Shown: positions 1 to 40,743 of the stretch, one piece after another
How positions within the stretch are numbered: position 1 is the first letter of the stretch
Layout of the letters: the number at the start of each line of letters is the position of its first letter
From: a virus
IMG/VR virus record: IMGVR_UViG_3300037070_004142
Coordinates: 1-40,743 of that record
Strand: one strand, 5' to 3'
Length of the DNA: 40,743 bases
Position numbers and translations under genes: made by a program
The notes under the pieces: model-generated
What the model was told of the DNA's origin: nothing
Database searches by the model: none
What the model saw: the letters and a program-made list of their open reading frames with translations, nothing else

Positions 1-1
1 G

Positions 2-1252
2 GACGACCAAGACGGTAATCTAAATGTTGAAATCAACTGGGTTCAGTTTTCGACGGGGACACCAGTGGTTCAGACGGTTGGAACAACCAACGCTCCCGCG
101 CCCTATTCAACAGCCACCCTCAGGGAACAAGTTGCCACGGATGACGGGACGCTCCGCAGGATTACTCGCACCTACAACGGGGATCGGACGCTTTCAGACG
201 TTACGGAACTTCGCTTTGGCGGGAAGCTGGCGATTCGCACGATCACGGCAATTGGCGTAATTCCGCCGACTCCTTCCGGTTATACATTGGTCGGGCCGGG
301 TGTCCTCCACCCTGACGGGCGGGAAATCTACACCTATCAGTTTGCCCAAGCCTCGGGCGGTGGGGGCTCGGGAACGGGTGGGCAGATTTCCCAAGGCTTC
401 ACGAACAGCCAAGGTGGTAACATTCCTTTTGATCCTGCGGACCCGGACGCAGCAACAGGGGAAGTCATCTGTGTTACCCGTTATGTTTCCACGCCAGCGA
501 TTACGGCCAATCCTGTTACCCAGCCGACGAGTTTCGTCCTGTTCGCGGTGGATGTTGAGGACGAAGCTGGGTATCGCCTGTGGACGACTAAGAGCGGCTT
601 TGGCGGGGGCAATTCAATCTCGGTTACGGTGGACGGACAACCGGACGGGGCACTTATCTACACGGTAGCCCAGAACGACGATGACGGAACGACGGTTCCA
701 GCGTATCCGGGTTCGGGAACGGCCTACAACGTCCGCACCACCCATGCGCGGGATAATGGTTTTTGGAAGAACGTAGCGATTTGGCAGAAGCCTCCAGCAA
801 CTCAGACGTTCCTTAAAAATCACGGGTTCTACATGCCGGGCCGCGCTTATTTCAACGTGGGGCCAGATGAGTTTATCCAGCAGCCCCCGGTAAATATGAC
901 CCTGCTTGCGGATTATGAGGTGAGCTACGCCACCAGCCAGGTTTCCGACACCCCGTTCACGGTTGAGGCATGGGGATACGTTACCGGCTATTTTAAGCCA
1001 ACGGACGGGGGAATTAAGACACTCGGTGAGGGGTTGGGCGGGTATCTCGCCCAAGCCTCTGGCGTCAACTCATCCACGGCTGCCACTTTCAACAGCATCC
1101 CCTGCGATGATTACGACGTTCAACTAATCAGTTCCATCCCCAGCACATTCCCGGGCGGAACTCTAGTCATTGATACGGACAACGACCCTTATCTTGTGGA
1201 TGTGGCAGGGGTGGTTGTTTTCAAGCGCACGAAAGTTAGCTACGCCTTCTAA
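2..1252 (+). CDS. Virion structural protein, 5' truncated by window edge
   Basis: The reading frame is open from the second base of the window, so the true start lies upstream; the first in-frame GTG at 65 is probably internal. The visible 416 residues are rich in Gly, Thr, Ser and aromatic residues, with a Gly-rich linker (GGGGSGTGG) near residue 120 and beta-type sequence throughout, as in phage tail or appendage proteins. No enzyme motif was seen. It is coupled to the next gene by a TAATG overlap and heads a run of virion genes that continues to the tail fibre. A tail or neck structural role is inferred from context only. Confidence 0.75.
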   Translation, partial: DDQDGNLNVEINWVQFSTGTPVVQTVGTTNAPAPYSTATLREQVATDDGTLRRITRTYNGDRTLSDVTELRFGGKLAIRTITAIGVIPPTPSGYTLVGPGVLHPDGREIYTYQFAQASGGGGSGTGGQISQGFTNSQGGNIPFDPADPDAATGEVICVTRYVSTPAITANPVTQPTSFVLFAVDVEDEAGYRLWTTKSGFGGGNSISVTVDGQPDGALIYTVAQNDDDGTTVPAYPGSGTAYNVRTTHARDNGFWKNVAIWQKPPATQTFLKNHGFYMPGRAYFNVGPDEFIQQPPVNMTLLADYEVSYATSQVSDTPFTVEAWGYVTGYFKPTDGGIKTLGEGLGGYLAQASGVNSSTAATFNSIPCDDYDVQLISSIPSTFPGGTLVIDTDNDPYLVDVAGVVVFKRTKVSYAF

Positions 1253-1746
1253 TGTCCTTCGGAAAACAAATCATTCACAGAAGGACTTACCCCGGAATGG
1301 AGGTTATGCCCGCCCAGCAATTCGACCGGAGCACAGATAGTTTAATGGGGAGAATTACGAGCACCGGAGGTGGTGACACGACTGGCGACTGGCCCCTGAA
1401 ACTCGTCAAGGTGGATACCACAAATGTTAAGGTTCGCCTTGGGACGGTAAGCGGTTTCACCCCCACTGGAATTGAAACCAATATTGATGTGAGCGGGTCG
1501 GATGGGACATGGGCGATTATTATGGAAGCCACCATCAGTGGGACAAGCGTTACTGCCGTCACCCTAGCAACCGATAGCTCGAACACGGTCCCTTCTGATA
1601 CTTCCACGCACAGTTATAGAAAGGTCGGGGAGGTGGATGTGGCGTCCTCCATTATTACGGCGGTTCGCCCCAGCATGGCATGGTCGCAGAATGTCGCCAT
1701 CTGCACGGCAGACACGCCACCTTACAACTGGACAACGGGAAGTTGA
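1252..1746 (+). CDS. Hypothetical virion-associated protein
   Basis: This 164-residue product starts at an ATG overlapping the previous stop (TAATG), which fixes the start. It is beta-rich and dominated by Thr, Ser, Val and Gly, with no signal peptide and no catalytic motif that I recognise. The N-terminus (PGMEVMPAQQFDRS) is more polar than the rest. Its place between two larger Gly/Thr-rich genes suggests a small virion component or an assembly partner of the upstream protein; function is unknown. Confidence 0.7.
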   Translation: MSFGKQIIHRRTYPGMEVMPAQQFDRSTDSLMGRITSTGGGDTTGDWPLKLVKVDTTNVKVRLGTVSGFTPTGIETNIDVSGSDGTWAIIMEATISGTSVTAVTLATDSSNTVPSDTSTHSYRKVGEVDVASSIITAVRPSMAWSQNVAICTADTPPYNWTTGS

Positions 1747-1749
1747 GCG

Positions 1750-2931
1750 ATGAACGCCTTTGACCCTGCCCTGTTTGCGGCGAGCATTGGGTGTTTGCCG
1801 TGTTGCGAAGCACCTCCCGAGGAATGCGCATGCGCGTTACTACTGCCGGTCGGGTCTTTTCCAACAATCCCATTTGCCAACATAACAGATGCAAGTGACG
1901 CGATTGAAGATTTCACGGCGGACTGCCTCGTGTTCGCACAAGTGTTCGCGGACAGCCCGGCTAATCTTGGCGCGCTATCAGCAGATGACTCTACGCCAGA
2001 CACGCTGATTTTGGCTGGGCAGGGGCTCGGCCCTGGTGCCGGGCTCGTCCTGCCGGAGCTGGCAATGTATAGCAGCCTGAATCTAAAGGCCGGCAGCACC
2101 CTAACAATAGATTTCTCGTATTCGGCGACGGGAGGAGCAGGATTCCAACTGGCAGCCTTCACGCTATACACATGCCTTGGCGCGGAAGTGGACTCGGGGG
2201 TTGATACAACTAATTTCACAGGCACATGGACGGTCAGCATCCCCGCGGATGGCGTATATGTATTAGAGTTGGGATTCCTTGGCCATCCAGACGGCACGGC
2301 GGTCACGAGCACGGTCACAAATTCATCCGACGACACGATGACGGCAAATCCGATCATCGCACTCTGGGACGACAGCGGAACGACTCGGCAGTTATGGGCG
2401 TGCCCGAAGCTACTGCTGCCGCCGCTCACCGAATCGACGGGCGACTGGTATGCCGATGAGACCGAGGCGCAGGCCGCCATCGACGACTACACGAGCAACT
2501 GCGTCGGGTACATCGAAAGCCTGACGAATATAACGACCTTCACGGCGACGGACGGGGGAACTTCGCTCACACTGGCTGCGGTGCTGACCGTTGGTGCGAC
2601 GAGTGCTCCGGCAATGTGGGGAGGGGTAAACGCGGTCGGAGGGCAAACAATAACGATCACGGCAACGGCTGGGACCGGAACGCCAAGCCTCAGCGCCTTC
2701 ATCTACGATGACACCGGAACTCTCGTTGAAGCCAGTGGGTCCGTGGCGTCCCCGTGGGTGTCGTCCGCGCTGCCCTACACGGGCAGATATACAATCAAGG
2801 TTACAACGTCCTCAACCTTGGCGACGGTGGCTCTAGCAGCAGCCATTACGTCATCTGGCGCGCTCTCAGTGAACCAAGTCCAAGCCCGTTATGATATAGG
2901 ATTGGAGTGTTCAGCGAACCTCGATTGCTGA
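1750..2931 (+). CDS. Hypothetical virion protein with Cys-rich N-terminus and beta-sandwich-like repeats
   Basis: The 393-residue product begins with a short cysteine cluster (GCLPCCEAPPEECACA, about residues 14-29). Two similar beta-rich stretches follow (about residues 95-190 and 255-370), each alternating hydrophobic strands with Thr/Ser/Gly turns and a stretch like adhesin or pre-peptidase-type beta sandwiches (SIPADGVYVLELGF). This resemblance is by eye only. It follows the previous gene by 3 bp and ends in a TGATG overlap with the next. A surface-exposed tail component that may bind a ligand is a reasonable inference. Confidence 0.7.
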   Translation: MNAFDPALFAASIGCLPCCEAPPEECACALLLPVGSFPTIPFANITDASDAIEDFTADCLVFAQVFADSPANLGALSADDSTPDTLILAGQGLGPGAGLVLPELAMYSSLNLKAGSTLTIDFSYSATGGAGFQLAAFTLYTCLGAEVDSGVDTTNFTGTWTVSIPADGVYVLELGFLGHPDGTAVTSTVTNSSDDTMTANPIIALWDDSGTTRQLWACPKLLLPPLTESTGDWYADETEAQAAIDDYTSNCVGYIESLTNITTFTATDGGTSLTLAAVLTVGATSAPAMWGGVNAVGGQTITITATAGTGTPSLSAFIYDDTGTLVEASGSVASPWVSSALPYTGRYTIKVTTSSTLATVALAAAITSSGALSVNQVQARYDIGLECSANLDC

Positions 2932-3119
2932 TGCCACCCAAGACCATTACTCCTGCCGAACGCGCTGCCAGAAAAGGCCAGCCCGTCCCCGTCGCTGGCT
3001 TCCGCAAGAAGGGCTGCAAGACATGCAAACCGATTCCCGTCTATCCTCGCCCCCCTTTAAGCCTTGAATCTGTAAAACCTGCTATTAGAGAAATTACTAT
3101 CCGCCATGGCTACGACTAA
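2931..3119 (+). CDS. Small basic hypothetical protein
   Basis: This 62-residue Pro/Lys-rich product starts at the ATG embedded in the previous stop (TGATG). A longer version from a GTG at 2907 would overlap the upstream gene and is less likely. The sequence has a CKTC pair near residue 28 and no membrane segment. It overlaps the next gene by 14 bp, consistent with translational coupling in the virion operon. Function unknown. Confidence 0.55.
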   Translation: MPPKTITPAERAARKGQPVPVAGFRKKGCKTCKPIPVYPRPPLSLESVKPAIREITIRHGYD

Positions 3120-4629
3120 AAACCCCATTTTTGATAGAATCCGGCAGGATGGTTTCATGGGTGGCACTCAGGACAAGTTGCGGGCGTCCATGAACTCGAC
3201 CTTTGCGAACCTGCGCGGAGGCACAGGGGCTCAGACTGATTTCGGTGAACAAAACAGAATGGCAAATGCGGGGGTTTACGAGCCGGGCTCTTTTGGGGCT
3301 CAAAATGCCGTGGCAAACGGGACCGGGGTTGTTGGGACGGCTGAACAGTTCAGGACGGGAACTGTTCCGGTTATGCAATCTGGAATTGACAACACCCCGC
3401 TCCCAACCGGCCGCGAAGGACTCAACGCCGCCACGGGAAATATTCTAGGTTCTGGTCTTAGTCGGGGTGCGGCTTCGGGCGTTTCTGGGCTCCCCGTGGC
3501 AACTCAAGTTGCGGGGGTACTTTCTGGCATGGAGGACACCGGGAAAGTCGCCGCATATCAGCAGCGATTGATGGAATCGGGGATTAATCTGAACGCTGAA
3601 AACCAAGCCCCGGGAGACTATCAAAGGAACCTCGTGGCGGCGCGTGGCATTTATGATAACGTCTTTGGCGCAGGATTGCCCGCAGGCGCTACGGGAGGCC
3701 CGACCACATCCTACGCCCCCACTGGATTTAGAGACCGCGTAATGCAGGCTAATGGTGGCCTAGTGTATGGGCAGGGGAACGTCATGGGCGCAACGGATGG
3801 GAAAAACGCGGCGGGCGGGAATCGGTTCTTTTTGGGCCAAGTCACCCCGATGGGTGCCAATGGACAGGCACCCGCTCCCCCGCCTAATCCGATCATGGAT
3901 GAAAGGTCGGCCCCCTTGGGTTCGACGGCGAAAGCCCCATCCGCTTACGACCAGAACGCCCAAGCCTTCAAGAATCACCAAGTCACCCAGCAAATGCAGG
4001 CCGGGCTTTTGAAAGCCCTTCCCCCCGGTTACATGCTGGACCCGGACAAGCCTAACGCGATTAAGCCTATTCCGGGCGGTCCGGCTGAACAGAAAGCTGC
4101 CGATGACAAACGGGCCTCTGATGAATCGGTTCGCGCCACTCACGAAGCCGCCCGGCAGTCCGTGGAAAAGGCCAACATCACCACAAAGACGATTAACAAG
4201 ATTCTCCCCCAGTTAAACAGCATGACAACAGGGGTTGCGGCGGCCCTGACTGAAGCGGTTCCTGGAACCCCTGCTTACAATGTGGGGAAACTGAAGGATA
4301 CGGTCGTTGCGAATATCGGCCTGAAAGAACTGAAGGCCATGAAGGAGGCCAGCAAAACGGGTGCCTCTGGCATGGGTGCGCTTTCTGAAAAAGAGTTGGC
4401 CGTGCTCGAAACCTCCCTTGGTAATTTGAAACTGGCCCAGAAAACCGATCAGGTAGCGAAGGCCATGAAGGATGTTCGCAATTCCTTTTATCGCTGGCGC
4501 TCCACCTACAACGCAGGGCAGTTGGGCGAAACGCCCGAAGCCATGCAAAGGCAGTTGGCAGTTAAGTGGGCATTGGAACACGACAACGACCCCCGAGCTG
4601 AACAGATTCTTGCGATGGACGAAAAATAA
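3106..4629 (+). CDS. Putative internal virion / DNA ejection protein
   Basis: The 507-residue product has a Gly/Ala/Asn-rich, low-complexity first half and a charged, helical second half (about residues 320-507) with Glu/Lys/Ala-rich stretches likely to form coiled coils. No enzymatic motif was recognised. With the next gene it forms the two-gene block between small structural proteins and the tail fibre where P22-like and T7-like phages often carry internal or ejection proteins. That role is inferred from size, composition and position. Confidence 0.6.
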   Translation: MATTKNPIFDRIRQDGFMGGTQDKLRASMNSTFANLRGGTGAQTDFGEQNRMANAGVYEPGSFGAQNAVANGTGVVGTAEQFRTGTVPVMQSGIDNTPLPTGREGLNAATGNILGSGLSRGAASGVSGLPVATQVAGVLSGMEDTGKVAAYQQRLMESGINLNAENQAPGDYQRNLVAARGIYDNVFGAGLPAGATGGPTTSYAPTGFRDRVMQANGGLVYGQGNVMGATDGKNAAGGNRFFLGQVTPMGANGQAPAPPPNPIMDERSAPLGSTAKAPSAYDQNAQAFKNHQVTQQMQAGLLKALPPGYMLDPDKPNAIKPIPGGPAEQKAADDKRASDESVRATHEAARQSVEKANITTKTINKILPQLNSMTTGVAAALTEAVPGTPAYNVGKLKDTVVANIGLKELKAMKEASKTGASGMGALSEKELAVLETSLGNLKLAQKTDQVAKAMKDVRNSFYRWRSTYNAGQLGETPEAMQRQLAVKWALEHDNDPRAEQILAMDEK

Positions 4630-6302
4630 TGGCGTCCCCGAAAACAGTCGAATTTGATGCGGACGCCTATCTCTCACAGGTGAATCAGAAGGCTTTGGAT
4701 GGGGTGGCTGGGTTCGACCCGGACGAGTACCTTTTGGGCGCTCCGGTTGCGGACAATGCCCCCAAGACCCTCCCGCCGATGTTTGCCAATCGGGCAGAGT
4801 TTGACGCAGCGGTAGCTAGGCAGGCCACCGAGAACCCGGAAAGTTTCGGTTCCAAGGCCAAGATGGCGGCCCGTGCATTGGGCTCTGCCGCTGTTAAGGT
4901 GGGCGTTCCGATTGCGGCCATGGCGGCGGCTCCCGTTACGGGTGGGGCATCATTAGCGGCGATTGGCGGCCTTTCCGCGATGGGTGGAGAGTATCTTGGC
5001 AACCAGATTGCAGGCGAGGAAACGACCCCGGGCGGCCTCTTTCAGGCTGGGGTGCTAGGCGCTACCCCGATGCGTTCCTTGCCCTCTGCAACCGCTCTAC
5101 AGACCGCTGGAACCGCCTTGAAGGTGGGGACGGCTGGTGCCCTCGGGGCTGCGGGCAAAATCGCCCTAGACGAGCAACGCGCCCCCACGACCTCAGAAGT
5201 GGCCACTCCTTTCGCCATCGGGGCGGCGGTCCCCCTCGGTGTGAAATTGGGCGGCATAGACTCAGGTTCAGGCGCCAAGGCTGCAATCAAAGCCAGCGGA
5301 GAGGACTCCGTTCGCAGGGAAACGCTTCGGGCCGGTCGTGAGCTTGGCCTTGTCGTGCCGCCGTCCTCCGTCAACCGGCTCAACCCAAGCGCCACAAGCG
5401 ATACGCTGGAATCTCTAGCGGGTAAAGCGGCCACCGCCCAAGCGGCGATTGAGCGCAACCAGCCGAAGATTAACACCGCCATTCGCGAAGACATTGGCCT
5501 GCCTGATGGTGCCCCGCTCTCGGAAATTGCGATTAACACCCAGCGAGTAGCCCCTAATCTCGTTTACGACAAGATTGCGAAGACGGGACCGGAAGCGAGC
5601 AACCTATTGGGACAGTTCAAGGCCAGCAACGACCGTGCGCGGGAACTCTTCTCGGCCTACAATCAGGGGAAAATGATGGGCCTCCCCAATAACGCCACGC
5701 TGGCGGATGCACGATTGGCGGCGGCGGAAGCGGATACGTTCAAGGGGCAACTTAAACAAGTTCTCCCGAAAGACCTTTTTGAAGAATTTGAGAACGCCCG
5801 TTTGAGACTCGCCAAGGTTGGACTGGCAGAGCGGGCGGTTCGCCTCGGGGACGGGAATGTTGACCCGCAGGTTTACGCACAAGCTTTGGACTCAGGTGAA
5901 AAACTCACCGGCAACGCCCGCACAATCGGAAAATTCGCGAACGCTTTTGAGCGTTACATGAAAGAGACGGCGAAAACGCCTGCCTCGGGAGTGGATTACC
6001 TGAAGACGGTTGGAAAACTCGGGCTTGGTATTGGGGGCGCTTCAACCGGCAACCCCGCTTTGGCTGTGGGCGGTCCGCTTGCCATGGTGGCGGCTGAACG
6101 CGGTTCACGCTCCATGCTCCTCTCCCCTTTCTACCAGAACCGATTCGCCCAACCCTACTATGGCCCAACCAAGGAAAGTTTGGCGGCTGGAATGGGCCGA
6201 CTTGCGGCCATGGCTTCGGGGCGCGCAGAAGGGGAGCAACCCCTTTCCGAAGAAGAATACCTTCGCCATCAAGAATTGCTTGCAAGGGCTAAGGAGAAAT
6301 AA
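4629..6302 (+). CDS. Putative internal virion protein with hydrophobic Gly/Ala segment
   Basis: The 557-residue product starts at a TAATG overlap with the previous gene. Residues about 75-135 form a long Ala/Gly-rich hydrophobic tract (for example AAMAAAPVTGGASLAAIGG), a second lies near residues 165-205, and a third near 455-480. Such amphipathic Ala/Gly tracts are common in phage ejection proteins that enter the host envelope. The C-terminus is charged (EEEYLRHQELLARAKEK). A role in DNA ejection is inferred; no lysozyme or transglycosylase motif was seen. Confidence 0.6.
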   Translation: MASPKTVEFDADAYLSQVNQKALDGVAGFDPDEYLLGAPVADNAPKTLPPMFANRAEFDAAVARQATENPESFGSKAKMAARALGSAAVKVGVPIAAMAAAPVTGGASLAAIGGLSAMGGEYLGNQIAGEETTPGGLFQAGVLGATPMRSLPSATALQTAGTALKVGTAGALGAAGKIALDEQRAPTTSEVATPFAIGAAVPLGVKLGGIDSGSGAKAAIKASGEDSVRRETLRAGRELGLVVPPSSVNRLNPSATSDTLESLAGKAATAQAAIERNQPKINTAIREDIGLPDGAPLSEIAINTQRVAPNLVYDKIAKTGPEASNLLGQFKASNDRARELFSAYNQGKMMGLPNNATLADARLAAAEADTFKGQLKQVLPKDLFEEFENARLRLAKVGLAERAVRLGDGNVDPQVYAQALDSGEKLTGNARTIGKFANAFERYMKETAKTPASGVDYLKTVGKLGLGIGGASTGNPALAVGGPLAMVAAERGSRSMLLSPFYQNRFAQPYYGPTKESLAAGMGRLAAMASGRAEGEQPLSEEEYLRHQELLARAKEK

Positions 6303-6304
6303 CC

Positions 6305-6625
6305 ATGGCACTTACTCCACAGGAACAAGCGGAATTTGACGGGCTCAGTCGCCGCATTAAGGCAGCGGGTTATAAGCCACCCAAGACGCCTGATCCGCAA
6401 ATGGTCCGTCCGCCGAAACAAGCGCCGCGCCAACCAGTCGGGAAAGACCGATCCGATGAAGTTATTCAGGCGCTTAGGGCGTCCACGGATAAAATTCTTT
6501 CTGCGATTCCGCATCAGGAAGAGAAGGAAACGCCACAACCCGAACAGAAGCCCAAGGTGTGGAAGTTCACCCATCGCTACGACGTTTACAACAAACTGAT
6601 CGAAACCACGGCAACCTCCGAATAA
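6305..6625 (+). CDS. Small hypothetical protein
   Basis: The 106-residue hydrophilic product is preceded by a good Shine-Dalgarno sequence (AAGGAG) that overlaps the end of the previous gene. The first 20 residues are a likely helix (TPQEQAEFDGLSRRIKAAGY), followed by a Pro/Lys-rich segment and a short beta-like tail. No known domain was recognised. It sits between internal virion proteins and the tail fibre and may be a minor virion or assembly protein. Confidence 0.6.
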   Translation: MALTPQEQAEFDGLSRRIKAAGYKPPKTPDPQMVRPPKQAPRQPVGKDRSDEVIQALRASTDKILSAIPHQEEKETPQPEQKPKVWKFTHRYDVYNKLIETTATSE

Positions 6626-6626
6626 C

Positions 6627-6818
6627 ATGTTCGGATATTTCCAGTTTGCCCAACCGCAGTTTGCCGACGTGCCCTATTTTTCAAGCCCGGGGCCTGCTGC
6701 TTCCGGTGGCGGTGGTGGGCCTCCCGGAAAGCGCCGCAAGAATCCGTTTGAATTATCCCGGCAGGAGCAGGCCGATAGGATGGAGCGGATGCTTATGGAA
6801 TTTCTGAAGAACCAATAA
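6627..6818 (+). CDS. Small hypothetical protein with Gly/Pro linker
   Basis: The 63-residue product has an aromatic N-terminus (MFGYFQFAQPQF), a central Gly/Pro-rich linker and a helical, charged C-terminus. It is separated from the preceding gene by one base and from the tail fibre start by one base, so it belongs to the same transcription unit. It may be a small adaptor or virion protein; function unknown. Confidence 0.55.
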   Translation: MFGYFQFAQPQFADVPYFSSPGPAASGGGGGPPGKRRKNPFELSRQEQADRMERMLMEFLKNQ

Positions 6819-6819
6819 C

Positions 6820-9279
6820 ATGGCGACATTTGACGCACACAAGAATTTAGCGGCATCATTGGTTGCAACCGCCCCGTCACCCGCCACCAGCGGAACATCA
6901 TTGGTGGTGTCTGCCGGAACTGGGGCGCTGTTCCCGGCTGTTCCGTTCAATTGCACGGTCTGCCCGGTTGGGGTGATGCCCACGACAACCAATGCCGAGA
7001 TTATCCGGGTCACAAACATTTCCACGGACACCTTCACGATTACCCGCGCCCAAGAGGGGACGGTTGCCAGAAACATTGTAGCGGGGGATTTCATCGCCAA
7101 CAGCATCACGGTCAAATCCCTGACTGACATAGAAACCGCCGTTAATGATTCGGTGGTCGGTCCAGCCTCGGCCACGGACAACGCCATTGTCCTGTTCAAC
7201 GGGACTACGGGGAAACTAGTCAAGAACAGCACGCTTATCTACAGCGGCACCACGCTGACGGTTCCTGATGCATTTTCGCTGACGAGTGCGGGGAGTATCG
7301 CGCTGGCGGCGGGAGGGTCGAATAAGGACATTACGCTTACGCCGAGCGGAACGGGTGCTGTCACGGTTCCTTCGGGCTCGCTAAGGGTAGGCACCGACAC
7401 GACGGCAACGTGGCATCTTAACGTCTTCGCTGATGGTCTCACTGGGCTTCCCCCTTGGCAGCGAAACATTTCGACTCGGTTGGTGGGGACGCTTACCGCC
7501 GATGACGCGAACAGTTACCGGACAATCGACGGGTTCCTCTCTGTTGCCAGCGGCGGGTTCAACCTTACTGGCTCACTTCGCGGGGCGAACTTCGCGGTCA
7601 ATACCACCGGCTCCACGACGGGCACCTACACGCTCATGCGGGGTGTGGAAACCTCCGTGTCGCTGACTTCGGCTAGTGCGCTGAACGCGACCACGCTGGA
7701 AGGCATGAGCAATACCTTGTCTCTTGCGACGGCTGGCGTTGCGACGACGGGTTACAATTACCGGGCGATAACGGCCCGCTCAACCGGAAGCGTAACGACC
7801 TACTACGCTTACTCCGCCGACGCCCCCGCCACGAGTATCGGAACGACGCTTGGCGTAGCCTATGCAGCCGACTGGACAGCCGCGACTGGTCGTTATGGCG
7901 CTTACTTCCCCGGAACCGTTCAGCATCTTTTTGGCGGTGCGGTTACGCTTGGTATTTCCGGAACCTCCGCCGCCTCGCTGGCCTTCCTTAACGCCACCTC
8001 TGGGAGCATCACCTTGGCCCCGCCTGCGGGGGCGCTCGGTACGGTTACACTAACCCTTCCAGCAGTCACGGGAACGCTTCTTGGAACCGGCACGACCGTC
8101 ACGGTAGCGCAAGGCGGCAGCGGCATTGCCACAACCACAGCTTACAGTCCCATCTTCAGCGGCACGACCGCAACGGGAGCATGGAAGGCCGACACGGGGC
8201 CGGGAACAAGCGGGCAAGTCCTGACGAGCACGGGCGCGGCTTCTTACCCGACTTGGCAGGCGGTGAGCGTTACAGAAACCGTCATTTCCCCGACGCAGCT
8301 TGCAGCGGATACAGACGACTGGAACCCTACCAACCTCGCAACGGCTACGGTCATCCGCGTGGATACGGATGCGAGCCTGCGTTACCTGTCCAGCATCACG
8401 GCCCCGGCTTCGGTTAAGCGCCTGCGCCTTGAGAACATTTCCGCCAACACGCTGATCCTGAAGGACGACTCCGCCGCGCTTGGCACCGCCGCCAACCGGA
8501 TGATTTTGGGAGGCCAGGATTTGCCGCTGTTCCCGGCGGATACCATAGATTTGATTTACGATACGACTTCCTCCCGCTGGCGGGCGGTGAACCCAATGTC
8601 GAAGGTCATGCCGCCGCGCCGGTTTGGTTGGTATGGTGTGCGTCCATCCTTTCCTTCTGCCTCCGCCGATACTGGCGTGTTCAACGCCTCTAGCACGGTT
8701 AGCGGCACCGCAGCGGCTAACACGATTACGGCGGCGGATTCCGCTAACGTCACAAATTACATCCTACAGACAACCGGCACGGATACAACCGGGCGCTCTC
8801 ATTTTGGTAACGTCAGCTTTTCGCTGCTTTTAGGTAACAATTGGTATTGGCGCTTCGCATCCCGAATCAACATTGTTGCGCTCTCCGATGGCACTGAAAC
8901 CTTCACCTACTGGGCTGGCCTGATCGACGCGTCCATCGGCAATCCGACAGACGGTGTTTTCCTGCGCTATACTCACAGCGTAAACAGCGGGAATTTTGAA
9001 CTCGTGCTGCGGTCTAACGGCTCCGAAACCCCGGTAAACTGTAGTGCAGGTCCGGCGGCAAATACTTGGTGCGACATCGCCATCACCGTCACGCCAACCC
9101 GCGTTGAAGCGTATAAGGACGGCGTGTTGATTGGCTCGACCACGACCATGACCAACCTGCCGAGCGGGTCGGGGCGACAAACGGGCATCGGTTCGCTGAT
9201 TATCAAATCCGCCGGCACGACCGCCCGCACGGCTTTGCTTCAGTCCTTTGAACTCGTCGGCTACAAAGGAGTGCCCTGA
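6820..9279 (+). CDS. Tail fibre protein
   Basis: The 819-residue product has three visible parts. Residues 1-110 resemble the conserved N-terminal adaptor of many phage fibres (TRAQEGTVARNIVAGD). A long Thr/Ser/Gly/Ala-rich shaft follows, containing the common fibre motif VAQGGSG near residue 428. A C-terminal region (about 600-819) alternates beta strands and looks like a concanavalin-A-type lectin domain (AYKDGVLIGSTTTM). It is the likely receptor-binding fibre. Attachment through residues 1-110 and host recognition through the C-terminus are inferred from family knowledge. Confidence 0.88.
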   Translation: MATFDAHKNLAASLVATAPSPATSGTSLVVSAGTGALFPAVPFNCTVCPVGVMPTTTNAEIIRVTNISTDTFTITRAQEGTVARNIVAGDFIANSITVKSLTDIETAVNDSVVGPASATDNAIVLFNGTTGKLVKNSTLIYSGTTLTVPDAFSLTSAGSIALAAGGSNKDITLTPSGTGAVTVPSGSLRVGTDTTATWHLNVFADGLTGLPPWQRNISTRLVGTLTADDANSYRTIDGFLSVASGGFNLTGSLRGANFAVNTTGSTTGTYTLMRGVETSVSLTSASALNATTLEGMSNTLSLATAGVATTGYNYRAITARSTGSVTTYYAYSADAPATSIGTTLGVAYAADWTAATGRYGAYFPGTVQHLFGGAVTLGISGTSAASLAFLNATSGSITLAPPAGALGTVTLTLPAVTGTLLGTGTTVTVAQGGSGIATTTAYSPIFSGTTATGAWKADTGPGTSGQVLTSTGAASYPTWQAVSVTETVISPTQLAADTDDWNPTNLATATVIRVDTDASLRYLSSITAPASVKRLRLENISANTLILKDDSAALGTAANRMILGGQDLPLFPADTIDLIYDTTSSRWRAVNPMSKVMPPRRFGWYGVRPSFPSASADTGVFNASSTVSGTAAANTITAADSANVTNYILQTTGTDTTGRSHFGNVSFSLLLGNNWYWRFASRINIVALSDGTETFTYWAGLIDASIGNPTDGVFLRYTHSVNSGNFELVLRSNGSETPVNCSAGPAANTWCDIAITVTPTRVEAYKDGVLIGSTTTMTNLPSGSGRQTGIGSLIIKSAGTTARTALLQSFELVGYKGVP

Positions 9280-9521
9280 TGAAAACGATCTATGTCATCT
9301 TCAATCCTGAGCCCGGCACGCTGGCGCGTTGCTATGATGAACCGATTCCCGGAGCGGTGAAAATGTCCGAGGAGGAGTTCATTGCTTGGCGGGATAAGCA
9401 ACCTGTGTCCGAGGAACGGCCGGAAACCGCGCCCCCTACCTTGGACGACCGCCTTGCAGCACTCGAAGCCGACAACGCCACGCTGAAGGCGAAGCTAGCC
9501 GAACTGGAAGCCAAGCGATGA
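9279..9521 (+). CDS. Small coiled-coil protein downstream of tail fibre
   Basis: The 80-residue product has a strong Shine-Dalgarno sequence (AAAGGAG) inside the end of the fibre gene and overlaps the fibre stop (TGATG). The N-terminal half is a small alpha/beta-like module; the last 30 residues form an obvious heptad helix (LAALEADNATLKAKLAELEA). Small genes directly after fibres often encode fibre assembly factors, so a chaperone or tail-associated role is plausible but unproven. Confidence 0.6.
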   Translation: MKTIYVIFNPEPGTLARCYDEPIPGAVKMSEEEFIAWRDKQPVSEERPETAPPTLDDRLAALEADNATLKAKLAELEAKR

Positions 9522-9880
9522 CGTTCGCCCTTCTAGCCTCCATCCTTTCTTTCGGCTGGCCCAGCGAGAAAACCGTTTTCGTTTCGGTGGCAGACGACGC
9601 AGCGATGCAGGCCAAGGGATACCGGCGCATCACCCTGAACAAATGTTGCGGCTCGATGCTGCCCTCGATTCGCGGAGGGGAAACGGCCTACGTTGAGGAC
9701 TACCGGCGCGGCATGGACCTGTTCGCGGGCGAGATTGCCGACGACGGGCGGGCAATTCATCGCATCATCGCGCTATCAAAAGACGGCGTTAAGCTGGCAG
9801 GTGACGCCAACCAACGCAGTGACCCATGGGAGCCGCGAGACAACATCCGCTATATCGTCCGTGTCATCGTCAGAAAATAA
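9518..9880 (+). CDS. Signal peptidase S26-like / S24-like serine peptidase
   Basis: The 120-residue product carries a Ser-Met-x-Pro motif (GSMLPSI, Ser46) typical of the S24/S26 peptidase fold. It also has an HRI motif (His81-Arg82) and a GDAN...SD box (about residues 95-102), as in archaeal/ER-type and SipW-type signal peptidases that use a Ser-His pair. Only a short hydrophobic N-terminus is present (FALLASILSF), so membrane anchoring is doubtful. It overlaps the previous gene (ATGA) and precedes small membrane-protein genes. It could process a virion or lysis precursor; substrate unknown. Confidence 0.6.
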   Translation: MTFALLASILSFGWPSEKTVFVSVADDAAMQAKGYRRITLNKCCGSMLPSIRGGETAYVEDYRRGMDLFAGEIADDGRAIHRIIALSKDGVKLAGDANQRSDPWEPRDNIRYIVRVIVRK

Positions 9881-9884
9881 CCCC

Positions 9885-10109
9885 ATGAACTTCTCCCCCA
9901 CAGTTAAGGCTTGGATTCAGCTTATCACTCTAGTCCTCGGGACCGGAATCGGCGTCGGCGTAACGGCGTTTCTGGGCGGTTCGCATTGGGTGGTCGCTTT
10001 ACTTTGCGGGCTTGGAACCGGAGCCACGAACGTTTACCATGCCATTTCCGAATCACCGAAAGACAGAATTGCGAAGCAAACCAAACCTCCGTTTCCTCCA
10101 ACTCCATGA
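9885..10109 (+). CDS. Small two-helix membrane protein, holin candidate
   Basis: The 74-residue product has two predicted membrane helices (about residues 11-30 and 35-52) separated by a short turn (GGSH), followed by a charged, Pro/Lys-rich tail, the usual topology of small class II holins. A longer frame reading through from upstream exists, but the ATG 4 bp after the previous stop is the natural start. It ends in an ATGA overlap with a lipoprotein gene. Holin function is inferred from topology and position; no holin family was identified. Confidence 0.55.
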   Translation: MNFSPTVKAWIQLITLVLGTGIGVGVTAFLGGSHWVVALLCGLGTGATNVYHAISESPKDRIAKQTKPPFPPTP

Positions 10110-10645
10110 GATCCATTCGACTGCTCCTAATCTCCCTCGTGCTGGCTGTGGCTGGCGCTGTTTGCCTCACGAACCTGACAGGCTGCTCGACTCCGCCGAG
10201 TGAACGGGTGGCAGCTGGCAGCACCCTAAAGGCCATCGGGCACACCGCAGAAGCTGCTGTTGAGTTGTCGGCGTTGCTCTACAAAGACGGCAAGATCAGC
10301 GGCGAACAGGCGCAGGCGGTAATGACGTTCTACAATCAGCGTTACCTCCCGGCGTTCCGAGTCGCCGTCACCGCCGCAAAGTTCGACACCGACCGGCTTG
10401 CGCCCTCGGAAGTCATCGCGCTAGCCACGGAACTCGTCACCCTCGTAAACTCCTACCGCTCTATGAAGCCAACCACCATGCACGAACTAAAGCCGGGCGA
10501 TAAGATTCTCGCGCCCGATGGTCACAATGTAATGACGTATCTAGGAAACGGCGGATGGACATGCACACTGGCTTACGTCGCGCCGAAAGAACCCCTGCTC
10601 ATCGACGCGAGCCTGTTGCTGAACCCCAATCCCAAACAGGAATAA
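10106..10645 (+). CDS. Putative lipoprotein
   Basis: The 179-residue product begins with a lipoprotein signal peptide: MRSIR, a hydrophobic stretch (LLLISLVLAVAGAV) and a lipobox ending LTGC, with the acylated cysteine at about residue 29. The mature part is helical to about residue 120 and then a short beta-like tail. The start is fixed by an ATGA overlap with the upstream membrane protein. An outer-membrane or periplasmic role in lysis or superinfection exclusion is possible; it is large for a typical o-spanin. Confidence 0.65.
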   Translation: MRSIRLLLISLVLAVAGAVCLTNLTGCSTPPSERVAAGSTLKAIGHTAEAAVELSALLYKDGKISGEQAQAVMTFYNQRYLPAFRVAVTAAKFDTDRLAPSEVIALATELVTLVNSYRSMKPTTMHELKPGDKILAPDGHNVMTYLGNGGWTCTLAYVAPKEPLLIDASLLLNPNPKQE

Positions 10646-10649
10646 TCCC

Positions 10650-10862
10650 ATGTCCGTCACCGCCGTTATGCTCCTCGATGCCCTGATTAAGTTCGGGCCA
10701 ACCGTAATCTCCGTTGGGCAAAAGCTCGTGTCCGACATTGCCGCCGGTCGGGGCGACAAGCCGCTTACCGCCGATGACTGGGCGGAACTGGACCGGCTCG
10801 CCAACCAGAGCGCGGAGGACATTTACAAACGGCTGGGCATCACGCCACCGCCTAAGCCGTGA
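10650..10862 (+). CDS. Small hypothetical protein
   Basis: This 70-residue product has an amphipathic N-terminal half and an acidic C-terminal helix (TADDWAELDRLANQSAEDIY), ending in PPPKP. No known family was recognised. It lies between a lipoprotein gene and a membrane-anchored coiled-coil gene, overlaps the latter by four bases (GTGA) and so is probably cotranslated with it. Function unknown. Confidence 0.6.
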   Translation: MSVTAVMLLDALIKFGPTVISVGQKLVSDIAAGRGDKPLTADDWAELDRLANQSAEDIYKRLGITPPPKP

Positions 10863-11161
10863 ACCTCATTGCCCAATTCGCAGCGGAGAATTGGCCTACG
10901 CTGCTGTTCGCCTACGGCCCGCTCGGCGGCATAAGCTGGTGGCTGTCCCGGCAGGTGGAGAAGCTGCTTGGCGAACTGCGCGAGCGAGACAAACTCGTGA
11001 GGGAAATCAGCGATCAGCACGTTAAGGCCATGGAAATCGTCTCACACAAACTTTCAGGCATCAGTCGTGCGCTGGTGTATAACGCGGCCACGCATGGACC
11101 GGAGAGCATTCGACGGCTGGCGGAGGACGAAATTAAAAAGTGGGACGGGCAGGCTAAATGA
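10859..11161 (+). CDS. Membrane-anchored coiled-coil protein, spanin-like or holin accessory
   Basis: The 100-residue product uses a GTG start overlapping the previous stop. An N-terminal hydrophobic segment (about residues 10-30, LLFAYGPLGGISWWL) is followed by a long charged helix (EKLLGELRERDKLVREISD), the layout of a type II membrane protein with a periplasmic coiled coil. This resembles inner-membrane spanins. No partner of classic Rz1 type is obvious except the tiny following gene. The role is inferred from topology. Confidence 0.6.
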   Translation: MNLIAQFAAENWPTLLFAYGPLGGISWWLSRQVEKLLGELRERDKLVREISDQHVKAMEIVSHKLSGISRALVYNAATHGPESIRRLAEDEIKKWDGQAK

Positions 11162-11241
11162 GACTTCTCACGCTAACGGGCAAACTCATCGTGGCTGCCA
11201 TCATTCTCGTGGTGTTCATCGGCTGCGCTCTCTGCTGGTAA
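11158..11241 (+). CDS. 27-residue membrane peptide
   Basis: A 27-codon frame starts in an ATGA overlap with the preceding gene. It encodes MRLLTLTGK followed by a hydrophobic segment ending VFIGCALCW. The IGC triplet resembles a lipobox, but only five residues would remain after processing, so a plain small transmembrane peptide is as likely. It is the last gene before the hairpin that separates this operon from the converging minus-strand operon. A minimal lysis-accessory peptide is possible. Confidence 0.45.
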   Translation: MRLLTLTGKLIVAAIILVVFIGCALCW

Positions 11242-11250
11242 AAAGAGGAA

Positions 11251-11275
11251 GCCGGAGGGATTGCGCCCCTCCGGC
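11251..11275. terminator. Bidirectional hairpin between converging operons
   Basis: A 9-bp perfect stem (GCCGGAGGG / CCCTCCGGC) with a 7-nt loop lies between the end of the plus-strand operon at 11241 and the end of the minus-strand operon at 11377. Read on the minus strand it is followed by a T-rich stretch (TTCCTCTTTT); the plus strand lacks a T run. It is probably an intrinsic terminator, mainly for the minus strand. Confidence 0.55.
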
Positions 11276-11376
11276 CCCAAGGATTCATGGCCAACGTTGT
11301 TTGCCAGAGGATTGCTCCAGCGCCTGCTCACCTAGGGGCAAGATGGGGCGACGGCGGGAGTTTTACAAGCCTGCTT

Positions 11377-12009
11377 TTACGGCAGCGCCTCGGTAAAGGT
11401 TACCTTCGTTCCCTCTAGGCAACGCTTCCCGACCTTCACTTCAGGGTTCACGAGCAATGCCATGCAGGCAGGGTCATCGTTCAGCAGCAGCCCGACGCGC
11501 CGGAACTGATCGTTCAGGAACTTCGTTGTCGGGTTGTCCGCATCCCTCAACTGGCAGACGTAGCAGGTGTAAATCAGCAAGAGCCTCGTGCCCTGTGGTT
11601 GCCTCGGGTATCGGCCAAGGATGGGCAGGATTGCGTCTAGGGCCTTGGCTGCATCGCGGTTGGCGGAAACCTTTCCCCATTGGCCCGTGATGGTGTTCAG
11701 GCTGGGAACGCGATAGTCCAGCCATAGCGTGAACGGGTAGGCAGAGGGTATCTTGGCCGCCTCGGGTGCCTGAAAGACGCTGTGGGGCGGTTTGGCGGGG
11801 GTAAGCGGGGCTCCTATATGTTTCTCGTGAAGGCGGGCGCGTTCATCCCCGCAACGCTCGCAAGGGCAGGAAGGATTGAACAGGTCCGGGAGCGCGGGCC
11901 AAGCCGACTGATGGGCAATGGGCTTCGGCGGGGCCTTGGCGGGGTGCAGCGCCCCCACGATCATGTCCTGATACTTGGAAGGATACTGGTCTAGGGTTTT
12001 ACGTTTCAC
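11377..12009 (-). CDS. RusA-like Holliday junction resolvase
   Basis: The 210-residue product carries the acidic signature of RusA-type endonucleases in its C-terminal third: RDADN (Asp156, Asp158), a Lys near 163, an Asp near 167 and a DD pair near 178, in the order and spacing of E. coli RusA (D-x-D-N ... K ... D ... DD). A short CPCERCG cysteine pair occurs near residue 48. RusA cleaves four-way junctions during phage recombination. The GTG start is chosen because it overlaps the upstream stop (GTGA); an ATG 30 bases further upstream is possible. Confidence 0.72.
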   Translation of the reverse strand: MKRKTLDQYPSKYQDMIVGALHPAKAPPKPIAHQSAWPALPDLFNPSCPCERCGDERARLHEKHIGAPLTPAKPPHSVFQAPEAAKIPSAYPFTLWLDYRVPSLNTITGQWGKVSANRDAAKALDAILPILGRYPRQPQGTRLLLIYTCYVCQLRDADNPTTKFLNDQFRRVGLLLNDDPACMALLVNPEVKVGKRCLEGTKVTFTEALP

Positions 12010-12206
12010 GGCTTCTCTTCTGGCTCGGGTTGAATCCAAGGCCTGCGGGGGCGAACTGCATAATGGGAACCATAGCAGCGTTTTTCCGGTGGCATTGTGC
12101 GGAGAAGAATCCCAATCGCTTCCGGCTGGCTATGCGCTTTGCACGCCCACCCGCAATCGGGGCATACCCAAGTAAGTTTAACGCTACTCTCACCGATAAT
12201 GTTCAT
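12006..12206 (-). CDS. Small zinc-ribbon-like protein
   Basis: The 66-residue product contains a CPDCGW motif near residue 14, an AHSQPE segment and a later Cys, consistent with a small metal-binding fold, followed by a basic, Pro-rich tail. The start ATG overlaps the HNH gene stop (ATGA) and the stop overlaps the RusA-like start (GTGA). It may bind nucleic acid next to two nucleases; function unknown. Confidence 0.6.
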   Translation of the reverse strand: MNIIGESSVKLTWVCPDCGWACKAHSQPEAIGILLRTMPPEKRCYGSHYAVRPRRPWIQPEPEEKP

Positions 12207-12529
12207 AGGAGCAGGCCCAACTCGCGGGCTTCCCGGGGGTGCATGTGAATCCATCGGTGGCACTCGGGACAGGTTGCCATGAAGTGCCGCGTCTGGTTGA
12301 GCATGTCGCCAAGCCTTCGTTTCTTGTGGTGAATCTCGGTAGCCGTTGCGCCGCACCGCTCACAAGTCGGTTGGAGTTCAAGGTAGCCTTTGCGGAGGAT
12401 GCGGTAGAACCCAAGTTGCTGGCGGCGCTTCGGGGACACTTTGCGGACCCTCACCTTACGGGCGAGACGCTTACGAGGAGCCGGGCCTTTCGGCTTTCTG
12501 GCGAGCCAGTCTTTGAAGGAGGGAATCAT
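12203..12529 (-). CDS. HNH endonuclease
   Basis: The 108-residue product has a very basic N-terminus (residues 10-40), then a canonical HNH core: a CxxC pair (Cys56, Cys59), EIHHKKRR with His67-His68, Asn79, a second CxxC (Cys87, Cys90) and His91/His95. This zinc-stapled beta-beta-alpha metal nuclease fold cleaves or nicks DNA. It is not adjacent to the terminase here, so a homing or recombination role fits better than a packaging role. The ATG start overlaps the upstream stop (ATGA). Confidence 0.82.
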   Translation of the reverse strand: MIPSFKDWLARKPKGPAPRKRLARKVRVRKVSPKRRQQLGFYRILRKGYLELQPTCERCGATATEIHHKKRRLGDMLNQTRHFMATCPECHRWIHMHPREARELGLLL

Positions 12530-12762
12530 GTGACCTTGTAGCCGTGCGTGTCCGTGCGCCAACCGTCATCCGTTTTCAATACGTGCCAGTTTCCTCGTGA
12601 GGTTTCGATGACCAGATTCTCGGGGTCGTAACCGTTCTTAACCGCGTGCTCCGCCCACAAGGCAATCAGGTTCACGTTAAGCGCGGGCACCTGATTGCCT
12701 TTGAGGTCAAACGCGCAGACTCCGAAATGGTCGAAAACGAAACTGCTTTTAATGGAGTTCAT
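12526..12762 (-). CDS. Small hypothetical protein
   Basis: This 78-residue product is chosen from the ATG that overlaps the upstream stop (ATGA). It appears to be a small alpha/beta domain, with beta-like ends (SSFVFDHFGVCAFD; GNWHVLKTDDGW) and a central helix containing a Trp. No motif was recognised. It is part of the coupled minus-strand early operon. Confidence 0.6.
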   Translation of the reverse strand: MNSIKSSFVFDHFGVCAFDLKGNQVPALNVNLIALWAEHAVKNGYDPENLVIETSRGNWHVLKTDDGWRTDTHGYKVT

Positions 12763-13136
12763 GCGGTGAGTTCTAGCGATGCCTGCTCGGCTATGCTGGC
12801 GGGGTACGAATGTCTCGCAAGCCAGGTTCTGGCGGTGCTTTCCTTTCCGGGGGCGAGTCGCCAAGAGCGGAGGATGCGACCCTTTGCGCTAGGGTCCGGC
12901 GATGGCAGGTAGCCGACGCACACGATCAACTCACATTTCTGGAGCATCTTCACGGCCAAGCCTGAAACGTGGATGTCGCCGTTTGTGATGTCGGCAGGCA
13001 GGGCCGCTGCGGTGAAATCTCCCCCAGCCAGCGCACGGTAAATCAGCGCAGCGCAAACCCCGTGGAAGTCCTTCCCGCGAAAGTTTACCACGAGCACGAC
13101 CGCCCGCATCAGGTCCAACTCTGCCGCCGGGCTCAC
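12759..13136 (-). CDS. Hypothetical protein in early operon
   Basis: The 125-residue product is read from a GTG that overlaps the upstream stop (GTGA); an internal ATG nine codons later is possible. The N-terminal half has hydrophobic strands (RAVVLVVNFRG) and the C-terminal half is basic with several Trp residues. No family recognised. Its coupling to neighbours on both sides supports it as a real gene. Confidence 0.55.
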   Translation of the reverse strand: MSPAAELDLMRAVVLVVNFRGKDFHGVCAALIYRALAGGDFTAAALPADITNGDIHVSGLAVKMLQKCELIVCVGYLPSPDPSAKGRILRSWRLAPGKESTARTWLARHSYPASIAEQASLELTA

Positions 13137-13495
13137 TTGCCGCCCTCCATGAGCGAACCGGGCTGCCACTTGCCCACCGTTTTCAGGAAGGCTTCGCAGC
13201 GTTGGGGAGCGGTGGCGTTCAGCGCGTTGAAGTCTGAGAAGCAATGCATCGGGTGCTTTGTCGCAACGGCAAGAAGCTCGTCCACGAACTTTGCCTTTCC
13301 ATCGGCTTCAAGGGTTCCGATCATCTCGTGGCAGGCGTTAAGGTCGGAGAGGTAGTCGGGGAGATGATCGCAAGCGCGCGGCGAGCGATTCCCATTCGGG
13401 TTGTCCCCAAATGGAATACTGTCGCCCCCGTTCCATGTGACATGCTTCCACCCGCACGCCTCCGCAATCGCCACCCTCATCGCTTCCGGCTTCAT
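13133..13495 (-). CDS. Phage ABA-sandwich-like small protein (paralogue of 21885-22322)
   Basis: The 120-residue product shares a clear pattern with the product at 21885-22322: an N-terminal RVAIAEACGWK, a central LPDYLSDLNA and a C-terminal QRCEAFLKTVGKW. This resembles the short phage proteins annotated as ABA-sandwich domain proteins, whose function is unknown. The two copies lie on opposite strands about 8.7 kb apart and differ in the middle, suggesting an old duplication. The ATG start overlaps nothing upstream but its stop is coupled (GTGA) to the next gene. Confidence 0.65.
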   Translation of the reverse strand: MKPEAMRVAIAEACGWKHVTWNGGDSIPFGDNPNGNRSPRACDHLPDYLSDLNACHEMIGTLEADGKAKFVDELLAVATKHPMHCFSDFNALNATAPQRCEAFLKTVGKWQPGSLMEGGK

Positions 13496-13725
13496 GGCTG
13501 TCCCTCCATGAGCGCGAGCACCCGGGCCACTCCCAGTTTGTTCACGGCGTTGGCTAGGGCTTGCGCTTGGGACTTGGTGGCCGGAATCACGGCAAGGCTT
13601 CGGACGACTTTGAGGGGTGCGCTCAGTTTGCGGGGTTCATCTGCCACAACGAAAACGTCGGCGCGCTCTGGCATCGCCGCGAACAGGACGCGGGCTTTGG
13701 GTGGTTGAGGGGGTGGGGTCTTCAT
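13492..13725 (-). CDS. Small hypothetical protein
   Basis: This 77-residue product has a Pro/basic N-terminus and a hydrophobic beta/alpha core (LFAAMPERADVFVVADEP; ALANAVNKLGVARVLALM). No known family recognised. It ends in an ATGA overlap with the next gene and starts 6 bp after the upstream stop. Function unknown. Confidence 0.55.
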   Translation of the reverse strand: MKTPPPQPPKARVLFAAMPERADVFVVADEPRKLSAPLKVVRSLAVIPATKSQAQALANAVNKLGVARVLALMEGQP

Positions 13726-13731
13726 GGTAAG

Positions 13732-14127
13732 TTATTCCTTCCCGCCTAGTGCGGAGCGACGGGCGGCGTCGATGGCTTCACGAAGTGTTCTTGGCGTGCC
13801 GTCGAGATAGCCGCGAACCCAAAAAACCTTGCGCTGATCGGTGTCATCGTAAGCCGGTCTATGGCAAAGAACATCGCGCCCTTGCGACTCCAGCCAATCC
13901 AGCCGGGCCACGTCCCTGTCCGCCCCATCCGCGTCCGCTGGGGCGTGCTTGGCGAGCGGCAGAGACGTAAGCGCATCGTCGGCTTTCTTCTTCGCCCGCT
14001 TCATGGCGAACTGGAGATTGGTCCCCTCGTATTCCTTGGCCTCGATAGCGTGCCAGAGTTGCGTGCTACACTCCTGTAGCGCCTCGCGGGCCTCCTTCGC
14101 CCATTGCGGTATGTCGTTTGTGCTCAT
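13732..14127 (-). CDS. Hypothetical phage protein
   Basis: The 131-residue product is read from the ATG overlapping the upstream stop (ATGA); longer frames run into upstream genes. The first half is helical and charged. The second half contains ARLDWLESQG and a C-terminal LREAIDAARR, a pattern often seen in small hypothetical proteins of phage early regions. No enzymatic residues identified. Function unknown. Confidence 0.6.
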   Translation of the reverse strand: MSTNDIPQWAKEAREALQECSTQLWHAIEAKEYEGTNLQFAMKRAKKKADDALTSLPLAKHAPADADGADRDVARLDWLESQGRDVLCHRPAYDDTDQRKVFWVRGYLDGTPRTLREAIDAARRSALGGKE

Positions 14128-14315
14128 TTGATTCGTCCTTTGCATTTGAGTAACGAGGTTTTGCTGCGCTCGATATGGCGTAGCGTTTCCGAAATCGTCA
14201 GCGGCGACTTCGCCATGCCAAGAAACTCCTGTTCGCGCACCCAAGCGACGATTTGCTGACGCTGTTTCTTGCTGGCCGCGTGGTAGTGCATACGCACCTG
14301 CGCTAGGTGGCTCAT
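14124..14315 (-). CDS. Small basic helical protein
   Basis: The 63-residue product is strongly basic with helix-forming stretches (KKQRQQIVAWVREQEFLGMA; ISETLRHIERSK), which could form a small helix-turn-helix. DNA binding is a possibility only. It is coupled by four-base overlaps to both neighbours. It ends KCKGRIK. Confidence 0.55.
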   Translation of the reverse strand: MSHLAQVRMHYHAASKKQRQQIVAWVREQEFLGMAKSPLTISETLRHIERSKTSLLKCKGRIK

Positions 14316-14518
14316 GTTCCGCCCTCTGGGTGCGGGGTGGTGGGCTGAAGTCCTTCAGGTGCGTTGGTGCCTCGGCCTTGCCCGTTCGCATACTCGGATT
14401 CGATTGTCCCGTCAGCTCGTTCAACCGTGACGGCAATCGCGCCGGTCTGTTCGCTATCGAATGTCGTGTGTGTCTTGCGACCGCTACTATCAATGGTCGT
14501 TATTGTTCGCGTGCTCAT
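14312..14518 (-). CDS. Small hypothetical protein
   Basis: This 68-residue product begins with Thr/Ser-rich, strand-like sequence (TRTITTIDSSGRKTHTTFD) and continues with a short acidic section and a Gly/Pro-rich tail. No recognised domain. Four-base overlaps with both neighbours support translation. Function unknown. Confidence 0.55.
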   Translation of the reverse strand: MSTRTITTIDSSGRKTHTTFDSEQTGAIAVTVERADGTIESEYANGQGRGTNAPEGLQPTTPHPEGGT

Positions 14519-15321
14519 AGCTTGTCGCCTCCCTGCGGGCTGGTCTTGGGTGGGGTGGGCGGAAACTCACGGGCCAGCAGCGCCTTGAACTTCTCAACGT
14601 CGGGCGCTGGTGAGTCCTTCCGGTTCACGATCATGTCCGACCAATTGAACGGGTCCGGCCAAACGAGATAATCCTCTGTGTCGCCGGATACCGCCTGCGG
14701 GTGAATGTAGAAGTGGTAGCCGCCGTCCGGCCTCTGATTCACGCCGATGCTGTGATAGGTGATTTGCTTCTTGTGCGCGTTGTCGAAATAGCGCCAGAGC
14801 GTCGGGTGCTTCGGTTCCGGCTGCATCGTCAGGTCCGGCTCCCTCTCGCTGATGGGGACTGCCCGTGAAGCGACTGCCGCATTCAGCGCATCCGTCAGGT
14901 CAGGACCGCCCTCAACGGTGCAGCCACCGGGCGTAAACGGTGCCGCCTGCTCCGTCCCGCTGGCGTTCCCTGCTGCGTCCACGACTCGGCCCTCGGCGTT
15001 AGGCCAGTTCGTCCCGCTCCCTCCAATCAACTCCCCCTTGGCTGCCAGGGCCTTTGCTTCGGTGAGGGCGCGTTCAGCAGCGACGATGCGAGCGATGTCG
15101 GCGTGTTCCTGTTTGGTGGCGGACCAGTCGGGAGCGGCGGGTGGAAGCGACGCTTCCTTGAGACAGGTCATAACGATGCCTTCCTTGTGGCGTGGCGTGA
15201 TGTTAATGCACGCGCTTTTGCCATCGTTTCCGAGAATGTGGAGCCAGTATCCATCTTCTTTGAGTTCGATGCGTAGCCGGTTGCCCTGCGGCAGCGACGG
15301 CGGGTTTGGGTGGGTGGTCAT
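14515..15321 (-). CDS. Hypothetical two-domain protein
   Basis: The 268-residue product starts at an ATG coupled to the upstream micro-gene (ATGA). An N-terminal module (about 1-60) has a beta pattern (RLRIELKEDGYWLHILG), a helical linker rich in Ala and Glu follows (65-105), and a C-terminal module (about 170-265) has several aromatic residues (LWRYFDNAHKKQITYHSIG; GYHFYIHPQAV). The central part is Gly/Ala/Pro-rich and probably flexible. No catalytic motif recognised. Confidence 0.6.
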   Translation of the reverse strand: MTTHPNPPSLPQGNRLRIELKEDGYWLHILGNDGKSACINITPRHKEGIVMTCLKEASLPPAAPDWSATKQEHADIARIVAAERALTEAKALAAKGELIGGSGTNWPNAEGRVVDAAGNASGTEQAAPFTPGGCTVEGGPDLTDALNAAVASRAVPISEREPDLTMQPEPKHPTLWRYFDNAHKKQITYHSIGVNQRPDGGYHFYIHPQAVSGDTEDYLVWPDPFNWSDMIVNRKDSPAPDVEKFKALLAREFPPTPPKTSPQGGDKL

Positions 15322-15470
15322 TTGTCGTCCTTCTTGGTTGAGATTGAACACCCTCCGAGAACCACGAGGATGCAGACCCATCCACCAAGGACAGGAAAGT
15401 CGTGCATACAAAGGTAAACGCCAGACCACAAGGCACCGAGCCAGCACAAGGCAACAGCTAAGGCGTTCAT
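15318..15470 (-). CDS. 50-residue membrane protein or lipoprotein
   Basis: A 50-codon frame lies between two coupled genes, with ATGA overlaps at both ends. It has a first hydrophobic segment (ALAVALCWLGALWSGVYL) and a second ending in a lipobox-like LGGC followed by a short polar tail (SISTKKDDK). The pattern is two short membrane helices or an internal lipoprotein signal. Continuity of the overlap chain is the main evidence that it is a gene. Confidence 0.55.
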   Translation of the reverse strand: MNALAVALCWLGALWSGVYLCMHDFPVLGGWVCILVVLGGCSISTKKDDK

Positions 15471-15547
15471 GTCGTCCCCTCCCCGATGGTTTGGCGGATG
15501 CGGGCGGCATCGGTGCGGGGCGTAGCAGTTACGGTTTTCTCACTCAT
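15467..15547 (-). CDS. 26-residue micro-protein
   Basis: A 26-codon frame (begins MSEKTVTATPRTDAAR, ends GEGTT) starts in an ATGA overlap with the 191-residue gene stop and ends in an ATGA overlap with the 50-residue gene. Its exact fit into the overlap chain argues for translation, either for its own function or to carry ribosomes to the next gene. No motif recognised. Confidence 0.42.
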   Translation of the reverse strand: MSEKTVTATPRTDAARIRQTIGEGTT

Positions 15548-16119
15548 GGCGTTTTCGGGGTTGGGGGGTGAGCCTTGGCGATCTGCTCCCGATACTCGGT
15601 GGGCACATCAAACCAAGTCGCCCATTTCTCGGGTAGGGTTTCTAAGTTGAAGATTTGCTTCGCCGTTGCCCGCCAGTCGCCCTTTGGCTCCGTGTAGCGG
15701 GTGTCGTTGCGGGAGGCGGAGCGGGTCTTCTTGAGGGCGATGCGGCTTTCCTGGCCCCACTCGTTGGCCTTCCAGTTGCGCACGGCGGCCTTCCAGTCCT
15801 TCATTTTGGCCTTCCCCGAGACGACCCAGCCCTTTTGCGCGTAGGTGTCGCACCATTTCTGGCCGTCCATCGGGTATTCGATTTCGGCGCTGTAGAGCGT
15901 GACCCAAACAGCATCGGGCGGAATGGTGTGGGCCGTAGCCTCGCGGGCTTTCTTGGCCTTCGGGCTGGCATCGGAGACGGCTTCCTCAACAGCAGCCCCA
16001 ATGATCGGGCGGCAGACGGCAGCTATGTCGTCGCGGAACAGCGGGCCTTTGGCCTTGCGGGCCGACAGAATCGCATCGGCGCACAGGTCGGCGGCGTCAG
16101 GTTGGGCGGGGAGAGGCAT
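15544..16119 (-). CDS. Hypothetical protein, possible replication or primosome-type accessory
   Basis: The 191-residue product has a helical N-terminal half and a Trp-rich middle (QKWCDTYAQKGWVVSGKAKM; DWKAAVRNWKANEW). The segment KMKDWKAAVRNW resembles short C-terminal segments of phage replication-initiation proteins, by memory only. The rest is charged, and the C-terminus is Pro-rich. It starts 3 bp after the upstream stop. No catalytic motif is visible and the replication link is weak. Confidence 0.55.
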   Translation of the reverse strand: MPLPAQPDAADLCADAILSARKAKGPLFRDDIAAVCRPIIGAAVEEAVSDASPKAKKAREATAHTIPPDAVWVTLYSAEIEYPMDGQKWCDTYAQKGWVVSGKAKMKDWKAAVRNWKANEWGQESRIALKKTRSASRNDTRYTEPKGDWRATAKQIFNLETLPEKWATWFDVPTEYREQIAKAHPPTPKTP

Positions 16120-16121
16120 GG

Positions 16122-16334
16122 TCAGGCTTTGTGGAGGTTCTCGTCTTCTTCGCGGTTGTTGCGGTCCTGCTCTTGGCAGTAGGCTTCATACTCAGCTTGC
16201 GGCATACCGGACCATCGCGGTGCCTGTGGTTGGGCTGGCTCCACGATCTGCGCGAGCAACCCAAACCTCTGGCGGTTCTCCAGCAGGGCACGCTGCTCCT
16301 CTGCTTCGCGATGGATGTGTTCGCGGGGTGTCAT
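16122..16334 (-). CDS. Small acidic helical protein
   Basis: The 70-residue product is highly charged and helical (REHIHREAEEQRALLENRQR at the start, EQDRNNREEDENLHKA at the end) with a Pro-rich middle. No family recognised. The ATG overlaps the upstream stop (ATGA). Function unknown. Confidence 0.55.
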   Translation of the reverse strand: MTPREHIHREAEEQRALLENRQRFGLLAQIVEPAQPQAPRWSGMPQAEYEAYCQEQDRNNREEDENLHKA

Positions 16335-16888
16335 GGCTCTCCGCGCTCAATCCGTCCCTGAATGTTTACGAGGTCGCGGGTGATGCCCTCGATTTCCGCG
16401 ATGGAGATAGTGGACCACGGTTCCCCTGCGTTCGGCCCCTTCAGCCAAATGTCCACGGCGCGGGCGAGCGCACCCCCAACCGTAGCGCCATGGGGGAGGT
16501 TTACCGGAAGCCGTTCTTGGGCGTTCTGGCTGCTTTGGCGGGGCGCTTGAACCTGGGGCGGGTTCGGGGCCACCGTCCGGCTTTGCGTCGTTGTAGGGCG
16601 GCTGGGCGGGTCCCCCGGCATATCCTCGCCTTCGGGCTTACCCGTATAGGTGCCCTTGCTGGCGTCAGGGTTGCGGGTAATCTTGAACTTGTCTTGGCCT
16701 CGCGGGGATTTCCCGGTCACTTCGTAGCCAACAACCTCCCCCACGACATAGGCGGGAGGGTTGGTCTTGGCGTTGACCTGTCCGGCGTGGCCGTCCTCGA
16801 ATCCTACCACGAAAGGATAAAGCGTGCCGTGAGCGTTGGTCCAAGCGGCCCCATCGGGCGTGATGCGAACGATTTTACAGATGTTCAT
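16331..16888 (-). CDS. Hypothetical protein with possible OB-like N-terminal domain
   Basis: The 185-residue product is read from an ATG 5 bp downstream of the preceding gene; longer frames overlap that gene wholly. Residues 1-75 are a run of short strands (NICKIVRITPDGAAWTN; VVGEVVGYEVTGKSPRGQDK), which could be an OB-like nucleic-acid binding fold. A Pro/Gln/Ser-rich linker (90-125) and a helical C-terminus (135-185) follow, the general layout of some phage single-strand DNA binding proteins. This is inference without a family match. Confidence 0.55.
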   Translation of the reverse strand: MNICKIVRITPDGAAWTNAHGTLYPFVVGFEDGHAGQVNAKTNPPAYVVGEVVGYEVTGKSPRGQDKFKITRNPDASKGTYTGKPEGEDMPGDPPSRPTTTQSRTVAPNPPQVQAPRQSSQNAQERLPVNLPHGATVGGALARAVDIWLKGPNAGEPWSTISIAEIEGITRDLVNIQGRIERGEP

Positions 16889-16892
16889 AGAG

Positions 16893-17132
16893 TTATTCTT
16901 TGAAGTTAGTGCGGAACGGGCGCATGGCCCGCCCCTCGGATTTCTTTTCAGCGTCGATAGCCGCGAGTCTGTTAATATCCTCGGGCGTGAGGGTGTTCTC
17001 CGGCAAGCCACGCATGGCCTCCTCATACTCTCTCTGCCATTGTAGCGCAGCGGCGTGCTGCCTTGCCATGTCCACGGCGAAGGAGGCAAAGGGGGACTGG
17101 AAGGGCGGGGAGAGGGGGCGCGGCACGTTCAT
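16893..17132 (-). CDS. Small helical hypothetical protein
   Basis: The 79-residue product starts with a Pro-rich segment and continues with charged helices (ARQHAAALQWQREYEEAMRG; TPEDINRLAAIDAEKKSEGR). No motif recognised. It is coupled to the upstream gene by an ATGA overlap. Function unknown. Confidence 0.55.
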   Translation of the reverse strand: MNVPRPLSPPFQSPFASFAVDMARQHAAALQWQREYEEAMRGLPENTLTPEDINRLAAIDAEKKSEGRAMRPFRTNFKE

Positions 17133-17536
17133 TGGGTGGGGCGAATGGGGGCGAGCCGTTTAGCGAGGTGGTCGGTGAGGTCTTGGAGTGCTTTGCGCAG
17201 GGCCTTCGATTCATCGCCAAGATCAAATTCTATGTCCGAATAAGCGGTCGCCTCGATCACCACCTTCTCAGCGAGTTCCCCGAGGGCGTGCAGTTCTTCG
17301 CTCTGTTGGTGGATGGCCGTCGCGTGTGCCGCATGGCTATTCACCGCTTCCACGATAAGGTCCGCATTGGCGCGGTGTCGTTTAAGCGCCTCATCTTTGA
17401 TGGCGAAGATTGGGAAGTAACACACGATGTCCGCAATCTTACCGGAACCGTCACGGCGCAACGGCCCAACGTAGATCGTTTGCGTGGTTTCTTCGATGCC
17501 CCAAGGTGTCGGGGTGGATTGGATGGTAGTATTCAT
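17129..17536 (-). CDS. Hypothetical phage early protein
   Basis: The 135-residue product has a beta-rich N-terminal half (TIYVGPLRRDGSGKIADIVC) and a helical C-terminal half with HRANADLIVEAVNSH, a pattern common in short conserved proteins of phage early operons. The catalytic content is nil and the function unknown. It starts 6 bp after the ribbon-helix-helix-like gene at the head of this operon. Confidence 0.62.
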   Translation of the reverse strand: MNTTIQSTPTPWGIEETTQTIYVGPLRRDGSGKIADIVCYFPIFAIKDEALKRHRANADLIVEAVNSHAAHATAIHQQSEELHALGELAEKVVIEATAYSDIEFDLGDESKALRKALQDLTDHLAKRLAPIRPTQ

Positions 17537-17541
17537 GGTAG

Positions 17542-17739
17542 TTAGATACAGTCCCTCACCGGAGAGAAGCCGGACCTCCCCGCAAAAGCTACCAGCCTAT
17601 CCAGCAGTAGCCCTTGAGATACGCCCGACTTGCGCCAGAGGGAGAGCTGGCGGGAGGTTTGGGCGGAGATGCGGCAACTGTGGCGAACGCGATTCTCTCG
17701 GCCCTGCCTCGCGTTAAACTTGCGCTGTGCTTGCGTCAT
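17542..17739 (-). CDS. Ribbon-helix-helix-like small DNA-binding protein
   Basis: The 65-residue product is read from the ATG that gives a basic N-terminus (MTQAQRKFNARQGR). A strand-helix-helix pattern follows: VRHSCRIS, then AQTSRQLSLWRKSG, then VSQGLLLDRLVAFA, which fits the ribbon-helix-helix layout of small phage regulators. It is the first gene of the long minus-strand operon, next to the regulatory and structured RNA region, so autoregulation is plausible. An upstream ATG at 17784 would add 15 residues. Confidence 0.52.
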   Translation of the reverse strand: MTQAQRKFNARQGRENRVRHSCRISAQTSRQLSLWRKSGVSQGLLLDRLVAFAGRSGFSPVRDCI

Positions 17740-17829
17740 GGGGGTGAGCAAGTGGGAACCAAATCTGGTTTGCAAGACAAACAAGACCGGAACGCACGAC
17801 TCATTTTGTAACGGGCGCGAGTGGGTCTT

Positions 17830-17864
17830 TGCCCCATGCGGGATGGGGCATTTGTTTAAACAAA
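17830..17864 (+). promoter_or_regulatory. Terminator-like hairpin fused to a 14-bp palindrome
   Basis: An 8-bp stem (TGCCCCAT / ATGGGGCA, loop GCGGG) at 17830-17850 is followed directly by TTTGTTTAAACAAA, a perfect 14-bp palindrome at 17851-17864. Read on the plus strand, the hairpin plus TTTGTTT resembles an intrinsic terminator. The palindrome could be an operator for the regulator at 17542-17739 or another repressor. Both readings are compatible. Confidence 0.45.
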
Positions 17865-17882
17865 CAAGCTTGCGGCGGGGGC

Positions 17883-18821
17883 CAGGTTCGGCTTGATTCC
17901 TTGCCTAGTCCGCGAACATTCACTTGAAGCCCCGTTGAGAGAAATCTTGACGGGGTTTCTCGTTTCTGCCTTTTGGTATCCGAACCTGAATGTTCGCGTG
18001 AGGCTCCCGCAACGAGCCCGAATCCCGCTCCCCCTGAAACACGGTCCGGTTGCGGTAGGAATTTAGAACGGTGCGCGGCCTGCCCTACGGCAAGGCGAGC
18101 GCAGCGTTCAGAATGGTGGCCTAGCTTAACGGTGCCAGCCCTCACGGGCTCCAAAGGAAACCGGAAGCGCGCAAGCGTAGGTGATATTAAAGGCCGCGGG
18201 TGTAGAATCCCGCCTTGACCGGCTATTGGGAGCACAACCGCCATTCTGAATCCTGCCCTTGCCCACCAGCCGCGCTTAATTCCATGGTCGCACGGGCGGT
18301 GATGGCACGTTCTTCCCCTAGCATAGTGTGAACGGTTTCGGGTTGCTGGATGATCCGGCCCGGTTACCCGTCGAAAGACGAGTGCGCTGCGACATTAATC
18401 GCGGAGGGTCGGGTTTGACTCCCGAGGGGAAAGACGTGCCCTTGCTCCCGTGCGAGTGAGGTGCCGTAGCTTTGGAGAGGGGTGCTGTTGTAACGAACAT
18501 GCTGGGGCAAACACCTCCGCGCCCCGGGGATCGAACCCCGGTCACCCCTCTCCATCCCCTGAAATGACATGATGCCGTGGGGAACTCCAGAGCTACGGTT
18601 CAAAAGCATACGCGATAGTCCTCGGTGATGCTCCATCCAACCTCCCCAGCAATGGGTGAGGTGTCGCACCGCTCCTGAGCCTCAATGATAAACCACCCAA
18701 AGCCCCCTGACCGAGCGCGCCCGTAGGAAGCGGAGGACACCGCCCACCGGAGGACGGAGCTTGATTTCGCGGGAGGGGCGAATCAGGGATTGCGGTTCCA
18801 GGTTGAGATGCCTTTATCCCT
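17883..18821 (+). ncRNA. Candidate large structured noncoding RNA
   Basis: No convincing protein gene lies between 17740 and 18848. Instead there are many inverted repeats: 12 bp at 17911/17987; 11 bp capped by GAAA at 17930/17945; 13 bp at 18107/18238; 16 positions with one mismatch at 18304/18425; 11 bp at 18463/18589 and 11 bp at 18474/18543; a bulged hairpin at 18641-18661; and 6 bp at 18785/18816. Small hairpins inside carry GNRA loops on the plus strand only (GAAA at 17941 and 18373, GCAA at 18171), which indicates the transcribed strand. Several domains are of similar size (144, 137 and 137 nt). Large ornate phage RNAs such as GOLLD and ROOL are the nearest known concept. Exact ends and family are unknown. 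Confidence 0.6.
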
Positions 18822-18848
18822 AGTGCGCCCCAGTAAGGCGTTTCAAAC

Positions 18849-19085
18849 ATGAGTAAGCCAATGCGTGCCAAGATGAGTATCCAGTCCGTTACGCGGACGG
18901 GGTATTCCGAAATCGTGGAGATGAGTGCGGTCTATGGCGGTTCGACTAACAACGAGGACAACTCGTTTTCCAAGTCCACCCCCAGCGGCAGCATCAAGCT
19001 CCAGATCGACAACAGGGAGCTGCACGGTGCCTACAACCCCGGTGACACGTTCTATGTGGACTTCACCCCGGTTCCGAAACCGTAA
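18849..19085 (+). CDS. Small conserved phage protein
   Basis: The 78-residue product (KMSIQSVTRTG near the start; STPSGSIKLQIDNRELHGAY and PGDTFYVDFTP later) matches the pattern of a short beta-rich hypothetical protein I recognise from many tailed phages. It has no known function. It follows the structured RNA region directly and is closed by a strong terminator, so RNA and gene may share one transcript. Confidence 0.75.
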   Translation: MSKPMRAKMSIQSVTRTGYSEIVEMSAVYGGSTNNEDNSFSKSTPSGSIKLQIDNRELHGAYNPGDTFYVDFTPVPKP

Positions 19086-19118
19086 CTGAGATCCTACAAC
19101 GCCGGCACGTTGCCGCGA

Positions 19119-19155
19119 GCCCCGGTGGACCCGCAAGGGAAGTCGGGGCCTTTTT
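19119..19155 (+). terminator. Intrinsic terminator
   Basis: A nested hairpin with outer stem GCCCCG / CGGGGC and inner CCC-GCAA-GGG is followed by CTTTTT on the plus strand, 34 bp after the 78-residue gene. This is a classic rho-independent terminator for that gene and possibly for the structured RNA upstream. Confidence 0.75.
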
Positions 19156-19252
19156 ATGCCCGCTTACTTGAAGCCGACTGCGATGCTCGGAGGGCGCGGA
19201 AGTTCAATGCTGACCGGCTCCCCCTAGGATGCAGGGGGCGAATCATGGAGGG

Positions 19253-19414
19253 TCAGCGGCCCTCAAGTAGGGCGAGGAACGCGGCGATGCCTAGCGGAAT
19301 GAGCATCCACCACCAGCCGAGCAGCAGGACGCCGCAAAGTTTCAGGACCGTGAAAAGCATCATGGCGAGAATGGCCGCGAGGAAGAACAGAGGGGCGAAT
19401 GATATGTTGAACAT
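19253..19414 (-). CDS. 53-residue two-helix membrane protein
   Basis: A 53-codon frame encodes two hydrophobic segments (about residues 9-25, FFLAAILAMMLFTVL, and 29-50, with LLLGWWWMLIPLGIAAFLA) and a short charged end (LEGR). It starts 3 bp after the stop of the preceding minus-strand gene. The topology is that of a small holin-like or other inner membrane protein. An inverted repeat (GCTGACC / GGTCAGC) surrounds a 6-bp hairpin at 19209-19257, overlapping its 3' end. Confidence 0.55.
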   Translation of the reverse strand: MFNISFAPLFFLAAILAMMLFTVLKLCGVLLLGWWWMLIPLGIAAFLALLEGR

Positions 19415-19417
19415 TGG

Positions 19418-19786
19418 TTAGTTTGGTTTGGCCTGGTTGAACGCGAGGAAAGCGGTGATGCGGGTTGATAGGTCGCCTGCCTCCTTGGCGCGATGGTGCG
19501 GCGGCGGGTCGCCCACTTCGTTGTAAGCGGAGTTTGCGGCCCCGATCACGAAAGCGTTGGCCTCCGAAAGCAGGGACAAGGCTTCGTGGCGTGGCGGGAT
19601 TCCAAATCGTGCGTCCAACACAAACTGACGCGCCAAGGCAAGACCCTCCGCGAACCTCTCGGCAGATGGGCGATTGTTTTTCCAGTTCATCGCGTAGTCG
19701 ATTCCGGCAATCGCCATTTCCGCACGCTTCGGCCACTCAGGATGTGCGCTCGCCTCGGATGCTGCATGTGTGTCGTCATTGTTCAT
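19418..19786 (-). CDS. Hypothetical phage protein
   Basis: The 122-residue product is mainly helical with Ala, Glu and Arg. It contains KRAEMAIAGIDYAMNWKNN and a helix with RFAEGLALARQFVLDAR, and ends AFLAFNQAKPN. No recognised domain. It is preceded by a 14-bp inverted repeat in its leader (19803-19877), which may control expression, and is followed by a small membrane protein gene. Confidence 0.6.
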   Translation of the reverse strand: MNNDDTHAASEASAHPEWPKRAEMAIAGIDYAMNWKNNRPSAERFAEGLALARQFVLDARFGIPPRHEALSLLSEANAFVIGAANSAYNEVGDPPPHHRAKEAGDLSTRITAFLAFNQAKPN

Positions 19787-19802
19787 AAGAAGTGATTGGG
19801 GA

Positions 19803-19877
19803 GAACCTCAGCCCGACCTCTCGCTGCCCGCTTCGTAACGTTCCTGTGTGACGGGGCTACCTTTCGGGCTGAGGTTC
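19803..19877 (-). promoter_or_regulatory. Long hairpin in leader of the 122-residue gene
   Basis: A perfect 14-bp inverted repeat (GAACCTCAGCCCGA / TCGGGCTGAGGTTC) spans a 47-nt interior that contains a second stem (GCCC / GGGC type). Its 3' arm on the minus strand ends 17 nt before the ATG at 19786, and its 5' arm overlaps the stop of the 54-residue gene. It may be a cis-regulatory RNA, attenuator or processing site in the minus-strand transcript. Confidence 0.5.
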
Positions 19878-20040
19878 AAAGGGGGGATGCCCTGGGGGCG
19901 AGCAAGCTGGAAACCGATTCGCCCTTCTTGAGCCTCACTACATACCTCTGATGCTTGGGGGGCTTCACGGAGTAGCGGGAGCGCTTTGGGGCGGGCGGGA
20001 TTGGGGAGAGTCCGGCTTCTTGCGGGGTGCGGTAGGTCAT
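19876..20040 (-). CDS. 54-residue basic protein
   Basis: A 54-codon frame starts in an ATGA overlap with the RNase H-like gene stop. The product is Pro- and Lys/Arg-rich (PPAPKRSRYSVKPPKHQRYV) and is probably flexible and nucleic-acid binding. An 83-codon frame in another phase overlaps it but has no coupling. The overlap with the upstream gene is the main evidence for this one. Confidence 0.5.
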   Translation of the reverse strand: MTYRTPQEAGLSPIPPAPKRSRYSVKPPKHQRYVVRLKKGESVSSLLAPRASPL

Positions 20041-20465
20041 GGCAACACCGTCTCCTCAACCCTTGCGAGCGCCCGCGCCATTTTCTCCGCCGCCGTCTTG
20101 TTTCGGCCCTTGAATGAGTGCCCGGCCGTCACGAGCCGCGTGTAGAGCGCATCGCGTGACGCGAAGTGGGCGATTTGGTGGAACGGGTCGTCCTTGTCCG
20201 CCAGCACGTCGTAGCCCTTCGCGCTCGCGCAGTCTGAAATAATCGTGTGAACGCCCGGCATCGTCGTGCGCGCAAACGCGATGGCCTGTGTCTCCATGCC
20301 GGTTGTGTCATCGGTGTCGGCAATGCAGACGCCCTGCTTCACGCCGAGGAGCCGCCCGTCGCTGGACTTCACCACGATGGCCCAGCCAAAGAACCGCACG
20401 GGCTCCGCGTGATCGTTGGTCGCCACCCAGCGGTTCACGAACGAGATGTCGGTGTATGCAATCAT
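20037..20465 (-). CDS. RNase H-like protein
   Basis: The 142-residue product follows the RNase HI plan: YTD at the N-terminus (Asp6), FFGWAIVV then GRLLGVKQGV (strands 2-3), ETQAIAFA (Glu58), IISDCASA (Asp78), and a C-terminal GHSFKGRN...AAEKMARAL like the handle and fourth acidic position (Glu127). The catalytic trio D-E-D is present. It could remove RNA from RNA-DNA hybrids or act on another nucleic acid. It lies in a short minus-strand operon divergent from the Cro-like regulator. Confidence 0.62.
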   Translation of the reverse strand: MIAYTDISFVNRWVATNDHAEPVRFFGWAIVVKSSDGRLLGVKQGVCIADTDDTTGMETQAIAFARTTMPGVHTIISDCASAKGYDVLADKDDPFHQIAHFASRDALYTRLVTAGHSFKGRNKTAAEKMARALARVEETVLP

Positions 20466-20635
20466 GGCGTGCTGTTGGCTTCTTTGGCCCCTAGAATACG
20501 CGCCACCTGCTCAACGGAATAAGAGGCCGCGTATAAGGAAAATATCTCCGCTTGGTATTTTAGAATCACCTCGTCATCTAGCCACTCATTGAGCGAGCGG
20601 GAGAACTGGAAGAAATCTACCGTGATCGGTTTCAT
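20462..20635 (-). CDS. 57-residue small acidic protein
   Basis: The 57-residue product is read from an ATG near the divergent promoter region; a 69-residue version is also open. It is helical (FFQFSRSLNEWLDDEVIL; YSVEQVARILGAKEA) and its end resembles a helix-turn-helix half-site. It overlaps the RNase H-like gene by four bases. It is the first gene of the minus-strand operon facing the Cro-like gene. Confidence 0.55.
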   Translation of the reverse strand: MKPITVDFFQFSRSLNEWLDDEVILKYQAEIFSLYAASYSVEQVARILGAKEANSTP

Positions 20636-20680
20636 GGGGTGGGAGCAAAGCAGCGAGCGGGCAGAGGGCAAGCGAAATAT

Positions 20681-20697
20681 GCAAACTTAAGTATTGC
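20681..20697. promoter_or_regulatory. Palindromic operator candidate between divergent genes
   Basis: The 94-bp gap between the genes at 20635 and 20729 contains GCAAACTTAAGTATTGC. It has a perfect ACTTAAGT core and GCAA/TTGC flanks offset by one base. It is placed to be bound by the small Cro-like protein and to control both directions. Sigma-70-like elements are not clear on either strand. Confidence 0.4.
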
Positions 20698-20728
20698 CAA
20701 AGCTAAGTAGTGCCGTTCTCTTTCGCCC

Positions 20729-20890
20729 ATGACCGTGAAAGAAATCCAAAAGCTCAGGGACAAACTGAACCTGACCCAGAAGCAACTCGCGGAGAAATGC
20801 GGGGTGTCCATCCGCACCGTGCAGGGCTGGGAGCAGGGCAATCCGCCGAGCGGGTCCGCGAAAATCATCCTCGGTATTCTCGCCAAATGA
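20729..20890 (+). CDS. 53-residue XRE/Cro-C1-type helix-turn-helix regulator
   Basis: The 53-residue product is a minimal Xre-type domain: IQKLRDKLNLTQKQLAEKCG, then VSIRTVQGWEQG, with the expected Gln and Ala in helix 2 and the Trp-Glu-Gln-Gly end of the recognition segment, and a last helix (AKIILGILAK). It lies at the head of the plus-strand early operon opposite a minus-strand operon, the classic place for a genetic-switch repressor. It is coupled to the next gene (ATGA). It lacks a dimerisation domain of the long CI type. Confidence 0.82.
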   Translation: MTVKEIQKLRDKLNLTQKQLAEKCGVSIRTVQGWEQGNPPSGSAKIILGILAK

Positions 20891-21192
20891 GCACAACCTA
20901 CGACAAGGCATACTTCATCGCGAAGTTCTCGGCCATTCCGGATGAGCTGTGGGGCGAAGGCTCGTATGGCAACATGTCTGACGGTCCCGCGTGTGCGATG
21001 GGACATTGCATGCGGTTGGATGACTTGGACGGGGCGGCTGAGCACACGCGAAAACTCGCCGCGCTGTTCCCGCAAGCCAACGAATATATTTCGGGTTCCC
21101 GCGTGATCGAAATCAACGACGGTTCCGACCCTCGCTACCAGCAGCCGACTCCCAAAGCCCGCATCCTCGCAGCACTAGCTGACCTGCCATGA
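20887..21192 (+). CDS. Hypothetical phage protein
   Basis: The 101-residue product starts in an ATGA overlap with the Cro-like gene. It contains a central ACAMGHCMRLDDL segment and a C-terminal PKARILAALADLP. The pattern is of a small alpha/beta domain with two Cys residues, seen in many phage early regions, function unknown. Confidence 0.65.
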   Translation: MSTTYDKAYFIAKFSAIPDELWGEGSYGNMSDGPACAMGHCMRLDDLDGAAEHTRKLAALFPQANEYISGSRVIEINDGSDPRYQQPTPKARILAALADLP

Positions 21193-21395
21193 CCACCGAC
21201 CCGCAGCCTACCCCTGAAGTAACGACCCTTTGGGGAGAAGATTTCGTTAAGATGTACCCGCACCTTGCAGGGACGAAGTTCAACCGCCTGAGTTTTAGAT
21301 TCGTTAGCCCGACGCCGGACCAAAAAACTCTTGCGGAATATGAGATCGGGCTTCGCTTCGATGGAGTAGTGGTATGGAGAGAGGTAAAGCCATGA
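21189..21395 (+). CDS. Small hypothetical protein
   Basis: This 68-residue product has strand-like segments (FNRLSFRFVS; AEYEIGLRFDGVVVW) and no known motif. It is coupled to both neighbours by ATGA overlaps. Function unknown. Confidence 0.58.
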   Translation: MTTDPQPTPEVTTLWGEDFVKMYPHLAGTKFNRLSFRFVSPTPDQKTLAEYEIGLRFDGVVVWREVKP

Positions 21396-21553
21396 CCACC
21401 CGGACCACCGAACTGCTGCACGCGGCTAATAAGGCCAGACTTGCTGGGGAGCACGAGCTAAACAACTGCTTCCTCTGCCTGCTGACGCTGGGGGGAGAGA
21501 CGCCGATTCGCCCCGATGTTCCCGCTGAGAAGAAAAGGGAGGACCAGCCGTGA
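21392..21553 (+). CDS. 53-residue hypothetical protein
   Basis: A 53-codon frame fills the space between two coupled genes and overlaps both (ATGA upstream, GTGA downstream). The product is helical at the start (TTELLHAANKARLAGEHELN), has a CFLCLL segment, and ends with a charged tail. It is supported mainly by the coupling. Function unknown. Confidence 0.52.
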   Translation: MTTRTTELLHAANKARLAGEHELNNCFLCLLTLGGETPIRPDVPAEKKREDQP

Positions 21554-21888
21554 GCGGGGAAGCTATCCAGTTTTGTAAATGCGGGCACGGCCCGTTGTTT
21601 TCATGGGAGCGGCGTGAGCATGGTTGCTGGAAATGCGAAACGCCCCCCTTAGCCGTGGAACGGGAGCGCATCCGAATTGCCGGATTGCTTGGGGCGAACG
21701 TTCATAGGGAAGATCCACACGGACTTGGCCTCACCGTTTTTGTGTTCAGGGGCCAGCAATGCCGTTTCGATGAAATCATTTATCGGGTCTCCACCGATTC
21801 GCCCCTCCCCCTACCTGATTCCTCCGATGTTCAGCACAAGCGGCAGGCCGTGAAAAACACTTTCAGCCAGAACCCCTTTGGAGCATGA
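21550..21888 (+). CDS. Small protein with N-terminal zinc ribbon
   Basis: The 112-residue product uses a GTG overlapping the previous stop. Its first 30 residues have the Cys pattern CKCG...CWKC (Cys9, Cys11, Cys26, Cys29), likely a zinc ribbon. The rest has short strands (GLTVFVFRGQQCRFDEIIYR) and a polar C-terminus. A nucleic-acid or protein-binding role is possible but not established. Confidence 0.58.
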   Translation: MSGEAIQFCKCGHGPLFSWERREHGCWKCETPPLAVERERIRIAGLLGANVHREDPHGLGLTVFVFRGQQCRFDEIIYRVSTDSPLPLPDSSDVQHKRQAVKNTFSQNPFGA

Positions 21889-22322
21889 GCCCTGAAGCTC
21901 AACGCATAGCAATAGCCGAGGTGATGGGCTGGAAGCGTGAAGGCACCTGCACGGAGACGTATTCTACCGGTGACGTAGTTCATCAGTGCTGGAAATCCCC
22001 TGACGGAAAAACGCTTTGGTGGGGAAGCCAAATCGCCGGCTTACCCGACTACCTCACAGACCTCAATGCGATGGCAGAAGCCGAGCGTATCTTGACCGAT
22101 GAGCAGCGGGTTACTTATGCCGCCAACGTCGAGGCCATAGTTGAGAATGAAATTTGGGAAGCGTGCGGAAAGCCTGAGCGCGGGCTAAAACAGCAGCTCT
22201 GCCTTAACACGGGAGATCCGCACGGAACCGCTGATTACTTCCACCTTTATGCTTTCATCACGGCGACATGCGCCCAACGTGCCGAGGCTTTTCTTCGGAC
22301 AATCGGAAAGTGGACAGAATAG
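21885..22322 (+). CDS. Phage ABA-sandwich-like protein (paralogue of 13133-13495)
   Basis: The 145-residue product has RIAIAEVMGWK near the start, LPDYLTDLNAMAEAE in the middle and AQRAEAFLRTIGKW at the end, the same framework as the product at 13133-13495. Compared with that copy it carries a longer insert (about residues 65-115, with CGKPERGLKQQLCL). Function of this small phage fold is unknown. It is coupled to the previous gene by an ATGA overlap. Confidence 0.66.
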   Translation: MSPEAQRIAIAEVMGWKREGTCTETYSTGDVVHQCWKSPDGKTLWWGSQIAGLPDYLTDLNAMAEAERILTDEQRVTYAANVEAIVENEIWEACGKPERGLKQQLCLNTGDPHGTADYFHLYAFITATCAQRAEAFLRTIGKWTE

Positions 22323-22324
22323 CC

Positions 22325-22684
22325 GTGACCCAAGCCGAGCGCATCTTCGCCGCCAACTTCCCGGACACCTACCGGGCCGCCCTCGTGCGCTTCCCCGAGC
22401 CTGAGAGCGCAGCCATAGAAGCCCCCCGTGGCAAAATGTCGGCTCTGCCATTCGAGAACGGCCCGACCTTGGCGCAACCTGGGGTTAAGATCACCCCCGA
22501 AGTAGCACGGGAGCGAATGGACCTGCGGCTACAGCGCCAGCGCGACCACCAATGCATGGTGTGCGGGGATCCGGCGAAGTTTTATCCATCCCGGAAGTTC
22601 AACCAATGGGGCAAGCGTTGCGAGTTGCACGCGAACGGCGAAGCGGCGTATATTCGGGCGAAGCGAAAACAGCTAAGCGCGTAG
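22325..22684 (+). CDS. Small Cys/His-containing protein
   Basis: The 119-residue product starts at a GTG 2 bp after the previous stop. A helical first half (TQAERIFAANFPDTYRAA) is followed by a basic C-terminal half with CMVCGD and RCELH, a C-x2-C...C-x2-H site typical of a small zinc finger. It resembles HNH-flanking or recombination-accessory proteins, without enough signature to name it. Its end overlaps a converging minus-strand gene by 12 bp. Confidence 0.58.
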   Translation: MTQAERIFAANFPDTYRAALVRFPEPESAAIEAPRGKMSALPFENGPTLAQPGVKITPEVARERMDLRLQRQRDHQCMVCGDPAKFYPSRKFNQWGKRCELHANGEAAYIRAKRKQLSA

Positions 22685-22831
22685 CCGGTCCCCAAAAGCC
22701 CGAAGGGCGCGAGCCTGAACGCCCAACATGGCAATCCGCTTGTAGTGTTCAGCGGAACGCCGCTTGGGGCTGCCCTTGGTCTTCCCGCCCCGCGCCCCCC
22801 ACTTCTTGAGTCTTTCAGTCGTGCGTTTCAT
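22673..22831 (-). CDS. 52-residue basic protein
   Basis: The 52-residue product is very rich in Arg and Lys (GARGGKTKGSPKRRSAEHYK, then RALRAFGDRLRA). It could bind nucleic acid. The chosen ATG lies 2 bp after the upstream stop; a 98-residue frame from further upstream would fully overlap the previous gene and is rejected. It converges with the plus-strand gene ending at 22684. Confidence 0.52.
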   Translation of the reverse strand: MKRTTERLKKWGARGGKTKGSPKRRSAEHYKRIAMLGVQARALRAFGDRLRA

Positions 22832-22832
22832 G

Positions 22833-23156
22833 TTAGGCGACCTTGCCAGCGGCCCACAGAACGCCGTATTGAGCGTAGGACATGGGATTGTGGCCGTGAG
22901 CCCGAAGATGGGCGCAAACAGGCTCAGAGTGGCAGGAATCGCCCGAGAACATGGCGTCCACGATTTCAACGGCCCGCGCCTTATTGAATCCGGCCCGCTG
23001 GCAGACCGTTACGCCCTCGAAAACGTAATCCCAAGAGTCCGCGTTGTTCTTGTAAACCGAAACGCCCCGATGGGTGAAAAGAGCATGCCCATCATACTTG
23101 AACTCACGGCGGGAATAAGCGGACTGCGGGTTGTGGAATGGATTGATCGTGGTCAT
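22833..23156 (-). CDS. Hypothetical protein
   Basis: The 107-residue product is read from an ATG in its natural context; the upstream extension is low-complexity Ser/Thr and unlikely. It begins with a polar Asn/Pro segment, has aromatic strands (RREFKYDGHALFTHRG; WDYVFEGVTVCQR) and a C-terminal HNPMSYAQYGVLW with three His residues in the region. No family recognised. Confidence 0.55.
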   Translation of the reverse strand: MTTINPFHNPQSAYSRREFKYDGHALFTHRGVSVYKNNADSWDYVFEGVTVCQRAGFNKARAVEIVDAMFSGDSCHSEPVCAHLRAHGHNPMSYAQYGVLWAAGKVA

Positions 23157-23163
23157 GGGAATG

Positions 23164-23343
23164 TTAGTTGAGTTTGCAGTAGCAGATGACCGCGCCGTAA
23201 GCGTTGTCCTTACGGTCAGCGAAGGAGCGAGCCCGCTTGCGGTTCGCGTAGGTCGTGCGGTAGAGGACTTCGCCAGAGCGGGAATCAATGACCACGTATT
23301 CGCGGTCAGCGGGGATTTCGGAGGGGATGTTGTTGTTTTCCAT
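23164..23343 (-). CDS. 59-residue small hypothetical protein
   Basis: The 59-residue product begins MENNNIPSEIPADREYVVID and continues with a basic segment (NRKRARSFADRK) and a beta-like end (AYGAVICYCKLN). It is the first gene of a short minus-strand operon divergent from 23479. A TTG start 12 bp upstream is possible. Function unknown. Confidence 0.55.
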   Translation of the reverse strand: MENNNIPSEIPADREYVVIDSRSGEVLYRTTYANRKRARSFADRKDNAYGAVICYCKLN

Positions 23344-23410
23344 GGCCACACTCAATCACCCCGAACATACAACCACAAGCCTAACCGCAAGCCAACTCCA
23401 ACCAAGTAGC

Positions 23411-23434
23411 AGAACTTATCACCCCATAAGTTTT
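23411..23434. promoter_or_regulatory. Hairpin or operator in divergent intergenic region
   Basis: AACTTAT and ATAAGTT form a 7-bp inverted repeat around a 6-nt centre, extendable by two weak pairs, and on the plus strand it runs into TTTT. It lies in the gap between divergent genes starting at 23343 and 23479. It may be an operator or a weak terminator. Confidence 0.35.
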
Positions 23435-23478
23435 CAACCTTGATTCGCCCCCAGCGCGGCCCTAAGAAGCTGTGCAAG

Positions 23479-23697
23479 ATGGGGGACCAAGAGCCATTCA
23501 ACGAAGAAGCCCTTAATCGGGCTCTCAATCACATCTATCGCAAGCGCATAGATGTTGCCCACGTCGGTCCCAAAGTGGATGTGTCGGCCCTGATGCGTAA
23601 CGGAATCGGGTTTCACATGGAGTCGTCCGACTTGGTTCTTGTGTCATCTGAAGGGATGCGCCGGGCAAAGGAATGCGGTGCTGTCATCGAATCCTAA
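23479..23697 (+). CDS. Small hypothetical protein
   Basis: The 72-residue product is read from an ATG (MGDQEPFNEEALNRAL); a TTG 39 bases upstream would add a basic leader and is possible. It has a helical first half and a strand-like second half (GIGFHMESSDLVLVSSEGM). No motif recognised. It lies 7 bp before the 218-residue gene. Confidence 0.52.
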   Translation: MGDQEPFNEEALNRALNHIYRKRIDVAHVGPKVDVSALMRNGIGFHMESSDLVLVSSEGMRRAKECGAVIES

Positions 23698-23704
23698 TTG
23701 TAAA

Positions 23705-24361
23705 ATGCCCATGCCTGACTCCACCGGCAGACCCTACCATTTCGAGCGTGATGCCCAAACGCCCCCAGAACCCGTTTTAAGCGCCCCTGTGGCCGTTCCG
23801 CCCCCTGATACCCCCCAAGCACAGATCGCCCCTCCTAGCGCCCCAGAATCGCCCAAGAAAGGCAATCGCCAAGGCTTCAACGGTGGTGGCCACCGCCCAA
23901 AGGGCATCCACACACCCCTCCGCACCAAGAAAGTCTATAACATCGAACAACTAGCCGACGCTGCCGCTTCTGCCGTTATCATAGGCAAGGGTCGCGGCCT
24001 CCAGAAATCCCCACTCCTCGGCCCAGTCACATCCAACGACCGAGAAACCATCAAAAGAATCACAGGCGAATCAGTCGAAGTCTTCAACGAGCACATGGCC
24101 TCCCGCCTCCGCCTCATCGCAGACAAAGCCGCCTCTCGCATCGAAGAGAAGCTAGACAACAACGAATTCAAATCAGGCGAACTCGGTTTCATCCTCTCCG
24201 TCGCCCACGACAAACGCCTCTCCCTCGACGGCTCCCGCGCCCTCAACAACTCCTCCGTAAACATCCAAGTCAACAACTTCGGCCCCACACCCAAAGACTC
24301 CCTCCTCTCTGAACTAGACGGATTAGGCTCAGTTAAACAGGTCTCCCCCATTGCTGTCTGA
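23705..24361 (+). CDS. Hypothetical protein, possible terminase small subunit
   Basis: The 218-residue product has a Pro/Ala-rich N-terminus (residues 1-55), a basic GN/HRPKGI segment, a helical core (about 75-185; for example RETIKRITGESVEVFNEHMA and RIEEKLDNNEFKSGELGF) and a short tail. A helix-rich core with a flexible N-terminus is typical of some terminase small subunits, but there is no diagnostic motif and the large subunit lies 9 kb away beyond an opposite-strand module. The gene's plus strand is extremely C-rich. The alternative is a DNA-binding regulator. Confidence 0.55.
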   Translation: MPMPDSTGRPYHFERDAQTPPEPVLSAPVAVPPPDTPQAQIAPPSAPESPKKGNRQGFNGGGHRPKGIHTPLRTKKVYNIEQLADAAASAVIIGKGRGLQKSPLLGPVTSNDRETIKRITGESVEVFNEHMASRLRLIADKAASRIEEKLDNNEFKSGELGFILSVAHDKRLSLDGSRALNNSSVNIQVNNFGPTPKDSLLSELDGLGSVKQVSPIAV

Positions 24362-24689
24362 CCTATCAACGTATCTGCATTTGTGTCTGCATTGTAATAG
24401 CTTTCTCTCCGTGGCCTCTCTTTCCCAGTTACTTACGCTATTGAGACTAGCAGGAATCAACGATAATCACCTAGCCAACCAGAACTCAACCCATTGAGTA
24501 CCAACAACAGAACCGGAACTGTCATGCACAATAACCATTACGTCTACTGTTGTCCTACTTACTGTCTGTCAGCGTCTTGCCCATAATCACAGGCACCGGG
24601 GGAGGGGGTCGCAATAGGCTGCTGCCCTTGGAAGTGGGACTAATTCACAGCCTAAAGATGAAAACCGCAGTGAACATAACTAACTAAAA
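24362..24689. other. 328-bp noncoding gap at a GC-skew switch, candidate origin
   Basis: No convincing gene lies here. The plus strand changes from strongly C-rich before this gap (24241-24300: 26 C, 5 G by count) to strongly G-rich after it (25021-25080: 28 G, 8 C), a local skew minimum as expected at a replication origin. The gap contains a direct repeat TCTGCATT at 24374 and 24386 and an AT-richer stretch. A packaging or termination site is an alternative. Confidence 0.42.
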
Positions 24690-25187
24690 ATGAACTATCT
24701 ATCAATTGTTTCGAAGCATATTGAGTTGGCAGAGGTGGCGTATGGGAATATCAAGACGGAGGAGACGAGACTAAAGGCTAAGGATGTGATTATCGCGTCT
24801 CTTGGGAGAATGGGGATGGGGTGGGTAGGGAAGATTCCTGAGCAACCGAGGCAGCCCGAGGAATGCGCGTATAATGCCGTTTCTGTGACTGTAGGGAGTG
24901 CTGTTACGGTTGAGGGTGTGGTGGTGGGGTCTGTGGGAGAAGTGCCACTGGTGTGCCCAGAAACGGCTGTTGTGGGGGTTCAGGAAGTAGAGATGATCGG
25001 TGGGTGGCCAGAGAGGGCGGTGGTTACGCTTACGGGGTTGGCTCCGAACAGGCGGATGATGAGGGGGAGGATAGGGGATGGGAGGGTGGTTTGCGTGGAG
25101 AGGGGGTTGGGGAAGCCGACGAGCGGGGATCACAACTGCCGGATAATTCGGGCAGGGGTTTCGCCGCTTTACCGGATGGTTTGGTAG
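24690..25187 (+). CDS. Hypothetical protein with extremely G-rich coding strand
   Basis: The 165-residue product has a helical N-terminus (VSKHIELAEVAYGNIKTEET) and then Val/Gly-rich strands (AVSVTVGSAVTVEGVVVGSV; AVVTLTGLAPNRRMMRG), giving a plausible beta domain. The coding strand is G-rich and contains two canonical G-quadruplex patterns (24804-24830 and 25063-25086). The reverse strand is open in one frame but gives a Pro/His-rich shadow. No family recognised. Confidence 0.55.
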   Translation: MNYLSIVSKHIELAEVAYGNIKTEETRLKAKDVIIASLGRMGMGWVGKIPEQPRQPEECAYNAVSVTVGSAVTVEGVVVGSVGEVPLVCPETAVVGVQEVEMIGGWPERAVVTLTGLAPNRRMMRGRIGDGRVVCVERGLGKPTSGDHNCRIIRAGVSPLYRMVW

Positions 25188-25189
25188 CC

Positions 25190-25254
25190 TGCTATACACT
25201 TTTCTTTGTTCTGCTATACGTTTCGGCGTGACTTGCTATACATGGTTGCTATAC
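25190..25254 (+). repeat. Four direct repeats TGCTATAC with 22-bp spacing
   Basis: The octamer TGCTATAC occurs at 25190, 25212, 25234 and 25247, with start-to-start distances 22, 22 and 13 bp, and partial extension (RYTTT) after it. They lie directly upstream of a gene with a ribbon-helix-helix-like N-terminus and next to the skew switch. They may be operators of that regulator or iterons of an origin. Confidence 0.62.
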
Positions 25255-25262
25255 GTTTGGTC

Positions 25263-25715
25263 ATGGCGAAGAAGCAATGGAACGCACGACTGAGCGAGGA
25301 AACGATTTTGGCGATCAAGATTCGGGCGAAGGAATTGGGATGCTCGGAGGCTGAAGCGGTGGAGCGTGCTTTTGCGGTGGCGGCTAAAGGCAGGACGCCA
25401 GATTTTGACTATAGCGGGCCTATAGTGGTTCCACATCCACCAGCCAACAAGCGGGAGATTTTCGAGATGCTGAAGGCTGGCCTTTCAGGTAATCGCGGCT
25501 CTATGTCCTCATTTTCCGCCCATTCCGAGGTGCCTGAACTTCAAAACGTCCCCACGGCCCCATTCGACTTCAATGACGAGGAAGGGAACCCCCATCGGGT
25601 CCGGGCCTATGGGAAGTTCCTGAAGGTATGTTTCCTGCGGGATGGGGTGGAGGAGCCCCTTCGTAATCTGCGGGAGGGTGAACTGGAAACCCTGTGGCAA
25701 AAGCGCATCCAATGA
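25263..25715 (+). CDS. Protein with ribbon-helix-helix-like N-terminus
   Basis: The 150-residue product is read from the ATG after the repeats (MAKKQWNARLSEETILAIKI). Residues 5-40 fit a ribbon-helix-helix domain (strand WNARLS, helix EETILAIKIRAKELG, helix CSEAEAVERAFAVA). A Pro-rich linker follows and then a C-terminal domain (about 90-150) with aromatic and acidic residues (GKFLKVCFLRDGVEEPLR). A DNA-binding regulator that recognises the repeats upstream is the likely role. It overlaps the next gene (ATGA). Confidence 0.58.
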   Translation: MAKKQWNARLSEETILAIKIRAKELGCSEAEAVERAFAVAAKGRTPDFDYSGPIVVPHPPANKREIFEMLKAGLSGNRGSMSSFSAHSEVPELQNVPTAPFDFNDEEGNPHRVRAYGKFLKVCFLRDGVEEPLRNLREGELETLWQKRIQ

Positions 25716-26119
25716 AACATCCACTAGAGGGAATGATGGAGCCGCAACGAATCACGATTGAGGATTATGACCCCATGGGTGACGGGTTCGGGTTTCGCTG
25801 CAAGTGGGCGGTTCGGGACCATTGGGCCGATGTTGAGGTTTTCGAGGTCGTCGCCACCGGGGACAGCAACAGCCCGGATAAGAAGTTTTTTGAACTAAAA
25901 GACTGGCAACGCAGCGGAGATGACACCGAGGACATTGAGAAGGCTGGGCCGTATCTAACTGGGTTCGTTAAATGGGATGGCTGCACGGAGCTTGACCAAG
26001 GCCAGCCCCATTGGTGCGGACCGCACGGCTACAAGAAGCATATCGCTATCCTGAAATACATCTTCGTTCGCGCTCACCAACTCATGGGGCGTGAACCGGA
26101 AACCTCTTGGGACAAATGA
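25712..26119 (+). CDS. Hypothetical phage protein
   Basis: The 135-residue product is acidic and has a Trp/Asp-rich middle (CKWAVRDHWADVEVFEVV; ELKDWQRSGDDTED). A C-terminal segment HWCGPHGYKKHIAILKYIF carries Cys/His residues that might bind a metal. It is coupled on both sides by ATGA overlaps. Function unknown. Confidence 0.6.
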   Translation: MKHPLEGMMEPQRITIEDYDPMGDGFGFRCKWAVRDHWADVEVFEVVATGDSNSPDKKFFELKDWQRSGDDTEDIEKAGPYLTGFVKWDGCTELDQGQPHWCGPHGYKKHIAILKYIFVRAHQLMGREPETSWDK

Positions 26120-26226
26120 TCCAAAACGGCAAAGGCTCAAAACAACGCCCATGTGACCGGGAGAAATTCAACGCCAACTACGACTCAATATTCAGAAAAC
26201 ACCATGAGCGACGAAATAAACGATGA
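26116..26226 (+). CDS. 36-residue conserved-type phage micro-protein
   Basis: A 36-codon frame starts in an ATGA overlap with the previous gene. Its sequence contains GKGSKQRPCDREKFNANYDS followed by IF, the signature G-K-G-S-x-x-R-P-x-D...KF-x-x-N-Y/W-D-x-I-F that I recognise from short conserved phage proteins of unknown function. It overlaps the start of the next gene by 23 bp. Confidence 0.66.
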   Translation: MIQNGKGSKQRPCDREKFNANYDSIFRKHHERRNKR

Positions 26227-26452
26227 TGTTCCTGCAACGGAAAGCGGGTGGACGCAGGCCCAAAAGGACGCTTTCGCTCAATGTGAGAAGATAATGAGAG
26301 AGCATTTCGATTCTGGGGTCATTGCGTGTGTTGCGGAGATTGACGACCATAAGGACGAGAACTGCCACAGTTATCACGGCGGACGCCTGACCGCCATTGG
26401 ACTCCATCAGCTTTCAGCTCATAAAATCATAAATAAAAATCCCGGCGCATGA
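26204..26452 (+). CDS. Hypothetical acidic protein
   Basis: The 82-residue product is read from an ATG that overlaps the previous micro-gene; a GTG at 26153 would add 17 residues. It is acidic with a helical middle (QAQKDAFAQCEKIMREHFDS) and a His/Cys-containing second half (ENCHSYHGGRL). No family recognised. It overlaps the next gene by four bases. Confidence 0.56.
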   Translation: MSDEINDDVPATESGWTQAQKDAFAQCEKIMREHFDSGVIACVAEIDDHKDENCHSYHGGRLTAIGLHQLSAHKIINKNPGA

Positions 26453-26634
26453 ACCAACCAAACCAAAATCCCCAACTGGCCCTCGTCAAAGACGCCCTCG
26501 CCCTCCTGCAATGTGACTGGCCCTCCAGGGTCAAACTCGTGGAGGCTGTCCAGTTCCTTGAGTCCGAGCTTCACGACCTGGAGGCCCTGAGATTCGCCCG
26601 CGATAACGCTAAGAAACCGACTTCAGAAACTTAA
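26449..26634 (+). CDS. Small helical hypothetical protein
   Basis: The 61-residue product is almost wholly helical (ALVKDALALLQCDWPSRVKL; VQFLESELHDLEALRFARDN). It overlaps the end of the converging methyltransferase gene by 26 bp. No motif recognised. Last gene of this plus-strand operon. Confidence 0.55.
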   Translation: MNQPNQNPQLALVKDALALLQCDWPSRVKLVEAVQFLESELHDLEALRFARDNAKKPTSET

Positions 26635-27229
26635 TCGTTCCCCTGTGCTGGGAGTATTCTTGGTGGGCGAACGGTTTAAATCCGCTTACCGCTAGTCCCT
26701 CCGTTAGCATTTTAACGGCGGTGTCCGCGTGGTATTCCAGCATGATTGCCTGGGGTCTTTTCAGCCGTCCGCATCGGGAGAGCCTAGATAAAATCATGGG
26801 TTCCGCCCCCTCAGTATCCACTTTTATAACGTCGGCGTCTGGAAGTTCTGCCGCATCTATGCAGTTTACGTCAACTGGCTGCCCGGTTGTGGTTGCGATC
26901 TTGGCCAGCGACCACTCGCCGCAGTTAAATCCGTTCATGTGAATCTGTCCCGGCCCGGTGCTATTCGACACAGCCAGATTATACACGAAAACATCCCTCA
27001 ACTCGAAATCAGTAACCGTGCGGCAAAGGAGCGCATGATTCGCGGGGTGGGGTTCGTAGGAATGGATTTTGGAATCGGGCCAGCGGTTTTTCGCCCACCG
27101 CGCAAAAGCCCCGACGTTCGCCCCAATGTCCAGAATCACGGGAGCGCCCTCAAAAGGAACCTCGTATTCTCCACGGAGGACGCTTTCGCAATGGTCTTGG
27201 TTCAGGCCGTAATCAAGGGGCCAGTTCAT
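26609..27229 (-). CDS. FkbM family methyltransferase
   Basis: The 206-residue product shows class I SAM methyltransferase motifs: DIGANVGAF (residues 34-42, motif I), SYEPHP (about 57-62, FkbM family acidic end of strand 2) and IKVDTEGAE (135-143), a hallmark of the FkbM family. Family members O-methylate sugars or other hydroxyls. It is the last gene of the sugar module and probably caps the transferred heptose or another glycan residue. Substrate is inferred from context only. Confidence 0.82.
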   Translation of the reverse strand: MNWPLDYGLNQDHCESVLRGEYEVPFEGAPVILDIGANVGAFARWAKNRWPDSKIHSYEPHPANHALLCRTVTDFELRDVFVYNLAVSNSTGPGQIHMNGFNCGEWSLAKIATTTGQPVDVNCIDAAELPDADVIKVDTEGAEPMILSRLSRCGRLKRPQAIMLEYHADTAVKMLTEGLAVSGFKPFAHQEYSQHRGTIKFLKSVS

Positions 27230-27933
27230 AGCGTGTAGCCTTCCGCGTCCTTCTTGAACATTTGCACGGTTTCAACGGAAAGTTCATTCAGGTCTTTCCC
27301 GGCCATTTCCCGGGCCTTTGACAGAATCGAATCGGGGACCGTGATAATTCGATAACCCAAGGCGTCCGCCTCACATATATTCCATACCTCTCTTGTCGAA
27401 GCCCACAGCGTTTCAACAAGCGGGCACGCCAGTAAAAATTCTCTGGCTGGCGAAAACTGACCCTCGGGGTGGCGACCTGTATCGGCGATGCGCCCATTAA
27501 AAAATGACAGGATACAAGACTTTGGTAGAATGTAGAACATCGCTCCAGCGATTTGTTTGTAACTCATAATCGCGGTCAGGTTAACCTTAACGTCCGCCTC
27601 CATCAAACGGCGAACGACGCCAAGGGATGAGTGGCCAACGCTGTTCACAATGGGAATTTTCACATACACGTTCTCCCCCCAACCGGAAATCTTGCGAGCC
27701 TGCCGCTCCATCTCCGCGAAGTCATCGGAGAACACTTCAAAGGAAATCGGCTTCTTGGTGACGTGCTTCAAAACCTCCTTTGCGAACGCCTCGTAATTTG
27801 TAATGCCAGCCTTACGCATAAGCGTGGGGTTCGTAGTAAGCCCCTTAATCAGCGGGTCGTCATTGAGGCGAATCATCGTCTCCAAGTCCGCCCCGTCCGC
27901 GAAAATCTTAATCCGTAGGTCTTCTAGTTTCAT
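27226..27933 (-). CDS. Transaldolase-like aldolase (TalC/FSA-like)
   Basis: The 235-residue product is close to the size of the short TalC or fructose-6-phosphate aldolase subfamily. Visible motifs are IFADGAD near residues 10-15, GLTTNPTL (31-38), and VYVKIP, with Lys92 as the Schiff-base lysine. A C-terminal GYRIITVPDSIL matches the family's last strands. Transaldolase exchanges three-carbon units and can make sedoheptulose 7-phosphate. Next to the phosphoheptose isomerase gene, it would feed heptose synthesis. It has an ATGA overlap with the methyltransferase gene. Confidence 0.82.
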   Translation of the reverse strand: MKLEDLRIKIFADGADLETMIRLNDDPLIKGLTTNPTLMRKAGITNYEAFAKEVLKHVTKKPISFEVFSDDFAEMERQARKISGWGENVYVKIPIVNSVGHSSLGVVRRLMEADVKVNLTAIMSYKQIAGAMFYILPKSCILSFFNGRIADTGRHPEGQFSPAREFLLACPLVETLWASTREVWNICEADALGYRIITVPDSILSKAREMAGKDLNELSVETVQMFKKDAEGYTL

Positions 27934-28496
27934 TTGAGTAGTGGGTGGTTCACCATGAGGTGAAAAATAACGACTTGGTATCCCTCGGTGTGCGGGGTGA
28001 TATGGGCGTCGTTCACAATCGGGATTAGGACCGTCGCATCGGCGTGCTGGCGGGTAAATCCCCCATCCCGCCCGACAATCCCGATGACGGACGCGCCCAT
28101 TTCATTGGCATACTGGACCGCCAAAACGAGATTGGGGCTCACGTTCTTTTCCAAGTTCCCCCCGCCCACGGAAAGAACCATGACGCAATCCCGCTCGCTC
28201 AAACGCGATCCGGCCAGCCATTGCTTGAAAATCGTCTCCCAGCCTACGTCATTGGTCTGGGCTGTCAGTTCCGCCACGTTGTCAGTCGGGGCATACGCTT
28301 GGATGTTACAGATTTTACGGAAGTCGTTCACGGCATGGGAGGCGTTCGCCGCCGACCCCCCCACCCCGAGAATGAACAACCGCCCCCCGACCGTCTTTAG
28401 CTTGTGGAGAATGGCAATGAACTCGTCCACTTCCACGGGGTTAATCTTGTTTGCGACCACCATAGTCTCGTAAAGGTATTGTTGGGTATGGCTCAT
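27930..28496 (-). CDS. gmhA: Phosphoheptose isomerase-like SIS protein
   Basis: The 188-residue product has the GmhA/SIS layout: GVGGSAANASH (residues 44-54), an SVGGGN phosphate loop (109-114) and ITPHTEGYQVVIFHL (166-180). Family enzymes convert sedoheptulose 7-phosphate to D-glycero-D-manno-heptose 7-phosphate and bind zinc through His61, Glu65, Gln172 and His180 in E. coli GmhA. The aligned residues are His54, Asp58, Glu171 and His179, so two metal-site residues differ conservatively. Start is fixed by an ATGA overlap. The function is likely but not proved. Confidence 0.78.
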   Translation of the reverse strand: MSHTQQYLYETMVVANKINPVEVDEFIAILHKLKTVGGRLFILGVGGSAANASHAVNDFRKICNIQAYAPTDNVAELTAQTNDVGWETIFKQWLAGSRLSERDCVMVLSVGGGNLEKNVSPNLVLAVQYANEMGASVIGIVGRDGGFTRQHADATVLIPIVNDAHITPHTEGYQVVIFHLMVNHPLLK

Positions 28497-28822
28497 TTCG
28501 GGGGCGTTTTGAAAACGAGGGAGCGCATGTCTTCCAAGTGCTTTTGTGTGGCCGCGAGACTCCCCGCGCTGCCGGTGCCTTCCGATGGGCGAATCCCGCA
28601 ATTCCAAAGCTCGTCCATGAAGGATTGGGCCGAGTCCTTGTTTAGGGAGAAGGCAACGGGCGTCTCCACGCCTTCATCTTCTGGCCGTTGTTCTATAAAT
28701 TGGACAGGCTGTGCAATCGCCCATCGGCTATTATCGGAATATCTGGTTCCAATGCGGACGCCAAATGAGTCTCCCCACATAACGTCCCGATTGATAAATA
28801 TCTTTAGGTTTTGGTGTCTCAT
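28493..28822 (-). CDS. Conserved phage protein inside sugar module
   Basis: The 109-residue product contains YRD-type beta segments at the start, then FMDELWNCGIRPSEG and TGSAGSLAATQKHLEDMR at the C-terminal half, a pattern I recognise from short conserved proteins of many tailed phages. It has no sugar-enzyme motif. It is translationally coupled on both sides to heptose genes, so the module is an integral part of this phage genome. Function unknown. Confidence 0.7.
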   Translation of the reverse strand: MRHQNLKIFINRDVMWGDSFGVRIGTRYSDNSRWAIAQPVQFIEQRPEDEGVETPVAFSLNKDSAQSFMDELWNCGIRPSEGTGSAGSLAATQKHLEDMRSLVFKTPPK

Positions 28823-29403
28823 TTTAAAAGATTCCTGACTTCCTCCAGTCCGGCGGGCGAACCGATTTCCATAAAGCGGTTTGGCATTTCGTATACGGAA
28901 ACCATGCCGTGCGCCTCCAGATGCAGGGAAAGCTCTTTTAGGTCGGGTTCATCACCCATGAACGCCTCTTTCTTAAAAAGGTTCAGGCCGTAGTATTCCC
29001 CGTCGTGGGTCGTTACGCACCCAAGCAAGTCTTCCGCCCGATGGCGTTCAAGAATAAGGTTGGGGTCGCACTCCAAGTAGGAATCCCCGTAAATGGTGAA
29101 GAACTCCGGGCCAAGCAATGGGAGCGCATTACGAATCGTGCCAGCGGTCCCGAGCGGTTCCGCCTCAAAGGAGAAGTGAACACCCGCTTCCGCTGCTCCA
29201 TATTTTCCAGCCAAGTGTCCCACGCACAGCACAAATTCACGGAATCCCTGTTTTCTCAGCAACGCTAGTTGCCAGTGAAGGAAAGGCCGCCCGTTTATAT
29301 CAACCAGTCCTTTTGGTGTGTGCGCGGTAAGTTCGCCCAGCCGCGTGCCGAGCCCACCGCAGATAATCGCCACGGGAATCTCAGAGAGTGCGCGTGCCTT
29401 CAT
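28819..29403 (-). CDS. hddC: HddC-like nucleotidyltransferase
   Basis: The 194-residue product begins with the nucleotidyltransferase signature GGLGTRLGELTAHTPKGL (residues 16-33), followed by GRPFLHWQL and later a YGDSYLE segment with the metal-binding Asp. The family transfers NMP from GTP or another NTP to a sugar 1-phosphate; HddC makes GDP-heptose from heptose 1-phosphate. It is somewhat shorter than usual members. It overlaps the kinase gene by 23 bp. HddC identity is inferred from the neighbouring heptose genes. Confidence 0.75.
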   Translation of the reverse strand: MKARALSEIPVAIICGGLGTRLGELTAHTPKGLVDINGRPFLHWQLALLRKQGFREFVLCVGHLAGKYGAAEAGVHFSFEAEPLGTAGTIRNALPLLGPEFFTIYGDSYLECDPNLILERHRAEDLLGCVTTHDGEYYGLNLFKKEAFMGDEPDLKELSLHLEAHGMVSVYEMPNRFMEIGSPAGLEEVRNLLK

Positions 29404-30349
29404 AGTCGAATGAAAACCGAACCTCTTTTAGTCCCGCCTTCGCCATTGCCTCCCTTAAATCGCGCTTGGACTCGCACAGGAACAGGAGGAACCCCCCGCC
29501 GCCAGCCCCGATGAGTTTCCCGCCAAGTGCCCCGTTCATAATAGCCAGATTATACCACTCGTTAATCTTCTCGTTACTCATGGCCCCCGAGCGTTTCTGT
29601 TTATAGTTCCAATGTTCGTCCATGATGGACGCGAGAAGTTCTAGATTCCCGTTTTCAATTGCACCCGCCGACCGAAATCCAAGGTCTTTCACATGATGCA
29701 GGTTGGCCGTAATCGCGCTGTCATCCTTCTTGGATTTGTCGTCCTGATCCTTGAGAATCTTGGAGGCGGATCGACTGTAACCCGTGAAGAAGAGAAGTAG
29801 GTTTTCCGTCAGGGCGTCCCGGGTGGTCTGGCTCATAGGGAGTGGCCAAATCTCCGTTGATTGCCCGAACTTCATGCAGGACACCCCGCCCACCGCAGAA
29901 ATATATTGGTCCTGTTTTCCGATAGGCTCCGCGAGTCGTCCCAATTCAATCGAACATGCTTCCTCGGCTAGTTGCTGCGGGGAGATAATGTCATGCTTGA
30001 ACGTGTGCAGGGCTTTCAGAAGGGCGCAGGTAAAAGAAGATGAGGAGCCCAGTCCCGTCCCTGCTGGAATGTCCGCCATGCATGAAACCTCCAATCCCCG
30101 ACCATCCAATTTCAATAGGTCGAAACACTCGCGGATAATCGGGTGTTCAAGGTCCGATGCGCGTTTGACCTTTTCCATTTCAGAATACTTAACAATCAAC
30201 TTGTCGGAAAAGTTCTCGTTAATCGCCACATAGACATACTTGTTGATCGCCCCCGCGATGCAGAAGCCGCCGTGCTTTTCGTAATAGCTGGGCAAGTCGG
30301 TTCCCCCGCCGCCCAAGGTGATTCTAAGCGGTGAGCGAACGGTAATCAT
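29381..30349 (-). CDS. hddA: HddA-like GHMP sugar kinase
   Basis: The 322-residue product has the three GHMP motifs: N-terminal RSPLRITLGGGGTDLPSYY (residues 5-23), the ATP loop AGTGLGSSSSF (about 96-106) and the C-terminal KLIGAGGGGFLLF (about 278-290). D-glycero-D-manno-heptose kinases of this family have the GGGGTDLP-type start. It would phosphorylate heptose 7-phosphate at C1. Codons upstream of the chosen ATG overlap the SDR gene and are not needed. Confidence 0.8.
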   Translation of the reverse strand: MITVRSPLRITLGGGGTDLPSYYEKHGGFCIAGAINKYVYVAINENFSDKLIVKYSEMEKVKRASDLEHPIIRECFDLLKLDGRGLEVSCMADIPAGTGLGSSSSFTCALLKALHTFKHDIISPQQLAEEACSIELGRLAEPIGKQDQYISAVGGVSCMKFGQSTEIWPLPMSQTTRDALTENLLLFFTGYSRSASKILKDQDDKSKKDDSAITANLHHVKDLGFRSAGAIENGNLELLASIMDEHWNYKQKRSGAMSNEKINEWYNLAIMNGALGGKLIGAGGGGFLLFLCESKRDLREAMAKAGLKEVRFSFDYEGTRTL

Positions 30350-31031
30350 GGTGGATAGAAATGAGTTTTCCGGTGATGCCGTTGGATTCTTGGGAGGCCA
30401 GCCACACCGCCAAGTCACAAGCCTTCTTGAAATCGGGAGGCGTTTCCTTGACCAATTGGGCGTGACGGTAAGCGGCTACCCCTGCCTTCTCCGGTCCCGC
30501 TGAAATAACCGCGTCGTGAATTGAGGTGTTGAGCGCCCCTGGGGCCAAGCAGTTCACATCAATGTTCCACGGCTTCAGTTCCTCGGACAAGCACTCCATG
30601 AAGCGAAGGACGGCGGCCTTGCTGGTGGCATAGGCGGAAAAGTTTGGGCGTGCCTTGGTCGCCCCGCCCCCCGAAATAATAATAATCTTCCCTGATTTCC
30701 GTTCCTTCATCTGGGGGAGAAATTCATGGCAGCAGTTCACGACGCCCATCAGGTTGGTTTCAATAGTGTCCCGCCATTGCTCAATCGCGTTCGTTTCAAA
30801 CGGTCCCACTGGGCCATAGATGCCAGCATTGCACACCAGCACATCGGTTTTATACGCGGCGAACGCCCACGGCTTCACTAAATCCCGAACGTCCATGCGA
30901 TACACGCCCAGCGAATAGGCACGGGCTGTGGCGGTAACGTGCGCCCCGTCATCAATGAAGCGTTGCGAGATTGCGCGGCCCAGCCCGCGACTCGCCCCCG
31001 TAACGTGAATTTCAACGTCCTTTAGCTTCAT
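30324..31031 (-). CDS. Short-chain dehydrogenase/reductase
   Basis: The 235-residue product has a classical SDR fold: TGASRGLG cofactor loop (residues 11-18), NAG (68-70), catalytic Ser120 in ISGGG, and YATSK with Tyr134 and Lys138. It is a full-length member and should use NAD(P). Its substrate is unknown. In this module it may reduce or oxidise the nucleotide sugar. It overlaps both neighbours in the sugar module. Confidence 0.82.
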   Translation of the reverse strand: MKLKDVEIHVTGASRGLGRAISQRFIDDGAHVTATARAYSLGVYRMDVRDLVKPWAFAAYKTDVLVCNAGIYGPVGPFETNAIEQWRDTIETNLMGVVNCCHEFLPQMKERKSGKIIIISGGGATKARPNFSAYATSKAAVLRFMECLSEELKPWNIDVNCLAPGALNTSIHDAVISAGPEKAGVAAYRHAQLVKETPPDFKKACDLAVWLASQESNGITGKLISIHHDYRSLTA

Positions 31032-31653
31032 CGTTGCTCCTTTTTGCGGCTGAAATAAGCGGGGTTTCGTGGATGGAAAGCAGGTTGTTAATCTCCCGTT
31101 CGAGGTGCGATCCGTATGGGAGCCCCGCATCCAGATACGCCCTCATCCCGATTCTAGGGTCGGTCCTGAGCGCGTGGGTGACGTGGTTCATATCCGCCCC
31201 CGTCTTTTTGCACAGCTCCCCCAGCTCGTTAGCATAGGCCACAGACAGGGCCAGAAACCCATTCAGGGCGTGTTTCACCATTTCCGCCGTCTCGATACTC
31301 GTATAAAGCAGATTGTCCGTAAAGGGGACGAAAAGGGCATCCAGCCTAGGGTCTGGTTTCCTCACCCCGCAGATAATACGGTCTTGATTCAAGAAGTCCT
31401 GTTCAGCGTGGGCCAGCCGGACGTTTTCAGGAGAGTAGGCAAAAGTCAGGTGCGGATACGTCTGCTCAAACCGCTTCATCGTCCCGGGTGGAGCGGGCCA
31501 CGAAATAACGATTATTGCGGCTTCCAGTTGCCAAAAAGGAACATCGCTACACACCCAGAGAACGTCCGCATCCCCCCTATATGGGAAATGCCTGCCGCAC
31601 GCTTTCCGCGTTGCCTCTGCCAACGGTCCTTCGCCAACGACAAGGACGTTCAT
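31012..31653 (-). CDS. Truncated UDP-glucose/GDP-mannose dehydrogenase-like protein lacking the catalytic Cys
   Basis: The 213-residue product aligns with the N-terminal and central domains of UDP-glucose dehydrogenases: VLVVGEG (3-9), a YSPENVRLAHA segment (73-83) and ETAEMVKHALNGFLALSVAY (121-140) with DPRIGM near 165. The usual catalytic GFGGSC-type loop is replaced by GLPYGSHLERE (177-187), so the nucleophilic Cys is absent, and the C-terminal domain is missing. The normal protein is about 400 residues. It may be an altered enzyme, a partner protein or a decaying gene. Start overlaps the upstream stop (ATGA). Confidence 0.7.
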   Translation of the reverse strand: MNVLVVGEGPLAEATRKACGRHFPYRGDADVLWVCSDVPFWQLEAAIIVISWPAPPGTMKRFEQTYPHLTFAYSPENVRLAHAEQDFLNQDRIICGVRKPDPRLDALFVPFTDNLLYTSIETAEMVKHALNGFLALSVAYANELGELCKKTGADMNHVTHALRTDPRIGMRAYLDAGLPYGSHLEREINNLLSIHETPLISAAKRSNDEAKGR

Positions 31654-32531
31654 TTGAAAATCTCCGTGGGGAGAAGCATCCAAGCGACCGTGCGCTTCAA
31701 CGCTTCTTGAACGTCAACCTTCGGACGCCATTCCGTCGCGTAGAGTTTTCCTGGGTTCGGGTTTAAGTTGGGCGCATCGCCCACCCACCCGCGTCCTCCA
31801 CCAGAATAAGTAATCTTTGGCTTAAGCCCCATCACCTCGCAAATGATCTGTGCAGATTCCGAAACCGAAAGCGTGTCCCGCGAACAGAGATTATAGATTC
31901 CTGTTTTTCTCCTTTCGATCAGATGCAGCATGGCGTCTAGGCAGTCCTGAACATACAGGTAATTCTTTCGCTGGGTCCCATCGCCCAAAATCGTCAAGTG
32001 GTCGGGGTGTTCCCGTAGTTGATTAACGAAGTCGAACACATGACCGTGTTTGTAACCTTCACCGAGCAATGGAACGAAACGGAAGATATACGCCTCGAAT
32101 CCCTGCCCGGCTGCATACGCTTGGCAAAGGGCCTCCCCCGCCACCTTGGAGGCCCCGTAGAGGCTCGTTTGGGTAGGCCAAGGGCAATCCTCTTTCGGGT
32201 TGGGGGCGTCCCCGTAAACCGCAGAGGAAGACGCAAACCCGATTCGCTTGATGCCGTTCGCCCGCATCGCCTCCAAGACTTGCGAGGTTCCAACGGTGTT
32301 AACGGTCAGATCCCTTGTCGGATATTCCCATCCCCGTCGAACATCAGCATTAGCCGCCAGATGAAAAACGAAATCACACCCATCCATCATGCCTGAAAGA
32401 AATGATTCGTTCTCCAGTTTGTGGCCGTCTTGGGCGTCATAGCGCACATACGGAATGCCCATCAATTTTAGGCGCTTAATCAGGTTGTCCCCGACGAACC
32501 CCCGCGCCCCCGTTACAAACACTTTTTTCAT
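31650..32531 (-). CDS. NAD-dependent nucleotide-sugar epimerase/dehydratase
   Basis: The 293-residue product is an extended SDR with TGARGFVG (7-14), a DFVFHLAA segment (53-60), SSSAVYGDA (101-109) and catalytic YGASK (Tyr125, Lys129). The C-terminus has the substrate-binding features of UDP-glucose 4-epimerase relatives. It probably modifies the nucleotide heptose or a related sugar, exact reaction unknown. It has four-base overlaps with neighbours on both sides. Confidence 0.83.
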   Translation of the reverse strand: MKKVFVTGARGFVGDNLIKRLKLMGIPYVRYDAQDGHKLENESFLSGMMDGCDFVFHLAANADVRRGWEYPTRDLTVNTVGTSQVLEAMRANGIKRIGFASSSAVYGDAPNPKEDCPWPTQTSLYGASKVAGEALCQAYAAGQGFEAYIFRFVPLLGEGYKHGHVFDFVNQLREHPDHLTILGDGTQRKNYLYVQDCLDAMLHLIERRKTGIYNLCSRDTLSVSESAQIICEVMGLKPKITYSGGGRGWVGDAPNLNPNPGKLYATEWRPKVDVQEALKRTVAWMLLPTEIFK

Positions 32532-33445
32532 GGAATGTCCGTGTTAAGGAGAGGCATCAGTTTATCCACTAGGGCGATTACTTGCTCGGGATTCGCGTCG
32601 TTGTGCAGTCTCCACTGCTCTTTCAGGGCTTCGCAAATGTCCTCGTTTCTCACGGGGAGTTTGATGCTCGTGTCGTGGTTTATGATGAGGTTGTTGTCGA
32701 TAAACAGCTTTAGGCCGGACTCTCTGGCCATGCGGCAAAAGTTGTAATCCTCCCCGACCATCACGTTTTGCGAGTAGTCGGAGGCGTCCATTATTTCCTT
32801 GATGGCTTGATTGAGGGGAGCCCCACCCCACTCACCTGTTTTAGATTCAAAAGCAGCCTTAATCCGCGCCAACTTCCCCTCCGGGCTGTTCGGCCCCATG
32901 ATGCAGCTAGGGAAAAACTCATACATGTCAGGCCGCGCCTGCTTCATGGCCGTTTCCTTCAGGATGTATTTATGCTGGGGCTGCTTCTCCATGATTTGAA
33001 GAAGCGCCTTCACAGAGATAGACGAAAACCCAAGGGGAATTTGCGCCATTTCAAGCAGTCCGTCCTTCCGCAATTCTGGATTCTCAACCGTAGCCCCATG
33101 GAAACTAGAGAGGAAATTGTGCCCGCAATACTGGGCTCCAACAATGTCCACCTCATGCGACATGAGCCGGTAGAACATGGAAACGAAGATTTCAGCGTTG
33201 GCTGGCCCGAGGTCTATGTCCCAGAACACGAGCCGATCAAAGCGGCGCTTGATTGCCATGTGGGCGAGTTCGTCCCGCGCCCATGCAACCGAAGTGCCCG
33301 AGGTCATCGCCCAGTCTAATTCAAACGGCGCGTTCGGCCCCCCCGTTATTTTGTTCCCCCGAGAGAGCATCAGGGAGAACAGATTTTTGATGTAGCCGGG
33401 AGAACAACCCCCGCGCACAGGCGATGCGATTAAGACTCGTTGCAT
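32528..33445 (-). CDS. Putative GT-A-type glycosyltransferase
   Basis: The 305-residue product contains LVFWDIDLGPA (residues 72-82), with a DxD-type DID motif expected for metal-dependent GT-A transferases. It also has SVAWARDEL near 52-60 and a C-terminal VGEDYNFCRMARE segment. This layout fits a family of phage and viral glycosyltransferases. It is the first gene of the minus-strand sugar operon and should transfer the activated sugar. No signal peptide or membrane segment is seen, so it probably acts in the cytoplasm. Confidence 0.72.
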   Translation of the reverse strand: MQRVLIASPVRGGCSPGYIKNLFSLMLSRGNKITGGPNAPFELDWAMTSGTSVAWARDELAHMAIKRRFDRLVFWDIDLGPANAEIFVSMFYRLMSHEVDIVGAQYCGHNFLSSFHGATVENPELRKDGLLEMAQIPLGFSSISVKALLQIMEKQPQHKYILKETAMKQARPDMYEFFPSCIMGPNSPEGKLARIKAAFESKTGEWGGAPLNQAIKEIMDASDYSQNVMVGEDYNFCRMARESGLKLFIDNNLIINHDTSIKLPVRNEDICEALKEQWRLHNDANPEQVIALVDKLMPLLNTDIP

Positions 33446-33534
33446 GTGGTCGAAGCAAGTAGGTGTTAACCCACCGTATCAATTATGATTCAACCTTGCT
33501 TTGATAGTATCAGTTTCCCTAATGATGGAAACAG
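33446..33534. promoter_or_regulatory. Divergent promoter/operator region between sugar module and terminase
   Basis: The 89-bp gap separates divergent operons. It contains the perfect palindrome TGATAGTATCA (33502-33512) and a weaker ATCA-ATTA-TGAT (33478-33489). A plus-strand sigma-70-like pair TTATGA and TAGTAT with 16-bp spacing overlaps these palindromes, so repression by a dimeric regulator is plausible. Promoter strength is not predictable by eye. Confidence 0.45.
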
Positions 33535-35217
33535 ATGGCTAGAGAACACCGCGCTTCCGAGTTTCAACCTGATTTCGGTCTGAATTGGCGTCCGGTCCTA
33601 ACCCGAGAGCAGGTTAAGGACTGGGACGCGGAACGACTCGCCAAATACATCGCCCTTCGCAAGCAGGTTGAAAAGGGAGCGATTGATAACCCCGTGGGGC
33701 AAGGGTGGAGCCTCCCAATGTGGGACAAGGTGCAAGTCAACTGGAAGAAATACCGAACGCATTGTATTCTCGGGGGCAATCGAAGTTCCAAGAGCATCTT
33801 CGCTGCCCGCATGGCGGTCTGGGCGGCGGCGACCATCCCCGAGAGCCAAATCCGAATGTATCACGTCAACTCGGAACGCTCGATTCAGGATCAACAGCAG
33901 ATGGTTTGGGACGCGCTTCCCCAAACCATAAAGAACCTGCCGACCAAGAAGGGCGCGAATCATTCCCTGCAATTCTCGCAAAAAAATGGCTTCACCGACT
34001 CCATTTGCATCCTCCCCCCGCTTCCCGGTTATCGGAAGGGCGGCTCTATTATCTTTGGCAACTATCGGCAGTTCCAGCAGGACGAACAGGTTGCGGAAGG
34101 GTTCAAGGCCCACGCGATTTTCTGCGACGAGGAGTGCCCGCAAAAGTTCTTTGAAACGCTCCTGTTCCGAACGATTGACTACGACGGGAAGATTTTCCTG
34201 ACGTTCACGACCCTCCAAGGGTGGACGCCTCTAATTCAGGACATTCTAGGAAAGACGAAGACGATGGAGAGCGCCCCCGCCCCGCTCTTGGGCGGCAGGC
34301 AGGTTCCGATCATCCAAGAGAGCCACAGCCGGAAAGAAACCTGCATCTACTATTTCCACACGGCAGCGAACCCTTTCATTGATTCCGAGGCGTTCCTTAA
34401 AACCCTAGCCAGCCGCCCCAAGGATGAGATTTTGGCCAGAGCCTACGGAATCCCAACGAAGTCAATTACCGGCGTTTTTCCGGGCTTCTCGCGTGAGTAT
34501 GCCCCCAATGGGAACGTGATGAAACACGAGGATTTGCCGTGGCTGAAACCGAGAAAGAAGGACAAAAAGGGGAAAGAGATTCCGTACAAGGTCACAAATT
34601 ACATGGCGATTGACCCAGCCGGTTCTAAAAACTGGTTTATGGTCTGGGTGGCGATTGACGCCTCGGGAACGTGGTTTGTCTATCGGGAGTGGCCGGACTA
34701 CGATGATTGGGCGCTTCCGGGAAACACCCCCGAGGGGAAACCTGGCCCAGCCCAGAAGGGCTCAAAGAAGGGAATCCGAGAATACGTCGAACTGATTAAG
34801 GGCATGGAGGGGGATGAGGAAATCTTTGAGAGGTTCGTGGACCCGCGCATGGGTGCGGCGGAAAAGCAGAGCGACGAAGGGGCGACCACCATCATTTCCG
34901 ACCTATCGGACGCTGGCCTTCCCGTGATTCCCGCCCCCGGCGTGGACATTGAAAACGGAATCCAGCTTATCAACAACTTGCTCGCATGGGACGAAAACAA
35001 GGAACGCGACAGCCTGAACGCCCCCAAGTTCTACGTCTCGGAGCGGTGCGTAAACGTCATTGCATGTATGCAGTCCTACACGGGTCAGGGCGGCCGGGGA
35101 GAAAACTTCAAAGACCCACCGGACTGCCTGCGTTATCTCGCCGTCTCCGACATTCAATTTATAGACCAAGCGAAGATTACCGACCATCAGGCATATGGCC
35201 GCACGGGGAGTTATTGA
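33535..35217 (+). CDS. terL: Terminase large subunit
   Basis: The 560-residue product is the DNA packaging motor. An N-terminal ATPase domain has a Walker A variant GGNRSSKS (about 80-87) and Walker B FCDEE (about 196-200). A C-terminal RNase H-like nuclease domain shows acidic sites IDPAG (about 359), VDPRMG (about 435) and DPPDC (about 526). It pairs with the portal encoded 41 bp downstream. The ATG has a GGA purine run nearby but no strong Shine-Dalgarno sequence. Confidence 0.93.
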   Translation: MAREHRASEFQPDFGLNWRPVLTREQVKDWDAERLAKYIALRKQVEKGAIDNPVGQGWSLPMWDKVQVNWKKYRTHCILGGNRSSKSIFAARMAVWAAATIPESQIRMYHVNSERSIQDQQQMVWDALPQTIKNLPTKKGANHSLQFSQKNGFTDSICILPPLPGYRKGGSIIFGNYRQFQQDEQVAEGFKAHAIFCDEECPQKFFETLLFRTIDYDGKIFLTFTTLQGWTPLIQDILGKTKTMESAPAPLLGGRQVPIIQESHSRKETCIYYFHTAANPFIDSEAFLKTLASRPKDEILARAYGIPTKSITGVFPGFSREYAPNGNVMKHEDLPWLKPRKKDKKGKEIPYKVTNYMAIDPAGSKNWFMVWVAIDASGTWFVYREWPDYDDWALPGNTPEGKPGPAQKGSKKGIREYVELIKGMEGDEEIFERFVDPRMGAAEKQSDEGATTIISDLSDAGLPVIPAPGVDIENGIQLINNLLAWDENKERDSLNAPKFYVSERCVNVIACMQSYTGQGGRGENFKDPPDCLRYLAVSDIQFIDQAKITDHQAYGRTGSY

Positions 35218-35258
35218 CACCGCCATAAGACGCGCTAATGCAACATTCATCCTAAAAC

Positions 35259-37436
35259 GTGTCGTCTTTCACCGCCAATAACTCAGTTTTGCCACGGGCT
35301 GACCTCCAGCTTGCCCCGGAAGGTGATAGCGGCCCCGACTTCCCGCAACTGAAGAAGTCTTTTGACGATTGCGTAACGAACCTCTCCCCGTATCGGACCC
35401 AAACGGCCCAAAATTATTCGACTCGTTACGCAATCTGGCCGGGGCAGTCAGCAGACGGAAAGAAACATTCCCGTGGGCCGCAGGGGACGCCTGACCCGGT
35501 GCCGTGGGATGGGGCGAGCGACCTACGGGTTTATCTGACGGACAACCTGATTAATGACAAGGTGGCGATGATTTTGGAGGCGATCAATAAAGCCTCCCTC
35601 GTGGCCCAGCCCGTCGAAGGGAACGACATTAAGCGGGCGAAGGAAGTAACGCTTTTCATGCGCTGGCTATTGGAGCAGATGCCGGACCTAGACCGGGAAA
35701 TGGAATTGCTTGCCCAGTATTTGCAGGAAAAGGGGGCCGCAATTGTCGGCCAATTCTGGGAGACGACGCAGGAAAAGACGCTTCAGGTTCTCAGACTCAC
35801 TGATTTCCAGCAGCAGTTCCCGGATGTGGACATGCTTCAGCTTTTGGAGTCGGGAGACGCGGACGACTATCTGAAATCCACCTTTGAGGAGATTTACGGG
35901 GTGTCCCGAGCGAAGGCCCAGAAGATGCTTCGTGAACTGACGAACACCGGAACAACGACTGTCGCTGTGGTTGGCCGCGAGAAGTCCTATCCGGTAATGC
36001 GGACATTCAACCTCGATACGGACGCCTTTATCCCGCCCGACACGACGGACATTGAAATGGCGACGGGGATTTATTTGGTGAAGTATTACACCCCCGAAAA
36101 GTTGCGCGGACTCGTGAACACGGACGGATGGGATAAGAGCTGGGTGGAGAACGCGATTGCCACCTGTAAGGGGAAAATGCTTTCGGTGACTCCGGCGGAA
36201 TACATGCAGCCGATGAGCCGCAGTTTCATCTACACCCAGCAGAGGTTCACGGATAAAATCGGCGTCGTATGGGCGTATCAGCGTTTGAGCGATGAGGAAG
36301 GGGTGCCTGGGGTTTACCTGACTATTTTCTCACCGGACCTTCCCCCGACCCAAGGCGGAACTGTTCAACAGGGCTTGAGCTACGGGCCACACAAGGGTTA
36401 CGCGAAGTTCTCCCTCTATGGGGACAGTGACGGGAAATATCCGTTTGTCCTCTATCGGCGCGAATATCTCAGCCGCAAGCTGCATGATTCCCGTGGTCTC
36501 CCCGAGCCGCTGAAGCCCCTTCAAGACACGATCAAGGCCCACAAGGACGGCAAGATTGACACGGCTAGTTACAACATCATGCCGACAATCTTCTACCCGA
36601 TTGGGCGGCCCTTGCTCAAGTGGGGTGCGGGTGCGCGTGTCCCTGAGCGTCGTCCGAATGAATACCACTACGGCGATCCAATCCCGTATGATGAGACGAC
36701 GGAAAGCAGCCTGCAAAGCCTCGTGAACGACGCTAGGGACTACGCGGGATTCGCCCCCTCGGATTCAGATGAACCGATTAACCCGGTTAAGAATCAGTCC
36801 GAGATAAACAAGATTTTCAAGGCGCTCGCCAAGTCGTGTCATCAGATTTGGAACCTCTACAAGAAGTTCGGCAACGAGACGGTCTATTTCCGCGTGACGG
36901 GTGTTCAGTCGGAGGAGGCAACGAAGTTTGATCGCGGCCCCGAGGATGAGGACTTCACTTTCGCCTTCCGTTACAATTTGCGTGACGGGGAATCCGATTT
37001 CTCGCTGGAGAAGATCAAGAGCATGATGGAACTGGCTGCCGCCATGGACCGCACGGGGGCCGTGGATTGGACGGAGTTCCTTCAGGTGGCGCTTGAGGCG
37101 CAAGACCCGAGCATTGCGGCCCGTGTGCTTCGCCCGGCTGAAGTTGGCACGGAGAAGGTAATCATGGAAGTGCAAGACGACCTAACGAAGCTTTGGGCGG
37201 GAATTGCGGTTAACGTGAAGCCGAACACGCCCCCGCAGATTGCGATTCAGACCCTCCAAAACTGGGCGCAGTCGCCGGATGTTGTGGCCCGTTATCAGTC
37301 CGACGAATCCTTCCGCGAGCGGGTGGACGTTTACACTCAACAGGTCGAAATGCTCGCTAAGCAGGCCGAGAACCGAGTGATAGGCCGTCTCGGTGCCCAG
37401 CAGCCGACCCCTGTTATCGGTCCCTCCGCAGTCTAA
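35259..37436 (+). CDS. Portal protein, P22-like
   Basis: The 725-residue product starts at GTG and has the length and composition of P22-type portals: an early PVPWDGASDLRVYLTDNLIN, a long central region with PEKLRGLVNTDGWDKSWV, and a Gln-rich helical C-terminus (YTQQVEMLAKQAENR). The portal forms the dodecameric DNA entry ring and docks the terminase. Position right after TerL supports the call. The next gene overlaps its stop (TAATG). Confidence 0.9.
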   Translation: MSSFTANNSVLPRADLQLAPEGDSGPDFPQLKKSFDDCVTNLSPYRTQTAQNYSTRYAIWPGQSADGKKHSRGPQGTPDPVPWDGASDLRVYLTDNLINDKVAMILEAINKASLVAQPVEGNDIKRAKEVTLFMRWLLEQMPDLDREMELLAQYLQEKGAAIVGQFWETTQEKTLQVLRLTDFQQQFPDVDMLQLLESGDADDYLKSTFEEIYGVSRAKAQKMLRELTNTGTTTVAVVGREKSYPVMRTFNLDTDAFIPPDTTDIEMATGIYLVKYYTPEKLRGLVNTDGWDKSWVENAIATCKGKMLSVTPAEYMQPMSRSFIYTQQRFTDKIGVVWAYQRLSDEEGVPGVYLTIFSPDLPPTQGGTVQQGLSYGPHKGYAKFSLYGDSDGKYPFVLYRREYLSRKLHDSRGLPEPLKPLQDTIKAHKDGKIDTASYNIMPTIFYPIGRPLLKWGAGARVPERRPNEYHYGDPIPYDETTESSLQSLVNDARDYAGFAPSDSDEPINPVKNQSEINKIFKALAKSCHQIWNLYKKFGNETVYFRVTGVQSEEATKFDRGPEDEDFTFAFRYNLRDGESDFSLEKIKSMMELAAAMDRTGAVDWTEFLQVALEAQDPSIAARVLRPAEVGTEKVIMEVQDDLTKLWAGIAVNVKPNTPPQIAIQTLQNWAQSPDVVARYQSDESFRERVDVYTQQVEMLAKQAENRVIGRLGAQQPTPVIGPSAV

Positions 37437-37639
37437 TGCCATTAGATTTTCAACCGTCCGTGTTTCCACTCCAATTCGAGGTTACGGTTTGGTGCGCGTG
37501 CGCGGAAAGATTGGACTACATAAAAACCGAATCCAAGAAAAGCTACTCAAAGGCGACATCTTGGGGAATTGCGATTCCTAAATGCACCTGCGGTAAGTGC
37601 GTGCCATTCGCCAAACCAGAACAATTACATGGCTCGTAA
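37436..37639 (+). CDS. Small Cys-containing protein
   Basis: The 67-residue product has a CAC near residue 20 and CTCGKC near 50, spaced as in a small zinc ribbon, with the Lys/Tyr-rich stretch between. It starts in a TAATG overlap with the portal and ends 11 bp inside the next gene. It may be a minor virion or regulatory protein. Function unknown. Confidence 0.55.
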   Translation: MPLDFQPSVFPLQFEVTVWCACAERLDYIKTESKKSYSKATSWGIAIPKCTCGKCVPFAKPEQLHGS

Positions 37640-37922
37640 GTCCCAAGCCCAAATCCAGATCGACCGCATCAAGGCGGCGATGACCCCCCTTGTCGGGATT
37701 CCCCAATTTGCGGATTACATCACCATGTTGGGCGAACTGAAGGACGAAGCGGTTTCCTATTCCGTGGATTCCGACACCGTTAAAAGCGAACGGGAGTCCC
37801 TTGTGGTTAAGGGTGAAATTCGCGCCTACCTGAACCAAATTAATATCTACAAGGGCGAGCTAGAGCAGTTAGAGCAGCAGATTAAGGCGGAAGCCGAGCA
37901 ACGGCAGCAGCAGACTCAGTAA
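37629..37922 (+). CDS. Small coiled-coil protein between portal and scaffold genes
   Basis: The 97-residue product is read from the ATG in MARKSQAQIQIDR; a longer frame would overlap the previous gene. It has a helical C-terminal half rich in Glu/Gln (YKGELEQLEQQIKAEAEQRQ), likely a coiled coil. Position suggests a head-assembly helper. It is followed by a 94-bp gap with a 6-bp hairpin (37959-37975). Confidence 0.6.
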   Translation: MARKSQAQIQIDRIKAAMTPLVGIPQFADYITMLGELKDEAVSYSVDSDTVKSERESLVVKGEIRAYLNQINIYKGELEQLEQQIKAEAEQRQQQTQ

Positions 37923-38016
37923 GGTTTCTAATTGACTTACTGTCTTAGTATTAGTTTTGCTTCACACACTGAAGCATCCCGCTTCTGCTTTGTCCTCTTG
38001 GGGACGCAATAAATCC

Positions 38017-39102
38017 ATGTCCGATACAGCAGTCCAAACGGTCACTACCGAACCCGCGCAGGTCGCGCAAACTACGGTTGAGAAGAAGTCAGGCGCAGCC
38101 AACACGTCCCAGAGCGATTTTGCTAAAAGCATCGCGGCCAAACAGGCCCCCGCTTTCGCAAAGGCGGTCGCAGAAGTGAAAGCCGAAGCGCCAGTAACAG
38201 AGGAGGCGAAAGCCCCCGCAGAAGTTCCGGCAGAGGAACCCAAGACGGAAGCGCAAGCCGACACCGCCGAGGCAACCGATCCCGAAACCGATGAAGTTCT
38301 TTCACCCGAGAGAAACAATCTCGACCCAAAGCTACAGGAGAAAATTAACAGGCGTATCGGTAAGGAGGTGGCGAAACGAAAGGCATTGGAGCAGGAGGTG
38401 GCATCTTTGAAGGCCCTTGTGACGGCAGCGCCGCAAGAAGTCGAAAAAGAGGTTCACGTTTCAGTTCCCGCCGACGTTCCGCTCCCGGAAATACACGACA
38501 TGGCAGCCCTTGAGCAGTATAACCAGACCCTTTCCCGTGATATTCGGGAGGCGGAAATGATGCTCTATTCGGACTGGCCCGCAGAGGGCAAACAGACGAA
38601 GTGGGGGCACATGACCAAGGACACATTGATAGCGTCCCTCGTGGTTGCCCGGGAAGCCAAGGAAGAAACGATTCCAGCCAAGCGGACCTTCCTCCAGACC
38701 CAGACCCAATCCAAAGCGTCGGCCCTTGAGAAATTCCCATTTCTCAAAGACCCAACCCACGCAGGTTATCAGATGGCGAAACAGGCCCTACGGGAAAATC
38801 CCGTATTACGAGCCTACCCCAATTCTGACTACCTTGTGGGGCTGATCGTTAAGGGGCAGTTGGCAGACTTGGCGGAAGCGAAACCCGAGACGAAAGTTGC
38901 GGTTAAGCCGAAGCCCAAGCCCACCCCCGGACAATCAGAAATTGCGTCAGACGCTAGTATTTCCAGAGCCCCCACGGGGGTTATGAACCAACAAGCTTTG
39001 CAGGCCGAGATTGAGAAAATAACGAAGGGTAAAAAGAGCCTCAGCGCGAAGGAGTATTCAGCAGTCCTCGCAGCAAAACAACGATTCCGAAACTCTCAAT
39101 AA
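38017..39102 (+). CDS. Scaffolding-like protein
   Basis: The 361-residue product is strongly charged and helical, with Ala/Glu/Lys-rich N-terminal half (about 40-130) and little hydrophobic core, as in phage scaffolds. It lies directly before the major capsid gene. The C-terminal part (about 300-361) is basic and contains KKSLSAKEYSAVLAAKQR, which could contact the capsid protein. No protease motif was seen. An upstream start at 37957 would add 20 residues with no supporting context. Confidence 0.7.
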   Translation: MSDTAVQTVTTEPAQVAQTTVEKKSGAANTSQSDFAKSIAAKQAPAFAKAVAEVKAEAPVTEEAKAPAEVPAEEPKTEAQADTAEATDPETDEVLSPERNNLDPKLQEKINRRIGKEVAKRKALEQEVASLKALVTAAPQEVEKEVHVSVPADVPLPEIHDMAALEQYNQTLSRDIREAEMMLYSDWPAEGKQTKWGHMTKDTLIASLVVAREAKEETIPAKRTFLQTQTQSKASALEKFPFLKDPTHAGYQMAKQALRENPVLRAYPNSDYLVGLIVKGQLADLAEAKPETKVAVKPKPKPTPGQSEIASDASISRAPTGVMNQQALQAEIEKITKGKKSLSAKEYSAVLAAKQRFRNSQ

Positions 39103-39103
39103 C

Positions 39104-40105
39104 ATGGCTATTGCAACAACTTATAATACCGCTGGCGACCGTGAAGACCTCACGAATGCGCTGACGATTCTTACCCCGGAGGACTGTCCGAAACTCTCGA
39201 CGTTCTCCAAGTCCACCGACGCATTCAACATGCTTCACGAGTGGCAAATGGACACCCTCCTTCCCGTCTCCTTTGGCGGCGTGGTGGAAGGTGCTGACGT
39301 TTCCAGCTTCACCGATCAAGTGGCCCAACGAGCCCGCGTTGGCAATCGCCAGCAGCTTTTCTCGCGCACTTGGGCGGTTTCCCGTTCGCAGCTTGCCTCT
39401 GATCCGGCGGGCGTGTCGAACGAGATGGCCAACTCCAAGACGAAGGCCATGCGCGAAATGAAGCGCGACCAAGAGGCGATGATTGGTTCGGATAACGACC
39501 TTCAGGTCGGAACCGGGCTTGTCCCCTCGAAGTGCCGCGCCCTCGGTAAGTGGATTTCCACTTCCCCGGGTTCGGATGTTCCCGCCATCTACACCACGAA
39601 GTCAGCCTCGATTTCCACGGCTACCTCCGGTGCCCTGAACGAGTCGGGCTTCAACGACGTTTACCAGTCCATCTTCCAGTCGGTTGGCGGACGGCGTAAC
39701 TACACCTTGTACGCGGGTCCGACCCTGAAGCGCACGATCAGCAAGTTCCAGCGCAACGCTTCGGGAACCACCGCCACGCAGACATACATCGTCAACCAGG
39801 ACGCCTCAGAGCACCAGATTGACCTGAACGTGACCATCTATGACGGCGACTTTCATCATGTCGTCATCGTGCCGGACATGTTCAACGGTCTGGCCGATGG
39901 CGCCGACCCGGGCGTTGTGACGGCTGCGCAGCAGAATCGCGGTTACGTCATCGACCCGGACCTTGTGGGGATTTCCTACATGTATGGCGTCGAGTCGCAG
40001 GACCTCCCTGACTTCGGTGGCGGCCCCAACGGCTACCTCCGTTGCTCGCTCACCCTTGAGTGCAAGAACCCGCTCGGCCTCGGCAAGTTTGCCGGCGCGT
40101 CCTAA
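39104..40105 (+). CDS. Major capsid protein, SU10-type
   Basis: The 333-residue product fits the SU10-like major capsid family: an N-terminal DLTNALTILTPEDCPKLSTF (residues 14-33, matching the family's opening pattern), a helical SKTKAMREMKRDQEAMIGSD near 110-130, and a C-terminal beta region ending near GYLRCSLTLECKNPLG. It assembles the icosahedral head. It starts 1 bp after the scaffold gene and has a strong Shine-Dalgarno sequence for the next gene after it. Confidence 0.86.
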   Translation: MAIATTYNTAGDREDLTNALTILTPEDCPKLSTFSKSTDAFNMLHEWQMDTLLPVSFGGVVEGADVSSFTDQVAQRARVGNRQQLFSRTWAVSRSQLASDPAGVSNEMANSKTKAMREMKRDQEAMIGSDNDLQVGTGLVPSKCRALGKWISTSPGSDVPAIYTTKSASISTATSGALNESGFNDVYQSIFQSVGGRRNYTLYAGPTLKRTISKFQRNASGTTATQTYIVNQDASEHQIDLNVTIYDGDFHHVVIVPDMFNGLADGADPGVVTAAQQNRGYVIDPDLVGISYMYGVESQDLPDFGGGPNGYLRCSLTLECKNPLGLGKFAGAS

Positions 40106-40126
40106 ACCCAAAGGAGAACAACTACC

Positions 40127-40474
40127 ATGGCTACTTACGCTACAACCCTCACGGCAACTTACATCACCCCCCTTAACGACGTTGAACGTCTGCAAGGGTG
40201 GAATACCAAGTTCACCATTCCTTACACGTTCATCGCCCAGGCTTCGGCCACCACGGCGACGGACGTTGTGACCGTTACGCTGGGCTCAACCCCGACCGCG
40301 TGGATGGTGGACAAGGCTCGGGCGGTCATCACGACCCCCCTCACCACGACCGGCACCGGCACCATCACCATTCAGGTGGGCACGACCTCCAGTGTCGCTG
40401 CGTTCATTTCGGCTCAGTCCGTCTTGACCGCTGGCGCTTTGGGTCAGGCTTCAACGATTGACCAACGCGGCTGA
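40127..40474 (+). CDS. Head-associated beta protein, C-terminus lost by apparent frameshift
   Basis: The 115-residue product has a strong Shine-Dalgarno sequence (AAAGGAG) and Thr/Val/Gly-rich strands (TDVVTVTLGSTPTAWMVDKA; TTGTGTITIQVGTTSSVAAF), as in phage head decoration proteins. Its stop at 40472 is unexpected because the next frame continues with a matching beta sequence to 40565. The intended product is probably about 145 residues. Function as head decoration or head-completion is inferred from position. Confidence 0.6.
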   Translation: MATYATTLTATYITPLNDVERLQGWNTKFTIPYTFIAQASATTATDVVTVTLGSTPTAWMVDKARAVITTPLTTTGTGTITIQVGTTSSVAAFISAQSVLTAGALGQASTIDQRG

Positions 40475-40565
40475 AGGTTCCCTGTCGGGCGTTACCGCCG
40501 GCTCCGTCACGCTTCTGCTCAACGTGCAGAACCAAGCCGACAACACGTTCCAGCCGGCCCCGTAA
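40463..40565 (+). other. Out-of-frame C-terminal continuation of the preceding gene
   Basis: From 40464 the +1 frame encodes NAAEGSLSGVTAGSVTLLLN and continues to FQPAP and a TAA at 40563. Its Thr/Ser/Val composition and Gly content match the upstream beta protein. One extra C at 40462-40463 (GAC-C-AAC) would account for the break. It is either a real frameshift or a sequence error. Confidence 0.65.
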
Positions 40566-40587
40566 AGTCGGATATGTGAGTCATTCC

Positions 40588-40619
40588 GGGGGCGCATGGA
40601 TTAACCTCTGTGCGCCCCC
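40588..40619 (+). terminator. Intrinsic terminator-like hairpin
   Basis: A 9-bp GC-rich stem (GGGGGCGCA / TGCGCCCCC) with a 14-nt loop lies 22 bp after the decoration gene. The following sequence is only moderately T-rich (ATTCACTTTC). It probably attenuates transcription after the capsid genes. Confidence 0.6.
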
Positions 40620-40629
40620 ATTCACTTTC

Positions 40630-40743
40630 ATGAGCACAGAAATAAAAGAAACGATTCTCGCCCAAGAGAGCACGGCCCTTGCGGCTGAGATTACGGACAT
40701 TGTTCGTGGCAATCTCCCCCAAGAAAAGGCCATGGCCGCGAAG
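40630..40743 (+). CDS. 3' truncated hypothetical protein
   Basis: A frame opens at ATG and runs to the window edge (38 residues visible, beginning MSTEIKETILAQESTALAAE). It is helical and polar, with no recognised motif. It continues the head operon after the terminator-like hairpin, and could be a head completion or assembly protein. The rest is outside the window. Confidence 0.6.
   Translation, partial: MSTEIKETILAQESTALAAEITDIVRGNLPQEKAMAAK

Follow-up and report, generated by a model that had tools for sequence, protein, structure and literature searches.

A candidate class of large structured phage RNA with a conserved core and variable arms

The DNA analysed here, referred to below as the window, is the whole of IMG/VR record IMGVR_UViG_3300037070_004142, a viral stretch of 40,743 bases. 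It carries a terminase-like ORF at position 33535 and a long ORF at 35259, here termed portal because of where it lies; a further ORF, at 39104, has matches among annotated major head proteins. On the minus strand, positions 26609-33445 hold a sugar-metabolism-like gene block, with transaldolase, FabG-like reductase and glycosyltransferase-like matches. The locus of interest is a gap at 17537-18860, with a minus-strand gene (17129-17536) on one side and a plus-strand ORF of 78 amino acids on the other. Scans found no relatives of the neighbouring proteins encoded at 17129-17536 and 20037-20465; for the 78-aa ORF, which matches phrog_6978, related sequences occur at 33 IMG/VR loci and in a small number of phages of Marinobacter and Microcystis.

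An initial annotation of this DNA had described almost 1 kb without convincing genes, and that description was borne out. A coding scan of the window with a dicodon model left 17537-18860 empty, and the six ORFs in or touching the RNA region gave no Pfam match and no significant PHROG family, on which grounds the ORFs within it were rejected as genes. A BLAST comparison of the whole region with annotated phages and plasmids returned nothing of note.

The same annotation had claimed at least fifteen helices here. The four that it named are all present, namely 17911-17922/17987-17998, 18107-18119/18238-18250, 18474-18484/18543-18553 and 18304-18319/18425-18440, the last with one mismatch plus one G-U pair, and the small GNRA-capped hairpins (GAAA, GAAA and GCAA) exist as well. 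The total stands less firmly, as some helices lack support from homologues and several of the inner hairpins are single-sequence predictions. When stems of at least 11 bp are counted, with at most one G-U pair and a span of up to about 260, the 939-base region contains four. Forty dinucleotide shuffles average 0.43 and never exceed 2, and tiles of equal length elsewhere in the window contain zero to two, with four again in the tile over this region. The plus-strand fold of the region has a z of -3.5, and no shuffle out of 20 matches its stability. In a GC-corrected scan that combined the window with the related genome G039 (see below), the fold on the plus strand at 17851 stands out more than any other in the window, and in a fold scan with dinucleotide correction the region is still near the top among 35 sequences. 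Other strong-fold outliers, in loci L002-L004, L024 and L030, were judged by eye to be protein-coding.

The search for homologous RNAs led to four other phage genomes: G095 (IMGVR_UViG_3300050821_004109, 38 kb), G084 (IMGVR_UViG_3300036781_000262), G039 (IMGVR_UViG_3300020202_000133) and G088 (40.7 kb). G039 and G084 were reached via the terminase and the major head protein, the head protein being 90% identical to that of the window, and their RNAs occupy non-coding gaps in a part of the genome comparable to the window's. In G039 this is a structured non-coding region at 35110-35860 (z -6.3), and in G084 a well-defined fold of ~1.1 kb at about 36865-37990. The 5' domains of these two RNAs align with each other over 146 nt at 65% (E 4e-6, permissive scoring), and the window has 20 nt at the foot of arm 1 in common with G084 (95%). 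The region in G088 is shorter; a single segment of it is related to the RNA of G039, and an HNH-like gene comes next. G039 and G088 match the window weakly, through the terminator-like hairpin with its motif and through helix Pa; their link to it runs chiefly via G084. One further match in G039, at 24283, is coding and was dismissed as chance.

The remaining genome, G095, came from a scan of IMG/VR with the arm-base motif GGCAAGRGCMN{121,150}CKGCGCTCRCCT. The scan returned 13 stretches; besides G084, which appears twice, one has a real rod, and this is L417 in G095. The G095 RNA, which is the complement of L417 at about 3180-4130, folds with a z of -5.3 and carries B1, B2 and the arm 3 core in the same order as the window. 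The window terminase has no homologue in G095, and no gene of G095 matches the window at E<1e-3 (one 29% fragment reaches 0.001); its RNA is the one close homologue from an unrelated phage. Among bacterial genomes the core pattern matched once, in L422 (Streptomyces), at a site that is apparently coding, and this too was attributed to chance.

The domains of the RNA follow one another in the order 5' domain, B1, arm 1, B2, arm 2, arm 3, further hairpins and 3' hairpin (Table 1). At the level of sequence, the core (B1, B2, Pa and the Pc loop) is nearly fixed between phages, and the arm ends vary in both length and content; arm 2, for example, is a 180-nt rod in the window, and a short hairpin stands in its place in G095. 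The terminator-like hairpin lies inside or before the RNA in each genome, at 35210 in G039, 36970 in G084 and 690 in G095. Two helices of arm 3, 18464-18477/18585-18598 and 18473-18484/18543-18554, share the sequence TGGAG and are partly mutually exclusive, and only the second of these (Pb) is supported by G095. The overlap may represent a switch, or it may have arisen by chance.

Table 1. Features of the RNA locus, in window coordinates
Feature	Position	Strand	Evidence and remarks
Giant structured non-coding RNA	17868-18845 (approximate extent)	+	Fold z -3.5; homologues in G095, G084 and G039; no coding signal
5' domain	17909-18001; helix 17909-17922/17987-18001 around the terminator-like hairpin	+	Mean pair probability 0.94; folding -78.6 on the plus strand vs -58.5 on the minus strand
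Terminator-like hairpin with U-rich tail	17926-17959	+	Same place in G039, G084 and G095
Motif TTCTGC(N)TTTTG after the hairpin	17964-17975	+	Once per genome in the window, G039 and G084
Core block B1 (ACGGTGCGCGGCCTGC...GCAAGGCGAGCGCAG)	18056-18104	+	89% identical to G095 across 37 nt (E 3.5e-8 within that genome); HMM
Helix closing arm 1	18073-18079/18269-18275	+	Pair probability 0.98; identical in G095
Arm 1	18094-18263; rod 18094-18119/18238-18263 with CG/CC internal loop	+	Covariation, five arm copies
Core block B2 (CTGCYCTTGCCCACCMGCCGCGCTTAATTCC)	18253-18283	+	94% identical to G095 across 31 nt (E 1.2e-7 within that genome)
Arm 2	18282-18461; rod 18282-18319/18425-18461	+	Pair probability 0.91; single-sequence prediction, position homologous in G095
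Arm 3	18463-18599	+	Comprises Pa, Pb and Pc; G095 comparison and RNAalifold
Pa (CCGTAGC/GCTACGG)	18463-18470/18592-18599	+	Same in G095
Pb	18473-18484/18543-18554	+	Pair changes relative to G095
Pc, with conserved 14-nt loop	18556-18561/18576-18582	+	Pair changes relative to G095
Hairpin Pd	18605-18632	+	Partly conserved in G095
3' hairpin, immediately ahead of the following start codon	18804-18845	+	Pair probability 0.92
Downstream 78-aa ORF	18849-19085	+	phrog_6978 match, function unknown; outside the RNA

How far is the pairing itself maintained as the sequence changes? Between B1 and B2, the arm 1 rod is almost entirely rewritten in G095 with its pairing kept: 7 pairs are changed on both sides and 3 on one side, 2 are the same and 1 is unpaired. 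Three genomes supply five copies of the arm, in which 95.2% of cells pair and both sides have changed in 13 of 21 pairs. The observed covariation score is 0.68; shuffles score 0.23, none of 500 reaches the observed value, and the signal is lost when the alignment is slid by one column. Arms 1 and 2 of G084 entered this comparison as matches to the base motif, and arm 3 of G084 was taken from the fold. The G095 arm was picked by the base motif (columns 1-11 and 40-50) and by its rod among the 13 stretches, so that its complementarity was partly selected for. The identity of B1 and B2 lies outside the rod and played no part in the choice of G095, and it confirms the homology.

In arm 3, 4 of 7 Pb pairs and 1 of 4 Pc pairs are changed on both sides relative to G095, and none is broken. 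An RNAalifold consensus of the window and G095, computed on a trimmed alignment with the arm interiors removed, contains 50 pairs, of which 10 are changed on both sides and none is broken. Covariation in homologous phages, which the initial annotation had proposed as a check, is therefore found in the arm 1 rod, in arm 3 and in the window-G095 consensus, from a small sample of three genomes for arm 1 and two for the core. A covariance model of the arm rods was set aside for searching because natural arms carry long inserts. By these comparisons, the region holds a large RNA-like structure under selection, with exchangeable arms, that is common to at least two lineages sharing no proteins by the test used.

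Several lines of evidence bear on the strand. Folding is better on the plus strand for the 5' domain (Table 1), for arm 2 (-88.4 vs -73.1), for the G084 RNA (-410 vs -360) and for the G039 RNA as well; for arms 1 and 3 of the window and for G095 the difference between strands is nil or small. In addition, the base pair at the foot of the arm is G-U in four of the five arm copies and G-C in the fifth, and a G-U pair kept at this position is evidence for a plus-strand RNA, since the other strand would have C-A. These results weigh against the view that the repeats act in DNA, forming a cruciform or hairpins at an origin of replication or a packaging site. Such an element would explain why a non-coding gap next to divergent genes has long inverted repeats, but we consider it very unlikely, given the G-U pair kept on the plus strand, the better folding of that strand in several domains, the conservation of loop and core sequences beyond pairing, and the occurrence of the structure in unrelated phages.

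Does the RNA serve the gene that it precedes? Its end and the start codon of the 78-aa ORF are 3-4 nt apart, and a scan found no terminator between the two, which makes a cis-acting leader or antitermination element the main rival to an independent RNA. On this model an attenuator, antitermination or processing element would let transcription run through the terminator-like hairpin and control or stabilise the next gene. The presence of that hairpin, with its U-rich tail, ahead of the core in the window, G039, G084 and G095, together with the lack of a terminator before the next gene, keeps a cis-acting role alive, and the G095 RNA does lie upstream of a small ORF and structural genes. The identity of the next gene, however, points the other way: it is the 78-aa ORF in the window, RNase H in G084, an HNH-like gene in G039 and G088, and a 76-aa ORF in G095. 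In most of these genomes the RNA is followed by an unrelated gene, which fits an independent RNA and speaks against a gene-specific leader. Moreover, ~1 kb is far above the size of known leaders, and the outermost helices of the G084 RNA pair sequence 5' of the hairpin with sequence far to the 3' side, which the polymerase has yet to reach when the hairpin forms. The 78-aa gene also occurs in L002-L004, and L002, the one inspected, has no RNA ahead of it. Relatives of this gene gave no match to the RNA, and in L005 the gene adjoins a non-coding gap with a weak fold (z -1.6) that is not recognisably related. On balance, we find a leader function rather doubtful.

The arms of related RNAs can hold other structures. 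One arm of the G039 RNA contains a hammerhead-bearing module that is found in many phages, its pattern GGAGTNNNCNNNNNNGGGGAATAACTGNNNACC occurring in at least 120 stretches of IMG/VR (module loci L144:15300-15440, which is the G039 copy, L156-L161 and L162-L281). The module is ~130-150 nt long and consists of a conserved GGGGAATAACTG core with covarying flanking stems, in which a hammerhead-like core is usually inserted. The hammerhead core is defined by CUGANGA...GAAA with three stems, and by sequence it is present in G039. Among the matches listed, 85 of 107 distinct module copies have a hammerhead-like core upstream, 17 of the 107 are circularly permuted with the ATCTGGCCC half downstream, and 34 of the 107 have a tRNA within 1.5 kb. 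The sites are mostly intergenic or in tRNA clusters, in Arthrobacter, Mycobacterium, Enterobacter and Pectobacterium phages. A comparison of 12 module loci with Rfam gave no family but tRNA at threshold; one module copy came near the threshold of Hammerhead_1 (28.7 bits vs 34). Phage hammerheads have been described by Perreault et al. 2011 (PMC3088659). The module in the G039 copy suggests that RNAs of this kind are assembled from transferable domains.

A different cap is seen in G084, where a long arm (L304:17494-17613) ends in a cloverleaf-like fold with a T-arm-like hairpin, CGGAGTTCGAGCCTCCG; neither ARAGORN nor Rfam finds a tRNA in it. HNH or HNH-like genes lie directly 3' of structured RNA in G039 (35854-36327) and G088 (29648-30187, reverse complement), and one also follows a structured RNA directly in Arthrobacter phage Karkharias (L161, 2454-2798).

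Could the window RNA then be a self-splicing intron, or a processed array of tRNAs and hammerheads? The G039 module, the HNH-like genes after the RNA in G039 and G088 and the T-arm-like hairpins in the arms would all be at home in such an element. However, group I and group II introns have no Rfam match in the window and no split gene was seen; indeed, the downstream ORF is complete in its own right in L002, and not an interrupted gene as expected around an intron. ARAGORN finds no tRNA in the window, the Rfam Hammerhead models have no match in the region, and the module pattern is absent from the window, which also led us to reject the module as the identity of the window RNA. An intron or processed array is thus improbable in the extreme.

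The reading that we favour, and regard as probable, is that 17868-18845 on the plus strand encodes a large structured non-coding RNA with covarying arms on a nearly fixed core, which acts in trans as a scaffold or particle. It would be the first representative to be recognised of a so far undescribed class that is present in at least two unrelated phage lineages. The initial annotation had suggested an undescribed large phage RNA, and this gains support from the covariation in homologues and from the finding that no protein or Rfam family explains the region. The RNA would be transcribed on the plus strand during infection, either with the downstream transcript or processed from it, and by analogy with GOLLD and ROOL it may act in trans as a folded scaffold or particle. 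The core would hold the architecture and the arms would be exchangeable sites, as with the hammerhead module in the G039 arm. A more specific version, which we offer tentatively, is that the RNA is a hub whose interchangeable arms are sockets for RNA modules (the hammerhead in G039 and a possible tRNA-like fold in G084), spreading from phage to unrelated phage independently of their proteins and forming an RNA-only particle or scaffold.

To our knowledge, only a handful of very large structured bacterial and phage RNAs are known. Two of them have recently been shown to form RNA-only cages: GOLLD is a 14-mer nanocage, often encoded near tRNA islands, and ROOL an octameric nanocage. A further, unrelated class of ~1 kb, in which a defined conserved core bears covarying arms and which has apparently spread horizontally among phages that are otherwise unrelated, would add an independent case for studying the role of giant phage RNAs, and B1, B2 and the arm motif provide probes for finding more members.

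How does the RNA compare with catalogued classes? It has the general properties of a large structured phage RNA, being non-coding, several hundred nucleotides long and intergenic in a phage, with a structure supported by covariation (three genomes for arm 1, two for the core). In a search of Rfam 15, the window has no family at the gathering score, and at E<=10 it gives only weak unrelated matches, all outside 17868-18845; the GOLLD, ROOL, OLE, HEARO and group I/II intron models give no score even at E<=10. Neither GOLLD nor ROOL matches the regions of G039 and G084 at E<=10, where the matches listed are weak and unrelated, and G095 yields only small unrelated matches below threshold. The search for a known RNA family or protein that might explain the region, as the initial annotation had advised, thus came back empty for the window, G039, G084 and G095. 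Similar size, a phage setting and an ornate multi-arm architecture might suggest a divergent GOLLD, ROOL or other catalogued RNA, but with these search results we hold such an origin to be highly improbable. The class that we favour would be related in kind to GOLLD and ROOL and, as far as tested, not in ancestry.

Comparison with individual systems makes this clearer. The HNH-like genes that follow the RNA in G039 and G088 recall HEARO, the IscB omega RNA; unlike that system, the window RNA has no Rfam match and no HNH-like gene adjoining it, and the G039 and G088 proteins are 157-179 aa long with sub-threshold HNH matches only. Bacterial and phage hammerheads (PMC3088659) have a counterpart in the hammerhead-like core of the G039 arm, whereas the window copy lacks such a core. 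With ROOL, the window RNA differs in its length of ~1 kb as against 659 nt for the solved ROOL, in having no Rfam match and in lying outside any tRNA island; it resembles ROOL in being a large ornate RNA of phages and prophages with no known protein partner. Both GOLLD and ROOL, which phages encode and which exceed 600-800 nt, form RNA-only cages, and the GOLLD linker sometimes contains tRNAs (PMC12286853). The window RNA differs from GOLLD in its lack of an Rfam match and of tRNA neighbours, and is like it in being phage-encoded and over 800 nt long, with extensive structure, a conserved and a variable part, and the possible capacity to host other RNAs (PMC12286853).
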